Positions 1 to 64,000 of a stretch of 64,000 nucleotides of DNA are shown piece by piece. The translations under genes and the position numbers were made by a program. The stretch comes from Peribacillus asahii. Lineage in GTDB: Bacteria > Bacillota > Bacilli > Bacillales > DSM-1321. The stretch covers positions 3,396,001-3,460,000 of the forward strand of contig NZ_CP026095.1 of the NCBI RefSeq assembly GCF_004006295.1, written 5' to 3'. The notes beneath the pieces were generated by a model that was not told the origin of the DNA, searched no databases, and saw nothing but the letters and a program-made list of their open reading frames with translations. How positions within the stretch are numbered: the first letter of the stretch is position 1; every line of letters starts with the position of its first letter.

Positions 1-122
1 TTGAAGAATAACTTGTTTTCTGCCTTCTCTTGCCTTGCACCTGAATTAATCCAGAGTGAAACAGATGTCTCTATTACGATCAAAGAGATAAATACGGATA
101 GAACAAGCCAAACAATAAACAT
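1..122 (-). CDS. Partial small membrane protein, runs off the window edge
   Basis: An ATG at 120-122 on the minus strand opens a frame that stays open to base 1 (40 codons visible). It is preceded by GGAGG eight bases upstream. The N-terminus is a single hydrophobic segment (residues 2-28, FIVWLVLSVFISLIVIE...) followed by a charged stretch, as in a membrane-anchored or signal-anchored protein. The product is not recognised. It lies downstream of gndA in the same direction, separated by a hairpin. Only the start is seen, so length and function are open. Confidence 0.6.
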   Translation of the reverse strand, partial: MFIVWLVLSVFISLIVIETSVSLWINSGARQEKAENKLFF

Positions 123-340
123 TATGCTATCCTCCCTCCACTTCATTTTATCTAATAATTCAGAATATTATTTTCATTAATTATACACTATTTTGGTAAA
201 AAAAGTAATGAAACTAATTTCCTATAACTATATGCTTGCTTACTATAAAAAATGTCTTAAGAATTTACCAAAAACAGATTAATCCATATTTAACGAATAG
301 TGAAATCCCGGTCTCAAACTTTTACGAAGACAACAAAGCG

Positions 341-366
341 AAGTGGGGGACGAATCTCCCCCACTT
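341..366 (-). terminator. Terminator-like hairpin after gndA
   Basis: A perfect 10-bp stem (AAGTGGGGGA / TCCCCCACTT) with a 6-base loop lies 15 bases past the gndA stop codon. The following minus-strand sequence is only moderately T-rich, so termination may be partial. The remaining bases between 123 and 340 show no gene. Confidence 0.7.
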
Positions 367-380
367 ACAGAAGCCTCACT

Positions 381-1793
381 CTATTTCTCTATCCATTCCG
401 TATGAAATAGTCCTTCTTGATCAACCCGTTGATACGTATGGGCACCAAAGTAATCGCGTTGCGCCTGAATTAAATTAGCTGGCAGTATTTTTGTACGATA
501 ACTATCATAATAAGCAAGTGCCGCTGAGAAACATGGAACTGGAATCCCTTTCATGACTGCTGTTGCAATCACTTCACGCAGAGCCATGTGATAGGTTGCT
601 GCAATTCCTTGAAAATAAGAATCGAACAGCAAATTGTTCAAACTCGGATTTCGATCATACGCTTCCTTAATTTTTTGTAAAAATTGTGCACGAATAATGC
701 AGCCGCCACGAAAAATCATCGCAATATCTCCATATTGCAGATTCCAGCCATATTCTTCTGAAGCGGCTTTCATTTGAGCAAAGCCTTGCGCATATGAAAT
801 AATCTTACTCATATACAAGGCTTGACGAATCTTTTCAATAAATGCCTGCTTATCTTCAATATATGCTACGCATTCCGGTCCTTGTAATTGCTCACTTGCC
901 GCCATACGCTCATTCTTCAATGCTGACATATAGCGAGCAAAAACAGATTCTGTAATAATAGACAGTGGTACACCTAAATCTAATGCATTTTGGCTTGTCC
1001 ATTTGCCTGTTCCTTTTTGACCCGCTTGATCTAAAATAACATCAACAAGAGGTTTACCTGTCTCGCTGTCGTATTTTTTAAAAATATTAGCTGTTATTTC
1101 CATTAAATAACTATCAAGCTCCCCTTTATTCCAATCGAAAAATACTCTATGAAGTTCCTTAGTTGACAGATTGAGTACATGTTTTAATAAAAAATAAGAC
1201 TCTGCAATCAACTGCATATCTCCGTATTCAATGCCGTTATGGACCATTTTCACATAATGTCCGGCTCCATCCGGACCAATATATGTACAGCAAGCCTCTC
1301 CTGCTACTTTGGCCGAAATGGCTTGAAAAATCGGTGCTACCAATTCATAAGCTTCCTGCTCTCCCCCCGGCATAATAGCTGGTCCTGTTAAGGCTCCTTC
1401 CTCCCCGCCAGAGACACCTGTCCCGATAAAATGAATGCCCGACTCCTTTAACTCTTGGTGGCGCCTCTGTGTGTCTTTAAAAAAAGTATTGCCACCGTCA
1501 ATAATAAGATCTCCTTTTTCAAGCAAAGGCTTTAATGAAGAAATCGTATCATCAATCGCCTTTCCTGCCTTTACCATCAGTAAAATTTTCCGTGGTCTCT
1601 CTAAGGAAGAAACAAATTCTTCTAATGTATAGGCTGGAAAAATACTTTTTCCTTGTAACCCCTTCATCATTTCCTCTATTTTCGAACGGGAACGATTATA
1701 TACAGCGACACTATAGCCTCGACTTTCTATATTAAAAACAAGATTTTTACCCATTACAGCAAGACCAATAACACCAATCTGTTTCTTTGCCAT
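381..1793 (-). CDS. gndA: 6-phosphogluconate dehydrogenase, decarboxylating (NADP-type)
   Basis: Oxidative pentose-phosphate enzyme converting 6-phosphogluconate to ribulose-5-phosphate and CO2 with reduction of NADP, cytosolic. The 470-residue product has the N-terminal Rossmann motif GLAVMG at about residues 9-14, the YNRS turn after beta-2 that favours NADP over NAD, the substrate motif GVSGGEEGA near residue 130 and the catalytic [11 protein letters not shown] segment near 185. Length equals the usual 469-470. I start it at MAKKQ (ATG 1791-1793), which has AGAGGTG upstream; an open frame runs 24 codons further but lacks a ribosome binding site. The position next to yqjE matches B. subtilis yqjI (gndA). 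Confidence 0.95.
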
Positions 1794-2060
1794 ACAGCAT
1801 TCACCTCTTTTTCGTTTCTCACCTATATATAGAAGTTCTTTTCTGACCCTTGTTCCAGCCTTCATGTTTTAATTTCTGGTCAATAATCTTTTTAATAGCC
1901 ATGTTATACAACAATGTTCATCCACAAAATTGTTCAAGGGAGCATTTTAATTATATTCTCCCCATTGCATTAAATTTCAGTTCAAAACAACTCCTTTTGA
2001 AGTTTACACAATCAATTTGGTTGTTTCTTATTATATTTTGCGTTCTGCTTGTATAACGAA

Positions 2061-2093
2061 AAAAGGCGTCTGCAATTATAGTTGCAGACGCCC
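2061..2093 (-). terminator. Rho-independent terminator after the pepT-like gene
   Basis: An 11-bp GC-rich stem (GGCGTCTGCAA / TTGCAGACGCC) followed on the minus strand by a T run sits about 30 bases after the peptidase stop. The remainder of 1794-2124 is AT-rich, must hold the gndA promoter, and shows no supportable gene. Confidence 0.9.
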
Positions 2094-2124
2094 CAGGCCA
2101 AAACTCTTCTAAATTTTTTGTAGA

Positions 2125-3246
2125 TTATTCTCCCGTAACAACTTCGATAATTCCCAGCACCATTTCAGCAAGCTTCGTTAATTCTTCCACTGGAATTTTT
2201 TCGTTTGTTGTATGAATTTCTTCATAACCGACAGCTAAGTTAACTGTTGGAATGCCAAATCCAGCAATTACATTGGCATCGCTGCCACCACCGCTTTGTT
2301 GTAATTCACATGGACGATTAATCTTCTCTGCTGCTTGTCTGGCTACTTCTACAACATGATCACCTTCGCTATATTTAAAGCCAGGGTACATGACCGTTAC
2401 ATCGATTTCAGCACGTCCGCCCATTTCTGCAGCCGCCGTTTGGAAAGCTTCCTTCATTTTTTGAACTTGCGCTTCCATTTTTTCTGGTACAAGTGAGCGA
2501 GCTTCTGCTAATATCTCAACGTAATCACATACAATATTCGTTTGTTGTCCACCTTGGAAACGACCGATATTCGCTGTTGTTTCAGAATCGATTCGACCTA
2601 AAGGCGTTCTAGAAATGGCTTTAGCCGCAATTGTAATCGCTGAAACTCCTTTTTCAGGCGCAACACCTGCATGAGCCGTTTTTCCATATACTTTTGCTTC
2701 GAACTTTGCTTGTGTTGGCGCTGCGACAATAATATTCCCAACTTTTCCATCACTGTCTAGTGCATAACCATATTTCGCTGTCACTAATGAACGATCTAAC
2801 GCTTTTGCACCGACTAAACCAGATTCCTCGCCCACTGTAATAATAAATTCTATTTTTCCGTGAGCAATCTTTTGCTCTTTAATAACTTTTAGCACCTCTA
2901 GCATCACTGCAAGTCCCGCTTTATCATCCGCTCCTAATATTGTCGTACCATCTGACACAATATATCCGTCTTGAATCGATGGTGTGATACCGTTCCCCGG
3001 TACAACCGTATCCATATGAGATGTAAAATAAATCGTATCTACACCTTCTTTTGTAGCTGGAAGGGTACAAATTAAATTACCTGCACCGTGACCTGTGATT
3101 GCTGTTGTATCATCCTCAAATACATCTAAACCAAGCTCTGTAAATTTTTCTTTTAATATTTTGGCAATCGCTGCTTCATTTTTTGTTTCCGAATCAATTT
3201 GAACCAATTCAAAAAATTCTTCTACTAAACGATTTTCATTAATCAT
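2125..3246 (-). CDS. yqjE: M20-family tripeptidase-like peptidase (YqjE)
   Basis: Zinc-dependent M20 aminopeptidase of the peptidase T / YqjE type, 373 residues, cytosolic, expected to release N-terminal residues from small peptides. Metal-binding motifs are intact: SHMDTV near residue 75, GADDKAG near residue 105, and the catalytic GEESG near residue 140, plus a late HTTNE histidine. The start at MINEN (ATG 3244-3246) has GGAGGG seven bases upstream. It is flanked by gndA and the carboxylase gene yqjD as in B. subtilis. The true substrate is not known from sequence; the annotation peptidase T-like is by family resemblance. Confidence 0.88.
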   Translation of the reverse strand: MINENRLVEEFFELVQIDSETKNEAAIAKILKEKFTELGLDVFEDDTTAITGHGAGNLICTLPATKEGVDTIYFTSHMDTVVPGNGITPSIQDGYIVSDGTTILGADDKAGLAVMLEVLKVIKEQKIAHGKIEFIITVGEESGLVGAKALDRSLVTAKYGYALDSDGKVGNIIVAAPTQAKFEAKVYGKTAHAGVAPEKGVSAITIAAKAISRTPLGRIDSETTANIGRFQGGQQTNIVCDYVEILAEARSLVPEKMEAQVQKMKEAFQTAAAEMGGRAEIDVTVMYPGFKYSEGDHVVEVARQAAEKINRPCELQQSGGGSDANVIAGFGIPTVNLAVGYEEIHTTNEKIPVEELTKLAEMVLGIIEVVTGE

Positions 3247-3330
3247 CTTTATACCCTCCAAAAAAGTTATCCTACCTTAGTATACTTCTTAGAAAATAAA
3301 CCGGCAAATATTGTGAAACAAAGCTAAACC

Positions 3331-3363
3331 AAAAAAGCCCAAGGTCATTATGCCTTGAGCTTC
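3331..3363 (-). terminator. Terminator after the carboxylase/epimerase pair
   Basis: Stem AGCTCAAGG / CCTTGGGCT with an 8-base loop followed by six T on the minus strand, 18 bases past the stop of the carboxyltransferase gene. It ends the mce-mmdA transcript. Confidence 0.9.
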
Positions 3364-3380
3364 TATGAAAAAATCATGTA

Positions 3381-4931
3381 TTACAATGGAATGTTTCCGT
3401 GTTTCTTCCAAGGACGATCTTCTTTTTTATTGCGTAGCATTTCAAGAGATTGGATGATTTTGATTCGTGTTTCACGAGGATCAATAACGTCATCTACCAT
3501 TCCTAAGCTTGCTGCAACGTATGGGTTCGCGAATTTCTCACGGTATTCTTCAACTTTTTCTGCACGTGTTGCTTCTGGATCTTCACTGTTTGCAATTTCA
3601 CGAGCAAAAATAATGTTAGCCGCACCAGCAGATCCCATAACCGCAATCTCAGCATTTGGCCATGCAAATGTAAGGTCTGCACCGATTGACTTACTGTTAA
3701 GTGCAACATAAGCACCACCATATGCTTTACGAAGAATGATTGTAAGCTTTGGTACAGTTGCTTCAGAATATGCATACAGCATTTTCGCACCATGACGGAT
3801 GATTCCACCATGCTCTTGCTTAACGCCTGGGAAGAAACCAGAAACGTCTTCGAATGTGATAATTGGAATATTAAATGAATCACAGAATCGAATGAAACGA
3901 GATGCTTTATCAGAAGAATCGATATCCAGTCCACCAGCTAATACTTTAGGTTGATTACATACAAGACCAACTGATTGACCTTTAATACGAGCTAAACCGA
4001 TAACAATGTTTTTCGCAAATCCTTCTTGTACTTCCATGAATGACCCTTCATCCACAACTTGCTCAACAACTTTACGAATATCGTAAGGACGGATACCTTC
4101 AAATGGAACGATATCTGTTAAATCCGCACGGTAATCATCATTGTTGTCTGCTTCTAATACAGGTGGTTTCTCTGTATTATTTTGCGGTAAGTAGCTTAAT
4201 AATTTACGTACATCTTTTAATACTTCTTCATCAGTTGGTGCTTTAAAGTGAGCGTTACCACTGATCGTATTATGTACAGTTGCGCCACCTAAGCCTTCAG
4301 ACGTAATTTTTTCCCCTGTAACTGTTTCGATAACTTTTGGTCCAGTAATGAACATTTGACTCGTTTTCTCAACCATGAAAATGAAGTCCGTAATCGCTGG
4401 AGAATAAACTGCTCCACCTGCACAAGGTCCCATAATAACAGAGATTTGTGGAATTACACCAGAATAGATTGAGTTACGATAGAAAATTTGTCCGTATCCA
4501 TCAAGAGATACAACCCCTTCTTGGATACGCGCGCCGCCTGAATCGTTTAACCCGATAAACGGTGCTCCATTCTTTGCAGCTAAATCCATAACATTGGCAA
4601 TTTTCAGAGCATGCATTTCCCCAAGCGCCCCACCGAATACCGTGAAATCTTGTGAGAATAAGTACACATCACGTCCATTTACTTTACCGTATCCTGTTAC
4701 AACACCATCTCCAGGTCCTTTTGCTTTATCTAAACCGAAGTTTGTACTGCGGTGTTGAATAAATGGATTTAATTCAACAAATGTACCTTCATCAAGTAAT
4801 AGCTCAATTCTTTCACGAGCTGTTAACTTTCCTTTAGCGTGCTGCTTTTCAATTCGTTCGTCACCGCCACCAAGCTCAACCTCACGGCGTCTGTCGTATA
4901 AATCATTAATTGTTTCGTAGATGTCTTTCAT
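3381..4931 (-). CDS. mmdA: Propionyl-CoA / methylmalonyl-CoA carboxyltransferase beta subunit
   Basis: 516-residue carboxyl transferase (crotonase-fold, PccB/MmdA family) transferring a carboxyl group between biotin and an acyl-CoA; most likely the beta subunit of propionyl-CoA carboxylase making methylmalonyl-CoA. Two tandem carboxyltransferase halves are visible: LNDSGGARIQEGV near residue 130 and GPCAGGAVYSPA near 170 in the first, and ITFEDVSGFFPG with RKAYGGAYVA in the second, the latter binding biotin. GAGGAGGAG precedes the ATG. It lies 14 bases downstream of mce, so the two are co-transcribed. No dedicated biotin carboxylase alpha subunit is in the window; accC at 39655 could in principle serve. 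B. subtilis homologue: yqjD. Confidence 0.92.
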   Translation of the reverse strand: MKDIYETINDLYDRRREVELGGGDERIEKQHAKGKLTARERIELLLDEGTFVELNPFIQHRSTNFGLDKAKGPGDGVVTGYGKVNGRDVYLFSQDFTVFGGALGEMHALKIANVMDLAAKNGAPFIGLNDSGGARIQEGVVSLDGYGQIFYRNSIYSGVIPQISVIMGPCAGGAVYSPAITDFIFMVEKTSQMFITGPKVIETVTGEKITSEGLGGATVHNTISGNAHFKAPTDEEVLKDVRKLLSYLPQNNTEKPPVLEADNNDDYRADLTDIVPFEGIRPYDIRKVVEQVVDEGSFMEVQEGFAKNIVIGLARIKGQSVGLVCNQPKVLAGGLDIDSSDKASRFIRFCDSFNIPIITFEDVSGFFPGVKQEHGGIIRHGAKMLYAYSEATVPKLTIILRKAYGGAYVALNSKSIGADLTFAWPNAEIAVMGSAGAANIIFAREIANSEDPEATRAEKVEEYREKFANPYVAASLGMVDDVIDPRETRIKIIQSLEMLRNKKEDRPWKKHGNIPL

Positions 4932-4945
4932 TATGGCTCCTCCTC

Positions 4946-5350
4946 TTATTCAGGTCTTTCTGTTAATTCATATAAAATACTCGCTGTAGACTTCGGATGA
5001 ATGAATGCTACCTTTGCATGATGGGCACCCAATCGAGATGTCTCGTCAATCATACGTAGACCAGCTTCTTTAATTTGTTGAATGCGGTCTTCGATGTTAT
5101 CCACACCTAAAGCCACATGATGAACGCCTTCTCCACGTTTTTCGATGAATTTAGCAATTGGGCTTTCAGGTGACAACGCTTCCAATAACTCTAGGCGAGT
5201 ATTTCCTGCAAGGATAAATGCTACTTTAACTCCTTGGCTTTCTACTGTTTCAATGCCTTCAAGCTCTAACTTTAATGTTTCTGTATAAAGTGGTAAAGCT
5301 TCTTCGAGTGAACGAACAGCAATACCAATATGATCGATATTTTTAATCAT
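4946..5350 (-). CDS. mce: Methylmalonyl-CoA epimerase
   Basis: A 134-residue glyoxalase/VOC-fold metalloenzyme that interconverts the two epimers of methylmalonyl-CoA, linking propionyl-CoA carboxylation to the B12-dependent mutase. Two beta-alpha-beta-beta-beta modules can be seen; probable metal ligands are the histidines in IDHIGIAV (residue 7) and GVHHVALGVD (near 78) and the glutamate in ILYELTE close to the C-terminus. Length matches the family. It is the first gene of a two-gene unit with the carboxyltransferase and functionally pairs with mutA/mutB at 11343-15399. Confidence 0.93.
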   Translation of the reverse strand: MIKNIDHIGIAVRSLEEALPLYTETLKLELEGIETVESQGVKVAFILAGNTRLELLEALSPESPIAKFIEKRGEGVHHVALGVDNIEDRIQQIKEAGLRMIDETSRLGAHHAKVAFIHPKSTASILYELTERPE

Positions 5351-5526
5351 TACCTAACCCTCCATGATGTACAATTAGTAAACGAAACATAACATAGTTC
5401 TACATTTCCCAACAAAACCCTCTAACTTTTCAAGATTGCTCAGACAAGTATTTAGCCTTGTTTCCGATTATTGTTCACGTTACAATAAAGCTAAACACAT
5501 TCATTTGAAATTGAGGAGAGCACTAT

Positions 5527-5622
5527 ATGAAAAATAAAAAAATAAGAAAAATCATCGTATACTTAATGCTAATCTCGATGTTGTTAACAACATTACTATC
5601 AGGTATAGCCTTCTTAATGTAA
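5527..5622 (+). CDS. prli42: Membrane miniprotein, Prli42-like (stressosome-associated)
   Basis: A 31-codon gene preceded by GAGGAGAG six bases before ATG and followed immediately by a terminator hairpin. The product has a basic N-terminus (MKNKKIRKII) and one hydrophobic helix ending in GIAFLM. Length and layout match Prli42, the conserved 31-residue Firmicutes membrane peptide that in Listeria anchors the stressosome protein RsbR. The assignment rests on remembered resemblance and length; the reading frame, ribosome binding site and terminator are seen directly. It is transcribed opposite to its neighbours. Confidence 0.75.
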   Translation: MKNKKIRKIIVYLMLISMLLTTLLSGIAFLM

Positions 5623-5629
5623 TGCTAAC

Positions 5630-5665
5630 AAGAGTGAAGTCAAATGGCTTCGCTCTTTTCTATTT
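5630..5665 (+). terminator. Terminator of the miniprotein gene
   Basis: Twelve-base arms AAGAGTGAAGTC / GGCTTCGCTCTT (two G-U pairs) with a 4-base loop and a T-rich tail begin 8 bases after the stop codon. Confidence 0.85.
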
Positions 5666-5740
5666 TCTTGTTTCATCGAATGGCTCTATATTTGTTTTGT
5701 TAATGTTTAAAAATCTTTAAAGAAGAATCCGGTCGGAGCG

Positions 5741-5794
5741 TTAAGCTAAGCAATAAAGGAAGAATCATGACCTTTCTCTTTTTGCTTAGTTTAA
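5741..5794 (-). terminator. Long inverted repeat after yqjA
   Basis: Arms TTAAGCTAAGCAA / TTGCTTAGTTTAA enclose about 28 bases directly after the yqjA stop; the loop itself can pair (AAAGG / CCTTT). There is no clear T tract on the minus strand, so this may stabilise the 3' end rather than act as a classical terminator. Confidence 0.4.
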
Positions 5795-5795
5795 G

Positions 5796-6767
5796 CTAGC
5801 CGCCGTTTTTCATTCCAGCTTTTCTACCATTAAAGGAATGTTTGAGCAATAAATATCTCTCCATTTCCTTCATAAGCTGAAGTAATGCCGCCCTCGATTC
5901 AAATTCTTCACGTGTGACAGGAAGTTGCATCTCTTTAAACCCTTGTTCCATCCCGTCCAGCTTCCGCAAATAAAAGCTAGCTGTGTTTTGCGGATGAACG
6001 TTTTCTGCTAACTCTTGAATAAAGTTGGCAAGGATATCACTTTGCTTCACAATACTTGGTATGTTCGTGACAAGAGGTAAAATTCGCTCGATAATTTCGA
6101 ATTGCTTCTCGCGCATATCAAAATATCGATAGTAATAATCCTCTTCTCGTAAGAAATGATTTTCTACATCTCGAAAAGCTAAGCTTTTCGCTTCTGCTAA
6201 CCATTTCGACGTTTCTGTCAGTTCTTTCCCATTCCAAGTGTAGTCATTATCACGCACGTACTTCACAATTTCCATTAAAATCGCGCTAAAGTTCGCTTCA
6301 ACTTTTCTCTGATAAGATTTCAAGTCTTTTTCGACACTAGGCATATATATATTCATGACTAGCGCAACTCCAATTCCTACAGCAATTAAAATGGTTTCAT
6401 TGATGAGCAAGTCTAGCGTGATACCATTTGACGAATAGAGATGAAGAATGATTACACTGCTTGTGACAATGCCTTCATTCACCTTTAATGCCACCGTAGT
6501 CGGAATAAACATCAAAAGAATTAATCCTATTGTAAATGGGTTGTAGGCAACTAACTCAAACAATAAGGTTGAATAGCCCATTGCTAGTAAACAAGCGAGA
6601 AAACGTGATGCAGAGGCTTTTAAAGACTTCTTCTGTGTCACTTGAATACATAGTATCGTAATGATACCAGCAGAAGGAAAATGATCCAGATTTAATAATT
6701 GGGCAAGAACAATCGCTAAAGTAGCACCTAATGCCGTTTTAATCGTTCGATAACCGATTTTAAACAT
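5796..6767 (-). CDS. yqjA: Aromatic acid exporter family membrane protein (YqjA)
   Basis: 323-residue protein with about four to five hydrophobic segments in the first 150 residues (for example ALGATLAIVLAQLL, AGIITILCIQV and ILIAVGIGVALVMNIYM) and a soluble, helical, charged C-terminal half. This is the layout of the ArAE/DUF939 family with its C-terminal cytoplasmic domain; B. subtilis yqjA is at the same position. Substrate is unknown. It is a single-gene unit with its own promoter region between 6768 and 6900. Confidence 0.85.
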   Translation of the reverse strand: MFKIGYRTIKTALGATLAIVLAQLLNLDHFPSAGIITILCIQVTQKKSLKASASRFLACLLAMGYSTLLFELVAYNPFTIGLILLMFIPTTVALKVNEGIVTSSVIILHLYSSNGITLDLLINETILIAVGIGVALVMNIYMPSVEKDLKSYQRKVEANFSAILMEIVKYVRDNDYTWNGKELTETSKWLAEAKSLAFRDVENHFLREEDYYYRYFDMREKQFEIIERILPLVTNIPSIVKQSDILANFIQELAENVHPQNTASFYLRKLDGMEQGFKEMQLPVTREEFESRAALLQLMKEMERYLLLKHSFNGRKAGMKNGG

Positions 6768-6903
6768 TGTTATGTATCACCTGGATTTCTTTACTTCTAT
6801 TATAATACTATCAGCAAATTCGACAATTTTATAGTCCTTTATTTAGGAAAATACTAAATTTTTTATTAACTTACAACATATTTATCCTTTTTTTCACAAA
6901 AAT

Positions 6904-6936
6904 AAAAAAAGGTGATACATTCATCACCTTTTTTTA
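6904..6936 (-). terminator. Terminator of the art operon
   Basis: Stem AAAGGTGAT / ATCACCTTT with a short loop and a run of seven T on the minus strand, starting a few bases after the artM stop. Confidence 0.93.
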
Positions 6937-6941
6937 CAAAA

Positions 6942-7664
6942 CTATAGAACTTTTTCCAGGAATTCTTGCGCACGTTTGCTTTTTGGCTGGGAGAAAAATT
7001 CAGTTGGTGCTGAATCTTCAACTAGCAACCCTCCATCTAAAAAGAGCACGCGATCTGCTACTTCACGGGCAAACCCCATCTCATGTGTCACAATTAACAT
7101 TGTCATTCCTGAGTCAGCAAGCGACTTCATAACAGCCAGTACTTCTTTGACCATTTCGGGATCTAGCGCTGACGTCGGTTCATCAAATAAAATCACTTCC
7201 GGGTTCATGGCTAACGCTCGTGCAATAGCGACACGTTGTTTTTGTCCGCCAGAAAGACGATTTGGATAAACTGCTTCCTTATCAGCCAAGCCAACCTTTT
7301 GTAACAACTCACGCCCCTGCTTCTCCGCTGCTTCTTTTGACATTTTCTTTACCTTCATCGGAGCATACGTTAAATTTTGCAGCACCGTCTTATGAGGAAA
7401 GAGATGAAAATGCTGAAACACCATCCCAACGTTTTCACGGACCTTCATAATATTCGTCTTTTTATTCATAATGTCTTGATCTTTAAACCAAATATGTCCG
7501 CTTGTAGGCGCTTCAAGCATATTGATACAGCGTAAGAAAGTCGATTTCCCAGATCCAGACGGACCGATAATGGCTACGACCTCACCTTGCTTCACTTCTG
7601 TACTAATCCCTTTTAACACTTCAAGCTTGCCGTAACTTTTATGCAAATCTTCAATCTTAATCAC
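6942..7664 (-). CDS. artM: Polar amino-acid ABC transporter, ATP-binding subunit
   Basis: 240-residue ABC ATPase driving high-affinity uptake of a polar amino acid, probably arginine. Walker A GPSGSGKS (residues 33-40), Q-loop [10 protein letters not shown], signature LSGGQKQR, Walker [13 protein letters not shown] and the switch histidine in IVTHEMGFA are all intact. Its start overlaps the end of artQ by 8 bases, so translation is coupled. The operon order artP-artQ-artM equals B. subtilis yqiXYZ. Confidence 0.93.
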
Positions 7665-8325
7665 TGCGTCTCATTCTCCTTTCGAGCAACTTACCAAGAA
7701 GCGTTAAAATCATAACCATGACATAATAAACTAATCCAGCTACAAGAATCGGCTCGAAAAATTTATACGTTTCTCCCCCAACAATATATGCGCGACGCAT
7801 GATATCCGCAAGACCGATAATCGTTACAACAGCTGATTCTTTTGTTAATGAAATTAATTCATTCATAAGTGCTGGTAAAATATTTTTAATTGCTTGAGGT
7901 AAAATGATATTGAGCATCATTTGAGATTCAGGAACTCCAAGTGCAAGAGCAGCTTCTCTCTGCCCTTTATCAACTGCTTGAATTCCCCCACGAATAATCT
8001 CCGAGATGTAAGCAGCCGAGTTTAACCCAAATGCTAAAAAAGCTGCTTCATACGCTTCAATTTGGATACCTAATATCTGCGGCGATCCAAAATAAATTAA
8101 CATCAATTGAAGAACGAGCGGTGTTCCCCGAAAAATCGATGTATAAAAATCAGCAAACCAATTTAATGGTTTGATTTTACTAATTTTCAAAATAGACAAT
8201 ACAATCCCTAATATAAATCCAATAACCGCTGCGACCGAGACGACTTGTAGTGTCGTCGGTATTCCTTCCAAAATGTAAGGAATCGACGGTATAATCCTTT
8301 CAAAATCTAGATTCAACCTATTCAT
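7657..8325 (-). CDS. artQ: Polar amino-acid ABC transporter, permease subunit
   Basis: About 222-residue HisM-type permease with three to five transmembrane helices ([48 protein letters not shown]) and the EAA loop [22 protein letters not shown] that contacts the ATPase. The start is uncertain: ATG 8323-8325 sits very close to the GGAGAGG element, while TTG 8314-8316 (giving MNLDF...) has ideal spacing and better fits relatives. It is separated from artP by a hairpin (8451-8492). Confidence 0.92.
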
Positions 8326-8450
8326 CCTCTCCAAAACATATTAGCTCTTTTGATTCATTCATCATAGGCTATATGCTATAATCTGTTGATTTTTGGCTCA
8401 TGACATGTAAAACCAACAATCTTTTTAACACGGCTTTATCATAAGCGCGG

Positions 8451-8492
8451 AAAAACGTTCAGAGGGTTACAATCCCATTCTGAACGTTTTTC
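8451..8492 (-). terminator. Hairpin between artP and artQ, partial terminator
   Basis: A 13-bp perfect stem (AAAAACGTTCAGA / TCTGAACGTTTTT) ends in T residues on the minus strand, 11 bases after the artP stop and well before artQ. Such a hairpin usually lets the binding-protein gene be expressed in excess over permease and ATPase, and protects the artP mRNA 3' end. Confidence 0.75.
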
Positions 8493-8502
8493 TCTCTGTA
8501 TA

Positions 8503-9306
8503 TTATTTAGTTTCGCTCTTCATCCATTTAGCAATTAACTCATCGAGTTCGCCGCTTTCTTTCATTTTTTTCAATTCAGCATTAAACTTCTCTGTTAAAT
8601 CACTGTTTTTTGGAAAAGCGATTGCATAACCTTCTGCTTCTTCATCTGTTTTAATCGTATGTGCTACTAATGTTTCATTATTAGCTAAGTGCCCTTTTGC
8701 TACTTCATCTTCAATAATAGCTGCATCAACACGACCTACCATTAATTCTTGTACAATTTCATTCACACGATTACGTTTTTCAATCGTCATAGTAATGCCG
8801 TCTTTATTTAATTTAGTTGCAAGCTCTTCTTGTACAGATGCTAATTGAACACCCACTGTCTTACCTTTTAAATCTTCCACCGTTTTAATCGTGCTATCTT
8901 TTGTTGTTACAATCATGTTAGCAGCTGAATAATAATTATCGCTGAAATCTAGCGTTTTCTTACGTTCTTCCGTAGCATTCATCGCTGAAGCAACAAGATC
9001 GACTGTGCCATTTTCAAGTGCTGTAGGTAAACTATTGAAATCAATATCTTGAGCTTGAATCTCATAGCCAAGCTTGTCTGCAATTGCATTAACGATATCA
9101 ATATCTAATCCAATAATTTCATCGCTCTTTGCTGTATCTACAAATTCAAATGGTGCATAATCTGCTGATGTTCCTAGCTTTAACACTTTTTTCTCTTCGC
9201 TCTCACCCGTTTCGGCTTCATCTTTTTCGGAATTCCCGCATGCTGCTAAAATACCTACCAATAAGATAGAAGTAACTAGTAACATAAAATGCTTTTTCCA
9301 CTGCAT
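8503..9306 (-). CDS. artP: Polar amino-acid ABC transporter, substrate-binding lipoprotein
   Basis: 267-residue SBP_bac_3 family extracellular binding protein. It has a lipoprotein signal peptide with lipobox LAAC (Cys22), a linker rich in Glu/Lys, then the two-lobe fold starting KVLKLGTSADYAPFEF and containing GLDIDIVNAIADKLGY and the FSDNYY hinge region typical of amino-acid binders. First gene of the art operon; the promoter must lie in 9307-9550. The family binds arginine or other polar amino acids; specificity is inferred from synteny only. Confidence 0.93.
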   Translation of the reverse strand: MQWKKHFMLLVTSILLVGILAACGNSEKDEAETGESEEKKVLKLGTSADYAPFEFVDTAKSDEIIGLDIDIVNAIADKLGYEIQAQDIDFNSLPTALENGTVDLVASAMNATEERKKTLDFSDNYYSAANMIVTTKDSTIKTVEDLKGKTVGVQLASVQEELATKLNKDGITMTIEKRNRVNEIVQELMVGRVDAAIIEDEVAKGHLANNETLVAHTIKTDEEAEGYAIAFPKNSDLTEKFNAELKKMKESGELDELIAKWMKSETK

Positions 9307-9553
9307 AGTTATTTTCCTCCTATAACTTTTTTCTTATTATGTTAGTATGTGTCAAAGTGTAATTGTGCGCTATTCAAATAATCATTCCGTTAATATTCAT
9401 ACACTCCCATGTATTTTAACACACTTTCATGATGATGCAATATATCGATAAATTAATTTACAGTTAAAAATTTTCAGTTAATTGCTATAGGACAATATTG
9501 AAAGAGCTGATAATGTAGCTATAGTGTCCTTCATTTTAAAGAAAACTATACAA

Positions 9554-9582
9554 AACAAAAAGATCCGTAAAAACGGATCTTA
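9554..9582 (-). terminator. Terminator overlapping the brxB stop codon
   Basis: Stem AAGATCCGT / ACGGATCTT with a 4-base loop and a T-rich tail on the minus strand; its base overlaps the last codon of brxB. Confidence 0.9.
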
Positions 9583-10017
9583 TACTTCCTCACAATATTC
9601 ATCAAAATACGATTGAAGCTTTTCAACAACAGACATTGGATGATGTCCTTCAATTTCATGACGTTCTACCATCTTTAAAATTTTCCCGTCTTTCAATAGG
9701 GCAAATGATGGCGATGATGGCGGATATCCTTCAAAATATTCACGAGCGCGTGCCGTAGCCTCTTTATCTTGACCCGCAAAGACAGTGACAAATTGATCAG
9801 GGCGTTTATCATGGTGCATCGCATATGCCGCAGCAGGACGAGCAATTCCACCTGCACAGCCACAAACGGAGTTTACCATAACAAGTGTCGTTCCCTTTTG
9901 TGCTAACGCCTCGTTTACTTCTTCTGTTGTTTTTAATTCTGTATATCCAGCTTTCGCAATCTCATCACGTGCTGTTTTTACCACATCATTCATTAAAAAA
10001 TTAAAATCCATTCCCAT
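9580..10017 (-). CDS. brxB: Bacilliredoxin BrxB (YqiW)
   Basis: 145-residue DUF1094/BrxA-BrxB thioredoxin-like protein that removes bacillithiol from S-bacillithiolated proteins after oxidative stress. The redox motif CGC is present in [16 protein letters not shown] (near residue 53), and the conserved [19 protein letters not shown] and [13 protein letters not shown] segments follow. Start chosen at ATG 10015-10017 (MGMDFN), 7 bases from AAGGGG; two other in-frame ATGs lie within 6 bases either side. Single-gene unit. Confidence 0.92.
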
Positions 10018-10178
10018 CTCCATACCCCTTCCATATTCGTTTCTCCTCTATCATAACAATTGATTTTCATCGATTCAATTAATTTACTTAAGAAAAGCAA
10101 AAGCGCCTTCGTTGCCCCCTGCACATGCTGGCAGTCAGTCCACTACAATATATTAAAATACTTTCTGATTTGACAAAG

Positions 10179-10213
10179 AAAAAGGGACTCCCATCAGCTG
10201 TAGAGTCCCCTTC
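10179..10213 (-). terminator. Terminator of the mutA-mutB-meaB operon
   Basis: Stem AAGGGGACTC / GAGTCCCTTT closing a 12-base loop, with a T-rich flank on the minus strand, begins a few bases after the meaB stop. Confidence 0.9.
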
Positions 10214-10215
10214 CC

Positions 10216-11343
10216 TTATTTCTTTTCAAAAGTGTCTAAAAACGTTTGAAATACTTCTTGAACGGCTTTTGTAATCGTTTGATCCCCTGCCATGATTTGA
10301 TTTTCAAGGACAGGCAACAATTGCTTAATCGTACTATTCTTATAAAACAGTTGATGAAGTTGACTATTAATTAAGGAATGGAACCACTCTCTCGATTGCA
10401 TTCTTCTTCGATCTTCAAATACTCCTGATTGCTTCGTTGTTTCAGAAAACTCCTGCAACATATTCCAAACATCATCAATGCCTTTACCTGTAACGGCAGA
10501 GCATGTCAGAGCTTTAGACATCCAGCCTTTTGTTACAGGCTGTAAGAAATGAAGAATTCGGCTGTACTCCGATCGCGTTTTGATAGCACGTGGAAGATTA
10601 TCTCCATCTGCTTTATTCACAACGATGCCATCAACCAATTCCATAATTCCCTTTTTCATCCCTTGCAGCTCATCACCTGCTCCAGTTAGTGCAAGCATCA
10701 TGAAAAAGTCAACCATCCCACGAACAATCGCTTCACTTTGTCCAACCCCAACTGTTTCAATAAGGATAACATCGAAACCAGCTGCCTCACAAAGAAGCAT
10801 TGTTTCACGCGTTTTCCGATGAACCCCACCTAAAGTTCCTTCAGATGGAGAAGGGCGAATGAAAGCGCGAGGATTTCTCGCCAGCTCTTCCATTCTTGTT
10901 TTATCTCCTAGAATACTGCCGCCATTTACAGATGAGCTTGGATCGACAGCAAGTACAGCTACTTTATGACCTAAGCTGCATAAATAGGTTCCAAAGGCTT
11001 CAATAAACGTACTTTTTCCAGCCCCCGGCACACCGGAAATCCCGATTCGTAAAGATTTCCCCGTGTGCGGCAAAATAGATTGCAATAGCTCTTGAGCCAG
11101 CTCAAAATGATGCGCTGCGTTACTTTCAATTAGAGTAATTCCTTTTGCAAGTTTCGCACGTTCTCCTTTGAGAATACCTGCTTTAATATCCGGTATCGAA
11201 ATGGATTCCCTTTGTTTTTTAACAAAACGGTTTTTCGACGCTTGATTGTGGTCGGCAGCTAACTCGACCCCTTTCATAATTGAAGAATTAAAACCTTCGG
11301 GATTATTTGGGTCAACCCATTCCGGTTTTTTATCTTCGCTCAT
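10216..11343 (-). CDS. meaB: Methylmalonyl-CoA mutase-associated G protein chaperone
   Basis: 375-residue MeaB/ArgK P-loop GTPase that gates B12 cofactor loading and protects methylmalonyl-CoA mutase. The P-loop GVPGAGKST is near residue 105, followed by AVDPSS, the ETVGVGQSE switch region and the NKADGD base-recognition motif. Its ATG overlaps the stop of mutB (TAATG), so translation is coupled and the stoichiometry fixed. The N-terminal 50 residues are poorly conserved in the family; a later start cannot be excluded. Confidence 0.95.
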
Positions 11344-13535
11344 TAGTTTACTACTTCCTCATAGCCTAGACGTTTATATACTTCTTGGAGCACTTTTTTA
11401 GCTGCTTGCGGAATAACCGTACCCGGTCCGAAAATGGCAGAAGCTCCATTCGCTAACAAGTAATCATAGTCTTGAGCCGGGATAACACCACCAACGATAA
11501 TGACGATATCTTCACGGCCTAATTTTTTCAATTCAGCTGCAAGCTGTGGCAATAACGTTTTATGACCGGCAGCAAGTGAACTCATACCAACAACGTGAAC
11601 GTCATTTTCCACCGCTTGAAGCGCTGTTTCTTCCGGCGTTTGGAATAGAGGTCCGATATCAACGTCATATCCTAAATCGGCAAAGCCTGTGCTGACTACT
11701 TTCGCTCCACGATCGTGACCATCTTGCCCCATTTTCGCCATTAATAGACGAGGACGACGACCTTCTTGCTCAAGGAACTCTTCCGTCATTTGAATAACTT
11801 CTTGAATTTCATCTTCTTTAGAATATGCTTCGCTGTATACACCGCTGATAGAGCGAATTGTTGCTTTATGACGGCCTGCAACTTCTTCAATCGCATCTGA
11901 AATTTCACCAAGAGAAGCGCGAACGCGAGCTGCTTGAACAGCAAGCTCAAGTAAGTTTCCTTCACCTGTTTTAGCTGCTTCTGTTAAAGCTTTCAATGCC
12001 GCATCTACTTGTGCTTGGTCGCGGTTTGCACGCAATTCAGCTAAGCGGTTGAGTTGGCTTTCACGAACCGCTGTGTTATCAATATCCAAAATTTCAATTG
12101 GATCTTCTTTTTTCAAGCGGTATTTATTCACACCAACAATTGTTTCTTCTTGAGAATCGATTTTCGCTTGACGTTTTGCAGCAGCTTCTTCAATTCTCAT
12201 TTTTGGAATGCCTGTTTCAATCGCTTTAGCCATTCCGCCTAAATCTTCAATTTCTTCAATTAAAGCCCACGCTCTGTCAATTAGCTCGTTTGTTAATGCT
12301 TCTACATAGTAAGAACCAGCCCAAGGGTCAATAACCTTTGTAATGTTTGTTTCTTCTTGTAGATAAAGCTGCGTATTACGTGCAATACGAGCCGAGAAGT
12401 CTGTTGGTAGAGCGATGGCTTCATCCAATGCATTGGTATGCAAGGATTGTGTATGACCAAGCGCTGAAGCATGCGCCTCGATTAATGTACGAACAACGTT
12501 GTTAAACGGATCTTGCTCTGTTAAGCTCCATCCAGATGTTTGTGAATGCGTTCTTAATGCTAACGCTTTATCGTTCTTTGGATCGAACTGTTTCATCAAT
12601 TTAGCCCAAATGAAACGACCTGCTCTCATTTTCGCTACTTCCATGTAGTAGTTCATACCGATTGCCCAGAAGAAAGAAAGACGTGGAGCAAATTTATCAA
12701 TATCAATGCCCGCTTTCATACCTGTACGCGCATATTCAAGACCATCTGCCAGCGTATAAGCAAGCTCGATATCAGCTGGTGCTCCCGCTTCTTGCAAGTG
12801 GTAACCTGAGATTGAGATACTGTTGAATTTAGGCATGTATTTTGACGTATATTCAAAAATATCTGCAATGATTTTCATAGACATTTCTGGTGGATAAATA
12901 TACGTATTACGTACCATATATTCTTTTAAAATATCATTTTGAATCGTACCAGACAGTTTATCTTGTGTAACCCCTTGTTCTTCAGCTGTTACAATATAAA
13001 AAGCAAGAATCGGCAACACGGCACCATTCATTGTCATCGATACAGACATTTTATCGAGTGGAATACCATCAAACAAGATTTTCATATCAAGAATCGAGTC
13101 AATCGCTACGCCAGCTTTCCCAACGTCACCGACTACTCGTGGATGATCTGAATCATAACCGCGGTGTGTCGCTAAGTCGAACGCAACAGAAAGACCTTTT
13201 TGTCCCATTGCTAAGTTACGACGATAAAACGCATTAGACTCTTCAGCTGTTGAGAATCCAGCATATTGACGAACTGTCCAAGGACGATTTACATACATCG
13301 AAGGATATGGTCCACGTGTAAATGGAGCGATTCCAGGTACGCTGTCCATATGCTCTAAGTTTTGATTATCCTCTTGAACGTAAAGTGATTTCACCTTAAT
13401 TTGTTCATTTGTTTCAAATAAAAGGTTATCGATATTTTGGCCAACTGCCGCTTCTGCTTGTTTCTTCCAAGTTTCTACTGACCCTTGTGCAGAAGCTTTT
13501 GCTGGATTGATTTTTGAAAAATTAGGTTTTGTCAT
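11343..13535 (-). CDS. mutB: Methylmalonyl-CoA mutase, large (catalytic, B12-binding) subunit
   Basis: 730-residue subunit catalysing the adenosylcobalamin-dependent rearrangement of methylmalonyl-CoA to succinyl-CoA. The N-terminal TIM barrel (conserved [18 protein letters not shown] and [21 protein letters not shown]) is followed by a C-terminal cobalamin domain from about residue 595 with the base-off motif DGHDRGAK and GG near 695. Length is normal. It starts one base after the mutA stop with GGGGGTGA inside the mutA tail. With mce and the carboxyltransferase at 3381-5350 it completes the propionyl-CoA to succinyl-CoA route. Confidence 0.96.
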
Positions 13536-13536
13536 T

Positions 13537-15399
13537 TTAGTTCACCCCCAGCGCTTGTAATAATTCTGTTAACATGTCAGCTGCATTTGTTTTTACATGA
13601 ACAAACTCTTTCACACCAGCAGCTTGCAATGCTTTTTCCAATTCTTCTGCTTGTTTACCAGCTACATAAATCGTTGTTTCAGGGAAAGCTGCTTTCACAT
13701 CAGCAACAACTTGCTCCGCTAGTTCACCATAAGCTTCGTCACTACCGCATACGCAATAGATTGGAAGTTGTGTTTCTTTCACATAAGCAACTGCTTCTTC
13801 ACTTGTATGACAGCCTTCGCTTGCCACTGTTTCAATCCCGCCTGCAGCAACTAATCCTTTTACAAAATCTACACGAGGTTTATAAGACTTCAATTCTTGT
13901 AATGTAATTAAGCCTACTTTCGGAGCTTCGCCATTGTTTTCTTTAAAGGCTGCACTACGTAAACGTAGTTGCTCGAATTGTTCAGCAATACGCTTTAGCT
14001 TAATTGGTGTAATCGAAGTTGGATTATTTACAACAACATAAGATTCCACTTCTGCTGCTTTCGGTGCTTTCACTTCATCAGCAGGGTTAGGATATACGTT
14101 TGTACCAATGATGCTTTCTTTTCTTAATGCTGCATTTTGTGCTTTTTTATTGAACACTTCAGCGATTTCTGCTTGAACGATATTTTGTTTAAGTGCTTCA
14201 AGAATGCCGCCCGCTGCATCCACTTCTAAAAACTTCGCCCATGCTTGATCAGCAATCTCATCTGTTAATTGCTCCACATAGAATGAACCGCCTGCAGGGT
14301 CCACTACTTGTGTAATATGCGCTTCTTCTTTCAAAATTAAGTGCGTATTACGAGCAATCCTTTCTGAGAAATCATTTGTTTCACCAAATACATGATCGAA
14401 AGGATTGATTTGTAAATATTGAATACCGCCGATTGCAGCAGCGAAAGCTTGGTTAGCTGTACGTAAGATATTTACATGTTGATCGTATAATGTTTCCGTT
14501 ACTTCCGATGTAAGTGCGTGAATATTCATTTTGAAATGTTCAGAATCTGCTTCAAATGCAGCTGAAAGTCCAGCCCAAAGTCGACGAGCAGCACGTAATT
14601 TAGCTATATTCATGAAATAATTTGAATCAACAGCAAATGAGAATACCATTTTATCTGCAATACTTTCTACAGATAAACCTTGCTTTTGTCCTTCAATCAA
14701 ATATTGCACAGCTACAGCTAGTCCATATGCAAGTTCTTGAACCGCATTAGCTCCACCGTTATGGAAGACAGATGTTTTAATCAAAATTGTTTTTAAGTCT
14801 GCAGAAACTGCTTCATATCCTTGAATCGTTTTTGCCCACTCTGCAAAATAGCTATCTGTATCTTCCGGAATTTGTCCAGTCAATACCCATTCAGCAATTG
14901 CATCTTCAGCAAGAACGCCGCTCACGTTTCCTTCTACTGTTTGGAATTCAGGTAATAAATCTTTTTGCTTTCCTTTTAAATCAATGAAGAAGGGTAAAGA
15001 TTCTAGCGGTAAATCTTTTAATAGTCTTGGCAATCTTGCACCATTTGCTAATAGCTCTACTGGGTACGTAATCGCATTTTGTCCACGATTCAATACAGCT
15101 TTTAAGTTTTCATTTGCTTCCTCTGCTGTCACACCGCTTACTGGCTGACAAGCAAGCCATGGTTGTGTGTGGTAACCTGTTGCAGAAATTCCTCGTGTAT
15201 AAGGAAACAATCCTGGTAATTCGGCTTGTCCTTCACCAGCAGATTGCTGTGTATAAAGGGGCTGTAATACAACACCTTCATAAGTATTCGTTCGTAATTT
15301 ATCAACTGTTTTACCTTTTAAACTCGTTTCAACGGCAACCTTCCACTCTTCCAACGAAGGTTTCGGAAAGGATATATTTTTTACATCTTTCAATTCCAT
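13537..15399 (-). CDS. mutA: Methylmalonyl-CoA mutase, small subunit
   Basis: About 620-residue subunit paralogous to MutB. It keeps the barrel fold ([30 protein letters not shown]) but the C-terminal domain lacks the DxHxxG cobalamin motif, as usual for the non-catalytic subunit. The start is unclear: ATG 15397-15399 (MELKDVKN) best fits the family, ATG 15421-15423 is possible, and neither has a good ribosome binding site. A strong AAGGGAGGG lies further up, before an ATG AAT ACT GAT TGA mini-frame in the same phase. First gene of the mutA-mutB-meaB operon. Confidence 0.92.
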
Positions 15400-15659
15400 C
15401 TGTAATCGTTTTCTTATGCCCATACTACAATTGAGAACGAATGCTCAATCAGTATTCATAAGAAAACTGCCCTCCCTTCAATTTTTGAATGCCAAACACA
15501 TTCTAACATAAGTGTAAAAGAATAAAAGAAAAAAATGAGCTTGTTATACAATAAGCATAAATCTACATGAATAACATCATTCGAAAATAAGATTCGTTTC
15601 ATACCTGTTATAAAGTACAATATTAATAAATTTACATGTAGTAGAACAACTCTCCTAAA

Positions 15660-15688
15660 ATAATACGAAAAAACTGAAAATTTGTCGA
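15660..15688 (-). promoter_or_regulatory. Candidate sigma-A promoter for the mut operon
   Basis: On the minus strand TCGACA and TATTAT are spaced by exactly 17 bases (each 5 of 6 to consensus). This would give a leader of about 230 bases before mutA. The leader holds a hairpin (ATTGAG / CTCAAT at about 15427-15448) and the short MNTD frame. Predicted by eye only. The gap 15424-15768 otherwise holds the bkdB terminator and no convincing gene. Confidence 0.45.
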
Positions 15689-15740
15689 TTACTCTTTTAA
15701 AATTTCCTTTATTTTTTATAAAAAAAGTTGATAACATAGC

Positions 15741-15767
15741 AAAAAACCAGCGAAAACTGGTTTTTTA
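15741..15767 (-). terminator. Terminator of the bkd operon
   Basis: AAAAAACCAG / CTGGTTTTTT, 10-bp arms around a 7-base loop, immediately after the bkdB stop. It separates bkd from the mut operon. Confidence 0.95.
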
Positions 15768-15768
15768 A

Positions 15769-17022
15769 TCAAAAAATGGATGTATTTTCTTTTGAAAACC
15801 CTTCGACAATTTTCTTCACCCTTGCTAAAAAACGACCACAAATTAAACCATCTAATACACGATGATCCAACGACAAACATAAATTCACCATATGTCGAAC
15901 AGCAATCATATCATCTATAATTACCGGACGTTTGACAATTGTTTCAACTTGGACAATAGCTGCCTGGGGATAATTAATAATTCCCATCGATTGGACAGAA
16001 CCAAACGAACCTGTATTGTTCACTGTAAAAGTGCCGCCTTGACTTTCTTCCTGTGTAAGTTTACCTGTACGTACTTTTTCAGCCAACTCATGAATTTCAC
16101 GGGCAATCCCTTTAATTGATTTTTCATCTGCGTGTTTAATAACAGGTACAAAAAGTGCATCATCCGTCGCTACAGCAATGGAAAGATGGATATCCTTTTT
16201 TTGAATAATCTTATCGCCCGCCCACATCGAATTCATTTCAGGAAACTCGGTTAGCGCTTGAGCGATTGCTTTGACGAAAAAAGCAAAATACGTAAGAGGG
16301 TAACCTTCTTTTTGCAAAAAATTATCTTTTAATGAATTTCGTAACATCACAAGGTTTGTGGCATCAGCTTCAACCATCATCCAAGCATGAGGCGCTTCCT
16401 GCTTACTTTTTTGCATATTGGCTGCAATCGCTTTGCGAACCCCTGTAACAGGAATCTCCCGATCGCCAGCTTCTACTGGTAAAGAGAGAGTTTTACTGGA
16501 TTGTTCTCGAGCTTCTGTTTTCGTAACAGAAGGAGCAACCGCTTCTTGCTTCTCTTGGGGTACATTATTTGCTTCTATAAGGGCTAGCACATCTTTTCTC
16601 GTAATCCGCCCTCCTTTTCCAGACCCCTCCACTTGCGATAAGTCGATTCCATGCTCTTGTGAAAGTTTTAATACAGCTGGTGAGTAACGCATCTTCATCG
16701 AATGCTTTTCCAAGAGGGTATCTTGATGTGCAGGAAGTGATTTCGTACTAGAGCTAGCTATTGTCTGTTTTGGGCTCGCTTCCTCTACTTCAATTAAACA
16801 AATGATTTCATTCACTGCTAATGTTTCCTCTTCTTTAGCGACTAGCTCTTTAATGACACCTGTAAATGACGATGGGATTTCAGCACTTACTTTATCCGTC
16901 ATCACTTCGGCAATTGGACTGTATTTTTGTACGAAATCACCTGGTGTAACGAGCCATTTACTAATCGTTCCTTCTGTTACACTTTCGCCCAGCTGCGGCA
17001 TTTTCATTTGTTCAATCGCCAT
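15769..17022 (-). CDS. bkdB: Branched-chain 2-oxoacid dehydrogenase E2 (lipoamide acyltransferase)
   Basis: 417-residue core subunit of the branched-chain 2-oxoacid dehydrogenase complex. An N-terminal lipoyl domain carries the lipoylated lysine in EVMTDKVSAEI (about residue 44), a flexible Pro/Ala/Ser linker follows, then the peripheral-subunit-binding domain (RYSPAVLKLSQEHGIDLSQV, 110-145) and the acyltransferase domain with catalytic LDHRVLDG near residue 390. GGAGGAG precedes the ATG. Last gene of bcd-lpdV-bkdAA-bkdAB-bkdB. Confidence 0.96.
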   Translation of the reverse strand: MAIEQMKMPQLGESVTEGTISKWLVTPGDFVQKYSPIAEVMTDKVSAEIPSSFTGVIKELVAKEEETLAVNEIICLIEVEEASPKQTIASSSTKSLPAHQDTLLEKHSMKMRYSPAVLKLSQEHGIDLSQVEGSGKGGRITRKDVLALIEANNVPQEKQEAVAPSVTKTEAREQSSKTLSLPVEAGDREIPVTGVRKAIAANMQKSKQEAPHAWMMVEADATNLVMLRNSLKDNFLQKEGYPLTYFAFFVKAIAQALTEFPEMNSMWAGDKIIQKKDIHLSIAVATDDALFVPVIKHADEKSIKGIAREIHELAEKVRTGKLTQEESQGGTFTVNNTGSFGSVQSMGIINYPQAAIVQVETIVKRPVIIDDMIAVRHMVNLCLSLDHRVLDGLICGRFLARVKKIVEGFSKENTSIF

Positions 17023-17045
17023 ATTACTCCTCCTTCTGCGCAGAT

Positions 17046-18029
17046 TTAATACTCAGCTAGCTCACGCATCGCTTTTTCTACTTTTTCTGGGTTTACCATA
17101 AAGTATTTCTCCATTGTTGGTGCATAGGGCATCGCTGGAATATCCGGGCCTGCTAATCTCATAATAGGAGCGTCTAAATCAAATAAGCAATATTCTGCAA
17201 TAATGGCAGCCACTTCGCTTATGACACTCCCTTCCTTGTTATCTTCTGTAATAAGCAGAACTTTCCCTGTCTTGACAGCCGCTTCGATAATACTTTCTTT
17301 ATCAAGAGGATAAACTGTACGCAAATCTAAAAGATGAACAGAAATCCCATCACTAGCAAGCTTTTCAGCTGCTTGGAGAGCAAAATGAACACAAAGCCCG
17401 TATGTGATAACAGTAATATCCTCTCCGCTTCGTTTCACATCTGCCTTTCCAATTGGCAATACATAATCATCCGAAGGCACTTCTCCTTTAATCAGACGAT
17501 ACGCTCGTTTATGCTCAAGAAACAGAACAGGATCTTCATCGCGAATCGCCGCTTTCAATAAGCCCTTTACATCATACGGTGTCGATGGCATAATAATTTT
17601 CAAGCCTGGTTGATTAGCAAAGACCGCTTCTACTGATTGCGAATGGTACAGAGCACCGTGAACACCGCCGCCATATGGAGCGCGAATAACAAGTGGACAA
17701 TTCCAATCATTGTTCGACCGGTAACGGATACGTGCCGCTTCCGAAATAATTTGATTGACAGCAGGCATAATAAAATCCGCGAACTGCATCTCTGCAATTG
17801 GCCGCATGCCATACATGGCAGCACCAATTCCAACACCAGCAATGGCTGACTCTGCTAATGGCGTATCGATTACCCTCTCTTCACCAAATTGATCAAATAG
17901 GCCTTGTGTCGCTTTAAATACGCCGCCTTTTTTACCGACATCCTCACCAAGTACAAACACGCGTTCATCTCTTTCCATTTCCTCACGAATAGCGTGTGTA
18001 ACAGCCTCAATATAAGAAATGACTCCCAT
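17046..18029 (-). CDS. bkdAB: Branched-chain 2-oxoacid dehydrogenase E1 beta
   Basis: 327-residue transketolase-like beta subunit. Family landmarks are VFVLGEDVGKKGGVFKATQG near the N-terminus, the DTPLAESAIAGVGIGAA segment that contributes the thiamine-activating glutamate environment, and the C-terminal transketolase domain (GKVLLITEDNKEGSVISEVA). It starts two bases after bkdAA ends and pairs with it to form the E1 heterotetramer that decarboxylates keto acids of Leu, Ile and Val. Confidence 0.96.
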   Translation of the reverse strand: MGVISYIEAVTHAIREEMERDERVFVLGEDVGKKGGVFKATQGLFDQFGEERVIDTPLAESAIAGVGIGAAMYGMRPIAEMQFADFIMPAVNQIISEAARIRYRSNNDWNCPLVIRAPYGGGVHGALYHSQSVEAVFANQPGLKIIMPSTPYDVKGLLKAAIRDEDPVLFLEHKRAYRLIKGEVPSDDYVLPIGKADVKRSGEDITVITYGLCVHFALQAAEKLASDGISVHLLDLRTVYPLDKESIIEAAVKTGKVLLITEDNKEGSVISEVAAIIAEYCLFDLDAPIMRLAGPDIPAMPYAPTMEKYFMVNPEKVEKAMRELAEY

Positions 18030-18031
18030 CT

Positions 18032-19036
18032 TTATTCCTCCCCATATACATGTTTCATCGCATATTCTGGACTTGCATATGGCGCCTGTTCAGCATAATC
18101 TGTTGCTTCATTAACAATTTGCATCACTTCTTCATTCAATTGTTTTTCACGCTCTTCATCCATTACACCGACGTCTTTTAAATATTGGCTAAAGGTAAAC
18201 AAAGCATCCTTTATTTTTGCTTCCGCTACCTCCTCTTGTGTCCGATACACTCGATCATCATCATCGCTTGAATGGGGCGTGAGTCGGTCAGAAACCGTTT
18301 CAATCAATGTCGGACCGTGACCTGCCCGCGCACGATCTGCCGCTTCTTTAACTGCTTGATACACGGCCAACGGATCATTTCCATCAACCGTTACACCTGG
18401 TATTCCATAACCGATAGCACGGTCAGATACATTTTCACACGCTAATTGTTTAGAAATTGGTACGGAAATAGCATACTTATTGTTCTCACACATAAAAATA
18501 ACCGGCAATTTATGAACACTAGCAAAATTGATTCCTTCATGAAAATCCCCTTGATTCGAAGATCCTTCTCCAAACGTCACAAAGGTCACTAATTTTTCCC
18601 GGTTCATTTTACCTGCCAGCGCAATACCAACTGCATGAGGCACTTGTGTTGTTACAGGAGAGGACCCTGTGACAATTCGATTGCGCTTTTGCCCAAAATG
18701 ACCAGGCATTTGTCTACCTCCTGAGTTTGGATCTTCAAGTTTGGCAAATCCTGATAACATTAAATCACGAGCCGTCATCCCAAATGCCAATACAACACCA
18801 ACATCCCGATAATAAGGAAGCACATAATCAAGCTTTCTATCAAGAGCAAATGCAGCTCCTACTTGAGCGGCCTCTTGACCTTGACAAGAAATTACAAATG
18901 GTATTTTCCCTGAACGATTTAACAACCACATCCGTTCATCAATCCGACGAGCAAGAAGCATTGTTCGAAACATATCCAAAACCATTTCATCACTTAAACC
19001 GAGTTTATGGTGTCGTTTCTCAACTTTTCCAACCAT
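18032..19036 (-). CDS. bkdAA: Branched-chain 2-oxoacid dehydrogenase E1 alpha
   Basis: 334-residue thiamine-diphosphate-binding alpha subunit. The ThDP motif runs from GEGSSNQGDFHEG (near residue 155) to NNKYAIS. The phosphorylatable-loop equivalent HSSDDDDRVYRT near residue 265 is present, as in BCKDH family members. Bacterial length is normal. The preceding gene lpdV ends 22 bases upstream. Confidence 0.95.
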   Translation of the reverse strand: MVGKVEKRHHKLGLSDEMVLDMFRTMLLARRIDERMWLLNRSGKIPFVISCQGQEAAQVGAAFALDRKLDYVLPYYRDVGVVLAFGMTARDLMLSGFAKLEDPNSGGRQMPGHFGQKRNRIVTGSSPVTTQVPHAVGIALAGKMNREKLVTFVTFGEGSSNQGDFHEGINFASVHKLPVIFMCENNKYAISVPISKQLACENVSDRAIGYGIPGVTVDGNDPLAVYQAVKEAADRARAGHGPTLIETVSDRLTPHSSDDDDRVYRTQEEVAEAKIKDALFTFSQYLKDVGVMDEEREKQLNEEVMQIVNEATDYAEQAPYASPEYAMKHVYGEE

Positions 19037-19058
19037 TTAAACCCCTCCCTACAGCCTA

Positions 19059-20480
19059 TTAAAAATGTAATGCTAAGCCATCAACTGCAAGAGCCGCTTC
19101 ACCGATAGCTTCCGATAAACTTGGATGAGGATGAACCGCTGAAGCTATTTCCCACGGAGTTGCATCCAATACTTTTGCAAGACTCGCTTCAGAGATCATA
19201 TCCGTCACATGCGGCCCAATCATATGCACACCTAGCACATCATTCGTCTGTTCATCCGCAATGATTTTAACGAATCCTTCTGTTTCACCATATACAAGTG
19301 CCTTACCAATGGCTTTAAATGGAAAATTCCCGACTTTTATTGTAAATCCTTTTTTCAATGCCTCTTGCTCTGTATAGCCTACACTTGCTATTTCCGGACT
19401 GGCATAAATACATCTTGTAACCCATGAAGGATCTAAAGGTGTGGGCTGCTGTCTTGCTAAATGCTCAACAGCAATAATGCCTTCGCGTGCAGCTACATGT
19501 GCAAGCTGCAATCCCCCGATACAATCTCCTATTGCATAAATATGAGATTCCTTCGTTTGGTACATGCTGTTCGTTGAAATGTAACCTTGTTCAAGGGCAA
19601 TCTCAGTATTTTCTAAACCAATATCAGTTACATTAGCGTCTCGTCCTACGGAAACAAGAATTTTGTCTCCCATATATTCTTGAAGTTCGCCATTCACCTC
19701 TGCCTTAATTGAGACAACTTCTCCTGTTTTCAAGGTTTCAGGTAATACTTTTGCTTCCGTCACAATACGAACCCCTTTTTCCCGAAGAGTACGCATCATT
19801 TCTTTCGCCACTTCTTCATCTTCGTGAGGAAGAATATACGGAGCATACTCAAGGACCGTTACTTGCACCCCGAAATCGTGCAACAGCGAAGCCCACTCTA
19901 CCCCAATGACCCCTCCTCCGATTATAATGATCGACTGTGGCAATGTTTCTAATTGAAGAGCCTCTTCCGATGAAAGGACATACTGACCGTCAATTGATAA
20001 ACCAGGTAATGTTTTTGGCCGAGAGCCCGTCGCAATAATGACATGCTGCGGCAGCAAAATGGCATTATCGCTCCCATCATTCATCTCTACAGAAATAGTC
20101 CCTGGCATGGGGGAAAAAATAGAAGGGCCCAATATTCTGCCCATCCCTTCATACACAGAAATTTTCCCTTGCTTTAATAAATGTTGTACACCGCTGTAGA
20201 GTTTGTTCACAATTCCCTCTTTTCGCTGCTGTACTCTAGCGAAATCTATTCCAACATGGTCCTTTAAAATGCCATATTCTTCACTCTTCTTTACAGTCCT
20301 GTATACTTCCGCACTTCGTAAAAGGGCCTTTGAAGGGATACAGCCGCTATGAAGACAGGTTCCTCCTAATTTTCTCTTTTCAACAACGGCTGTTTTCAAA
20401 CCGAGCTGACTAGCCCGAATAGCGGCAACATAGCCTCCCGTCCCCCCACCTAGAATAACAACATCATACTCCTCTGCCAT
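19059..20480 (-). CDS. lpdV: Dihydrolipoyl dehydrogenase (E3) of the bkd complex
   Basis: 473-residue FAD disulfide oxidoreductase that reoxidises lipoyl groups of BkdB. FAD Rossmann motif VILGGGTGGYVAA (residues 8-20), redox pair in GGTCLHSGCIPSK (near 40-50), second dinucleotide motif IIIGGGVIGVEWA (near 185), and catalytic HPHPSLSE near the C-terminus. Located inside the bkd operon between bcd and bkdAA as in B. subtilis. Confidence 0.95.
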   Translation of the reverse strand: MAEEYDVVILGGGTGGYVAAIRASQLGLKTAVVEKRKLGGTCLHSGCIPSKALLRSAEVYRTVKKSEEYGILKDHVGIDFARVQQRKEGIVNKLYSGVQHLLKQGKISVYEGMGRILGPSIFSPMPGTISVEMNDGSDNAILLPQHVIIATGSRPKTLPGLSIDGQYVLSSEEALQLETLPQSIIIIGGGVIGVEWASLLHDFGVQVTVLEYAPYILPHEDEEVAKEMMRTLREKGVRIVTEAKVLPETLKTGEVVSIKAEVNGELQEYMGDKILVSVGRDANVTDIGLENTEIALEQGYISTNSMYQTKESHIYAIGDCIGGLQLAHVAAREGIIAVEHLARQQPTPLDPSWVTRCIYASPEIASVGYTEQEALKKGFTIKVGNFPFKAIGKALVYGETEGFVKIIADEQTNDVLGVHMIGPHVTDMISEASLAKVLDATPWEIASAVHPHPSLSEAIGEAALAVDGLALHF

Positions 20481-20514
20481 ATTACTCCTCCTTCCTCTTG
20501 TACATATCCTTGAC

Positions 20515-21612
20515 TTATTTACGACGATTTAAAATATGTTTTTCATTTTGTATAAATTGACTGCGTGAATATCTCATTCTAGCAATCCGTTCCTCTGCCA
20601 TACGATTAGCAGCCTTATATGTTGGAATGTTGTCGCGCTTTGCAATCTCAAACACTTTAGTAATATTATCATAAATGTTCTCTACTTTCTTTAATGTGCG
20701 CTCACGATTATAACCTATTAGCTCATCTGCTACGTTAATTACTCCGCCAGCATTAATGACATAATCGGGAGCATAAATAATCCCTTTTTCATGAAGTTGT
20801 TCGCCATGAAGCGAGTTCTTTAATTGGTTATTCGCTGATCCGGCAATTACTTTTGCTTTTATGGTCGGAATGGTTTCATCATTCAGAACAGCACCCAGAG
20901 CACAAGGAGCATAAATATCACAATCTACATCATAAATCTCTGCTGGTTCAACCGCTTTTGCTCCAAATTCATTTACCGCTCGCTGAACAGCAGCTTGCTG
21001 AATATCTGTTACAATCAACTGCGCTCCTTCTTCATAAAGATGACGGCATAAATGATAGGCAACATTCCCCACGCCTTGGACGGCGACTGTTTTTCCTGCT
21101 AAAGAATCAGTACCGAATGCTTCCTTTGCTGCAGCCTTCATCCCTCGATATACACCATAAGCGGTCATCGGAGATGGATTCCCCGAAGAACCAAAGGCAG
21201 GTGATATTCCTGTTACATAATCCGTCTCTTCATGAATAAGATCCATATCCTCTACAGTCGTCCCTACATCTTCTGCCGTAATATAGCGTCCATTTAAACC
21301 TTGGATATAACGTCCAAATGCACGAAACATAGCTTCGTTTTTATCCGTATGTGGATTTCCAATAATTACGGCTTTTCCCCCGCCTAAATTCAAACCAGCT
21401 GCCGCATTTTTATATGTCATCCCTCTTGCTAATCTAAGCGCATCTTCAATTGCAGCTTCTTCAGATGGATACATCCACATTCGAGTACCACCAAGGGCAG
21501 GGCCTAATGTTGTATCATGAATCGCAATAATAGCCTTTAAGCCCGATTGTTTATCCTGGCAAAAAACAACTTGTTCATAATCATATTTCTCAAGATATTG
21601 AAACATTTCCAT
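20515..21612 (-). CDS. bcd: Leucine (branched-chain amino acid) dehydrogenase
   Basis: 365-residue NAD-dependent Glu/Leu/Phe/Val dehydrogenase that deaminates Leu, Val and Ile to the 2-oxoacids used by the Bkd complex. Catalytic lysines are in GGTRMWMY...[18 protein letters not shown] (LGGGKAV near residue 80), the NAD motif is [11 protein letters not shown] near 185. Start at ATG 21610-21612 ([14 protein letters not shown]) with GGGGG 8 bases upstream gives the usual length; the frame is open 20 codons further. First gene of the operon, directly behind a sigma-54 promoter. In B. subtilis ptb precedes and buk follows bcd; both are missing here. Confidence 0.95.
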
Positions 21613-21713
21613 AGTAAAATCCCCCGGAAGATGTATTTTCATTTTGTATTGATTAAAATATGAATAGTTCATTCACATGGTTAACCTGAAATAAACTTCT
21701 CACCCATATAACA

Positions 21714-21729
21714 CGCAAGTTTAATGCCA
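21714..21729 (-). promoter_or_regulatory. Sigma-54 (SigL) -24/-12 promoter of the bcd-bkd operon
   Basis: The minus strand reads TGGCAT-TAAAC-TTGCG, matching TGGCAC-N5-TTGCA with the invariant GG and GC exactly 10 bases apart. It lies about 100 bases upstream of the bcd start and just after the bkdR terminator. The neighbouring activator BkdR carries the GAFTGA sigma-54 contact loop. Repeated TTGCAC/TGCAA elements at 21858-21899 could be the activator site, but this is a guess. Confidence 0.85.
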
Positions 21730-21785
21730 CTATATGTAATTTCCGTATAAATTATATAAAAGAAGTCTCTCTCCTTGTATTCATA

Positions 21786-21825
21786 AGAAAAAAAAGAAGA
21801 TGCTGAATAGGTTCACAGCATCTTT
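21786..21825 (-). terminator. Terminator of bkdR
   Basis: AAGATGCTG / CAGCATCTT with a 10-base loop followed by eight T on the minus strand, about 65 bases past the bkdR stop. Confidence 0.92.
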
Positions 21826-21888
21826 CTGTACACTCTCGTTCGTAAAATGTACCATTTTTTGCACAGTTAAGCAATATATTTCATGCAA

Positions 21889-23601
21889 TCATTTGCACAA
21901 ATTAGTTTTCTCCATTTTATAATATAAGCTTCTTACCGAAATCCCTAATGATTTAGCGGCCAATGTTTTATTGCCTTTAAAGGTTTGTAACGCTTGTTGA
22001 ATTACTTTCGCTTCATAAGCTCCGACCATCTCATTTAATGAGTCACCGCTTTTAAAAGAAGGTGTAAACAATACAGCGGATTCCTTTGAAGGCTCAGCAC
22101 TTGTACCTACTAAATTGGGAATATGCTTGGCCTCAATTACTTGTTCATTGAGCTTCATTAAAATAATCGCTCGTCCTAAAATATTCTCTAACTCCCGAAC
22201 ATTGCCTGGCCAATCATACTGCCTCAATTTCTCAATCGCATCTTCTGAGATTCCTTCAATGCCTCGTCCATATTCTTGATTAATCTTATGAATTAAAGGC
22301 TCTGCTAACTCCTTCATTTCCCCTTTTCTTTTTCTTAGAGGAGCAATAAAAATAGGCATACGATTCAACCGAAAATAAAGATCTTCTCGAAAAGTCCCAT
22401 TTTTAATAGATTGTTCTAAATCAATATTCGTTGCAGCAATGACACGTACATTAATCGGAATTGGTTTTGTTCCGCCAACTCTCATAATTTCGCGCTCTTG
22501 CAGTACGCGAAGCAGCTTTGCTTGAATCTTTGGAGTTAACTCGCCGATTTCATCTAAAAATAAACTGCCATGATTTGCTTCCTCAAAAAAGCCAATTTTC
22601 CCGCCGCGTTTTGCACCTGTAAACGCCCCATCCTCATAGCCAAACAGCTCGCTTTCCAACAAAGATTCCGAAACAGCCGCACAATTGACACGTATAAATT
22701 TATTAAATTTCCGATCGCTCTCATTATGAATCGCATGAGCAAATAGCTCTTTTCCTGTTCCTGATTCACCGCGCAGCAGCACCGTTGCTGGCGTTTTCGC
22801 AGAAAGTTTAGCTTGTTCAATTGCCAGCACCATATCATCGGACTGTCCAATAATATCCTCAAAAGAATATTTCGCTTGTAATGTTCGGATAAGTCGTTGA
22901 GCATACTTTAATTCAGTCGTTAATTTTTGAATTTCAGATACATCATGTATAACCCCAACACTTCCCTTCAATTCCCCATCTACAATAATAGGAGCCACAT
23001 TGACAATAACTTCTTTTCGTCTTGGACCAACACACATATTGACACCACGAACAGGTTTTCTCGTTTCTAGTACTTGCATATGCATGCTGTCACCTTCATA
23101 AATATCCGTTGTCGCAGGTTTACCAATCACCTGTTCCTTCCTCAATCCGGTAATCCTCGTATAAGCTGGATTGATTAGCAACCCGCGTCCTTGTTCATCT
23201 ACTACGGAAATAGCTTCATCGCTCGATTGGATAATCGCCTCAAGCATCGTATTCGACTCTGTCTTTAATTTATTTATAAGCTGTTGTTTTTCTTTCGACA
23301 ATTTAGCGATAATCTGCGCTACACTGCCAGGAATCAGCAATGCTTCATGACCTTTCTCCCTTCTTATCTCTTGAAAAACGGACTCATTTCCCGATGTATC
23401 GATAATAATGTCTGCCTTATTTGTATATTCATTCTTCCATGATAATGCTGTAGGAATATGGAAACCCCGCGCTAACTGCATCCCGGGTGCTTCTCGATTA
23501 ATATCTACCATACAGAGAACCGAAAAAGCATCACTTTCTAAAAGAATGTTCAAAAGGGTTGTGCCTCCCTGGCCCGCGCCGACAATCATGACGTTCTGCA
23601 T
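21889..23601 (-). CDS. bkdR: Sigma-54-dependent activator of the bkd operon
   Basis: 570-residue enhancer-binding protein. N-terminal about 100 residues form a Rossmann-like domain ([13 protein letters not shown]), a PAS domain spans roughly 115-225, and the AAA+ domain follows with Walker A GESGTGKE, the sigma-54 contact loop GAFTGA, Walker [10 protein letters not shown] and an arginine finger region. A Fis-type helix-turn-helix ([20 protein letters not shown]) ends the protein. The N-terminal domain could sense a nucleotide or acyl-CoA-type ligand; that is inference. Divergent from yqzF, upstream of bcd as in B. subtilis. Confidence 0.93.
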
Positions 23602-23731
23602 CTAGGTCACTCCTCTCCCTGCAAAAAAATAGTCTACCTCTATTTTAATCCTTATATTAGAAACTTGACAAATAATACATATTCTTTATCATTTTTATTA
23701 TAAAGGAAACTATTAGAAGGGATTTGACCAA

Positions 23732-23977
23732 ATGAAACGTTTAATCGCTTTTACAATCCTGTTTATCCCCGGAGCATTGGCCGCTTACGGTATTAAGCTC
23801 ATGAGAGATATGTTATTCGCCATTCAACAACCGCCTTATCCTGCGCTTTGGGTACAATCTATAGCCGGTCTTCTATTTACAATTGGCGGCATTGCCTTTA
23901 TAGCTGGATTTATTCTTCACCGTGATCGTAAACGTCATAAAGTTCAAAGTCGGTTTGATAAAATGAAACTGCCTTAA
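23732..23977 (+). CDS. yqzF: DUF2627 membrane protein YqzF
   Basis: 81-residue protein with two hydrophobic helices (LIAFTILFIPGALAAYGI and SIAGLLFTIGGIAFIAGFIL) and a basic C-terminal tail (HRDRKRHK). Preceded by GAAGGGA upstream of the ATG. Same position (between bkdR and glpQ/yqiK) and orientation as B. subtilis yqzF. Function unknown. Confidence 0.88.
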   Translation: MKRLIAFTILFIPGALAAYGIKLMRDMLFAIQQPPYPALWVQSIAGLLFTIGGIAFIAGFILHRDRKRHKVQSRFDKMKLP

Positions 23978-23982
23978 ATCAT

Positions 23983-24012
23983 AAAAGACCGAGCTCTGTT
24001 GCTCGGTCTTTA
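23983..24012. terminator. Bidirectional terminator between yqzF and the glpQ-like gene
   Basis: Perfect AAGACCGAGC / GCTCGGTCTT stem with a 6-base loop, flanked by A on one side and T on the other, serving two convergent genes. Confidence 0.92.
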
Positions 24013-24750
24013 ATTCGTCATAGAAATCAACCGGTCCCTTACTTGTTTAGCAAGTTTAGGATCATCTGTAATAATGCCGCTACAGCCTTTCTCAAAAAAA
24101 TGTTTCATTTGTGCTTCTGTATTAATCGTATAAGGCCGGATGGCTACCCCTGCATCCAATGACTCTTTAATGATTACATCATGAGCAACTCGAAATTGAG
24201 GGTGAATTCCTTTGGCAGCAATGGACTTTGCATAAATCCATGGCATAAAGATTCCATCTCGATAAATAGGAGCTGTCTCTATGTCAGGAGCTAAGCGATA
24301 ACAATAGACAAGGCTATAATGGTTAAAGGAAGCTAAGACAACTCTATTTTCAAACCCGTACATTCGAATTAATTGAATCACTTTTTCCTCTAATCCAGGA
24401 TATTCAAAGACCGTGTTTTTCAATTCAATAATACAGCTTAATTGATTACTTTGAAGCCAATCAAATAGTTCCACTAATGTAGGAATCTTTTCAAATACCG
24501 ATTTCGCTTTATGCCCAAAACTAGCATTTAACTTTTTTAACTCACTTAATTTCCAATCCTTTACATACCCCTTTACTCCAGTCGTTCTATTTAGTTTCTC
24601 GTCATGAATAATGACAACTTCTCCATCCGCGGATAATTGCACATCTACTTCTATTCCATCCGCTCCCACTCGCTGTGCCTCTATAAATGCAACCATTGTA
24701 TTTTCCGGGTGTGTGCTTGCTGCTCCTCGATGGGCAATAATATGCATCAT
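24010..24750 (-). CDS. yqiK: Glycerophosphodiester phosphodiesterase (YqiK type)
   Basis: 246-residue cytosolic GDPD-family enzyme hydrolysing glycerophosphodiesters to glycerol-3-phosphate and an alcohol. Catalytic motif HRGAASTHPENTMVAF at the N-terminus (general acid/base histidines), GIEVDVQLSADGEVVIIHD with metal-binding E and D, and late IIELKNT. No signal peptide. ATG 24748-24750 with GGAGGG 8 bases upstream is the best of three start options (GTG 24756, ATG 24747). Confidence 0.92.
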   Translation of the reverse strand: MMHIIAHRGAASTHPENTMVAFIEAQRVGADGIEVDVQLSADGEVVIIHDEKLNRTTGVKGYVKDWKLSELKKLNASFGHKAKSVFEKIPTLVELFDWLQSNQLSCIIELKNTVFEYPGLEEKVIQLIRMYGFENRVVLASFNHYSLVYCYRLAPDIETAPIYRDGIFMPWIYAKSIAAKGIHPQFRVAHDVIIKESLDAGVAIRPYTINTEAQMKHFFEKGCSGIITDDPKLAKQVRDRLISMTN

Positions 24751-24822
24751 AAACACTTCCCTCCCTTCATAAAAATCACTATCTTTTCATTTTTATGAAG
24801 AGAGATAAGCATTTAATAATGG

Positions 24823-26400
24823 TTATTTTTCAAAGTGCATATTATTGTCTTGTACAAAAAACGTTCCTTTCGTCGATTCTACTAGCTTCTTCCTCATACT
24901 TTTAATTTGTAAATTTGTATCTGGATAAGCAACTTGTCCAATCGTAATTTCTCCATCACCCTTCGATTCGAGGATTCCCATTAATACCTTACGCTTTTGG
25001 TCAAACTTAAAAATATCTTCGGTAATTTTTTCAAATTCTAATGTCGTTTGCTCATATTGTTTATTTTGGACAGCATTAAGTTCATCCATAAAGGTATCGT
25101 ACACATTTAATCGTTCTTTAATATCCTCAAGTTCTTGAATTTTTGTTTTATAATGAATCAATATTTCATTTAACTCTTCTTTCAGCTGATTACGATTGAA
25201 GCCTTCTACATGAATAAACGTTTTACGTTCCATTTGATTTCCGATAACCCCTGCTCTTACTTTCCCACGCGCCTCAATCACGCCTCCAATTAATTTACCG
25301 TACTGTTCGTCTGTTATAATATTTTGTCCCTTTAATGTACTGCCCAGTGAATAATAACCGATATGAATATTTCCCCCAGCCTCTAAACAACATTCATTTG
25401 CATGCTTAACGTAAATATTTCTCCCTGCAGCAATTTTGGATTTACCTTTTCCAAAAATACCACCTTTAATAAAGACATCTCCTAGCTTTGATTCAATCAT
25501 TTCAACATTGCCCACACCAAGCTCACCTAAAATCGAAATGTCTTTCGTTGCAGTGACTGAAAAACCGTCCAATACTGTTCCTTTAATTGTCACATTTCCA
25601 TCAAAATTAATATTTCCTGTCTCTACGCCAACATCCCCCTCAATGATAAAGTGATTTCCGACGGTGACTTTTCCTGAATGAAATTCGACTACACCATTTA
25701 TTAAAGCGCGAAGAACAATCTTTCCATCCTCTTTAAAAGCACCCACTGTTTTTGGATCATAGAGAAGCTTTTTATTTTTACCATTTGGAATAATGACATA
25801 TTCCCCTGTAATTCTTTTTCCAGGAATCGAGCTGGTTGGAGGAATTTTCTCTCCAAGCCAATCCCCTTTTTTTACTTGATCCAAGAAGTTCATATCATAA
25901 TAATCAGCTTTCCCATTATCACGAATGGCAGGCTTTCGTTCTGAACGTTTATAGTATGTAATCACTGCATCACTTCCGGGCACAGGTTCTTGCCCTTTAG
26001 CAATCACAATACTTTCATTCACAACTAGCTCATTTTGAATTACATGTATTAGAATCCCTTTCGTAATTTTCTCTTGATTAAGATGGTTGAATATATCGGA
26101 GACGATTTCGGAGTAATGCTGGTGAAGGTATTGATTTGTACAATTCAATTTTATAGAAGCAGACATTTTGTCTGAAGTAATTCCCCATTCAATAATTGGT
26201 TTTTTTCTGCCTGCACGAACTTTACTACCACTCGCAGCTGTAATTGCATCATTAATGCTCTTCAAATCTAAATCTAATTGTGGATTTTGAACCATAATCG
26301 AATGAATCTGCAAAAACGAGCAACCTTTTTGGTAGACGGTTAAATAAATGAGCCCATCTTCTTCCTCTAATAACATTTCATCATTTTTTTCGATAATCAT
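24823..26400 (-). CDS. DUF342 / FapA-family polymer-forming protein
   Basis: 525-residue protein of the DUF342 (FapA) family. The N-terminal half is a mixed alpha/beta region; the centre (about 180-400) is a repetitive beta-helix-like stretch with periodic V/I and G (KVTVGNHFIIEGDVGVETGN, NVTIKGTV, DISILGELGVGNVE); residues 415-490 are a predicted coiled coil. Start at ATG 26398-26400 with GGAGGT six bases upstream. Relatives are found in Firmicutes and gamma-proteobacteria, in Vibrio linked to polar localisation. Single gene between glpQ-like and spo0A; function not established here. Confidence 0.82.
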   Translation of the reverse strand: MIIEKNDEMLLEEEDGLIYLTVYQKGCSFLQIHSIMVQNPQLDLDLKSINDAITAASGSKVRAGRKKPIIEWGITSDKMSASIKLNCTNQYLHQHYSEIVSDIFNHLNQEKITKGILIHVIQNELVVNESIVIAKGQEPVPGSDAVITYYKRSERKPAIRDNGKADYYDMNFLDQVKKGDWLGEKIPPTSSIPGKRITGEYVIIPNGKNKKLLYDPKTVGAFKEDGKIVLRALINGVVEFHSGKVTVGNHFIIEGDVGVETGNINFDGNVTIKGTVLDGFSVTATKDISILGELGVGNVEMIESKLGDVFIKGGIFGKGKSKIAAGRNIYVKHANECCLEAGGNIHIGYYSLGSTLKGQNIITDEQYGKLIGGVIEARGKVRAGVIGNQMERKTFIHVEGFNRNQLKEELNEILIHYKTKIQELEDIKERLNVYDTFMDELNAVQNKQYEQTTLEFEKITEDIFKFDQKRKVLMGILESKGDGEITIGQVAYPDTNLQIKSMRKKLVESTKGTFFVQDNNMHFEK

Positions 26401-26518
26401 AGAAGTACCTCCATTAACCAACTTTTGAACTATTTACATATTATTATATAACAATCGAGTCAGAAATTTTGACTAAATTATGAATAATTTGTACTAATCC
26501 ATAAGTAAGCGTTATCAA

Positions 26519-26555
26519 AAAAATAATCCCCAATAACTATAAGTACTGGGGATTC
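26519..26555 (-). terminator. Terminator of spo0A
   Basis: AATCCCC / GGGGATT stem followed by ATTTTTTT on the minus strand, ten bases after the spo0A stop. Confidence 0.88.
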
Positions 26556-26564
26556 CTAACTCTC

Positions 26565-27353
26565 TCATGAAGCTTTATGTTCTAAGCGAAGCTTGTCTGC
26601 TACCATTGCAATAAATTCAGAATTCGTCGGTTTAGCTTTTGTCATACTGACCGTATAGCCAAACAAAGATGAAATTGATTCAATATTTCCTCGGCTCCAA
26701 GCAACCTCAATCGCATGTCGAATAGCTCGCTCTACTCGGCTTGCTGTTGTATTATATTTCTTAGCAATATCAGGATATAATACTTTTGTAATCGAGCCCA
26801 ATAATTCTATATCATTGTAAACCATTGCAATAGCTTCCCTTAAATACAAATATCCTTTAATATGGGCAGGTACACCAATCTCATGGATAATGCTTGTAAT
26901 ACTCGCATCGAGATTTTTCGGTTTTGCTTCCGGTTGTGTACGATAGGCTGTTTGTGTCGTATTCTTCATAACCACTTGCCCTTTTCCGCTCACCTGACGA
27001 ATATGGTTTACTAAACTCTCTAGATCGAACGGTTTTAATATAAAATAAGCCGCTCCTAAATCGACTGCTTTTTTTGTAACATCTTCTTGACCAAATGCAG
27101 TCAGCATGATGACATGGGGCATCGTTCCCCTTTGTTCGCGCAATTTTTCAAGCACACCTAACCCATCTAAATGAGGCATAATAATATCGAGAATCAAAAT
27201 ATCAGGATGAACGTTTTCTAGCATATTTAGACATTCCTGCCCATTATGTGCAACAGCCATGACTTCCATATCGTCCTGAGCTGATATATATTCTTCTAAT
27301 AAAGCCACAAGCTCTCTATTATCGTCCACAACGCACACTTTAATTTTTTTCAC
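26565..27353 (-). CDS. spo0A: Sporulation master regulator Spo0A
   Basis: 262-residue response regulator at the end of the sporulation phosphorelay. Receiver domain 1-125 with acidic pocket VVDDNRE, phospho-acceptor aspartate in [11 protein letters not shown] (about residue 55), and the conserved lysine in FILKPFD. A Gln/Pro-rich hinge leads to the DNA-binding domain with its recognition helix in [21 protein letters not shown]. Length and sequence are standard. It has its own promoter region (27354-27585) containing a 0A box. Confidence 0.98.
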
Positions 27354-27395
27354 GCTTGATTTCCTCCTCTACTATAAATTGGTCTTGTTTTTCTT

Positions 27396-27402
27396 TTCGA
27401 CA
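27396..27402 (-). promoter_or_regulatory. 0A box in the spo0A promoter region
   Basis: TGTCGAA, a perfect Spo0A-binding core, lies on the minus strand about 45 bases upstream of the spo0A start, consistent with the known autoregulation of spo0A in Bacillus. A TTGACA at about 27495-27500 could be a vegetative -35 element, but no good -10 follows. The rest of 27403-27689 shows no gene. Confidence 0.6.
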
Positions 27403-27689
27403 ATAGAAACAAAATACCTTTTATTTTTAGGAAAATAATGAAAAATAATATTTTTCTCCAGATTTCTACTAATTTTAACTTTTCTTACTAAACACATTTA
27501 AAAGTTGTCAAAAAAAGCTTTACTGCAATATATTTTATCATAAAATCTTGTCTATTTACTAAACCTTTTCTTCTTACTTAACAGCCTACCCTAAAAATAA
27601 GCAGTCTACAAAGGCAAAAAGTCTGTAATTTTTTTTGTCCAGGCGGAAAAATTTATACGCATGCGTTCTGTAACGCCGTTGATTAAACA

Positions 27690-27720
27690 TACAAAAATAA
27701 AAGAAGGCGAACATTCGCCC
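27690..27720 (-). terminator. Terminator of spoIVB
   Basis: Short GGCGAA / TTCGCC stem with a 2-base loop followed by TTCTTTTATTTTT on the minus strand, a few bases past the spoIVB stop. Confidence 0.8.
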
Positions 27721-27724
27721 CCCT

Positions 27725-29020
27725 TTAACTCGCCTTATTAACGACTGGTTTTTCATAAATATTAATGCCTGCTTCATTTAACATCCATTCGATATGAACA
27801 CCGTATCCGCTTGTAGGATCATTAACGAATACATGGGTTACTGCACCAACTAATTTCCCATTTTGAATAATTGGACTTCCACTCATGCCTTGAACAATCC
27901 CACCTGTTTTCTTTAAAAGCTCCTTGTCAGTTACTTTTAATACCATTCCCTTAATAGCCGGGAATTTTTGTGGAATGGAACTAACTATTTCTACATTAAA
28001 TTCCTCTACTTCTGATCCCTCGACAACCGTTAAAATTTTCGCTGGACCTTCCTTTACTTCATGAGAAAGGGTAATAGGCATCTCCTTATCCATAATTCCA
28101 TTATCAATTTGTTGATTTAATTTTCCAAAAATACCGAATGGACTATTACGATTAATATTCCCTATTACTTCTCGATTCGATGAAAAACGAGCAAGTTTTT
28201 CTCCGGGATCACCGTTGCTCCCTTTTTCAATAGATGTAACAGTCGATTGAACAACTTGTCCATCTTTGACAACAATCGGCATTTTCGTATCCATATCAGA
28301 AATAACATGTCCGAGTGCTCCATATTTTTTAGAAGATGGATGATAAAAGGTCATCGTTCCAATTCCTGCTGCGGAGTCACGGATGTACAGACCTAGTTTA
28401 TACGTTCCCTCGTTCTTATCTTTCAAAGGAAGTAAGGACGCTTTTAGTTTTTCTTGATTTCGTTGAATATCAAAATTCAACGGTTCACCTTTTTTTCCTG
28501 CTTCTTGAACAAAAGGAGTAACATCACCCATTTTTTTAATCGTTTGGCCATTAATTTTTGTGATAATGTCGCCAACTTGAATTTTAGCCGTTTCTCCAGG
28601 TGATTTTTTTCCTTCTGACGTAGCAACTAGATGATGACCAACAACGAGTACACCTAGTGTATTTAATTTTACACCAATAGATTGGCCCCCTGGGACTACT
28701 TTAAAATCTTCCAACACTTGAACATCTACTTTCTTAACCGGCAATCCGGCCACATCAAGAAGAAGTTCGTTTGTACCAGGCTTATCAGCATCTAACATGA
28801 TAGCCGAGTCATCTTTATGAATCGTAACACTAGCTGTACTTGCATTTACATGTTTAGCTGAAACAGGTAAGGATGTAGAAATATTATAGTGACTTCCCTC
28901 AAATAACACAAGGTGATTGGGAATTAAAAATACTTCACGCAATGGCTGGTATAACCCTAATGTTAATAGCGAAATCAGGAGAATTCCACCGATGACTTTG
29001 TTTAACATTGCAAACTTCAT
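27725..29020 (-). CDS. spoIVB: SpoIVB serine peptidase (S55), sigma-K checkpoint signal
   Basis: 431-residue forespore-secreted protease that cleaves SpoIVFA and so releases pro-sigma-K processing. An N-terminal membrane segment ([14 protein letters not shown]) is followed by a PDZ domain at about 105-195 ([18 protein letters not shown]) and an S55 peptidase domain with the active serine in GMSGSPIIQ (near residue 378) and GHVISD upstream. Adjacent to recN and spo0A as in B. subtilis. Confidence 0.97.
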
Positions 29021-29107
29021 TTATACACTCTCCTCGCTATTTACACGCTTATGGCTACATCTTTAATTTAGCCTTCCTTACAATCATTTATAACCTCACA
29101 ACGAAAT

Positions 29108-29134
29108 AAAAGCTATCCGAATATGGATAGCTTT
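29108..29134 (-). terminator. Terminator of the argR-recN unit
   Basis: AAAAGCTATCC / GGATAGCTTTT perfect stem with a 5-base loop shortly after the recN stop. Confidence 0.92.
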
Positions 29135-29150
29135 TCAAGACATAGTTTTT

Positions 29151-30866
29151 TTAGGATGTGACTTTAATTTTATGAGCTTGTTGAATTAATTCATTAGCAT
29201 GTTGCTTCGTTAAATCAGTAATTTCAACACCAGCTATCATCCGGCCGATTTCTTTTATTTTTTCTTCCTCAGCTAATGGTGTAACAGATGTATGTGTTCT
29301 TCCTTCTGTCACTTTTTTAGCAATAAACAAATGCGTATCAGCCATTGCAGCGACTTGAGGTAAATGAGAAATACAAAGCACTTGAGAACCTGTAGCTACT
29401 TTGTAAATTTTTTCTCCAATCGATTGAGCAACTCGCCCGCTTACTCCTGTATCGACTTCATCAAAAATAATCGATGTAATCCCTTGATGCTGCGAAAAAA
29501 TACTTTTTAAAGCCAACATAATACGAGACATTTCACCGCCAGAGGCAATTTTCGATAACGGTTTTAGCGGTTCACCAGGATTCGTTGAAATATAAAACTC
29601 CATGACATCAAGTCCTGTTCGATTAATTTCTCTGTCGATTGTTTCATCAAATGTATGAGCCGTTTGATGAAAATGAGCTTCAAAAACAGTTTTTTCCATA
29701 TATAACTCTTTCAGTTCTTGCTTAATTTTTTTCGTTAATTGCTCTGCATAGGTTTGACGAAGACTCGATAAATGTTTGGCCTCAATGAGTAAATCTGCTT
29801 TAATCGAATTTAATTCCTTTTCCAGCTTAGCAATATGCGTTTCCCGATTAAGCAACGTTTCAATTTCTTCTTCAATCTTTGCTCCATATTCGACAATTTC
29901 CTCAATCGTACGTCCGTATTTACGTTTCAATTGGTTAATTTCATTTAGGCGCCCTTCAATAAAATCAATCCGTTCCGTATCAAAATCAAGAGAATCCAGC
30001 TGATCACGAATCGTTGAAATGGCATCTTCTAATAAAAAGTAACTATTTGAAACAATATCTGAACTATTCTTTAAAGATTCATCAAGGTTAGCTGCTTCTT
30101 CTAAATGATGCATCGCAATCGACAGCCAATCTAACCCATGCTGTTCACCATTCAAAGCATTGTAGCTCGTTTGCAGAGCTTCATGAATTTTTTCATAGTT
30201 ATTAATTTTTTTTCGTTCCTCAAGAAGCTGCTCGTCTTCGTGCAGCTTCAAATCAGCCTTTTGAATTTCATCAAATTGAAACTGAATTAAATCGAGTCGA
30301 TGCACCATTTGCTGCTCGTCCTGGCTGAGACTTTTTAACTGCTTCTGAGCAGTGTTATAGCGCTTATATAGCTTTTCATATTCCAAAAGCGCTAACATAA
30401 CCTCTTCCCCGCCAAATTGATCAAGTAAAGGTAAATGAAGACGTTCATCCATCAGCTCTTGATGTTCGTGCTGTCCATGAATATCGATAAGCGTTCGACC
30501 AATTTCACGTAACGTAGCGATGGTCACAAGCTTTCCGTTTACTCGACATACGCTTTTGCCACTCGTAGACATTTCTCGTCTTATAACAACCATGCCATCA
30601 CTTATATCAATCCCAAATTCCGATGCTTTAACAAAAACAGGGTGCTGCGGCTCATCAATTTGAAATAGCCCTTCGATTTCAGCCTTCGTTTCCCCATGTC
30701 GAATAAACTCTGCTGACCCGCGTCCCCCTACTAATAAGTGAACAGCATCAATAATAATGGACTTTCCCGCTCCCGTTTCTCCAGTTAGCACCGTTAAACC
30801 TTTTTCTAAAGAAATCGCTAAACTATCTATAATGGCAAAATTTTTAATCGATAATTCTGATAACAA
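29151..30866 (-). CDS. recN: DNA repair protein RecN
   Basis: 571-residue SMC-like ATPase acting early in double-strand break repair. Walker A GETGAGKS at residues 31-38, long central coiled coils (about 155-375, e.g. LERKKINNYEKIHEALQTSY-like heptads), signature ASGGEMSRIMLA and Walker B SIIFDEVDTGVSG near residue 470. Starts 20 bases after the argR stop, so probably co-transcribed. Confidence 0.96.
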   Translation of the reverse strand: MLSELSIKNFAIIDSLAISLEKGLTVLTGETGAGKSIIIDAVHLLVGGRGSAEFIRHGETKAEIEGLFQIDEPQHPVFVKASEFGIDISDGMVVIRREMSTSGKSVCRVNGKLVTIATLREIGRTLIDIHGQHEHQELMDERLHLPLLDQFGGEEVMLALLEYEKLYKRYNTAQKQLKSLSQDEQQMVHRLDLIQFQFDEIQKADLKLHEDEQLLEERKKINNYEKIHEALQTSYNALNGEQHGLDWLSIAMHHLEEAANLDESLKNSSDIVSNSYFLLEDAISTIRDQLDSLDFDTERIDFIEGRLNEINQLKRKYGRTIEEIVEYGAKIEEEIETLLNRETHIAKLEKELNSIKADLLIEAKHLSSLRQTYAEQLTKKIKQELKELYMEKTVFEAHFHQTAHTFDETIDREINRTGLDVMEFYISTNPGEPLKPLSKIASGGEMSRIMLALKSIFSQHQGITSIIFDEVDTGVSGRVAQSIGEKIYKVATGSQVLCISHLPQVAAMADTHLFIAKKVTEGRTHTSVTPLAEEEKIKEIGRMIAGVEITDLTKQHANELIQQAHKIKVTS

Positions 30867-30886
30867 AATTCCTCACTCCAAACCGT

Positions 30887-31336
30887 CTAGAGCATATCTA
30901 AAAATTTTTGAGCAACCATCTCTGCTTCTTTATCCGAGCGACAAATAATTAAGCATGTATCATCGCCACCGATTGTTCCAAGAATCTCTTCCCAATTTAA
31001 ATTATCAATGAGTGCACATATCGCCTGTGCATTTCCCGGAAGCATCTTCATAACAAGCAAGTTATTCGCTGCATCGATTTTAACAAAAGCATCTACTAAC
31101 ATTCGCTTAAGTTTTTGCTGAGGATTAAAACGCTGATCCGCAGGTAAACTATATTTATAACGTCCATCTGGTAAAGGAACTTTCACAAGATGCAACTCTT
31201 TAATATCTCGCGAAACCGTTGCTTGAGTTATATTATAGCCCGCGCTTTTCAACTGATCGACTAAATCATCCTGCGTCTCTATATCATTATTTGTAATAAT
31301 ATCTCGAATTTTTATATGCCTTTGCCCTTTATTCAT
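30887..31336 (-). CDS. argR: Arginine repressor (ArgR/AhrC)
   Basis: 149-residue hexameric arginine-responsive regulator. N-terminal winged helix ([20 protein letters not shown]... with [18 protein letters not shown] as recognition helix) and C-terminal arginine-binding domain with the [14 protein letters not shown] motif. Start at ATG 31334-31336 gives the family length; AGAGGTG lies 11 bases upstream. It sits between tlyA and recN as ahrC does in B. subtilis. Confidence 0.95.
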
Positions 31337-31581
31337 GTACGTAAAAGCACCTCTCATTTTTCTAGGCTATATTCCATATTATTAGTCAAATCTTCTTCTA
31401 AAAACAGGAGCTTGTACAGCCTTCACTATTATTAATCGTAGCGTATTTTTATACAATTGTACATGTATTTCTGCCCTTCTGCCAGCCCTCTTACATCCAG
31501 CAGTTATATAAAATACATATGAAATGTCAATTTCAAACGAAATAAGACAAAATCAACAACGCTCTATAACATAACCGTGAT

Positions 31582-31616
31582 AAAAAAAGCTCCTCTAGCC
31601 AAAATCTAAAGGAGCG
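31582..31616 (-). terminator. Terminator after tlyA
   Basis: GCTCCT / AGGAGC stem with a 15-base loop followed by seven T on the minus strand, just downstream of tlyA. The region 31358-31581 holds the argR promoter; no gene is seen there. Confidence 0.85.
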
Positions 31617-31621
31617 ACAAA

Positions 31622-32449
31622 TTATTCTTTCTTAAACTGAGCATGAGCTTCATTCACAATCTCATCAACTGACTGACGAAGAAAATTCTCTCCCGTTTGT
31701 TTCGAGCCCTGCCAACTAAGGTGTAATAAAAATTCAATATTGCCATCTCCTCCAGTAATCGGAGAGAACGAAGCATTTTGGACATCGTACCCTTCTTTGA
31801 CAGCAAACGTAATAATTTTATTCAACACTTCTTTGTGAACTTTAGGGTCGCGAACAATCCCTTTTTTCCCGACTTGGTCTTTCCCTGCTTCAAACTGGGG
31901 TTTGACGAGTGCAATCACATCACTGTTAGCTACAAGCAGCGTTTTAAGAACGGGTAAGATTAATGTAAGAGAAATAAATGAGACATCAATGCTCGCAAAC
32001 TTTGGCATCTCTCCGTCCAAATCAGCAGGTGTTACATAACGAAAATTAGTCCTCTCCATCACTTTTACCCGCTCATCTTGACGAAGTTTCCAAGCTAATT
32101 GATTATAACCAACATCCACCGCATACGACATCACGGCCCCATTTTGCAACGCACAGTCCGTAAATCCACCTGTTGAAGAACCGATATCTAAAAGAATTTT
32201 GCCCTCAACAGTTACATCAAAGGTCTTCAGCGCCTTCTCGAGCTTTAATCCGCCTCTTGAGACATAAGGCATGACTTTTCCTTTAATGGAAAACTCTAAA
32301 TCAACAGGCACCTTCTCACCTGGCTTTTCATATCGCTCTTCATTGGCGTATACAAGTCCGGCCATAATCATTCGTTTTGCTTTTTCACGTGTTTCAGCTA
32401 GTCCCTGTTGTACAAGGAGAACATCTAGCCTTTCTTTCATTACTTTCAT
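31622..32449 (-). CDS. yqxC: TlyA-family rRNA methyltransferase (YqxC)
   Basis: 275-residue protein with an N-terminal S4 RNA-binding domain (ERLDVLLVQQGLAETREKAK) and an FtsJ-like SAM methyltransferase domain (LLDIGSSTGGFTDCALQNGA near residue 85). Relatives 2'-O-methylate 16S/23S rRNA; the old name hemolysin A is misleading. Begins 4 bases after dxs, with AAAAGGG upstream, in the xseA-to-recN neighbourhood. Confidence 0.92.
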   Translation of the reverse strand: MKVMKERLDVLLVQQGLAETREKAKRMIMAGLVYANEERYEKPGEKVPVDLEFSIKGKVMPYVSRGGLKLEKALKTFDVTVEGKILLDIGSSTGGFTDCALQNGAVMSYAVDVGYNQLAWKLRQDERVKVMERTNFRYVTPADLDGEMPKFASIDVSFISLTLILPVLKTLLVANSDVIALVKPQFEAGKDQVGKKGIVRDPKVHKEVLNKIITFAVKEGYDVQNASFSPITGGDGNIEFLLHLSWQGSKQTGENFLRQSVDEIVNEAHAQFKKE

Positions 32450-32453
32450 CGCT

Positions 32454-34346
32454 TCATGCCCTTTTTTGTTTTTTCGGTGTCATTCGTTTGATTTTCTTAA
32501 CAGCCGCTTCGGCTGTTAAATGGATTTCTTCCAACAGTTCATCGACACTGCCATGTTCGATAAAGTAATCTGGAATTCCCATACGGTCAATAATTGCACC
32601 GTAAAATCCTTGTTCTTGAGCGTGCTCCATCACCGCACTACCAAACCCGCCTTGAAGAACCGCTTCTTCAATCGTTAAAATAGGAAGTTTACTACCTAGT
32701 AATGCATTTAACATATTCTCATCCATCGGTTTAATAAAGCGAGCATTTACAACTTTAACAGAATAGCCTTCCTTCTCTAGCTGTGTGGCTGCCTTTATCG
32801 CTAGCGGAATTGTTGTACCAAAGGTTAAAATGACAGCATCCGAGCCTTCTTTAAGCACTTCCCAACTCCCAATTGGAATTTGCTTTAACTCTTTGTCCAT
32901 TGGTACTCCAGAGCCGTTTCCTCGTGGGAAACGCATCGCAATCGGCCCATCATCATATTGAATCGCTGTATTCACCATATGCTGGCCTTCATTTTCGTCC
33001 TTTGGCATCATTAAAACGATATTCGGTACGTGACGAAGGAATGCAATATCAAAGACCCCTTGATGTGTTTCCCCATCTGATCCAACAAGACCCGCTCGAT
33101 CAATCCCGATAAAGACATTTAAATTTTGACGACAAATATCATGCACAACTTGGTCATAAGCTCTTTGTAAAAACGTCGAATAAATGGCTAAAAACGGTTT
33201 CATTTTTTGCGTAGCAAGTCCTGCCGCAAACGTTGCAGCATGCTGTTCGGCAATGCCGACATCATAGAAACGTTCAGGGAATTCACTAGCAAAGCCCTCC
33301 AGCTTCGAACCAACAGGCATAGCTGGTGTAATTGCTACAATTCGCTCATCCTGACGCGCTAACTTACGAACAGTCTCACTTACAAGCGAACTCCATGCTG
33401 GACCGCTGCTATGTGACTTAACAAAATCACCCGTTTCAATCTTATAAGGACCCGTCCCATGCCAATTTCCAGTCGTATCCGTTTCAGCAGGTGTGTATCC
33501 TTTTCCTTTTTTCGTAATAACATGTAATAAAACGGGACCTTTTATTTTTTTCGCATAACGGAAGTTTTCAAACAAATCTTCGTAATTATGACCATCGACC
33601 GGCCCAAGATACGTAAATCCTAATTCTTCAAAAAACATTCCTGAAACGAGTGCATATTTCAAGCTATCTTTTAGACGCTCTGCTGTTGCTGCCAATTTAC
33701 CGCCAACTGCTGGTATCTTTTTCAACAACCACTCTAATTCGTCTTTGGCACGATTATATTTGCCATCTGTACGAAGTCGACCAAGCACAGAATGAAGCGC
33801 ACCAACATTTGGTGCAATGGACATTTCGTTATCATTCAAAATAACAATCATATCCTTCTTTTCATCCCCAATATGATTAAGTGCTTCTAGTGCCATTCCA
33901 CCGGTTAAGGCACCATCTCCGATTACAGGTAGAATATAGCTTTGTTCTTGTTTAATATCCCGTGCAGCCGCCATTCCCATGGCAGCAGAAAGAGAAGTAG
34001 AACTATGCCCGGTTTCCCAAACATCATGCTCACTTTCAATCATCTTCGGAAACCCACAAAGCCCCTTATATTTCTTTAATGTATCAAAATCTTTAGCTCG
34101 TCCAGTTAAAATTTTATGAATATACGATTGGTGCCCTACATCCCAAATAATTTTATCTTTTGGACTATCGAATTCCTTATGAAGAGCAATCGTTAATTCG
34201 ACGACACCTAAATTAGGACCGATATGACCGCCTGTTACCGATGTCTTTTCAACGAGAAATCGACGAATATCTGCACTTAATTCAACTAATTCCTCATTGC
34301 TCAAGCTCTTCAAAAATGAAGGGTCTTTTATAGATAGAAGATCCAA
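32454..34346 (-). CDS. dxs: 1-deoxy-D-xylulose-5-phosphate synthase
   Basis: First enzyme of the MEP isoprenoid pathway, condensing pyruvate and glyceraldehyde-3-phosphate. ThDP motif [19 protein letters not shown] near residue 150, transketolase-like pyrimidine domain from about 320 and C-terminal domain with VLTFGTT-like segment. Homologues begin [15 protein letters not shown], so I place the start at TTG 34344-34346 (630 residues); ATG 34368-34370 (MTESEW) is the alternative and the frame is open to 34412. Downstream gene yqxC is co-transcribed. Confidence 0.94.
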
Positions 34347-34654
34347 ACAGGACCACTCACTTTCTGTCATTTTCGGCAAACAGCTATTACAAAGCAAGCA
34401 TAACATAAACATTCATAACGCTAGTCCGAAAAATCTTTTTAAGTTGTTTTTATTTTTATTTATAAGTCATTATAATGTGTATTTTTCAATAAGCAAACCT
34501 TTATCGACTTATCGTACTTTTCAGCCTGGCAAAATCGAGTTCTATCTTCATTATACCAAAGCTTGTTCTATAGAGAGAATACGGTTTCTAAGTGAGGCTT
34601 TAGTATACGATAAGGTTGATTAACGATATGATGAAACACAGCCAATAGTAAAAA

Positions 34655-34694
34655 TAGCCGCCTGCATCCAAAATGATTTCGGCGACTGTATACA
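34655..34694 (-). terminator. Possible terminator between ispA and dxs
   Basis: AGTCGCC / GGCGGCT arms (one G-U) followed by ATTTTTA on the minus strand. This is the only structure in the 430-base gap between ispA and dxs, which otherwise is AT-rich and holds no supportable gene; a dxs promoter must lie in it. Confidence 0.5.
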
Positions 34695-34779
34695 ATCATC
34701 ACAAATTTAATTAGTTCCACATATTTTCGCATTACAATTATAGCATAAACCTTAATTCATCACAAATTCGTTACACAAA

Positions 34780-35673
34780 TTAATGGTTGCGGTTTGCGAT
34801 TAAATCAGTCAGTTCACTAAGTAGAATCATTGTAGGCAACTTAGTCTCTGCTAATGCGTCTTGAGCTAATTGAACCTGCTCTGCTAACTTCTCCTTTGCA
34901 CCTTGTAACGTAAGCAGTGCTGGATAAGTACTTTTATGATTAGTCGTATCGCTGCCGACCGGTTTGCCAAGTACTTCTTCCGTTCCCTCAATATCGAGAA
35001 TATCATCGCGGATTTGAAAGGCCAGTCCTAAGTGAAAAGCAAACTGCCGTAAATGCTGACGCTGCTCGACGCTCGCTCCTGCTAAAATAGCACCGGATAA
35101 AATACTAGCTGCTAATAGTTTACCTGTCTTATGTTCGTGAATGTATTCTAGCTGTTCAAGGGTCAATTGCTTATTTTCCCCTTCCATATCTGCAATTTGA
35201 CCACCGACCATTCCTTCAGCTCCTGCAGATTTACTAACTTCTGAAATTAATTCTAATTTCATCTCTGGAGTTACTTCAGAATGAGTCATCTCTGCAATTA
35301 ATTGAAAGCTATATGTAAGTAATGCATCACCGGCAAGTATAGCAACGGCCTCACCGAAAACTTTATGATTCGTTGGTTTACCACGACGAAGATCATCATC
35401 GTCCATACTAGGTAAATCATCGTGAATTAATGAATAAGTATGAATCATCTCAATGGCAGCAGCGACCGGAATAGCACGTTCTATATCTCGACCAAAGGAA
35501 GCTAATACAGCAAAAGTAAGCATTGGACGAATTCGTTTTCCCCCTGCCTCTAATGAATAAATCATTGCTTCTTTCACAATAGAAGGTGCCTGCAACTTTC
35601 TCACATACTCAACAACTTCCTTCTCAATAACCGCCTTATATTCTCTGGAAAACGTAGCATAGTCTAGCATCAC
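34780..35673 (-). CDS. ispA: Farnesyl diphosphate synthase (polyprenyl synthetase)
   Basis: 297-residue prenyltransferase chain-elongating DMAPP/GPP with IPP to FPP. First Asp-rich motif [14 protein letters not shown] near residue 90, second DDILD near residue 230. Overlaps the xseB stop (CCGTGATG); either GTG 35671-35673 (7 bases from GAGGAGG) or ATG 35668-35670 is the start. xseA-xseB-ispA form a coupled operon. Confidence 0.95.
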
Positions 35674-35909
35674 GGTGTTTCCTCCTCTACAGTTGTAAAA
35701 CTCTCTAATTGTCCATCTTCATTTAAGATTTCCGTTAATTGATCTTCTACCGATTTCAGTTTCATATGACAAAGACGAGATAAGTTCATTCCTTGTTTAT
35801 AAATCGAGATAGCTTCTTCTAAAGGGACATCTCCCTCCTCTAACTTTTCTACGATTTGTTCTAAACTTTCCATTGCTTCTTCAAATGAAAGCTCTTGTTG
35901 ATTCTTCAC
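35670..35909 (-). CDS. xseB: Exonuclease VII small subunit
   Basis: 79-residue helical protein with the family core [28 protein letters not shown]. With XseA it degrades single-stranded DNA from both ends. Overlaps xseA by 4 bases (ATGA) and ispA by 4. Confidence 0.95.
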
Positions 35910-37258
35910 GACTCTACCTCCCCTTGAATTTCTTCAATTTTACATGTAAGTGTACCATCCTTAATCGAGACAGAAATCTTATCTCCTTTAGACACTTGCT
36001 TCGTGCTTTTAATGAGCTTCTCATCTTCCCCAAAGATTAGCCCGTATCCTCTTTCCATAATTTGCAGAGGATTGACGGCCGATAAAGTCGAGGTTATATG
36101 AACAAATGATTGAGTTTTTTGTTTTAAAATAGCCATCATGGCGCGATTCAAATTTTTATGACGCTGCTCTAATGATTGCTTTGAGCGTTGAAGAGCTTCT
36201 GCAGGATGCTGACGTCTTAAGGTGGCATCTATTTGTTCTAATGCTTCTTTCTTATTCATAAAATAGCGCTCACTATTTTTCTGTAAACGCTCCATAGCCC
36301 GGTCTAGTTGCTCTAGTTTTTGTTCATACATTTTTTGCGGGTAGCGAAACGCATACGATTTCTCTAACCTGGCTAAACGATTCGATTCGAAATGAATCCG
36401 TTCCTGTATGGAGCGTGTTAGACGATTTTTTCGGTTCATTAGTCGCTCCAGCACTTCATTCATATGAGGGACAGCCATCTCAGCTGCTCCTGTCGGTGTT
36501 GGCGCTCGCAGGTCCGCGACAAAATCAGCAATTGTAAAGTCTGTTTCATGACCGACTGCTGAAATGATAGGCAGATCAGAATCATAGATAGATTCGGCTA
36601 CGATTTCTTCATTAAAAGCCCAAAGCTCTTCAATGGACCCTCCACCACGACCTACAATCAGCACATCCGCTTCTCTTCGCTCATTTGCCTTCGATATCGC
36701 TAAAGCAATAGATTTCGCAGCATTTACTCCTTGTACAAGTGCAGGATAAATAATCACTTTGGCAATCGGGTAACGACGCTTAATCGTTGTTAAAATATCT
36801 CTTAAAGCAGCTCCTGTAGGTGATGTAATAACCCCAACAGTATGAGGATAAGGAGGGATCACCTTCTTATGCTGCTCACTAAACATTCCTTTTTCCTCAA
36901 GCTTTTTCTTCAATTGCTCATAAGCTAAATATAGGTCACCAATTCCATCAGGGGCCATATGTTTTACATAGACTTGATACTGTCCACTCGCCTCATAAAC
37001 CGTTACGTCACCGCGTACAAGTACCTTCATCCCATTTTCCGGAACAAACTTCATCCCTCTAGTATGGGCCGAAAACATGACGGCTAAAAGACGTGATTTT
37101 TCGTCTTTTAACGTAAAATACATATGCCCGCTTGTATGCTGCTTAAAATTCGAGATTTCCCCTCTTATATAAACATGCTGTAAATGCGGGTCCACATCGA
37201 ATTTTCGTTTAATATATTTAGTTAGTGCCGAAACGCTCAAATATTGTTGTTCACTCAT
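35906..37258 (-). CDS. xseA: Exonuclease VII large subunit
   Basis: 450-residue catalytic subunit. N-terminal OB fold ([24 protein letters not shown]), catalytic domain with [27 protein letters not shown] and [28 protein letters not shown], then a long coiled coil (about 265-390) and C-terminal MERGYGLI segment. The folD terminator and a repeat lie upstream. Confidence 0.96.
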
Positions 37259-37279
37259 ATTTTGAATTTCGTCTCCTTA

Positions 37280-37403
37280 TAAGAAAAGCGCAAGGCGCCC
37301 GTTATCGCCGACAAGCATAAGATAAGCACTGATAGAAGACGTTCTTTGCCTTCCGAAGCGATTATCTAAACGATAGAGCCAATGGCGCCTAGAGCTAAAC
37401 ATT
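37280..37403. repeat. Probable interspersed Bacillus-type intergenic repeat
   Basis: The stretch begins AAAAGCGCAAGGCGCC and ends with GGCGCC followed by TAGAGCT, with GC-rich, non-coding sequence containing GCCGACAAGCATAAG between. This composition and the AAGCGCAAG start resemble the interspersed repeats often seen between genes in Bacillus genomes; I cannot test copy number here. A weaker AAAAGCGCCTTCGTTGCC sequence at about 10098-10115 may be a remnant of the same kind. Confidence 0.45.
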
Positions 37404-37440
37404 AAAACGTGTCAAACATTTTATACTTGCTTACATTATT

Positions 37441-37481
37441 AAAAAAGCGGCCTCTTGTTATTATAAAACAAGAAACCGCTT
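37441..37481 (-). terminator. Terminator of folD
   Basis: AAGCGGTTTCTTGTT / AACAAGAGGCCGCTT (two G-U or mismatched pairs) followed by TTTTTTA on the minus strand, shortly after folD. Confidence 0.88.
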
Positions 37482-37504
37482 CATCGAAATATTTTAACGA
37501 TTTT

Positions 37505-38380
37505 TTAACATTTTAAAGCAGATTGACGTACACTATATGCTTTTTGAGCTGATTCTATAGTGTTTTTCATTAGCATTGTAATCGTCATCGGTCCAACGCC
37601 TCCTGGCACTGGTGTTACATAGGAAGCTTTGCTTAACACATCTTCATAGTCAACGTCTCCGCATAGTTTCCCTTCTTCATTTCGGTTGATTCCTACGTCA
37701 ATTACGACTGCACCCTCTTTAATATGCTCGCTCGTAATTGTATTTCTTCTACCAACCGCCGCAACAATGACATCAGCCTGTTTTGTGAAATAAGTCAAAT
37801 CTTTTGTTTTAGAATGACAGTAAGTTACTGTCGCATTTGCATTTAATAGCAATTGTCCCATCGGTTTCCCAACAATATTGCTTCGGCCAACAACTACAAC
37901 ATGCTTGCCTTCCAAATCATAATTAATATGTTTGAGCATTACCATAACTCCATATGGGGTACAAGGTAAAAAAGCACTTTGTCCTGTCATCATTCTTCCA
38001 ATATTAATTGGGTGGAAGCCGTCTACATCTTTCTCCGGTGAAATGGCTTCAATAATAGCTTCCTCATTAATATGAGATGGTAATGGAAGTTGAACTAAAA
38101 TCCCATGAATCGAGTCATCTTGATTCAATTCATTAATGTTTTCAATTAGTTCTTCTTGTGAAAGTGTAGCAGGTTTTTTAATCAACACAGAATGCATACC
38201 TAAATCAGCACATGCCTTTTCTTTATTACGTACATAAGTCTGTGAAGCTTGATTATCTCCAACTAAAATTACAGCTAAACCAGGCACAAGACCTTTTTGC
38301 TTTAATTGTTCTACCTCTTCACGAATTTCTTGTCTCACTGCCTGTGCAATTTCTTTCCCATTAATAATTTCAGCTGTCAT
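37505..38380 (-). CDS. folD: Methylenetetrahydrofolate dehydrogenase / cyclohydrolase
   Basis: 291-residue bifunctional one-carbon enzyme. Catalytic YVRNKEKACADLGM with the conserved lysine near residue 55, VVVGRSNIVGKPM in the NADP-binding region near 165 and C-terminal PVPGGVGPMTITML. Start at ATG 38378-38380 with GGGAGGA upstream; the frame is open 21 codons further without a ribosome binding site. Confidence 0.96.
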   Translation of the reverse strand: MTAEIINGKEIAQAVRQEIREEVEQLKQKGLVPGLAVILVGDNQASQTYVRNKEKACADLGMHSVLIKKPATLSQEELIENINELNQDDSIHGILVQLPLPSHINEEAIIEAISPEKDVDGFHPINIGRMMTGQSAFLPCTPYGVMVMLKHINYDLEGKHVVVVGRSNIVGKPMGQLLLNANATVTYCHSKTKDLTYFTKQADVIVAAVGRRNTITSEHIKEGAVVIDVGINRNEEGKLCGDVDYEDVLSKASYVTPVPGGVGPMTITMLMKNTIESAQKAYSVRQSALKC

Positions 38381-38447
38381 GATTGTATCCTCCCAAGAAT
38401 AATTATGCTGTAAAAGAAATTGCGGTGGCATCCGATTAGCCAAGCTT

Positions 38448-38840
38448 TTAAAAGCCTAAATGAGCTTTTACTTTTGATAAAACGGCATTTACAAAGCTGC
38501 TTGATTGATCGTCACCGAATTTCTTAGCAATCTCAATCGCTTCATTAATTGCAACACTAACAGGAACATCTTCACTGTAGACCATTTCATAAACGGCCAT
38601 ACGAAGTAAATTCCGGTCAATATTCGCCAGTCTTTCTAATTTCCAATTCTCTAAATTCCCACGGATGATTTCATCCAATTCTTCACGTTTCCCTGTAACA
38701 CCTGTGACTATTGTTTCTAAATAGTGATCAGGTTCTGCACCATTCAATACGCTTTCCGTCGCATCTTGTACTTCTGCTCCAACGATATCGATTTGATATA
38801 ATGCTTGAAGGGCTTTTTCACGTGCTGTTCTTCTTTTCAT
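38448..38840 (-). CDS. nusB: Transcription antitermination factor NusB
   Basis: 130-residue all-helical protein that with NusE binds boxA RNA in rRNA antitermination. Core motifs REKALQALYQIDI, LERLANIDRNLLRMAVYEM and VAINEAIEIAKKFG are present. ATG 38838-38840 is 7 bases from AAGGAG. Followed by folD about 70 bases on, in the same direction. Confidence 0.95.
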   Translation of the reverse strand: MKRRTAREKALQALYQIDIVGAEVQDATESVLNGAEPDHYLETIVTGVTGKREELDEIIRGNLENWKLERLANIDRNLLRMAVYEMVYSEDVPVSVAINEAIEIAKKFGDDQSSSFVNAVLSKVKAHLGF

Positions 38841-39164
38841 CATATTACTCCTTTAACATCTACTATTATATCTGAAAATGCTTGCACAGACGAACATTAA
38901 TTTATAAAAAAACAAAAATATTAAGATTTTCTTTATTTTCCCCATAATATCCATCGTTCTTTTTCATCGGCTTTGTTATTTACGATACTTTAATTAGCAA
39001 CATTGTGTAACACGGCCTTTTTATTAAACTTACTGTGCCCATTTTTCATAACTTTCTTACATCCATCTTATCTACTCTAACAGAAAATAAACATGAATTA
39101 AAGGATAACTTCAAGCACTTACACATCTCGCAAATGTTTCAAAGAAAACGAAACAGCCTTACGA

Positions 39165-39193
39165 CAAAAAACCCGGCGAATAGCCGGGTTTTT
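39165..39193 (-). terminator. Terminator of accB-accC-yqhY
   Basis: AAAAACCCGGC / GCCGGGTTTTT with a 6-base loop after the yqhY stop. The remaining bases 38844-39164 show no gene. Confidence 0.95.
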
Positions 39194-39213
39194 CGAGGAT
39201 TCGTTTAGAATGA

Positions 39214-39627
39214 TTAAATATCTTGCTCGTAATCTGCTTCCTGCTTTGCGTTTTCGAATTGTATTCCGACAACATGTACGTTTACTTCACCAGCATCAAT
39301 AGCGGTCATGTTTAACAAAGCTTGACGAATGTTATCTTGTACTTCTTGCGCAACTTTCGGAATAGAGACTCCAAACTTCATGACACAATAGAGATCTACT
39401 TTAATTGCTTCTCCAGTTAAATCGACTTTAACACCTTTGCCGTGATTTTTCTTGCCCAGCTTTTCTACGACACCTGTCGCAAAATTACCGCGCATATGGG
39501 CAATCCCTTCAACTTCGGATGCAGCAATCCCCGCAATGACTTCGATTACTTCTGGAGCAATTTCAACTTTGCCAAGTCCACTATTATAGTCAGTCACTTC
39601 AAGCAATTGATTTTCTACTTCACTCAT
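39214..39627 (-). CDS. yqhY: Asp23/Gls24 family protein YqhY
   Basis: 137-residue DUF322 protein starting MSEVENQ at ATG 39625-39627 with GGAGGTG upstream. Core GKVEIAPEVIEVIAGIAASEVEGI is typical. In B. subtilis YqhY acts with AccB in controlling accBC expression and acetyl-CoA carboxylase activity; here it is directly behind accC, 27 bases away. Confidence 0.92.
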   Translation of the reverse strand: MSEVENQLLEVTDYNSGLGKVEIAPEVIEVIAGIAASEVEGIAHMRGNFATGVVEKLGKKNHGKGVKVDLTGEAIKVDLYCVMKFGVSIPKVAQEVQDNIRQALLNMTAIDAGEVNVHVVGIQFENAKQEADYEQDI

Positions 39628-39654
39628 TCCAAGCACCTCCTATCTTCCTTTACA

Positions 39655-41007
39655 TTATGAGTTCATTACATCATAAATATCAAGGAATTTCGTATTAAAT
39701 TCTCCTGAAACAAACTGATTATGAGAAAGTAATTTAAGGTGGAACGGAATTGTTGTATGAATTCCTTCAACAACAAATTCACTTAAAGCACGCTTCATTT
39801 TGTCAATTGCTTCTTCACGAGTTGGAGCGTGAACAATCAATTTCGCAATCATTGAATCATAGTATGGCGGGATTGAGTAGCCTGGGTATGCCGCTGAATC
39901 AACACGCACTCCGAAACCGCCTGGTGCAAGATAGTTTTGGATCTTTCCAGCTGAAGGCATGAAGTTTTTCGCTGGGTTTTCAGCGTTGATACGGCACTCA
40001 ATAGACCAACCATTGAATGTTACATCTTTTTGTGAAATCGATAACTTTTCACCAGATGCCACTCTGATTTGTTCTTTAATTAAATCGAAACCTGTTACCA
40101 TTTCTGTAACTGGATGTTCTACTTGGATACGAGTATTCATTTCCATGAAGTAGAACTTACGAGCTTTGTAATCAAAGATAAATTCAACTGTACCTGCACC
40201 AGAGTAGTTAACTGCAAGCGCAGCTTTTACAGCAGCTTGCCCCATTTCTTCACGTAATTCACCGTCAAGAGCTGGTGATGGAGTTTCTTCAACAAGTTTT
40301 TGTAAACGACGTTGAACTGTACAATCACGCTCTCCAAGGTGAATCGCATTGCCATGGTTATCAGCCATAACTTGGATTTCAACATGGCGGAAATCCTCGA
40401 TGAATTTCTCGATATAAACACCTGGGTTACCGAAAGCTGTTGCTGCTTCTTGTTGCGTGATGTTGATGCCTTTAATTAGTTCTTCTTCTGTTCTTGCAAC
40501 ACGGATCCCTTTACCGCCACCGCCGGCTGTAGCTTTAATGATTACTGGGTAACCAATTTTACCAGCAAACTCTACACCTTCTTCAACGCTTGCGATAACG
40601 CCTTCTGTACCAGGTACAATCGGAACATTCGCAGCTTCCATCGTACGACGTGCTACGTCTTTTGTACCCATTTGGCTGATTGCTTCTGGGCTTGGTCCGA
40701 TAAACGTAATGTTTACGTCACGGCAAAGCTCCGCAAAGTCAGCATTCTCAGCAAGGAAGCCATAACCAGGGTGAATAGCGTCAGCCCCTGTTTTCTTCGC
40801 TACACTAAGAATATTCGTTGTATTTAAATAGCTATCTTTTGATAGTTTAGGTCCAATACAATATGCTTCGTCAGCAAGTTGAACATGGAGGGCTTCTTTA
40901 TCAGCTTCAGAATAAACTGCTACTGATTCAATCCCTAGTTCTTTACAAGCACGAATAATACGTACTGCAATTTCCCCACGGTTTGCAATTAATACCTTTT
41001 TAATCAT
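39655..41007 (-). CDS. accC: Acetyl-CoA carboxylase, biotin carboxylase subunit
   Basis: 450-residue ATP-grasp enzyme carboxylating biotin on AccB. N-terminal [22 protein letters not shown], glycine-rich ATP loop GGGGKGIRV near residue 165, [19 protein letters not shown] and catalytic [13 protein letters not shown] near 290. Start [11 protein letters not shown] at ATG 41005-41007 (family length) rather than six codons upstream. Could also supply the propionyl-CoA carboxylase subunit at 3381, which lacks a partner here. Confidence 0.96.
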
Positions 41008-41021
41008 TTTGGAACAGCTCC

Positions 41022-41528
41022 TCACTCAGGCTTTACTAAAAATAATGCTTGACCGTATTCTACAAGCTCGCCGTCTTTAACTAACACTTCAACGATTTCA
41101 CCGTTTACTTCTGCTTCGATTTCATTGAAAAGTTTCATTGCTTCAACGATACAAACGATTGAATCGCCAGTTACTTTATCGCCAGCTTTTACATATGCAT
41201 CAGCGTCTGGTGATGGAGATTGATAGAAAGTTCCAACCATTGGAGAAGTGATTTTATGTAATCCTTCTGTATCTTGAGCTACAGCAGCTACTGGTGCAGC
41301 AGCTGGTGCTGGAGCAGCTTTTGGAGCTTCTACTGGTGCAGCAGCTGGTGCTGGAGCAGCTTTTGGAGCTTCTACAACTTTCACTTCTGGAGCTGCTGTT
41401 GGGTAAACAACTGTACCTACTTCTGTTTTCTTTAATTTAATTTTTGAACCCTCTTGTTCAAAAGAAAATTCACTAATGTTTGATTGATCAACTAATTTAA
41501 TAATTTCACGAATTTCTTGTACTTTCAT
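41022..41528 (-). CDS. accB: Acetyl-CoA carboxylase biotin carboxyl carrier protein
   Basis: 168-residue carrier. N-terminal helical region [21 protein letters not shown], a Pro/Ala linker (about 50-85) built of two identical 14-residue units, and the biotinyl domain with the modified lysine in [17 protein letters not shown]. accC follows 14 bases later. The promoter is somewhere in the long upstream gap. Confidence 0.96.
41288..41371 (-). repeat. 42-bp tandem duplication in the accB linker
   Basis: Bases 41288-41329 and 41330-41371 are identical and in frame; each encodes [14 protein letters not shown] in the flexible linker of AccB. It lengthens the swinging arm by 14 residues without touching a folded domain. 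Confidence 0.92.
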
Positions 41529-42156
41529 CTTGGCACTCCTTGTCTTGTTTTAATGTTTTGGTTGAGGCATCTTTTCAGTAACTCTCAACTACAGCCTGTC
41601 CGCACCGAAGAGAAAAAACATCCTTAAAAGAAATTTACTCTGTCAAACTAAATGCTATCCTCATAATAATTTTTTTCATGAAACGTCCGCTAATAATATA
41701 GACGCTTACTTCAAAAAAATTCTGAAGAATTCACATATTTTAATGGCTAGAGCGGATTACTATTAGTTCTTTAAAATTACAAGAATTAATACCTTACCTG
41801 TAGTATAACAGAGATTTCATTACTGTGGAATATTATTTTCAAATCAGTAAAAAAAATTATTATCTAGCCCTTAACATCATACGATACAATCTACTGAAAA
41901 TTCAATAATTAGTTTATCAAAAATACATAATTAACTTAAAAACCAGCAACATGAAACCAAAATCAACCATGTAATAATTAAACTCAACTTACAAATTATT
42001 GAATCAACAACCTCAAAAAACACCTCTAATATAACATTTGTGAGAATATTCAACTAAAAACTTCAATAAAAAGTAACCGCTTACATCATTTTCATTAAAA
42101 TTCAAATAACTTTTTATCCTCCCTCTCTCTCATCCTTTATATTTCCTAATAAATTT
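41529..42156. other. AT-rich gap between spoIIIAH and accB, no gene seen
   Basis: About 630 very AT-rich bases without a supportable reading frame on either strand. A TATACT (-10-like) with weak TTCCAC 17 bases upstream lies on the minus strand at about 41807-41835 and may start the accB transcript, giving a leader near 270 bases. Long accB leaders fit the known autoregulation in Bacillus, but no defined RNA structure was recognised. Confidence 0.5.
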
Positions 42157-42193
42157 CAAAAAAGTCCCTTTCTTTTATTACGAAAGGGACTAA
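42157..42193 (-). terminator. Terminator of the spoIIIA operon
   Basis: AGTCCCTTTC / GAAAGGGACT with a short loop and TTTTTT on the minus strand, about 60 bases past the spoIIIAH stop. Confidence 0.93.
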
Positions 42194-42250
42194 AGCTTTA
42201 CTCTTTTAATCTATAAAACTGTTGTGTATCAGATCATCCTATTTCTTTCC

Positions 42251-42901
42251 TTATTTCCCTACCTGGAATTCTACAGAAATATCGTTAGCCTCTTCTATTT
42301 CTCCTCGAACAAGGCGCATAATTTTATTTGCATCAGCTGCCGATTGCTCTTCAGCTTTTACCGTCACCTTCACATCGTCCCCATCTACACGTACAAGAGC
42401 CGCATCAAAATCTAGTGAAACAATCATTCCTTCTAAAATATTTTCCTTTACCTTAATCTCACTTAATTGTTCGACTGCTTCATAAGCAGCGTTTCTTTCC
42501 TCGGTACTTAGCTCTGTATTCCCCATTTTTTCTGTTAATTCTTGGCTTAATTTAGATCGTTCATCATCAATTTGCATACGTAAAGCGTCAAATGTATCGT
42601 CTCCAGAAGTAATCGCTACGGATGCTTCAGAATCTTTTTCCGCTTTCTCATCTGATTTTGTGTCTGACTTTGTATCTGATTGTTCTTCTTTCTTTGTGTC
42701 ATTTGCATCAGGCTTCGCTACTGATTCTGATTCTGATTCCATTTCGTCTCCAACCATAGCATTTTCATTTTGCTCATTCTTTTGCTGTTCGGTTGTCGCT
42801 GCATTTTCTACACTTTCAGGAGATGTTAAATAATAGACAGATAATACGACGACAAGACTTAACATCGTTAATAACCATACTGTTTGTTTTTTCAATAACA
42901 T
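42251..42901 (-). CDS. spoIIIAH: Stage III sporulation protein AH
   Basis: 216-residue mother-cell protein of the feeding-tube channel that pairs with forespore SpoIIQ across the engulfment membranes. N-terminal membrane anchor (VWLLTMLSLVVVLSVYYL), an acidic low-complexity region (about 40-95, repeated DTKSD), and a C-terminal ring-building YscJ/FliF-like domain (MQIDDERSKLSQELTEKMG...). Last gene of spoIIIAA-AH. Confidence 0.95.
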   Translation of the reverse strand: MLLKKQTVWLLTMLSLVVVLSVYYLTSPESVENAATTEQQKNEQNENAMVGDEMESESESVAKPDANDTKKEEQSDTKSDTKSDEKAEKDSEASVAITSGDDTFDALRMQIDDERSKLSQELTEKMGNTELSTEERNAAYEAVEQLSEIKVKENILEGMIVSLDFDAALVRVDGDDVKVTVKAEEQSAADANKIMRLVRGEIEEANDISVEFQVGK

Positions 42902-42915
42902 AATTGTACACCCTC

Positions 42916-43575
42916 CTATTTTTTAGGCATTACAGATACGCGGTGGCTTGGTACATCTAAAGCACGAGTTACCGCCTCTACAATCCATTTTTTAATTTGG
43001 ATATTTTCAGCACCTTTGGCAACAACTAATACACCGCTAACACTAGGCTTTTTCGTTTGTGCAACAATTGGACCCTCTTTATCACCATTTTTTATAATAA
43101 CGAGCTGTTCATCAATCGAAGTATCTTCTACCGTTCGCTTCCCGCCTTCTTGATCAGCTTCTTCTGTCACCTGTTTTTGGGTTACTTTATTTCTTTCAAA
43201 TTCTTTTTTCTCTGTTGCATCCACATAGATGACAACTTTCACATCACTGACACCCGCAATCATCTCCAGCGCTTCTTTCATCTCATTTTGTAAATATACC
43301 TCATACTCTCGTGTTGTTTTAAATTCTGATTCGTTTTTCTGACCAAATACTTCTTCGGTGTCTTTTGTTGCTTCCTTATTGTTAAATACGGATTGAAGGT
43401 TCTCATTTTGTTCCGGTTGATTAGCCGTAAATAAATTACCGACCATCATAATCCCCATTCCAAGTAGAACGATGATAAAGACATATACATAGAGTGATGG
43501 CTTTTTATCCTTTTGATTTTTATGTTTGTTCAAAAATTGAGTGAGCCAGGATAATGGACCTTTTTCATTTTTCAA
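42916..43575 (-). CDS. spoIIIAG: Stage III sporulation protein AG
   Basis: 219-residue membrane protein forming a large ring of the SpoIIIA-SpoIIQ channel. One membrane segment near residues 22-42 (LYVYVFIIVLLGMGIMM), then the ring-building domain with LQNEMKEALEMIAGVSDVKVVIYVDATEK. I place the start at TTG 43573-43575 because GGAGGG, contained in the last codons of spoIIIAF, is nine bases upstream; an upstream TTG at 43602 lacks a site. Confidence 0.93.
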   Translation of the reverse strand: MKNEKGPLSWLTQFLNKHKNQKDKKPSLYVYVFIIVLLGMGIMMVGNLFTANQPEQNENLQSVFNNKEATKDTEEVFGQKNESEFKTTREYEVYLQNEMKEALEMIAGVSDVKVVIYVDATEKKEFERNKVTQKQVTEEADQEGGKRTVEDTSIDEQLVIIKNGDKEGPIVAQTKKPSVSGVLVVAKGAENIQIKKWIVEAVTRALDVPSHRVSVMPKK

Positions 43576-43579
43576 TGGT

Positions 43580-44185
43580 TTAGTCCCTCCTTTCCCCGGC
43601 AATTTGAATCATTTCTTCATCAATGGACCAAGTATTTGCTAGGAATTGTTTCACATCTGCATAGCGTGCATCATCTGTCACAACAGCACGCTTTGTATCA
43701 ATCTCTACCTTCGCAATGGCTTCAATGGTTTCATCCTCTTTTACTTCTGATAGGCTAATCGTAATATGCTGTAAATTCTCTGGTTCCGGTTTCTCTTCAT
43801 CCTTAACAGTTACCTGAATATCCTGAATCTCCATTTGATACTTCTCCATCAGCTCCTCTTCTGCCTCTGCTTGTAATTGGACAGCCATTTGTTCTAAAAT
43901 ATATGCACTTTGGGCAGCTTGTATTTCTTTTTTCTTCGATTCTGTTAAATTTCCAAGTGACTGAGCCTCTCCCTGTTCAAATTGAATCGTCGCAGAGGCT
44001 AGAACATCGTCAAAATTTGTATGAAGTAAACGTAAAATTGGGGTAATAATAACCGCTATAAGCAGCAGCCCAATCACCATTTTTGAATACTTTTGCAGAG
44101 CTGAGTTCGGAAGAAGCATATCGATTACGGTCGCTAATAGAATAAAGATAATAATATTCGAAATCCAACTAGCTAAAAAATCCAC
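43580..44185 (-). CDS. spoIIIAF: Stage III sporulation protein AF
   Basis: 201-residue protein with two N-terminal membrane helices (IIIFILLATVIDMLLP; MVIGLLLIAVIITPIL) and a soluble ring-building-like domain. GTG start with GGAGGAG upstream. Its last codons contain the ribosome binding site of spoIIIAG. Confidence 0.93.
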   Translation of the reverse strand: MDFLASWISNIIIFILLATVIDMLLPNSALQKYSKMVIGLLLIAVIITPILRLLHTNFDDVLASATIQFEQGEAQSLGNLTESKKKEIQAAQSAYILEQMAVQLQAEAEEELMEKYQMEIQDIQVTVKDEEKPEPENLQHITISLSEVKEDETIEAIAKVEIDTKRAVVTDDARYADVKQFLANTWSIDEEMIQIAGERRD

Positions 44186-44200
44186 GATATCTCCTCCTCT

Positions 44201-45400
44201 CTAACGAACCATGAGCGTAATATTCCCCGCAGCAATAATAACGGTAATACTTAAAAAAAACATAAGTGAAACAATCGCAAGCGCCGCAAAAATAAAGATG
44301 ATACTTTTGCTAATAATACCGAGACAAGCAATAACCGGGCCTCCACCGAGCGGCTGCAGTAAACTCGCTGCTAACTTATAAATAAATGAAATCATTAAAA
44401 TTTTAAGTGCAGGAAATGTGATAATCGCTAATAAAATAACAACTCCAGCCATTCCCACTGTATTTTTTAATAAGACCGATGCATTAATGACCGTATCTGT
44501 AGCATCGGTGAACATTCGGCCAACTACCGGAATAAAATTTCCTGTTATAAACTTAGCTGTCCGAATCGTCACGCCATCAGCTACAGCCGAAGAAGTTCCT
44601 TGTACGGAAATGACCCCCAGAAAAACCGTCATAAATGCACCGAGAATACCGATGGCAAAGTTTCGCAATAACTGGGCAAGCTGCGTCGCTTTATAATGAT
44701 CGGTAAGTGTACTAACAATGCTTAAAATCGCCGAAAAAAATAAGAGCGGCAGCACGACATATTGAACTAAAATGCCGCTTGTATTCATCAAAAACATCAA
44801 AAGCGGGTGAAAAAAAGCGGCTGAAATCAACCCTCCCGAAGTAGCAATTAACGCAAGTAACAAAGGAATAAGCGCCATTAAAAAGGAAGTCATCATGTCA
44901 ATGGTCTCTTTCGTATATTCCATTGCTACATGAAAGCTATTTAACGCTAATATAATGAGCACCATATACACAATGGCATACGCGACTTTACTAATGGAGC
45001 TTTGTTCAAAAGCATTTTGTAAAGATTGCAAAAACATACTAAAGATTGTCAGCAAAAGAAGCGAACCAAGCAGCTTTCCATTTACAAGCAGCTCATGAAA
45101 GACAAACTTAGCGATGCCTTTAAACCACTCGCTAAAGGAAAATTGCTTCTCTCCACTTACAAAATCCATAAAGCTGCCTTTTTGACTTTCTGGCAAAAAA
45201 CCACCATACTCTGTAATTACGCTATCCCAAAAGGTTTTTAACTCTTCAAAGTCAATTCTCTCAAGTTGATCTTGTACTAAATCCGACTGCATAATTGGCT
45301 CTTGTTTCAATTCATCTTCTTCAGCAGCCTGTCCAACGGTCGTTTGAAAAAAAAGGAACAGCGTGTATACGACGATAAAAAAAAGATGCCGCTGCTTCAT
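44201..45400 (-). CDS. spoIIIAE: Stage III sporulation protein AE
   Basis: 399-residue polytopic membrane protein with a cleavable-type signal (LFFIVVYTLFLFFQTTVGQAA) and about seven further helices (e.g. LLALIATSGGLISAAFF, VVGRMFTDATDTVINAS loop). Putative transport-like core of the SpoIIIA complex. Stop is 15 bases before spoIIIAF. Confidence 0.95.
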   Translation of the reverse strand: MKQRHLFFIVVYTLFLFFQTTVGQAAEEDELKQEPIMQSDLVQDQLERIDFEELKTFWDSVITEYGGFLPESQKGSFMDFVSGEKQFSFSEWFKGIAKFVFHELLVNGKLLGSLLLLTIFSMFLQSLQNAFEQSSISKVAYAIVYMVLIILALNSFHVAMEYTKETIDMMTSFLMALIPLLLALIATSGGLISAAFFHPLLMFLMNTSGILVQYVVLPLLFFSAILSIVSTLTDHYKATQLAQLLRNFAIGILGAFMTVFLGVISVQGTSSAVADGVTIRTAKFITGNFIPVVGRMFTDATDTVINASVLLKNTVGMAGVVILLAIITFPALKILMISFIYKLAASLLQPLGGGPVIACLGIISKSIIFIFAALAIVSLMFFLSITVIIAAGNITLMVR

Positions 45401-45433
45401 AACTTCACCTCATCGACTAGTAGAAATTGTTCA

Positions 45434-45823
45434 TTAACTTGGGAGCATCTGTAAGATGGTTTCGATAATGACCGTTAAAATCGGAATGGCCATCGCTAAA
45501 ATTAAAATTTTCCCACTTAACTCAATTTTAGAAGCCAATGAGCCAAGGCCGGCATCTTTCGTAATCTGAGAGGCAAATTCAGCAATATAGGCAATGCCGA
45601 TAATTTTAAGAATCGTTTCTAAGTAAACCGTATTTACATTTGCATTAATGGCCAGCTTTTCAAGCATCATAATAATTTCATAAATTTTGTCTGCTAAAAA
45701 CAAGAAAATAGAACAGCCTACAAAAACAACTAATAAAAAAGCAAAATTCGGCTTTTGTTCTTTTACAACTAAAGCAAGAAAAGCAGCCACGAGAGCAATC
45801 CCAACAATCTTTATGATCTCAAT
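45434..45823 (-). CDS. spoIIIAD: Stage III sporulation protein AD, rare ATT start
   Basis: 129-residue membrane protein with four helices, homologous to SpoIIIAC. Conserved N-terminal EIIKIVGIALVAAFLALVVKEQ corresponds to the start of other SpoIIIAD proteins, which begin with ATG at this point. Here the codon is ATT (45821-45823), 7 bases after a strong AAAGGAGGGG. The next conventional start, GTG 45788-45790, would remove most of the first helix and has no ribosome binding site. An out-of-frame ATG CGT CAT TGA overlaps the spacer. Coding sequence is otherwise intact. Confidence 0.9.
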   Translation of the reverse strand: MEIIKIVGIALVAAFLALVVKEQKPNFAFLLVVFVGCSIFLFLADKIYEIIMMLEKLAINANVNTVYLETILKIIGIAYIAEFASQITKDAGLGSLASKIELSGKILILAMAIPILTVIIETILQMLPS

Positions 45824-45838
45824 GACGCATCCCCTCCT

Positions 45839-46042
45839 TTACTGGAACAAAAAGACCGATTTAATTTTTTGAAATAAATCTTCTACAATAGAAGCAACCA
45901 TAAACAAAATATAAATAAAGCCGAATAAAGTAACCCACTGGGCATATTCTTTTTTTCCAACTTGATCAAGAATCGTATGCAAAAAGGCGACAACTAAGCC
46001 CACTCCTGCGATTTTAAAAATGATGTCTACTTCAATGCCCAT
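45839..46042 (-). CDS. spoIIIAC: Stage III sporulation protein AC
   Basis: 67-residue protein with two membrane helices (IFKIAGVGLVVAFLHTIL; WVTLFGFIYILFMVASI). Length matches B. subtilis SpoIIIAC (68). Its stop codon region overlaps the ribosome binding site for spoIIIAD. Confidence 0.94.
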   Translation of the reverse strand: MGIEVDIIFKIAGVGLVVAFLHTILDQVGKKEYAQWVTLFGFIYILFMVASIVEDLFQKIKSVFLFQ

Positions 46043-46063
46043 CTTCCATTCCTCCCACTTCTG

Positions 46064-46579
46064 CTACATCAGCAAAATGATTAATAATAACCCTGATAAA
46101 AAACCAAGACTTTTCATCATTTTTTCGTACTTTCCTTGCAGGTCAATGGCTTCGCTCTCTTCACGGTCTAAATGAGCCATTGTCAGCATAATTTGCTTTT
46201 GCTGGTGGTACTTATCGCTTTTGCCTAACATTTCTCCAAATTGCGTAAGAATTTCATACTCTCCTTGCTTTAAAGAAAGAGCGCTCCACACTTCTGTTAA
46301 ACTTTCATCCCATGCTTCTTTAACCGTTGTTTCCCCTTGATCAAGCCGTGTAGCAAACGCAGCAAATAAATGATTCAGCGGCTTCGGCAGCTGTTTTTGT
46401 AATTTTTGCGCTGCTTCTTTCAATGGGGTATGCCCGTACATAATTTCCGCTTCGAGTGATTGCAAAGCGACTTTTAGTTGCCGTAATTGCCGAGGTCTTG
46501 TACTTAATTTTCGGGCAGCCTCAAAACCAGCCCAAGTGGTAGCCATGATAATAATCGCTGCGCCTAACAATTTAAACAT
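46064..46579 (-). CDS. spoIIIAB: Stage III sporulation protein AB
   Basis: 171-residue protein with N- and C-terminal membrane helices flanking a helical soluble domain related to type II secretion F proteins (RPRQLRQLKVALQSLEAEI). Start at ATG 46577-46579 (MFKLLGA) overlaps the spoIIIAA stop (CATGTTTAA), indicating translational coupling. Confidence 0.93.
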   Translation of the reverse strand: MFKLLGAAIIIMATTWAGFEAARKLSTRPRQLRQLKVALQSLEAEIMYGHTPLKEAAQKLQKQLPKPLNHLFAAFATRLDQGETTVKEAWDESLTEVWSALSLKQGEYEILTQFGEMLGKSDKYHQQKQIMLTMAHLDREESEAIDLQGKYEKMMKSLGFLSGLLLIILLM

Positions 46580-47504
46580 GAAGTCCAGCACCTGCCTTCA
46601 CGTACAACTGTTGTCCTTTTTCATTCAAAATATGATAGCTCCGATTTCCTTTATCATCTCGTCTAATTTCAATAAAGCGTTCAAAAATATTTTGAGCTAA
46701 CAGATTCGCAATAAAGGGACGTTTTTGAACTTCTTGAAATGTATGACCATGCGTTGTAATAATGAGTTTAATTCCCGCATTTACTGCATCTAAAACAGCC
46801 GACGCATCTTCCTGTCTACCAATCTCGTCCACAACTAATATATCCGGTGACATCGACCGGATCATCATCATCATTCCTTCTGCTTTCGGACATCCGTCTA
46901 ACACATCGACGCGAATCCCAAACTCTAACTGCGGTACACCATGAACGCAGCCGGCAATTTCAGAACGCTCATCAACAATTCCTACCTTTTTAGCAGGGAT
47001 ATTGAGCGGCTCATGTCCTGTAGACATAATTCTTGCAATATCACGAAGAACGGTCGTTTTTCCAGTTTGCGGTGCACCGATAATCAATGTATGATGCCAT
47101 TGATCGTTATATATAGAAGGAATAAGCGATTCGGCAACACCGATCTTTTGTCGAGCAATACGAATATTAAATGAAGAAATATCACGAATTGCTTTTACTG
47201 TACCGTTTTCTAAAATAACCTTGCCCGCAAGACCAACACGATGTCCACCAGCAATTGTTATATAGCCGCGCTTCAATTCTTCTTCTAATGTATATAACGA
47301 AAACTGACTCAAATGACTTAATAATTGTTCCGCATCTCGTGCACTTACTTCATAAGGAATAAAGTATGGCTGCCCCGCCACAGTTACTTCAATTGGTTTT
47401 CCAACACGAATGCGTACCTCTTCACTGCGCGACAAAATATCCGGTGGTACTCTAAGAAGCGGATCTTGAATTTTTTTTGGCAAAAGAGCAAGTACTGATT
47501 CCAT
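46572..47504 (-). CDS. spoIIIAA: Stage III sporulation protein AA (ATPase)
   Basis: 310-residue secretion-type ATPase energising the SpoIIIA-SpoIIQ channel, expressed in the mother cell. Walker A IGAPQTGKTT near residue 145, Walker B DILVVDEIGRQEDA near residue 220, N-terminal regulatory domain. First gene of the operon; AGGAGG precedes the ATG and a sigma-E-like promoter lies upstream. Confidence 0.96.
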   Translation of the reverse strand: MESVLALLPKKIQDPLLRVPPDILSRSEEVRIRVGKPIEVTVAGQPYFIPYEVSARDAEQLLSHLSQFSLYTLEEELKRGYITIAGGHRVGLAGKVILENGTVKAIRDISSFNIRIARQKIGVAESLIPSIYNDQWHHTLIIGAPQTGKTTVLRDIARIMSTGHEPLNIPAKKVGIVDERSEIAGCVHGVPQLEFGIRVDVLDGCPKAEGMMMMIRSMSPDILVVDEIGRQEDASAVLDAVNAGIKLIITTHGHTFQEVQKRPFIANLLAQNIFERFIEIRRDDKGNRSYHILNEKGQQLYVKAGAGLHV

Positions 47505-47537
47505 CTAACGTTCCTCCTGTATCCACCATTTCCCTAA

Positions 47538-47567
47538 TATGTATGCAAATCGCTTAGCATTCATGAC
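47538..47567 (-). promoter_or_regulatory. Candidate sigma-E promoter of the spoIIIA operon
   Basis: The minus strand has GTCATGAA, 14 bases, CATACATA, close to the sigma-E consensus (G-T/G-A/C-ATATT, N14, CATACA-A/C-T), about 35 bases before spoIIIAA. spoIIIA is sigma-E controlled in B. subtilis. The -10 match is strong, the -35 moderate. Confidence 0.6.
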
Positions 47568-47680
47568 AAGCTTTCGAAAAGTATGCTAGGCTAAGAGAGG
47601 AAAATAAACCATGAGATGACAACACATCTAAACAGCAATGTAAAGAATAGAGAAAATCTTTTAAACTAAGAGGGGATTTT

Positions 47681-48268
47681 ATGGGAATCAGATATATAGA
47701 AGATATTAATGAAGAAATGAATATTAATATTGTTGTGCATATGGATTTACAATCCAAAAGTGCGTGTATAGTTGATGCACACATTACTCCTGCTTTTTGT
47801 CTAAACTGTAACCAGCAGGTGAGCGGGCTTTTCCATTACAATGGCTCACGATATGGACAAGTAGGAGAAATTGAATGCAATCATTGCCACTCAACTCTCT
47901 TCTGTACAGATGATGATTATTACCAATACAGAATCTTTATGAGCCCCCAAAATTATTTCAACAGATTTATATATGATGAAAACACGTTCAAAAACAAACT
48001 AAGTGAAATTGATTTTGGAAATGTTTACCTATTGAATATCGAAACACTAAACAAGGTTCAAAAGAAAATTGGCACCAATATGCTTGGCAAGAATATTCTA
48101 GATACAATCCACGAAATCGAATTGAATGATTTAGTCAGTTTAATCAGCAAGAAATTAAAAATAACGGACATACCGACTAATCCAATTATCATTGATGATA
48201 GGTTTACTCATCTGCCCATCAAAGTAAACAAGTGGCTGAACCTTCTGCGGTTATTAAAAATAATCTAA
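47681..48268 (+). CDS. Orphan protein with a four-cysteine zinc-ribbon motif
   Basis: 195-residue protein not recognised. The N-terminal third contains two knuckles, CLNC (residues 40-43) and CNHC (66-69), spaced like a zinc ribbon; the rest is hydrophilic and mixed alpha/beta, ending RLLRLLKII-like. No signal peptide or membrane helix. AGGGG lies 5 bases before ATG. It is the only plus-strand gene in this accessory region, convergent with the immunity-gene array, and ends at a shared terminator. AT-rich codon use suggests it was acquired with the neighbouring module. A role as antitoxin or regulator is speculation. Confidence 0.75.
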   Translation: MGIRYIEDINEEMNINIVVHMDLQSKSACIVDAHITPAFCLNCNQQVSGLFHYNGSRYGQVGEIECNHCHSTLFCTDDDYYQYRIFMSPQNYFNRFIYDENTFKNKLSEIDFGNVYLLNIETLNKVQKKIGTNMLGKNILDTIHEIELNDLVSLISKKLKITDIPTNPIIIDDRFTHLPIKVNKWLNLLRLLKII

Positions 48269-48288
48269 TTGACCGCTAAATAATAAAG

Positions 48289-48330
48289 AAGAACCTTATG
48301 AGAATAAATTCACTATTCCCAAAGGTTCTT
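48289..48330. terminator. Bidirectional terminator, copy 1 of a duplicated hairpin
   Basis: AAGAACCTT / AAGGTTCTT arms with an inner pairing (GGGAATA / TATTCTC) lie between two convergent genes. The same hairpin recurs at 50916-50957 behind the intact imm3 gene. Confidence 0.88.
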
Positions 48331-48335
48331 CATTT

Positions 48336-48428
48336 TTAATCTCTATTGTCTGTATTAGGCTCATAATCTACTTCAACATGATTGAGCCCCTCTAATACTT
48401 CTTTAATTCTTTTAGATAAGTTCTCTAT
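48336..48428 (-). pseudogene. Duplicated 3' fragment of the imm3 immunity gene
   Basis: Bases 48336-48428 are nearly identical to the last about 30 codons and stop of the imm3 gene at 50963-51055, encoding the tail LNHVEVDYEPNTDNRD. The match continues through the terminator (48289-48330 vs 50916-50957), about 150 bases in all. There is no upstream imm3 sequence; the fragment is joined out of frame to the end of the 48412-48846 gene, which takes its stop codon from it. This is a recombination scar. Confidence 0.88.
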
Positions 48429-48846
48429 TTTGAAGATATAGTATACTAATTCCTGCGTCACTGGATCTTTGATCATACCACTGCTTGATTTTCCCCCACT
48501 CAAACACATTTTCCGATAAGATTCCCTCAGGATAGCCTATTTGTTCTGTTAGCCATTCTCCATGTTGAGATAGTTTTTCTTCGTAGTCCCATTCGTTAAT
48601 GGATGGATCACTAACCTTTAATCGTATTCCTTGTATATTATTATTTTCAAATGAAATTCTAACAGCAAACTTTTTACTCCCCAATTGTATAGGTTTTAAA
48701 GATCCCACTGTCGCTTTACCATTTTGTCTTTTCCTCGCCTCAAGACTAGTATTTATGGTTAGAAATTTTTCAAAAACAGTCAATTTGGTATCTTTACTAA
48801 CTTCAATACCTTCTACTATCAATTTTCCTTCTCTTAAATTACTCAT
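48412..48846 (-). CDS. Putative orphan immunity protein of unrecognised family
   Basis: 144-residue soluble protein with acidic, Trp-containing surface motifs (INEWDYEEKLSQHGEWL, FEWGKIKQWYDQ) and no membrane segment. I start it at ATG 48844-48846 (MSNLREG), with GGGG 8 bases upstream; the frame is open 14 codons further but that part is read from an IS-type hairpin. The last five codons and stop come from the imm3 tail copy, so its natural C-terminus may be altered. It directly follows the relic of an LXG toxin, hence the immunity call, which is positional inference. Confidence 0.6.
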   Translation of the reverse strand: MSNLREGKLIVEGIEVSKDTKLTVFEKFLTINTSLEARKRQNGKATVGSLKPIQLGSKKFAVRISFENNNIQGIRLKVSDPSINEWDYEEKLSQHGEWLTEQIGYPEGILSENVFEWGKIKQWYDQRSSDAGISILYLQNRELI

Positions 48847-48865
48847 TAGCGAATCCCCATTTCTA

Positions 48866-48919
48866 TTGAACTCCCCCCACCTCCTCATTGGGCTATGTTC
48901 CCATTCCTTGAGGTGGGAG
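48866..48919 (-). mobile_element. IS200/IS605-like right-end hairpin remnant
   Basis: Minus strand shows nested pairings: outer CTCCCACCTC with GAGGTGGG...GAG, inner ATGGG / CCCAT-like (TGGG-AACATAG-CCCA), then AGTTCAA. This resembles the right end of IS1341-type IS200/IS605 elements, which is also the 3' part of TnpB guide RNA. No transposase or tnpB sequence is next to it, so it is either a scar or a non-autonomous derivative. Identification is from memory of such ends. Confidence 0.55.
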
Positions 48920-49145
48920 TCTTCTGTCGAGAAATGATAAATCAGCAGTTTCTATCGCCTTATTAATTTCATCTTTGGTTAATTTAGAATTATCTAATTT
49001 AATAACATGAGGGTCTTCTGAAATCTCTCCAAAAGTCTTACAAATAGTTTCATGCATGTATTTTTCCTTTTTTGTAGAATAGATAAGGATTTTGATATTT
49101 TATAAGCATCAAAGGTATGATTTGCGGCGTGATGCCTTTGGCTGA
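48893..49145 (-). pseudogene. Relic of an LXG toxin gene
   Basis: Reading the minus strand, 49069-49145 matches the intact LXG toxin near 52255-52330 (ANHTFDAYKISKSLSILQK vs ANHALDAYKTSKSLSILQK) with a frameshift just before it. A second shift at a run of six A leads to an open frame to TAG 48893-48895 of about 57 codons (KKEKYMHETICKTFGE... KLTKDEINKAIETADLSFLD), likely the 3' end of a toxin domain, whose last ten codons overlap the IS-like hairpin. The LXG domain and most of the toxin are gone. The family of the lost toxin is not recognised. Confidence 0.75.
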
Positions 49146-49485
49146 GGAACCTTTTTACATTACCTATTGTTTATTGCCACGAGCTTGTACAGTCTCTTTT
49201 GTTTGTTAACTATACCATGATGATACTACCTTCACGGGGTATGAATTTCATGTACGCATTATTCATGTTGGCCAAAGTATAAATTTCCCGAAAAAAAACA
49301 CCTGATGCTCTAAAAAGCAACCAGATGTTTTATAGCTAGTATATAAATTAATTCATTACTGGTCCTATCTTTAAACCAACGAGCATGTTAATTTCCTTAG
49401 CAGAACACGGTTATATAACTCCATGATAGCACAACCCTCATGAGTTCTGAATTCAAATCCGAGCATACCTTTAACTGTAAACAGT
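49146..49485. other. Non-coding remnant sequence with a degenerate repeat
   Basis: No gene is open here. Two degenerate copies of a CCATGATGATACTA... motif (from about 49213 and 49419) recur a third time at about 50202; in translation they give related short peptides (for instance RTHEGCAIMELYN and IAHNDSIIMECYDN), suggesting fragments of one lost gene. A hairpin-forming AACATCTGGTTGCTTTTT-type sequence at about 49298-49332 (CACCTGATGCT / AGCAACCAGATG) may be an old terminator. Confidence 0.4.
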
Positions 49486-49941
49486 TTAAAGGTTATTATT
49501 TTTTACCTCTTCAAACCACTCATCAGCAATATGATCCGCCGTTTTAATATCATCATTTGTATATACTAAATCATACTTGTATTCAGCTTTAAAGTTGCCA
49601 CTCTTAACATCATATATTAATTTCATCTCCGTTGGCATGTCTCTTTCATATTCTTTGCACAATACTTTTACTTTTTTGATGTCTTCACATATTATGCGCA
49701 ATACCATAGACTGTCGTTTTGTAGACACATCATATCTTTCTTCTCCATTCTCCAATGCATCATTCACCTTATGACACTTTACATATTGATTGTTAATTAA
49801 ATAAAAGAACTTACCCGATATCATACCTTCTTCACATGAAGCATAGACGTATACTTTATCAGCTCTATCTTCAACATATTCCATACATATGGAAATCATA
49901 TCGGCTTGCAATTCACTAAATCTATCTTCAAATTCTTTCAT
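49486..49941 (-). CDS. yezG: YezG-family immunity protein (DUF600)
   Basis: 151-residue cytosolic protein. The core FSELQADMISICMEYVEDRADKVYVYAS, the MPTEMKLIYDVKSGNF segment and C-terminal KTADHIADEWFEEV match YezG/DUF600 immunity proteins, which in Bacillus neutralise LXG toxins with DNA/RNA non-specific endonuclease domains (e.g. YeeF). Its own toxin survives only as a fragment immediately upstream (49963-50180). The gene is intact; preserved immunity without toxin is typical of orphan immunity arrays. Confidence 0.88.
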   Translation of the reverse strand: MKEFEDRFSELQADMISICMEYVEDRADKVYVYASCEEGMISGKFFYLINNQYVKCHKVNDALENGEERYDVSTKRQSMVLRIICEDIKKVKVLCKEYERDMPTEMKLIYDVKSGNFKAEYKYDLVYTNDDIKTADHIADEWFEEVKNNNL

Positions 49942-49962
49942 ACTACTTTTTCACTCCTTAGA

Positions 49963-50180
49963 TTAATTTTCAATAACTTCAAAGCCCAGCTCATCGTCAA
50001 TAGAATAATTAACTATAAACTTCTTTGGACGCATATCATTTCCAGAATAAATTATATTAACATCACCGGTTACTTGTTTAGGAGGTGTTTCTTTCAAAAC
50101 TGTAGCCATTTTCTTCAATCTTCTTATCCGCCTTTGAATGATCTTCTAGCTCAGCCGATAATTGAAATAAACCCAGTCGC
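49963..50180 (-). pseudogene. 3' relic of an LXG toxin with an endonuclease domain
   Basis: An ATG-initiated 48-codon frame (50109 to stop TAA 49963-49965) reads VNIIYSGNDMRPKKFIVNYS followed by IDDELGFEVIEN. This looks like the C-terminal strand pair of the DNA/RNA non-specific endonuclease fold (Endonuclea_NS_2). A further matching piece in another frame (FQLSAELEDHSKADKKIE) precedes it, so the relic is frameshifted. It ends about 20 bases before yezG, the immunity family that usually goes with this nuclease. The LXG part is lost. Confidence 0.65.
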
Positions 50181-50325
50181 CTCCATTTTATTATCATAAC
50201 ACTCCATGATGATACTATCATTATGAGCTATCAATTTTTCATTCACACTTTCAATTATAGTAAATCTCTTATAAATATCACTATTCTGCTGAGGGATTAT
50301 AATCAATCTCTGCATTTTTTAGTCC

Positions 50326-50341
50326 CTCTATTACTCTATTA
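50326..50341 (-). repeat. 8-bp tandem duplication truncating the imm3 paralogue
   Basis: CTCTATTA occurs twice in direct succession (50326-50333, 50334-50341, plus strand). Removing one copy restores the frame through to TAG at about 50281 and adds 14 residues that align with the intact Imm3 C-terminus. Confidence 0.88.
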
Positions 50342-50645
50342 CTTTATTTATTCGTTTCGATAAATCATTTATCTCTTCTAACGTTAATTCACCTTCTACT
50401 TCTTTTGGGTCAAACATACTTAATCTCTTTGTTATACCTTCAATATAACCAATATAAACCTTATCATGTGACAGTAATATTTCACCTATAGCAGTATCAA
50501 CAATAAAGTCTTCTACTTCCCCAAGATTTACATACTCATTAAACGTTCTTGCTATCGCATATTCATATCCTCTATTTAGAATTAAAAAGTCATTATAGTC
50601 CTCATTAATTACCTCAAATAATTCATTGTACTCCCAATCTTCCAC
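50331..50645 (-). CDS. Imm3-type immunity protein, C-terminally truncated paralogue
   Basis: 104-residue paralogue of the immunity protein at 50963 (shared YNELFEV, NRGYxYAIARxFNE, DTAIGEILLSHDKVYIGY). Starts at GTG 50643-50645 with AGGAGAG six bases upstream. A tandem duplication of 8 bases (50326-50341) creates an early TAA; without it the frame would continue GLKNAEIDYNPSAE, aligning with the tail of the intact Imm3. The core fold is complete, so the protein may still work. It pairs positionally with the toxin relic at 50673-50905. Confidence 0.85.
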   Translation of the reverse strand: MEDWEYNELFEVINEDYNDFLILNRGYEYAIARTFNEYVNLGEVEDFIVDTAIGEILLSHDKVYIGYIEGITKRLSMFDPKEVEGELTLEEINDLSKRINKVIE

Positions 50646-50672
50646 CGAAATCTCTCCTATAAAATTTAACTT

Positions 50673-50905
50673 TTATGGTTTAATTCTTTCTCTTTTCAGA
50701 TGTGCTCTTGTGTAATGCTTTCCATACTCTACTTCGGCTATTTCTCGGGGTACATTCGACACTACCTCAAAACCATTTTCAAACCCTTCGCGTTTCGCTT
50801 CAAATAGTTTTTCTTAGTAATTAGGTCAACGCCATCTGTTGCTGTAAACGACTCATAATGATATCAATATAACCTTTTTGATCTAGTGCTATTTTGAAAC
50901 CTGTG
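50673..50905 (-). pseudogene. 3' relic of a polymorphic toxin domain
   Basis: A frame without start (about 50813 to stop 50673-50675) reads EKLFEAKREGFENGFEVVSN then PREIAEVEYGKHYTRAHLK and ends RERIKP. Upstream sequence in another frame (ESFTATDGVDLITKK) appears to continue the same domain, so it is frameshifted. The stop is 27 bases before the imm3 paralogue. The family is not recognised. The last codons (RIKP plus stop context) resemble those of the intact LXG toxin at 51354, which may have favoured recombination. Confidence 0.65.
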
Positions 50906-50915
50906 AATAATAAAA

Positions 50916-50957
50916 AAGAACCTTACGAGAATAAATTCACTATTCCCAAAGGTTCTT
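50916..50957 (-). terminator. Terminator of the LXG-imm3 module, copy 2 of the duplicated hairpin
   Basis: AAGAACCTT / AAGGTTCTT outer arms with an inner pairing, directly behind the imm3 stop; nearly identical to 48289-48330. Confidence 0.85.
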
Positions 50958-50962
50958 CATTT

Positions 50963-51328
50963 TTAATCTCTATTGTCTGTATTAGGCTCATAATCTACTT
51001 CAACATGATTGAGCCCCTCTAATACTTCTTTAATTCTTTTAGATAAATCCTCTATCTCTACGGCTGTCAATTCTCCTGACGCTTCTTTAGGGCTGAAACT
51101 ATTTAATTTATTTGTTATAGCTTCAAGATATCCGTTAAATACTTTATCATGCGTAATCAATATTTCACCAATAGCGGTATAAACAATAAAATCCTCTATA
51201 TCACCCATATCAAGATTCTCATTAAAGGCCCTAGCAATAGCATATCTATATCCTCTATTTTTATTTAAATACTCTTGATAATCCTCCTGGATAACTTCAA
51301 ATAATTCATTATAAGTAAAGTGCTCCAT
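50963..51328 (-). CDS. Imm3-family immunity protein for the adjacent LXG deaminase toxin
   Basis: 121-residue acidic cytosolic protein starting at ATG 51326-51328 with GGAGG 7 bases upstream. The pattern YNELFEVIQEDYQEY, NRGYRYAIARAFNE, DFIVYTAIGEILITHDKVFNGY matches the Imm3 immunity family, known from polymorphic toxin loci with BURPS668_1122-type deaminases. It starts 25 bases after the toxin stop, the expected toxin-immunity arrangement. Confidence 0.85.
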   Translation of the reverse strand: MEHFTYNELFEVIQEDYQEYLNKNRGYRYAIARAFNENLDMGDIEDFIVYTAIGEILITHDKVFNGYLEAITNKLNSFSPKEASGELTAVEIEDLSKRIKEVLEGLNHVEVDYEPNTDNRD

Positions 51329-51353
51329 CAAAAAACCTCCGATAATTAATTAT

Positions 51354-53309
51354 TTATGGTTTTATTCTATTCCCATTATTATGAATAACCTCTAAATCAA
51401 TCTTTGGATATTTACTAGCAAATTCCGCAATTACTTTATTACAACTAGAGCAAGTATCAAGTTCTGTAAATAACTTGATTTTTCCAGTTGCATCTCTATT
51501 ATCTCCAAGCATAGAGGCTACATCATTCAAAATCTTATACTCGGTATCAGAGTCTCTCATATAAGATTCTCCAAATTTATCAGGAGCTTCCGTTGCTTTA
51601 AATATTGGTTCATTAGGCTGAAGAGAAATATCAGGGACTCTCTCTTTTAAGCTTCCTGACAATTCATCTATTTTGCTACTAGCATAAAATTCTTTCTTAG
51701 TTAGACCACTAACTTCCACTTCAGCCAAGGCAAAATTCCCACCTGTTTTATATTTACTCGTTAAAGCTCCTCTAAGTTCTTTTACTCTTCCTATTATATG
51801 AGCTTCCTTCGTTTCATCAATTATTCTTGTAGGATACAGCTTAACTACTTCCTCTAAACCCTTTCCAGCTCCATCATTTTTAGCCGAAAATCTCTGCAAT
51901 GCATCACTAATAGTCTGATTTTCTACATAAACGTGCTTGAAAGTAACTCCGTTCGCGTCTAAAGCTTGAACTCTAAAGCCGGTTGGAGCCTTAATTTGTC
52001 CAACTTTTGTCCCCAGTTCTTTTAACATATTTTGAACATTATGAACCTTATTTTGTACATATTCCTTGCTGTATGGGAAGTTCGTTCCTGCTTTGTCTAC
52101 AAGTTTCGCTGCTCCCGCAACCCCGACAATCCCCAGTGCCGTCATCACGCTTTGCTGGCGCTGTTCATCCGTCAGCTCATTCCCAAACATATCCTTACCA
52201 AGCATCGCTTCGCTTAATCCGTTAGCTGCGACTAAGCCGTAGATGCCCATCTCGCTTTTTTGTAGAATAGATAGAGACTTGGATGTCTTGTAGGCATCGA
52301 GAGCATGATTCGCGGCATCCATTCCTTTAGCTGTTGAATAGATGGCTTTTCCGCCTTTGAACGCTCTCCCAGCCCAGCCGACGACGGGGATAAAGCCTGC
52401 TGCGGCCATGGCTCCAGCTGTGATTCGTTCGGCTTCGGATAGTTTTCGGCCTGTTACGGGGTCAACACCTTCTACGGCTCTCTTAGTATCATAATAGCCG
52501 GTGATTTCACCTGTAAAGGTTTTTGTCGCCTCCCACGCTTTTTCGTACCATGGGCGGTTTTCCTGGGCTTCGATTTCTTTGGCCAGCTCTCTTGCTTCAT
52601 GCTGATCTTTTTTGAATGTTAAATATTGATTCGTTTGCTTCGCTACATCGTCTTTCAGCTGATAGATTTCACTCGTCTTATACGCGTTAGCATTAAAGTA
52701 GAGAGGGGATATGTTCTCTCCCTTTCTCGTCGACTCCATCAGTTGGTTGAATAGAGCATAGACATAGGTTTCTGTTTGTTCAGATAACACATATTCCGTC
52801 GTTAAATTTTCATCTAGCTCATTGACTTTTTGAATCGTTTCGTTGCGTTCTTTTTCGGCCTCGTTGATGTTTTCATCGAATTCTTCCTTAGAGAACACCT
52901 GGAGGGAAATTAAATCTTCAATGTCGTTAAAGATTTTCTGGAGATCTTCTTGTTGCTGGGTGACCATTTCTTTCGCTAACTGATTGGATTGGGACAAATT
53001 TTCTTCTAGGAAAGGTACTTTTACAACGGTGTCTCCTGATAGTTGAACATCTTCTGTCATTCCTTGAATACCTTCGAAAAAAGCCACCTGCTGGTCAATG
53101 AGTTGAATCCATACATCCGCTACATCGATTTGCGCTTGGTAAAAGCCTTTGATGGCTTCTGCTCCATTGCCGAGAAAATTCTCATTATCTACAATCTTAG
53201 CAAACTCTGTTTTTAATTTCTGAAATTGCTCTTTTAATGTTTTATATTGTTCAGCACGTTCTTTAACAGAATGAACCAACGTGTTGGCTTCATATATTTT
53301 TATTTCCAT
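51354..53309 (-). CDS. LXG-domain T7SS effector with C-terminal deaminase-like toxin
   Basis: 651-residue effector predicted to be exported by the adjacent T7SS. N-terminal LXG domain (about 1-205, opening MEIKIYEANTLVHSVKERAE), pre-toxin TG-like region 260-400 (EITGYYDTKRAVEGVDPVTG, hydrophobic AGFIPVVGWAGRAFKGGKA), then a toxin domain from about 440. The C-terminus has DTEYKIL (Asp588, Glu590) and FTELDTCSSC (Cys620, Cys623) followed by ASKYPKIDLEVI, the layout of BURPS668_1122-family zinc deaminases acting on nucleic acids; Asp takes the place of the more common His ligand. Co-transcribed with two partner genes upstream and imm3 downstream. The deaminase call is by motif; substrate unknown. 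Confidence 0.85.
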   Translation of the reverse strand: MEIKIYEANTLVHSVKERAEQYKTLKEQFQKLKTEFAKIVDNENFLGNGAEAIKGFYQAQIDVADVWIQLIDQQVAFFEGIQGMTEDVQLSGDTVVKVPFLEENLSQSNQLAKEMVTQQQEDLQKIFNDIEDLISLQVFSKEEFDENINEAEKERNETIQKVNELDENLTTEYVLSEQTETYVYALFNQLMESTRKGENISPLYFNANAYKTSEIYQLKDDVAKQTNQYLTFKKDQHEARELAKEIEAQENRPWYEKAWEATKTFTGEITGYYDTKRAVEGVDPVTGRKLSEAERITAGAMAAAGFIPVVGWAGRAFKGGKAIYSTAKGMDAANHALDAYKTSKSLSILQKSEMGIYGLVAANGLSEAMLGKDMFGNELTDEQRQQSVMTALGIVGVAGAAKLVDKAGTNFPYSKEYVQNKVHNVQNMLKELGTKVGQIKAPTGFRVQALDANGVTFKHVYVENQTISDALQRFSAKNDGAGKGLEEVVKLYPTRIIDETKEAHIIGRVKELRGALTSKYKTGGNFALAEVEVSGLTKKEFYASSKIDELSGSLKERVPDISLQPNEPIFKATEAPDKFGESYMRDSDTEYKILNDVASMLGDNRDATGKIKLFTELDTCSSCNKVIAEFASKYPKIDLEVIHNNGNRIKP

Positions 53310-53330
53310 TGTTCATAAAGCCCCTTTACA

Positions 53331-53594
53331 TTATTTAACGATTGCTTCATCTTGTTTTTTCAAAATGTCTACATTCGCATGTGTATCTTCCACGTTTTTT
53401 TGAACAGCCTGCATATACTGTATAACCATTTTTTGTAGATTCTCTTCTCTTTGAAGCCATTCTTTTGTAAATTTAAGCTGATTCTGTCCAAGTTCTGTTT
53501 CCGAAGGACTCGGGAGATGTAATTCACTAAGCGCTTGTTTCACATTGTTTAATTGTTGAATCACTTCTGAATAATCCAGTTTGATCTTTTGCAT
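53331..53594 (-). CDS. YwqI-like (DUF5344) LXG partner protein
   Basis: 87-residue helical protein with heptad-like spacing (YSEVIQQLNNVKQALSELHLP; MVIQYMQAVQKNVEDTHANVDIL), WXG100-like in size. Relatives sit between ywqH and the LXG toxin gene ywqJ in B. subtilis and act as targeting or chaperone partners of the LXG domain. Its start overlaps the stop of the preceding gene. Confidence 0.8.
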   Translation of the reverse strand: MQKIKLDYSEVIQQLNNVKQALSELHLPSPSETELGQNQLKFTKEWLQREENLQKMVIQYMQAVQKNVEDTHANVDILKKQDEAIVK

Positions 53595-54022
53595 TAAAAC
53601 AGCCTCCCTTTCAAATCATTGATTTTACTTTCTAATTCAGCGAATACTTCTTCTCCTTTCCCTATCAATTGACTCGCTTCATTAGCCAATCCGCTTGTGA
53701 AATCTAAAACGCTTCGTTCTATCTGTAATAGATTGATTTTATTTTCAATACTTTGCACGTAGTCATCATACTCATCATTGATGATAGTTACCATCCCTGT
53801 ATGAGCTTTCTCCCTGAATTTATCAAAAGAGTCTGATCGGCTCCCTTTCCATGAATCACCTAGTTGAGGTTCTAGAATTTTCGGAATTTCTTGCAGGCTA
53901 AGATTTTGCTCTTGTTTTATTTTCCTTTTTGCTTGCACCAAGCGGGAAATTTTTTCATCTATAGCTGCTGATTGACTGGAAATCTCATTGTAAATTTGAT
54001 TAAGTGTATCTGAAAAACTCAT
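53594..54022 (-). CDS. YwqH-like (DUF5082) LXG partner protein
   Basis: 142-residue coiled-coil protein (about 1-45 and 95-140) with a central LGDSWKGSRSDSFDKF motif that contains the W-x-G turn of WXG100-like proteins. Same place and size as B. subtilis YwqH upstream of an LXG toxin. GGAGGTG precedes the ATG. First gene of the effector module, behind a terminator, so the module probably has its own promoter in 54023-54089. Confidence 0.8.
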   Translation of the reverse strand: MSFSDTLNQIYNEISSQSAAIDEKISRLVQAKRKIKQEQNLSLQEIPKILEPQLGDSWKGSRSDSFDKFREKAHTGMVTIINDEYDDYVQSIENKINLLQIERSVLDFTSGLANEASQLIGKGEEVFAELESKINDLKGRLF

Positions 54023-54089
54023 ATTTACACCTCCTGTAAAGTGAAACTTCCATCAATGGGGGAAGAACGTAAAGGCATTCTTTAAAATA

Positions 54090-54130
54090 AGACGAGTTGA
54101 GAGAAGGCTTAATTCTTCCCTCAACTCGCT
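54090..54130 (-). terminator. Terminator of the T7SS operon
   Basis: CGAGTTGAGGGAAG / CTTCTCTCAACTCG (one mismatch) with an 8-base loop and TCTTATTTT on the minus strand, just past the yueC stop. It separates the secretion operon from the LXG module. Confidence 0.9.
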
Positions 54131-54136
54131 TACCCC

Positions 54137-54625
54137 TCACTTCAATTGCTGGTTTCCTTGCACCATTTTAGGAATAAGCAAAACGAGTATTACCATCAGT
54201 CCAATGGCTAGTAAGCCAATTATAATCATTAACTGTATTTGCCGATTCGGAGGATGTTCACTTTTGTCTTTAAGCCGAAGATCCTCTGGTTTCTTATCCG
54301 AAAAAAGATTCATTTGTTCGGCTTTCTCAGCAAGGGTATGTTGAGCGTTTATCTCTCCAACGAATAACTGATTTAATATTTCTTCACTAGAATTAGACGT
54401 TGGAAGTTCAAACGTTAATTCCTTTTGCTGTTCCGGAATGGATTGCTTATTTTCATATAGTGCCTTTTCATGTAAATACTCTGTATTTTCCTTGAACTCT
54501 TTTTTTTCATACTCATTCGGTGTTAGTGTTTCAAGATCAGGTGCAGCTGCCTCTGTCACATTTGCGTTTATAAAGAGACTCATAGGAAGCAACAAAGCAA
54601 ATATCATCCTTCGATTAAGCTTCAT
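54137..54625 (-). CDS. yueC: T7SS accessory membrane protein YueC/EssA
   Basis: 162-residue protein with an N-terminal signal (MIFALLLPMSLFINANVTEAA), an acidic extracytoplasmic stretch and a C-terminal membrane helix (LMIIIGLLAIGLMVILVLLI). Matches EssA/YueC in size, topology and position. Overlaps the end of yueB by 11 bases. Confidence 0.85.
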   Translation of the reverse strand: MKLNRRMIFALLLPMSLFINANVTEAAAPDLETLTPNEYEKKEFKENTEYLHEKALYENKQSIPEQQKELTFELPTSNSSEEILNQLFVGEINAQHTLAEKAEQMNLFSDKKPEDLRLKDKSEHPPNRQIQLMIIIGLLAIGLMVILVLLIPKMVQGNQQLK

Positions 54626-57377
54626 ATGACTCTTCCTCTTCGATACTTCTTGCTCGTTTATTCTTCCAGATTTGTATAGCTAACGGAATAACGGTCAGAA
54701 CGACAATGATGCCCATTAACACAGTAACAGCTGGAATAAATAACGATTCAGGTTCATATTGAATCGACATATATACTTTTGACATTGGATCTTCATAATC
54801 AATATTTGGTGCTATTAAAGCAAGTAATGGACTAACAAAGAACACCACTAGCGCCACACTCACCAGCCACCCTAATAAGTTTCCAAACGTAAAGCTAACA
54901 AGAACGATAGTAGAAACAGCAGTAAGAAGAAGAACTGTCATAATCGTCCATTCAATTGCTCGCACTTCTTCTAATGGATAGATATTTAAGCCATATATGC
55001 TAATAATTAAACCAACAATTAAATTTAGCAGCGCAAACACAGCCACTTGGACAAGTTTAGGTGCCCCTTTGAAATAATGACTGAAATATCCAATTAATAA
55101 ACTAGCAATTAGCACAATGACCAGGATGATAACAGGCGGTATATTCTTTTCTTCCTTCTTCGACGTGCTATCTCCGCTAATTTGAAGCGGTTGGGCTAAA
55201 TGATCATAAACCGGCCCATTCTTTTGGCCATCTACATACGCATTTCCTAAAACATTAAAAATATCATCTCGGAACATTTTGGTTGTATCCACATTTGCTG
55301 CCCATTTATTATTAAGCGTACTGGCATCTTGTTGTACATTCTCAACCTTTGATTGCAGGTCATCTGTATACGTAACAATTTGATCTTGACTGTCTCCAAG
55401 AGAATTCACTAAATCATGAATCATAGCCATTTCTTGCGCAAGACCCTTCTGATGAGTAACGACGGACTGTCCATCCACTTCTTCCGTTGAAGCCGGAGCA
55501 TCAGCAGAAATGAATTGAACATGATTCATTATTTGTTCGGAGCTGTCTTCAAGTGAAGATAAATCTTCCATAATAGTAGAATGTTGTTCTTCAACCTCTT
55601 CACTGTATCCTGCTAAAAACGTATTCAATTGCTCTTGTAAAGTCGTTATTTGTCCTGTTGCTGATGGCATATCTGTAGAAAGCTCATTCCACATAGTTTG
55701 TTCTTGCTCGTTTATCCCAAGAATTGGACTGATTCTTTCCTGTACAGCTTGAAGATTTTTATTACTTGCATTCAAGCTATCTTGTAACAATGTTTCTAAT
55801 TGAACAAGTCCAGCATAATAATTCAAAATAGCATTTGAAGATCCACCTTCAATCTCTTTGGAAAATACAGTGGATAACACATCCTTTTTCTCCTGAGTTA
55901 AAACAGGAGAAGCAAGAACCGCTTGCTCTTTCTTCTTAATCTCCTCAATTAATTCATCCGTTTGGTCAACTTTGGAATTAGCATTATCTAATAAATCTTT
56001 AATCTTTGCATTTAGTTCATCCACAATTGGCTGTAATGGATTTTCCTCAGCGTCCATCGCAGCAAGCTGCTGTTCCACCTTAGACATTCGCTCTGCCAAC
56101 AGCGGTATACTGTTAATCGTAGCAGTTACCTGCTCTGGTTGCGGTTCAGCAATCGCTTCTAAGTTCGTCTTTATATCATTCAGCTCTTTAGCAATCGACT
56201 GTAATTCTTCTCGTTCTTTTTGCGTGTTAACAGTTCCCGCCGGCGATTGTTCAGTCGAAGTTTGAGCAGTGTCCACCGCTCCCTGATTATCTGGTTGTTG
56301 AGACCCATTCGTTAATTCCGATTTTAAAGTCTGAAGCTTGTTCACTGCCTGATTCAGAGATTCTGTCTCTCGTTCTCTAAAGTAAGCAATCAACTCTTCC
56401 TTTTGACGATTCACTTGATCTAATCGAATAGCAGACAGATTATTCATCTTTTCATTATTTTCTTCTAACTGTTTTCCCATCTCTTCTAGTTCAAGGGACA
56501 GCTGTCCGCCTTGTTGATTAAAAGAATTGATAGAATCCGTCAAGGTCGGAATCTGATTGGAAGCAAACGCCTCAATTGTTCCAAGGCTTTCCTCTTGCAA
56601 TTGCTGCAATATTTGCTGCTGAGCTTCCTGATATTCTTTATATTTTTCTACAAATTCAACAAATGCTGTTAAGTTCTGTTCAAATTGATTAATATTATCG
56701 ATTCTGTCCGGAGCCGCTTTATCTAGTGATTTCGTTGCTGTTTGAATACTTTCAAGCATGTTTTTTTGCTGCTCAATCTCACCAGCCAGACTTTTCGAAC
56801 TTGGACTATAAAATGCTAACATCGCCTTTTGGAAATCAATTTCTTTCTGTACAATCTCATCAAAATGCCCTCGAACACCTTCTAGATCTTGTGAAATGTA
56901 CATCCAATACAACGTAGATATTTTTCCATTAACACGATTAGTTGCACGCTCCATTTCACGCAAAACTTTCTCACGATTCACGACATTTAATTGTTCTTGA
57001 ACATCATACTCAAATTTGGCTTTATCTGGTTGTTTATCTTCGTACGTCATAATATTACTCGAAAAATCGGAAGGAATATAAACGACTGCATCGTACTTTG
57101 TGTTTTTAAGACCATTGACCGCAGCGCTTCGGCTCATTGCCACCCATTGATAATTGGAATCCTCTTCAAGAATGGTCATAATTTGCGTCCCAAAATCTAT
57201 CGCTTTATTTTCCTTCTCTGCCTTTATATCTTCATTTACTACGGCGATTGTACGCGTTGCGTTTTCCCTAACTTGGAAAGGGTGATCACCAATAGAACCA
57301 AAGAAGACTGCCGGGGTGGCAAGAATAAGAATTATAACTAAAATCATTTTCATCATATATCTTGTTTTACTTATCAT
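54615..57377 (-). CDS. yueB: T7SS membrane component YueB/EsaA (SPP1-receptor family)
   Basis: 920-residue ABC-2/Pip-like protein. One N-terminal membrane helix (MILVIILILATPAVFFG), a very long extracellular coiled-coil region (about 35-700, rich in Gln/Glu/Asn), and about five C-terminal helices (VIILVIVLIASLLIGY, LVQVAVFALLNLIVGL, ...). This is the topology of YueB, which projects through the wall and is the SPP1 phage receptor in B. subtilis. Start overlaps the yukB stop by 4 bases. Confidence 0.93.
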   Translation of the reverse strand: MISKTRYMMKMILVIILILATPAVFFGSIGDHPFQVRENATRTIAVVNEDIKAEKENKAIDFGTQIMTILEEDSNYQWVAMSRSAAVNGLKNTKYDAVVYIPSDFSSNIMTYEDKQPDKAKFEYDVQEQLNVVNREKVLREMERATNRVNGKISTLYWMYISQDLEGVRGHFDEIVQKEIDFQKAMLAFYSPSSKSLAGEIEQQKNMLESIQTATKSLDKAAPDRIDNINQFEQNLTAFVEFVEKYKEYQEAQQQILQQLQEESLGTIEAFASNQIPTLTDSINSFNQQGGQLSLELEEMGKQLEENNEKMNNLSAIRLDQVNRQKEELIAYFRERETESLNQAVNKLQTLKSELTNGSQQPDNQGAVDTAQTSTEQSPAGTVNTQKEREELQSIAKELNDIKTNLEAIAEPQPEQVTATINSIPLLAERMSKVEQQLAAMDAEENPLQPIVDELNAKIKDLLDNANSKVDQTDELIEEIKKKEQAVLASPVLTQEKKDVLSTVFSKEIEGGSSNAILNYYAGLVQLETLLQDSLNASNKNLQAVQERISPILGINEQEQTMWNELSTDMPSATGQITTLQEQLNTFLAGYSEEVEEQHSTIMEDLSSLEDSSEQIMNHVQFISADAPASTEEVDGQSVVTHQKGLAQEMAMIHDLVNSLGDSQDQIVTYTDDLQSKVENVQQDASTLNNKWAANVDTTKMFRDDIFNVLGNAYVDGQKNGPVYDHLAQPLQISGDSTSKKEEKNIPPVIILVIVLIASLLIGYFSHYFKGAPKLVQVAVFALLNLIVGLIISIYGLNIYPLEEVRAIEWTIMTVLLLTAVSTIVLVSFTFGNLLGWLVSVALVVFFVSPLLALIAPNIDYEDPMSKVYMSIQYEPESLFIPAVTVLMGIIVVLTVIPLAIQIWKNKRARSIEEEESYEA

Positions 57378-60300
57378 AAATAAACCCTCGTTTCAGTAGA
57401 GCATAATGGAATTTGTATTTTCGTCTCCTTGCCATTAATGACATAATAGCCATACCCCGGATAGATTTCCTCTTCTTTTCGCTCATACGATAAGGTAAAT
57501 AACGTTTGTTCTGATTTTTTCATTAATACAACAGCTTGACGAATCTGCTTAATTTCAACGGTTAATGAATCATACCCTTTTGTTAAGTCATTATTACTTC
57601 CAGAAACAAATACGTGGAAACCAAGGTGGCTGTAATTTTTCATAAGCTTTGAAATTCGATCCTGCAACAGACTGTCAATAGATTGAGAGAATCGTGAATA
57701 CCCATCAATAACGAGTACAATTGGCGAATATTCCGTTCTTACAGGACCTTGTTGAATGTTTGCGAGATAATCCTGTTCTCTTCCCGCTAACAGATGTTCA
57801 ATATGACTCAACCAATCTGTAATTTGCTCTTTCGTTTCTAAATACGTGACAGCTTGCTCTGATGAATAACTCGATAATCCTCGATCAAATGAATCAAATA
57901 TTCCTACTGATTCTGTTCCCTGATTGATTAAAGAATTTACTAATACCTTTAGAACGTTGGTCTTCCCTTTTTGCGCTGGACCAAGAACGATACAATGTTT
58001 ATTTTTCGCAAAATCGATATAAACCGGTTGAACGGACTCTTCGTCAAGACCAATAGGGAATTTGCCAATCGTCTGAGCTTTCCCTATATATGATGTAAAG
58101 TTCAACATCGTTAATTCAGATGGCAGCATCGGAACCGGTTTAGGCCCATTCAAGCCTTCATATTTTGCTTTCAACAACTGAACATCTTGTTTGATTGATT
58201 CCAGTACTTCATAATCATCCTTACCTTCCGTTGGCAAAAATACTTGCGAAAAATAGGACTCATCTTTCCTAATAATCGCTCTGCCTGGAATCGGTTCAGG
58301 TGTAAAAGGAATTCTCCCTAATATAGAGTAAGCTTCACCGCTGTCCATTAAGTAATGAACAATTTTCGTCTTCAAATTATTCATAAGAGGTTGACGAACT
58401 GCATTAATCCTTGTAGCCGTAAAAATCATATAAATCCCTAACGACTGACCATCCCTTGCAAATTGTGTAATTTGTGCTTCAAGTTCCTGCATTTCTTCTT
58501 TTATCAAATCAAAATTATCAATCGCAATAAAAAGAAGCGGTAGTTTCTCATCACTTAATTGATTGAACATTTTAATACTGTTTACTTCCTGCTGTTGGAA
58601 TAGTTGCTTTCTTTGTGCGATTTCACCCTTTAATAGATTCATAAACTTCTCAATCTTTCGCCCCTCATCCATTAAGAAAAAGTCAGCTGTATGTGGAAGC
58701 TGCTTTAATGGAAGAAGAGTACCATTTCCAAAATCAAACAAGTAATAATACATTTCTTCAGGACTAAATCTTTCCGCCATACTAAGTAAAAGAGTAATGA
58801 CCGTATAGGACTTCCCGTATCCTGAAGAGCCAAAAATCCCTATATTCCCATCATCAAGCACATCATAATGAAAGGCGGTTTGACTTTGCTTCTCAGGTTC
58901 ATCTACTAAGGCGAAACTAATTTCATTTCTATTAGATGCTCGATAAGATTTTCTAGATATCCAATGAGCAAGAGGCGGCAGCCATGGACTTGGCAGTTTC
59001 TCAATCCCCATTTCAGCTTGTATGCCCTCTATTTTTTCTACAATTGCTTCTATTTCGGTTTTTTTGTTTGTTTTCTTTCTATCATGGGTCGTAACATTCG
59101 ATAATGGAATTAAACCAAGATCCGTTACGAGAGCAATTTCATCTTCCGATTGGGAAGTATCTTCGAGATACGGTGAACCGCTCCATGCTGACTGGAATAG
59201 CTCATACACTTCATTATTGCCTACTTGTAAATAACCTCTTCCTGTCTCAGTAATCGTTGCAGCATCGCCGTTTTTAAGAATTTCTCTACTGTCGTTGGCA
59301 TCCTGCACTTTCAAGGCAACTTTAAACCGTGCGTTACTCCAAATTTGTTCATCAATGACTCCACCAGGCTTTTGTGTGGCTAGAATTAAATGCACGCCTA
59401 AACTTCGTCCGATTCGAGCGGCGCTGACAAGCTCTCTAATAAAGTCAGGCTCTTCACTTTTTAACTCTGCAAATTCATCGGATATAAGAAATAAATGTGG
59501 TAATGGATCTTTTGCTCTACCTTGTTTATACAAATCCGTATAATCATCAATATGATTTACCTGATACTCATCAAACAAACGTTGTCTCTTCTTTAATTCA
59601 CTTTTAATAGAAGCAAGTGCTCGTTCACTGAAGTTTTTACTTCCTTCAATATTCGTAATCGTTCCAAGTAGATGCGGCATGTTTTTAAAAGGCTGCGCCA
59701 TTCCGCCGCCTTTATAGTCGATAAGCAAAAAGGCAACTTCATGTGGATGAAAATGAACAGCTAATGACAAGATATACGTTTGTAAAAACTCACTTTTCCC
59801 CGATCCTGTCGTTCCAGCAAGAAGTCCATGCGGCCCGTGTGCTTTTTCATGCAAGTTCAGTTCTACAACATCTTTTTTTCCCTTTAAACCGATTGGAGCA
59901 GCTAGAGACTTGGCTGATTCATTCGTCAGCCAGTTTTGCTTAATTGGTAATTGAGCTACATCTTGCATATGCATCATTTGTAAAAAAGAAACACTGTTAG
60001 GAATAGAATTCGTCACTCCTACTTGGTGATTCAATGTTTTAAGTAGACGAGCGAATTTTTCATTGCCTTTTTGTTGATGAGCATCGAGTCTAAATGGAAT
60101 CGACACAGCTTTTTTATCTTGGATTAAAATATCTCCCTCTTCATCATTGATATATCTGACGAGAGTATGAATATGCTCTGTTAAACTTTCTTTTGCTTCC
60201 GCAGCAAATATAACGGATAGTCCAAGGGATGGATGTTCCCCTTCCAAATACTCTAGGATGACATGATCCGTTATCAATTGCTGATTGGCAATAATAAACA

Positions 60301-61849
60301 CAAGATGCGGGGAAAATCTTGTTTTCTCTTTATCCTCCTGAGAATCACGTTCCCGCAGCATTTCGTAGATGGATGAAAGCAATTGATCCCGGGTTTTCTC
60401 ATTATATATAAGCCCTTTTGCATGAACATGAGGCAATTGAAAATGAGGAAGCCATTTCATCCATTCCCAATCGCTATATTCTTCTTCATCAAAAATAAAG
60501 ACCATCCGTACATCATGATAACTATGAAAAAAAGCGAGCTGTCCAATAATCTGATGAAGCTCATTTTTCACAACATTTTCTTTACCAATTAAACCGATTG
60601 TCCCTTTTGATAAATCGGCAACAACCGGAACATCTTCTATTTCCCGATACACATTCTCCATTTGCTGAGATTGTTCTAATAGATCATCCATCTCTCGATT
60701 CGCCATATCTCCAGAATTAATCGAGATTTGATAGCTTGCCGGCACTGTCCCTTTTCCAATTCTAAATTGGAGAAGGTCATAGCTATCTAATGAACGTTCC
60801 CACAGACGATCCGATAGTTGCTCTGTCAAGTACTTCATTTTTTCGAATGATGGAAAATGAAAATGCAGTACCTCTTTTTGCTTTTCCGATAGTTCTAATA
60901 GCTCATTTCTTTTATTCTCTAAATAATGAGTGTAAATTCGGCGTCTCCGTTCTTTCCGCTTTTTTTGAGTTCCTTTATCTTTAAAGAATTGAACAGTTGA
61001 TGTGACAAGCGTAGTCATGAACATAACCATCGAAATAATAATAAAGATCCCTCTAGGTTGGATAAGTGCAACAATCCCCATAACAATTAGCATAATGAGC
61101 GGAGGCATAATAATAAGCCATAGGCCTCTATTGGAATCTTCGGACTCTTGAACTGGAAAGGATAAAAAAACCTTTTCTTTCGGAAGTTCATACACCATCC
61201 TTGGTGTTCGCCGATACATCGGGTATTTCTTGCTCATAACAGATTGTGGCTGTTGTATGATCGGAAGCTCGGTCTCATAATCTCCTATACTCTTTATCTC
61301 TAACACATCATCTTCAAGAAGCTGAAAGGTCATAAAAGGACACAATAGCAAGTCTCCCACTTTCACTTCTGTCGCCTTTGGAACCCTCTTTCCATTCAAA
61401 TAGAGATTGGACATCCCAGGCTCAATAACCCAGCCATTTCCCACCTTAAATAGAGTAAAGGCGTTCTTTGTTTGCTCTATAGGAAAAGAATTTGAATGAA
61501 AGATCTCTGCCTTATTGTCAAATGATGAATATGTAATTTCAGACTGATAGCCTAAATAATAGGTTTTTACCGTTTCATCGGATACCGTTAGAAAAATAGT
61601 TAATAGATGATCTTGTTCTTTTAATTGAAAGGAATGATTTTCATTTGCCCTGCCAATCACGCTCCCTTTTCTCCATACAGAGAATCCTGATTCCTCTACT
61701 TCGATGGTAATTGGTCCCTCTGTAAATGGATAGTGTCTTAATGTAATCATTTGTTTGGCTTCTGGACCAACAGTTAAGGAATGCTGTTGACCTTTGCTCA
61801 AGGGCACCCTCTGGTAATATTGATCATAAAACAACCAGAGATTACTCAT
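57374..61849 (-). CDS. yukB: T7SS FtsK/SpoIIIE-type ATPase YukB/EssC
   Basis: 1491-residue motor of the T7SS. N-terminal two FHA-like beta domains (about 1-200), two membrane helices near 240-290 (LWLIIMPPLIMLIVMGIVALI), then three P-loop ATPase domains: GTTGSGKS (about 680), GSSGYGKS (about 1005) and GPAQKGKT (about 1295). The first has LLIDYKGGGMAQPF and LISDEFAEL. It is a single uninterrupted gene, unlike the split yukA/yukB sometimes annotated. Central to substrate recognition. Confidence 0.95.
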   Translation of the reverse strand: MSNLWLFYDQYYQRVPLSKGQQHSLTVGPEAKQMITLRHYPFTEGPITIEVEESGFSVWRKGSVIGRANENHSFQLKEQDHLLTIFLTVSDETVKTYYLGYQSEITYSSFDNKAEIFHSNSFPIEQTKNAFTLFKVGNGWVIEPGMSNLYLNGKRVPKATEVKVGDLLLCPFMTFQLLEDDVLEIKSIGDYETELPIIQQPQSVMSKKYPMYRRTPRMVYELPKEKVFLSFPVQESEDSNRGLWLIIMPPLIMLIVMGIVALIQPRGIFIIISMVMFMTTLVTSTVQFFKDKGTQKKRKERRRRIYTHYLENKRNELLELSEKQKEVLHFHFPSFEKMKYLTEQLSDRLWERSLDSYDLLQFRIGKGTVPASYQISINSGDMANREMDDLLEQSQQMENVYREIEDVPVVADLSKGTIGLIGKENVVKNELHQIIGQLAFFHSYHDVRMVFIFDEEEYSDWEWMKWLPHFQLPHVHAKGLIYNEKTRDQLLSSIYEMLRERDSQEDKEKTRFSPHLVFIIANQQLITDHVILEYLEGEHPSLGLSVIFAAEAKESLTEHIHTLVRYINDEEGDILIQDKKAVSIPFRLDAHQQKGNEKFARLLKTLNHQVGVTNSIPNSVSFLQMMHMQDVAQLPIKQNWLTNESAKSLAAPIGLKGKKDVVELNLHEKAHGPHGLLAGTTGSGKSEFLQTYILSLAVHFHPHEVAFLLIDYKGGGMAQPFKNMPHLLGTITNIEGSKNFSERALASIKSELKKRQRLFDEYQVNHIDDYTDLYKQGRAKDPLPHLFLISDEFAELKSEEPDFIRELVSAARIGRSLGVHLILATQKPGGVIDEQIWSNARFKVALKVQDANDSREILKNGDAATITETGRGYLQVGNNEVYELFQSAWSGSPYLEDTSQSEDEIALVTDLGLIPLSNVTTHDRKKTNKKTEIEAIVEKIEGIQAEMGIEKLPSPWLPPLAHWISRKSYRASNRNEISFALVDEPEKQSQTAFHYDVLDDGNIGIFGSSGYGKSYTVITLLLSMAERFSPEEMYYYLFDFGNGTLLPLKQLPHTADFFLMDEGRKIEKFMNLLKGEIAQRKQLFQQQEVNSIKMFNQLSDEKLPLLFIAIDNFDLIKEEMQELEAQITQFARDGQSLGIYMIFTATRINAVRQPLMNNLKTKIVHYLMDSGEAYSILGRIPFTPEPIPGRAIIRKDESYFSQVFLPTEGKDDYEVLESIKQDVQLLKAKYEGLNGPKPVPMLPSELTMLNFTSYIGKAQTIGKFPIGLDEESVQPVYIDFAKNKHCIVLGPAQKGKTNVLKVLVNSLINQGTESVGIFDSFDRGLSSYSSEQAVTYLETKEQITDWLSHIEHLLAGREQDYLANIQQGPVRTEYSPIVLVIDGYSRFSQSIDSLLQDRISKLMKNYSHLGFHVFVSGSNNDLTKGYDSLTVEIKQIRQAVVLMKKSEQTLFTLSYERKEEEIYPGYGYYVINGKETKIQIPLCSTETRVYL

Positions 61850-61873
61850 GCTATCATCTCCTGTAATATCTAC

Positions 61874-63196
61874 CTAATTTGAATTTGATTCAGATGACTC
61901 CGTATTCTTTGTTTGCGATTCTTTTGATTCTTTAGGTTTTTGAGAACTTTTCTCTTGTTGAATCTGCTCATCCTTCACTTTTGCTTCAGCTTCTTTTTTT
62001 GCCTGTTCTTCAGCTTCCCTTTTTTCTTGTTCTTCTTCCCATTCTCGTTCATATTCATCTAATTCAGACTGAATCTCTTTCAGCTTCTGTTGTTTTTCTT
62101 CTGCCTTTAACTCATCATCAGCCTTTACTTCCTTTTTGTATTGATATAGCCCATATATAATGATCGATATATCTTCTAGAGAATAGGCAATATCAAGAGC
62201 TTCCTTCGCATTACCTCTTCCAATTTGAATCCAATAATTATAATATTGTGGATCAGTTTGTAATGTAATAATCTGTTGCAAAGTATCCTTTTGGTAGTCC
62301 TTTAACTCTAAATCCTTACTAATCATGATATACGACTGTGCTAATTGATATTGAACAACATTTGGCATATCTTCAACCTCGTAGTCCAACAAAGACTTAA
62401 TTACTTCACTATATTGATTCTTCAAGAAAGCTTCCTGACTATTAATGAATGCTGACTGTTTTGGTTGAGCGAGTACGAGGGTATACAAACTAAATAGAAG
62501 AGCAGGAACCAACGCAATAAGAAGACTGAGAGCTGTGTAACGAGTCACATTCCACTTTTTCTTTGTAACCGTGATTTCCTCCTTTGCCCTCTGCTCTAAG
62601 ACGGTCAAATGCTCTCGAATCCTTTCTTGGAGTTCATTTATATTACTAGCAGCCAGTATTTTGGCTGCAATAGGGGAAAGTTCAAGCGTTTGATATAAAT
62701 ATAAATATTGAAAAAAACTATACTTTTTATCGACTATTTCCGCCACCGTTGCTCTTAATTCTTGTAATAGTCTTTCTTCATCCTGTTCATAAGGCGGCAA
62801 GCTCTCCTTTACCCCATAGTGAAGAAAATATGGGGTTAGACTTTCATCAACTACAATATTTTCTGGACATACAATAACATGTAATCGATTCAAGGAATGA
62901 TTTTCAACCTTTTTAATAAGCTGCGAAGCAAAAATCCATCGGCTCTTCTCATCTTTCTTTTTTAATTGGGTAAAAGGCAGATAGCTTGAGGGTGTTTCAA
63001 TATTGAGTTTTAATTCAGCCTCTGTTAATGTTATTTCCTTCTTGATGGAAGAATCACTATACTTAAGCATTTCCATTTCTAGTGCATCATCTAACCTAAT
63101 TTTTTCTCTTTGGAAAATGATCTGAACCGTATTTTTTTCTTTTTTTATGACCGCTTCAAGCTGCTTTTCAAGATACGATTGTTTCTTTTCTGACAT
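61874..63196 (-). CDS. yukC: T7SS component YukC/EssB
   Basis: 440-residue single-pass membrane protein. N-terminal cytoplasmic pseudokinase-like domain (1-215), a membrane helix near 220-245 (ALSLLIALVPALLFSLYTLVLA), an extracytoplasmic helical domain, and an unusually long Glu/Lys/Gln-rich tail from about 365 (EREWEEEQEKREAEEQAKKE). Ends 25 bases before yukB. Confidence 0.92.
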   Translation of the reverse strand: MSEKKQSYLEKQLEAVIKKEKNTVQIIFQREKIRLDDALEMEMLKYSDSSIKKEITLTEAELKLNIETPSSYLPFTQLKKKDEKSRWIFASQLIKKVENHSLNRLHVIVCPENIVVDESLTPYFLHYGVKESLPPYEQDEERLLQELRATVAEIVDKKYSFFQYLYLYQTLELSPIAAKILAASNINELQERIREHLTVLEQRAKEEITVTKKKWNVTRYTALSLLIALVPALLFSLYTLVLAQPKQSAFINSQEAFLKNQYSEVIKSLLDYEVEDMPNVVQYQLAQSYIMISKDLELKDYQKDTLQQIITLQTDPQYYNYWIQIGRGNAKEALDIAYSLEDISIIIYGLYQYKKEVKADDELKAEEKQQKLKEIQSELDEYEREWEEEQEKREAEEQAKKEAEAKVKDEQIQQEKSSQKPKESKESQTKNTESSESNSN

Positions 63197-63210
63197 GTTC
63201 GGATACTCCC

Positions 63211-63450
63211 TTATATAATTTCAAGACGGTCTCCTGTAGTAATTCCACGATCTATTAACCTTTCTGTTCCTGAGAGGACAAGACGTTTGTTCGGTATCCG
63301 CACCCAATACCCTTCTCTAGGCGATTCAGAAATGGATTTGGCTTGCCAAACAATATCGATTACTTTTTTTACAGAGTGATAATCCGATAGGCGTAAATCA
63401 AAAACTTCATCGGTATAATGCTCTAAGTCTATCGTTATTTCAATATACAT
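63211..63450 (-). CDS. yukD: T7SS ubiquitin-like protein YukD/EsaB
   Basis: 79-residue ubiquitin-fold protein (MYIEITIDLEHYTDEVFDLRL ... LSGTERLIDRGITTGDRLEII) without C-terminal GG. Essential accessory of Firmicutes T7SS. Preceded by a hairpin, followed 14 bases later by yukC. Confidence 0.93.
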   Translation of the reverse strand: MYIEITIDLEHYTDEVFDLRLSDYHSVKKVIDIVWQAKSISESPREGYWVRIPNKRLVLSGTERLIDRGITTGDRLEII

Positions 63451-63465
63451 TTTTTCACCTCAAAA

Positions 63466-63503
63466 CGAAAAAGCGCCTTCCTCCAATAGAATGGGCGCTC
63501 TTC
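63466..63503 (-). terminator. Attenuator hairpin between yukE and yukD
   Basis: GAGCGCCC / AGGCGCTTTTT-type stem followed by TTTTTCGTTTT on the minus strand, 27 bases after yukE and before yukD. A partial terminator here would raise WXG100 substrate levels above those of the secretion machine. Confidence 0.78.
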
Positions 63504-63529
63504 CTTTACTTCATAGACTTCAGATGAAG

Positions 63530-63823
63530 TTAACCACGAATTTGACTTGCAATTTGATTGTCAGCATCTGCAAGAGCTTTACCCGTATTGCTAAGCTGAA
63601 CAGCGATATCTTCAAGCAATTGCTGCATTTGAATAAATGAAGGTTTTAATGCCTCGTATTGCTCGCCAAATGCTCTACTAGCTTCCCCTTCCCAAGCTCC
63701 TTCTAATTCTTTAATCATTGAATTTAGGCGGACAATTTGTTCCCCTACTTGACTGCTCTCACCATTGTAGCGGGTAGACATGCTTTCTAACTCTGCTGGT
63801 GTTACACGAATAATTCCTGACAT
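63530..63823 (-). CDS. yukE: WXG100 T7SS substrate YukE/EsxA
   Basis: 97-residue helix-turn-helix secreted protein. The WXG turn is WEG in LEGAWEGEASRAFGEQYEAL (near residue 42). Start MSGIIRVTPAELES at ATG 63821-63823 with GGAG 8 bases upstream. First gene of the secretion operon. Confidence 0.95.
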   Translation of the reverse strand: MSGIIRVTPAELESMSTRYNGESSQVGEQIVRLNSMIKELEGAWEGEASRAFGEQYEALKPSFIQMQQLLEDIAVQLSNTGKALADADNQIASQIRG

Positions 63824-63855
63824 ATACATCTCTCCTCTTCTTTGATAATATGTTA

Positions 63856-63885
63856 ATTGTAAGAAACATTATTCCGCACGGTCAA
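63856..63885 (-). promoter_or_regulatory. Candidate sigma-A promoter of the T7SS operon
   Basis: TTGACC, 18 bases, TACAAT on the minus strand, about 35 bases upstream of yukE. In B. subtilis this operon is under DegS-DegU control; no such site is demonstrated here. Bases 63886-64000 are AT-rich without a gene. Confidence 0.6.
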
Positions 63886-64000
63886 TAACAGATTAGTTAA
63901 TAAAGGAATAACAGTTATAATTACCCAAGGTATTAATAGTTATATTAGATTAGTAACTTTATTACAATAGGAATTTACGCTTAATTCCAGTCGATATTCC

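Follow-up and report, generated by a model that had tools for sequence, protein, structure and literature searches.

In Salmonella, Rhs toxin genes keep a constant 5′ part while their 3′ ends are replaced, and orphans lie downstream. For the type VI secretion system (T6SS) of Vibrio cholerae, the published account describes new effector-immunity modules that replace the effector while the old immunity genes form a 3′ array, and proposes homology-facilitated illegitimate recombination for these arrays (PMC5361080). The orphan modules described in Enterococcus faecalis OG1RF are toxin fragments without LXG, located downstream of a full LXG gene, with front homology to that gene and full-length relatives elsewhere (PMC7790226). 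Listeria monocytogenes T7SSb loci are described as keeping immunity genes against LXG toxins of other strains (PMC10327511), and recombination between tandem esaG or tipC paralogues as altering the copy number of T7SS immunity genes (PMC9484751).

Herein, we analysed a window of 64,000 nucleotides from the genome of a soil Peribacillus close to P. asahii, in which an LXG locus sits behind a T7SSb operon. The observation of dead LXG toxin stubs beside orphan immunity genes was confirmed with corrections, and the first-pass annotation's interpretation as a whole was partly supported. It is highly probable that displacement of T7SSb antibacterial LXG toxins gave rise to the array at this locus.

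The resident toxin and the array behind it

The T7SSb machine genes were located as reading frames at 54137..63829 on the minus strand, as are all features below; by order and size, we take them to be EssA-like, YueB/EsaA, YukBA/EssC, YukC/EssB, YukD, and YukE. Two small partner protein genes, one YwqH-like (53594..54022; Pfam PF16888, 45.2 bits) and one DUF5344 (53331..53594; PF17279, 80.8 bits), lie upstream of an intact LXG toxin of 651 aa (51354..53309). This resident toxin contains LXG (residues 4–201), a PT-TG pre-toxin domain (256–321), and a Toxin-deaminase domain of the BURPS668_1122 type (509–645), which together with the partner genes is the composition of an LXG toxin. Its immunity gene, Imm3-A (50963..51331), matched PF14425 at 134.5 bits against a cut-off of 25. 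The orphans stand downstream of this full-length toxin with its delivery domain.

Three pairs of a toxin stub (T1, T2, and T3) and an orphan immunity gene had been claimed behind the intact LXG–Imm3 pair, in a single orientation. The frames were located as claimed, all on the minus strand and downstream of the intact toxin. Beyond their end pieces, T2 and T3 have nothing but a PT-TG or linker piece, and no delivery domain. Short front homology to the resident gene was found in both, and none was seen in T1. The Imm3, YezG-like, and 144 aa immunity genes shared no family in the Pfam profile search.

Stub T2 (49963..50145) is the end of an NS2 nuclease toxin. It matched the end of Endonuclea_NS_2 (PF13930) at 27.2 bits (cut-off 27) and was 89% identical to residues 632–678 of P0005, a 678 aa LXG toxin of a near relative, and 78% to the end of an LXG-NS2 toxin in genome G029 (locus L117). 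At its front, a PT-TG coding piece of 64 nt (50123..50186) matches 52346–52409 of the resident gene at 72%. The orphan YezG-like gene behind T2 (49486..49941, 151 aa) matched PF04634 marginally, at 22.0 bits against a cut-off of 21.7; this assignment is strengthened by its 83% identity to an immunity gene that adjoins the NS2-type LXG toxin of G029 (L117).

Stub T3 (48893..49057), identified by sequence matches to full toxins, is an LXG toxin end without an assigned activity. It was 73–76% identical to the ends of the full LXG toxins P0094 and P0004, and 69% to the L098 toxin of genome G006. At its front lies an LXG linker piece of 62 nt (49067..49128), which matches 52255–52316 at 79%. The predicted structure of P0004, a T3-type toxin, was set aside at a pLDDT of 44.6. 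The orphan immunity gene behind T3 (48412..48846) encodes 144 aa, or 158 aa from a longer start at 48888, and is 61–62% identical to the immunity gene adjoining the L098 toxin, whose end matches T3. The 158 aa form matched nothing in Pfam or NCBIfam at E 0.1, and the 144 aa protein no PDB sequence at E 1; its predicted structure (pLDDT 72) showed a weak likeness to Escherichia coli YdcD (E 0.034, TM 0.47).

The frame-broken stub T1 (50673..50899) is a different case. It matched weakly, at E about 1e-3 with composition correction and 1e-6 to 8e-8 without, a segment of full-length LXG toxins that lies in mid-protein, ahead of the NS2 nuclease domain. Its final codons are similar to those that close a deaminase toxin gene. 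The orphan behind it, Imm3-B (50331..50645, 104 aa; PF14425, 140.8 bits against a cut-off of 25), is related to the immunity gene that is resident in P. asahii (67% at the amino acid level), which adjoins a deaminase toxin. With matches both weak and mid-protein, T1 was not borne out as the former partner of Imm3-B. Imm3-B itself has lost its last 14 codons because an 8 bp tandem duplication shifted the frame. The reading of the relics as LXG toxin ends, and the proposed check for full toxins with matching immunity genes elsewhere, held for the second and third stubs. Orphan immunity genes beside dead LXG toxins are supported, with the correction that the Imm3 paralogue is frameshifted near its end.

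The right end of the array is a fourth relic, absent from the first-pass list. This repeat, R2 (48272..48428, 157 nt), consists of an Imm3 gene end and the DNA behind it and is 96% identical to R1 (50899..51055), which covers the final 30 or so codons of Imm3-A and the DNA behind them. Between the window and P. asahii, R1 differs at 3 of 156 sites.

Comparison with P. asahii and across the genus

In P. asahii, Imm3-A (97.3% nucleotide identity) is an orphan behind a different deaminase–Imm3 pair, and its toxin is gone. A cassette of deaminase B, Imm3-B, and part of a YezG gene is joined directly ahead of the Imm3-A Shine-Dalgarno sequence; this junction shows directly one case in which a new cassette displaced the old toxin. 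The array is also reshaped by short deletions and recombination between paralogues, as seen from the window and P. asahii together, and the 144 aa gene is chimeric, its end being derived from a second paralogue.

Between the same two genomes, the 144 aa orphan had a dN/dS of 0.18 (Fisher p 0.0011). The YezG-like gene had a dS of 0.33, higher than the divergence seen in relic DNA (5–8% in four stretches and 21% in one 62 nt piece), so its change may be partly imported. With this caveat, purifying selection on kept immunity genes while stubs decay is shown for one or two genes.

Across 39 LXG loci of the genus (L094, the fortieth, was dropped as its resident gene is split), 120 orphan immunity ORFs matched the cognate of another genome, with identities to cognates from other species reaching 100%. 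A cognate candidate was present for 37 of the 39 toxins. Near full length were 103 of the 120 orphan immunity ORFs, with 17 below 0.9 of cognate length, versus 8 of the 56 orphan toxin ORFs (56 or 55 in total, as filters differ slightly between analyses). Neighbouring stub and immunity gene agreed in type in 33 of 36 pairs, from which the window's and P. asahii's own were excluded, whereas shuffling gave a mean of 5.3 and a maximum of 12, indicating pairing beyond chance. Full LXG toxins of close relatives, with N-parts 94–95% identical, end like T2 (P0005) and T3 (P0004, 76%), and elsewhere in the genus the matching immunity family lies behind toxins with such ends. The pattern of worn-out toxins with kept immunity genes is common in Peribacillus.

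When all 40 loci were counted, the 36 non-resident matches to the toxin N-part all lay downstream on the same strand, and their smallest start was residue 195. Immunity matches were absent from the upstream and opposite-strand controls, the upstream control comprising 81.7 kb against 391.6 kb of downstream search, as the searched regions extend further downstream of the resident toxins than upstream. Relic typing took 84 typed rows, and its 33 downstream hits include one split resident gene (G003) and some pieces of one relic. Since its relic class was defined by a start at residue 190 or later, typing alone does not establish the absence of LXG; the 40-locus count, made without this cut, does. 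The rows left out of typing belong mostly to a second LXG subfamily or are weak; among them is one relic-type row from the other LXG locus of the window genome (G000:C1:3107974).

The first-pass annotation also had old cassettes pushed downstream in succession. Displacement stands at the P. asahii junction; a strict age order along the array does not. A clean age gradient was rejected in that nearer orphan toxin ORFs were not more complete within loci (net −3 of 72 pairs, one-sided p 0.63, in 15 loci with at least two such ORFs). Across loci, which are not independent, completeness showed a weak trend with distance (Spearman −0.33, p 0.013), complete ORFs numbering 6 of 23 nearest and 2 of 32 others.

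A hairpin at the cassette end

A conserved hairpin that closes cassettes and is confined almost wholly to such arrays is newly seen here, in a search that scored up to 150 first-look candidates per genome. In the window, it lies at 49284..49332 and scored 42.6 bits (E 1.2e-7) with a model, also labelled R1, built from 43 sequences that include this hairpin. An Rfam search at E 1 gave no match. Its form is terminator-like; a simple terminator scan did not list the hairpin or the ends of repeats R1 and R2, so it is their shape that suggests transcription termination.

We tentatively suggest, with more doubt than belief, that Bacillaceae T7SS arrays may be built of two-ended cassettes, with the PT-TG/linker coding block on the left and the 48 nt hairpin on the right. 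The hairpin would then close unrelated toxin-immunity cassettes, mark the limits of homology between arrays, and serve as the right-hand join of an integrase-free platform. If it is the join site, this would explain how the right-hand end of a cassette is located. A serine recombinase was considered as the cassette mover and rejected, being mostly broken, not always behind a hairpin, and not found in the window genome at E 1e-8. In the genus search, six recombinase rows with at least 49% identity fell at five sites, all at T7SS-type toxin loci by position.

Displacement, its alternatives, and known systems

We propose that the resident gene receives, by recombination, a new cassette of toxin end and immunity gene. 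On the left, the join would fall within the conserved coding stretch that separates the LXG and toxin domains, and the right join would be illegitimate, farther downstream. The resident toxin end would be lost, or only a stub of it would remain, with its immunity gene kept immediately downstream, as at the one P. asahii junction. The kept immunity genes would presumably still protect against kin with full toxins and for that reason be maintained by purifying selection as the stubs erode. Later short deletions and paralogue recombination, of the kind seen against P. asahii, would prune and shuffle the array. Counting against this account are T1, which is not tied to Imm3-B, the truncation of Imm3-B, decay that does not track distance within loci, the high dS of the YezG-like gene, and the smaller extent of the upstream control.

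The array might instead be kept mainly as a silent template for restoring old toxin ends, like orphan Rhs in Salmonella. We consider this unlikely: complete toxin ends do occur (8 of the 56 ORFs counted above), relics in 20 of 40 loci still share front homology with the resident gene, and P. asahii keeps a 278 nt linker copy at 88%, but the other 48 orphan toxin ORFs are incomplete, all three stubs in the window are broken, and two of them retain just 62–64 nt of front homology at 72–79%. The immunity genes might also be passive wreckage, persisting without benefit merely through small size and recent displacement; the truncated Imm3-B and the 17 of 120 shortened ORFs speak for this. However, we estimate that the loss rate given by 103 of 120 would have kept about three quarters of the toxin ends, which are about twice as long, against the 8 of 56 observed, and the dN/dS of the 144 aa gene is below 1 (Fisher p 0.0011). 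We consider this explanation improbable.

Least probable is that the copies arose in tandem by duplication within the locus rather than by import. R1/R2 and Imm3-A/Imm3-B are indeed paralogous, and tandem whole LXG genes exist in the second LXG subfamily, as in genome G013, where the copies are identical over 2448 nt. Yet whole-gene duplicates should give non-resident matches ahead of residue 195, and in the 40 loci, which are of the window's subfamily, there were none; moreover, the three immunity genes have no common family, and orphans reach 100% identity with cognates from other species.

We therefore favour displacement, which makes the locus a clear Gram-positive case in which the weapon is replaced and the immunity is retained, with one junction caught and a genus-wide data set. 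Many of the orphan immunity genes indicate which rival toxin each should stop; therefore, protection is directly testable.

Salmonella Rhs shows similar 3′-end replacement with downstream orphans, but belongs to a delivery system other than the T7SSb of the Peribacillus LXG toxins. For the V. cholerae T6SS the displacement mechanism is already published, as are orphan LXG modules in Enterococcus. Whereas the described V. cholerae array belongs to a Gram-negative T6SS, the Peribacillus array concerns T7SSb LXG toxins, its toxin stubs are often still readable, and one junction was caught between near relatives (PMC5361080). Fragments without LXG, front homology, and full-length relatives are shared with the modules described in E. 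faecalis OG1RF; in Peribacillus, by contrast, toxins are lost sooner than their immunity genes, and the hairpin and the scale of a whole genus come in addition (PMC7790226). The L. monocytogenes loci are alike in keeping immunity genes at the T7SS locus, although the account of them has a subject other than neighbouring toxin stubs (PMC10327511). Finally, the esaG and tipC arrays, as described, resemble the Peribacillus 144 aa gene in paralogue recombination, but each comprises one family, whereas three families are mixed in the Peribacillus array (PMC9484751).

Array layout and the junction in P. asahii MA001

The window genome (4.89 Mb, two contigs) is close to Peribacillus asahii: the 14.5 kb left flank shows 97.1% identity to strain MA001, and in a protein search the N-part of the resident LXG toxin was 97% identical to the P. 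asahii protein P0002. This intact toxin (51354..53309, minus strand), which has a BURPS668_1122-type deaminase end and its own Imm3 gene (Imm3-A, 50963..51331), lies behind a T7SSb operon. On the same strand, 3' of Imm3-A, follow the toxin stub T1 (50673..50899), the orphan immunity gene Imm3-B (50331..50645), stub T2 (49963..50145), an orphan YezG gene (49486..49941), relic DNA with the window's one copy of a hairpin (49284..49332), stub T3 (48893..49057), an orphan 144-aa gene (48412..48846) and the repeat R2 (48272..48428). The coordinates that the first-pass annotation had assigned to these frames were correct. R2 and a second repeat, R1 (50899..51055, the Imm3-A end and the DNA behind it), flank the array in both the window genome and MA001. 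Between the two genomes the R1 copies differ at 3/156 sites and the R2 copies at 10/157, whereas R1 and R2 differ from each other at 7 to 14 sites; the duplication is therefore older than the split of the two genomes.

In MA001, the resident toxin has a different deaminase end (66% nucleotide identity over the aligned C-terminal part) with an Imm3-B-type gene. Imm3-A is an orphan behind this new pair, intact and 97.3% identical to the window copy, and its toxin is gone. The join lies directly 5' of the Imm3-A Shine-Dalgarno sequence, after the first ~48 codons of a YezG gene that arrived with the new cassette (toxin end plus immunity gene). Because YezG is cut there, the comparison suggests that the MA001 joint is the derived state; the window's lineage may have regained a toxin end later. 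Behind T1, MA001 lacks the segment in which the window carries Imm3-B and is joined at a shared TGGARG; we interpret this as loss by deletion. In the window, the 144-aa gene fuses two P. asahii paralogues, with a body as in one and an end as in the other; the DNA that separates them is missing.

Beyond the array, a plus-strand 195-aa gene (47681-48268) with no Pfam family over the cut-off separates the array from a gene that we take to be spoIIIAA; the matching P. asahii interval holds a 446-aa RRXRR-HNH gene, presumably IscB-like. Divergence from P. asahii across 52000-64000 (T7SSb operon and LXG N-part) is 3-12% per 500-nt bin, compared with mostly 1-4% in the left flank, and this rise suggests exchange of the T7SSb locus by recombination. 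At the genome's second LXG locus (C1:3100001-3115000, minus strand), the resident toxin gene is split and an ankyrin-repeat gene occupies the immunity position; a toxin relic, another similar gene and three hairpins are also present.

Full-length toxins and preserved immunity genes

The check proposed from the window was to look in other strains for full LXG toxins ending like the three relics, each with its matching immunity gene. The protein search with the resident N-part returned full LXG toxins of close relatives with differing ends; P0002 has the window's deaminase end and P0003 another deaminase. The check came out positive for T2/YezG and T3/144-aa gene, two of the three pairs. T2 shares 89% identity with the final 47 residues of P0005, an NS2 nuclease toxin of Peribacillus sp. 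Hz7 (N-part 94%). In one genome of the genus, an LXG-NS2 toxin ends like T2 (78%), and the YezG gene that follows it has 83% identity to the window's orphan. T3-type tails occur in P0004 (P. asahii, N-part 95%; 76%), in P0094 (73%) and in an LXG toxin of a further genome (69%), which is followed by a gene related to the 144-aa gene (62%). The T1 pair was not supported: pieces of T1 match weakly and mid-protein in full-length toxins, ahead of the nuclease domain (with composition correction, E about 1e-3; uncorrected, 8e-8 at best), and resemblance to a deaminase gene end is limited to the last codons of T1.

Compared with P. asahii, the 144-aa gene has 9.0/79.5 synonymous and 7.0/322.5 nonsynonymous changes (dN/dS 0.18, p = 0.0011), YezG has 20.5/77.5 and 22.5/375.5 (dN/dS 0.19, p = 1e-6; 0.10 when a diverged patch is excluded), and Imm3-A has 4/70.5 and 6/295.5 (dN/dS 0.35, p = 0.11). 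Divergence of the relic DNA is 5.0-8.4% across four stretches and 21% for the 62-nt linker piece. Since the synonymous divergence of YezG (0.33) is well above that of most relic DNA, part of its change was probably imported by recombination, and the 144-aa gene gives the cleaner picture of selection. The 144-aa family has no Pfam model; nine of its 23 listed homologues are named (eight Peribacillus and one Bacillota bacterium), and the best predicted fold match, a weak one, is E. coli YdcD. We take YdcD to be an Rhs-linked immunity protein.

Arrays and the cassette-end hairpin across the genus

LXG relatives were found in 30 of the 36 genomes searched. Among the 84 rows used, 37 were relic-type matches: 33 lay downstream on the same strand, none upstream and none on the other strand, and the remaining four had no LXG start within 25 kb. 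The 36 non-resident matches, in 20 of 40 loci, were all on the same strand and downstream, with residue 195 as the earliest start. Orphan immunity ORFs with a match to a cognate from another genome were carried by 34 of the 39 loci examined (n = 120; 34 at identity of at least 90%); no immunity matches were found in upstream ORFs (81.7 kb) or in opposite-strand downstream ORFs. At least 0.9 of the cognate's length was kept by 103/120 orphan immunity ORFs, and at least 0.9 of the toxin end by 8/56 orphan toxin ORFs (23 loci). Neighbouring stub and immunity genes agreed in type in 33/36 pairs (shuffled mean 5.3, maximum 12). Within loci, no relation between decay and distance was found; complete orphan toxin ORFs made up 6/23 of those nearest to the resident versus 2/32 of the others. 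The largest array (L085, G024:C1:488001-508000) has 14 orphan immunity ORFs and one complete orphan toxin end behind one LXG toxin. At another locus (L172, G013:C1:3850000-3869900), LXG genes from a second subfamily stand in tandem as near-identical units, possibly a recent duplication, with a hairpin behind two of them.

In many arrays, a terminator-like hairpin lies 3' of immunity genes. Its pairs hold in 94.2% of alignment cells, with 12 two-sided changes versus 4.6 when shuffled. A model built from 43 copies gave 68 matches at E ≤ 1e-5 in the 36 genomes, 30 of them in loci used to find the hairpin and 38 elsewhere. Downstream of an LXG start, on the same strand and within 45 kb, lay 64 of the 68, such zones being ~2% of the sequence. 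The other four were all in one genome (G011), three at a locus that has YezG genes and an NS2 nuclease toxin lacking an LXG match, and the fourth behind an ORF whose N-terminus is similar. The other five genomes without LXG matches gave no hairpin at E 1e-5 (weaker matches: G009, 1.4e-4; G032, 0.009).

In comparisons of 50 hairpin regions, 84 alignments in register extend >150 nt past the hairpin, 75 on one side only and nine on both; a further 105 reach no more than 150 nt on either side, and 42 stop short of the hairpin. A flank behind the hairpin, with a convergent gene, is common to seven loci, and of their 21 pairs, 16 become homologous within the hairpin's first 13 nt and five 63-130 nt before it. 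Several points argue against giving the hairpin a special role: the same pattern would arise for any cassettes closed by a terminator that they share, the pairs are not independent, and a terminator scan did not list the window's copy. Among the literature titles listed on hairpins (12 of 173) and on LXG/YezG orphans (13), none described a cassette-end hairpin.

Toxin arrays of Peribacillus and Priestia also contain a family of serine recombinases, mostly broken, with Resolvase and Recombinase domains, at L170 11304-12090, L171 7181-7375, L173 16036-16224, and L078 11372-12393 and 15238-16008. The five sites with identity of at least 49% in the genus search were all at such toxin loci. An IS110-type transposase gene comes next after the recombinase in L170 and L078.

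Probable displacement and comparable systems

Displacement with retained immunity is the best-supported origin of the array. We observed the orphan state, full-length relatives, one junction, a single direction and better preserved immunity genes. The orphan genes would protect against matching toxins and would be expressed from their own or read-through promoters. In the literature collection searched, no paper combined Peribacillus with LXG. Comparable cases have been published: displacement arrays in the V. cholerae T6SS (PMC5361080), orphan LXG modules in E. faecalis (PMC7790226), orphan immunity genes of the T7SS in Listeria (PMC10327511), and recombination of immunity paralogues in S. 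aureus and Streptococcus (PMC9484751).
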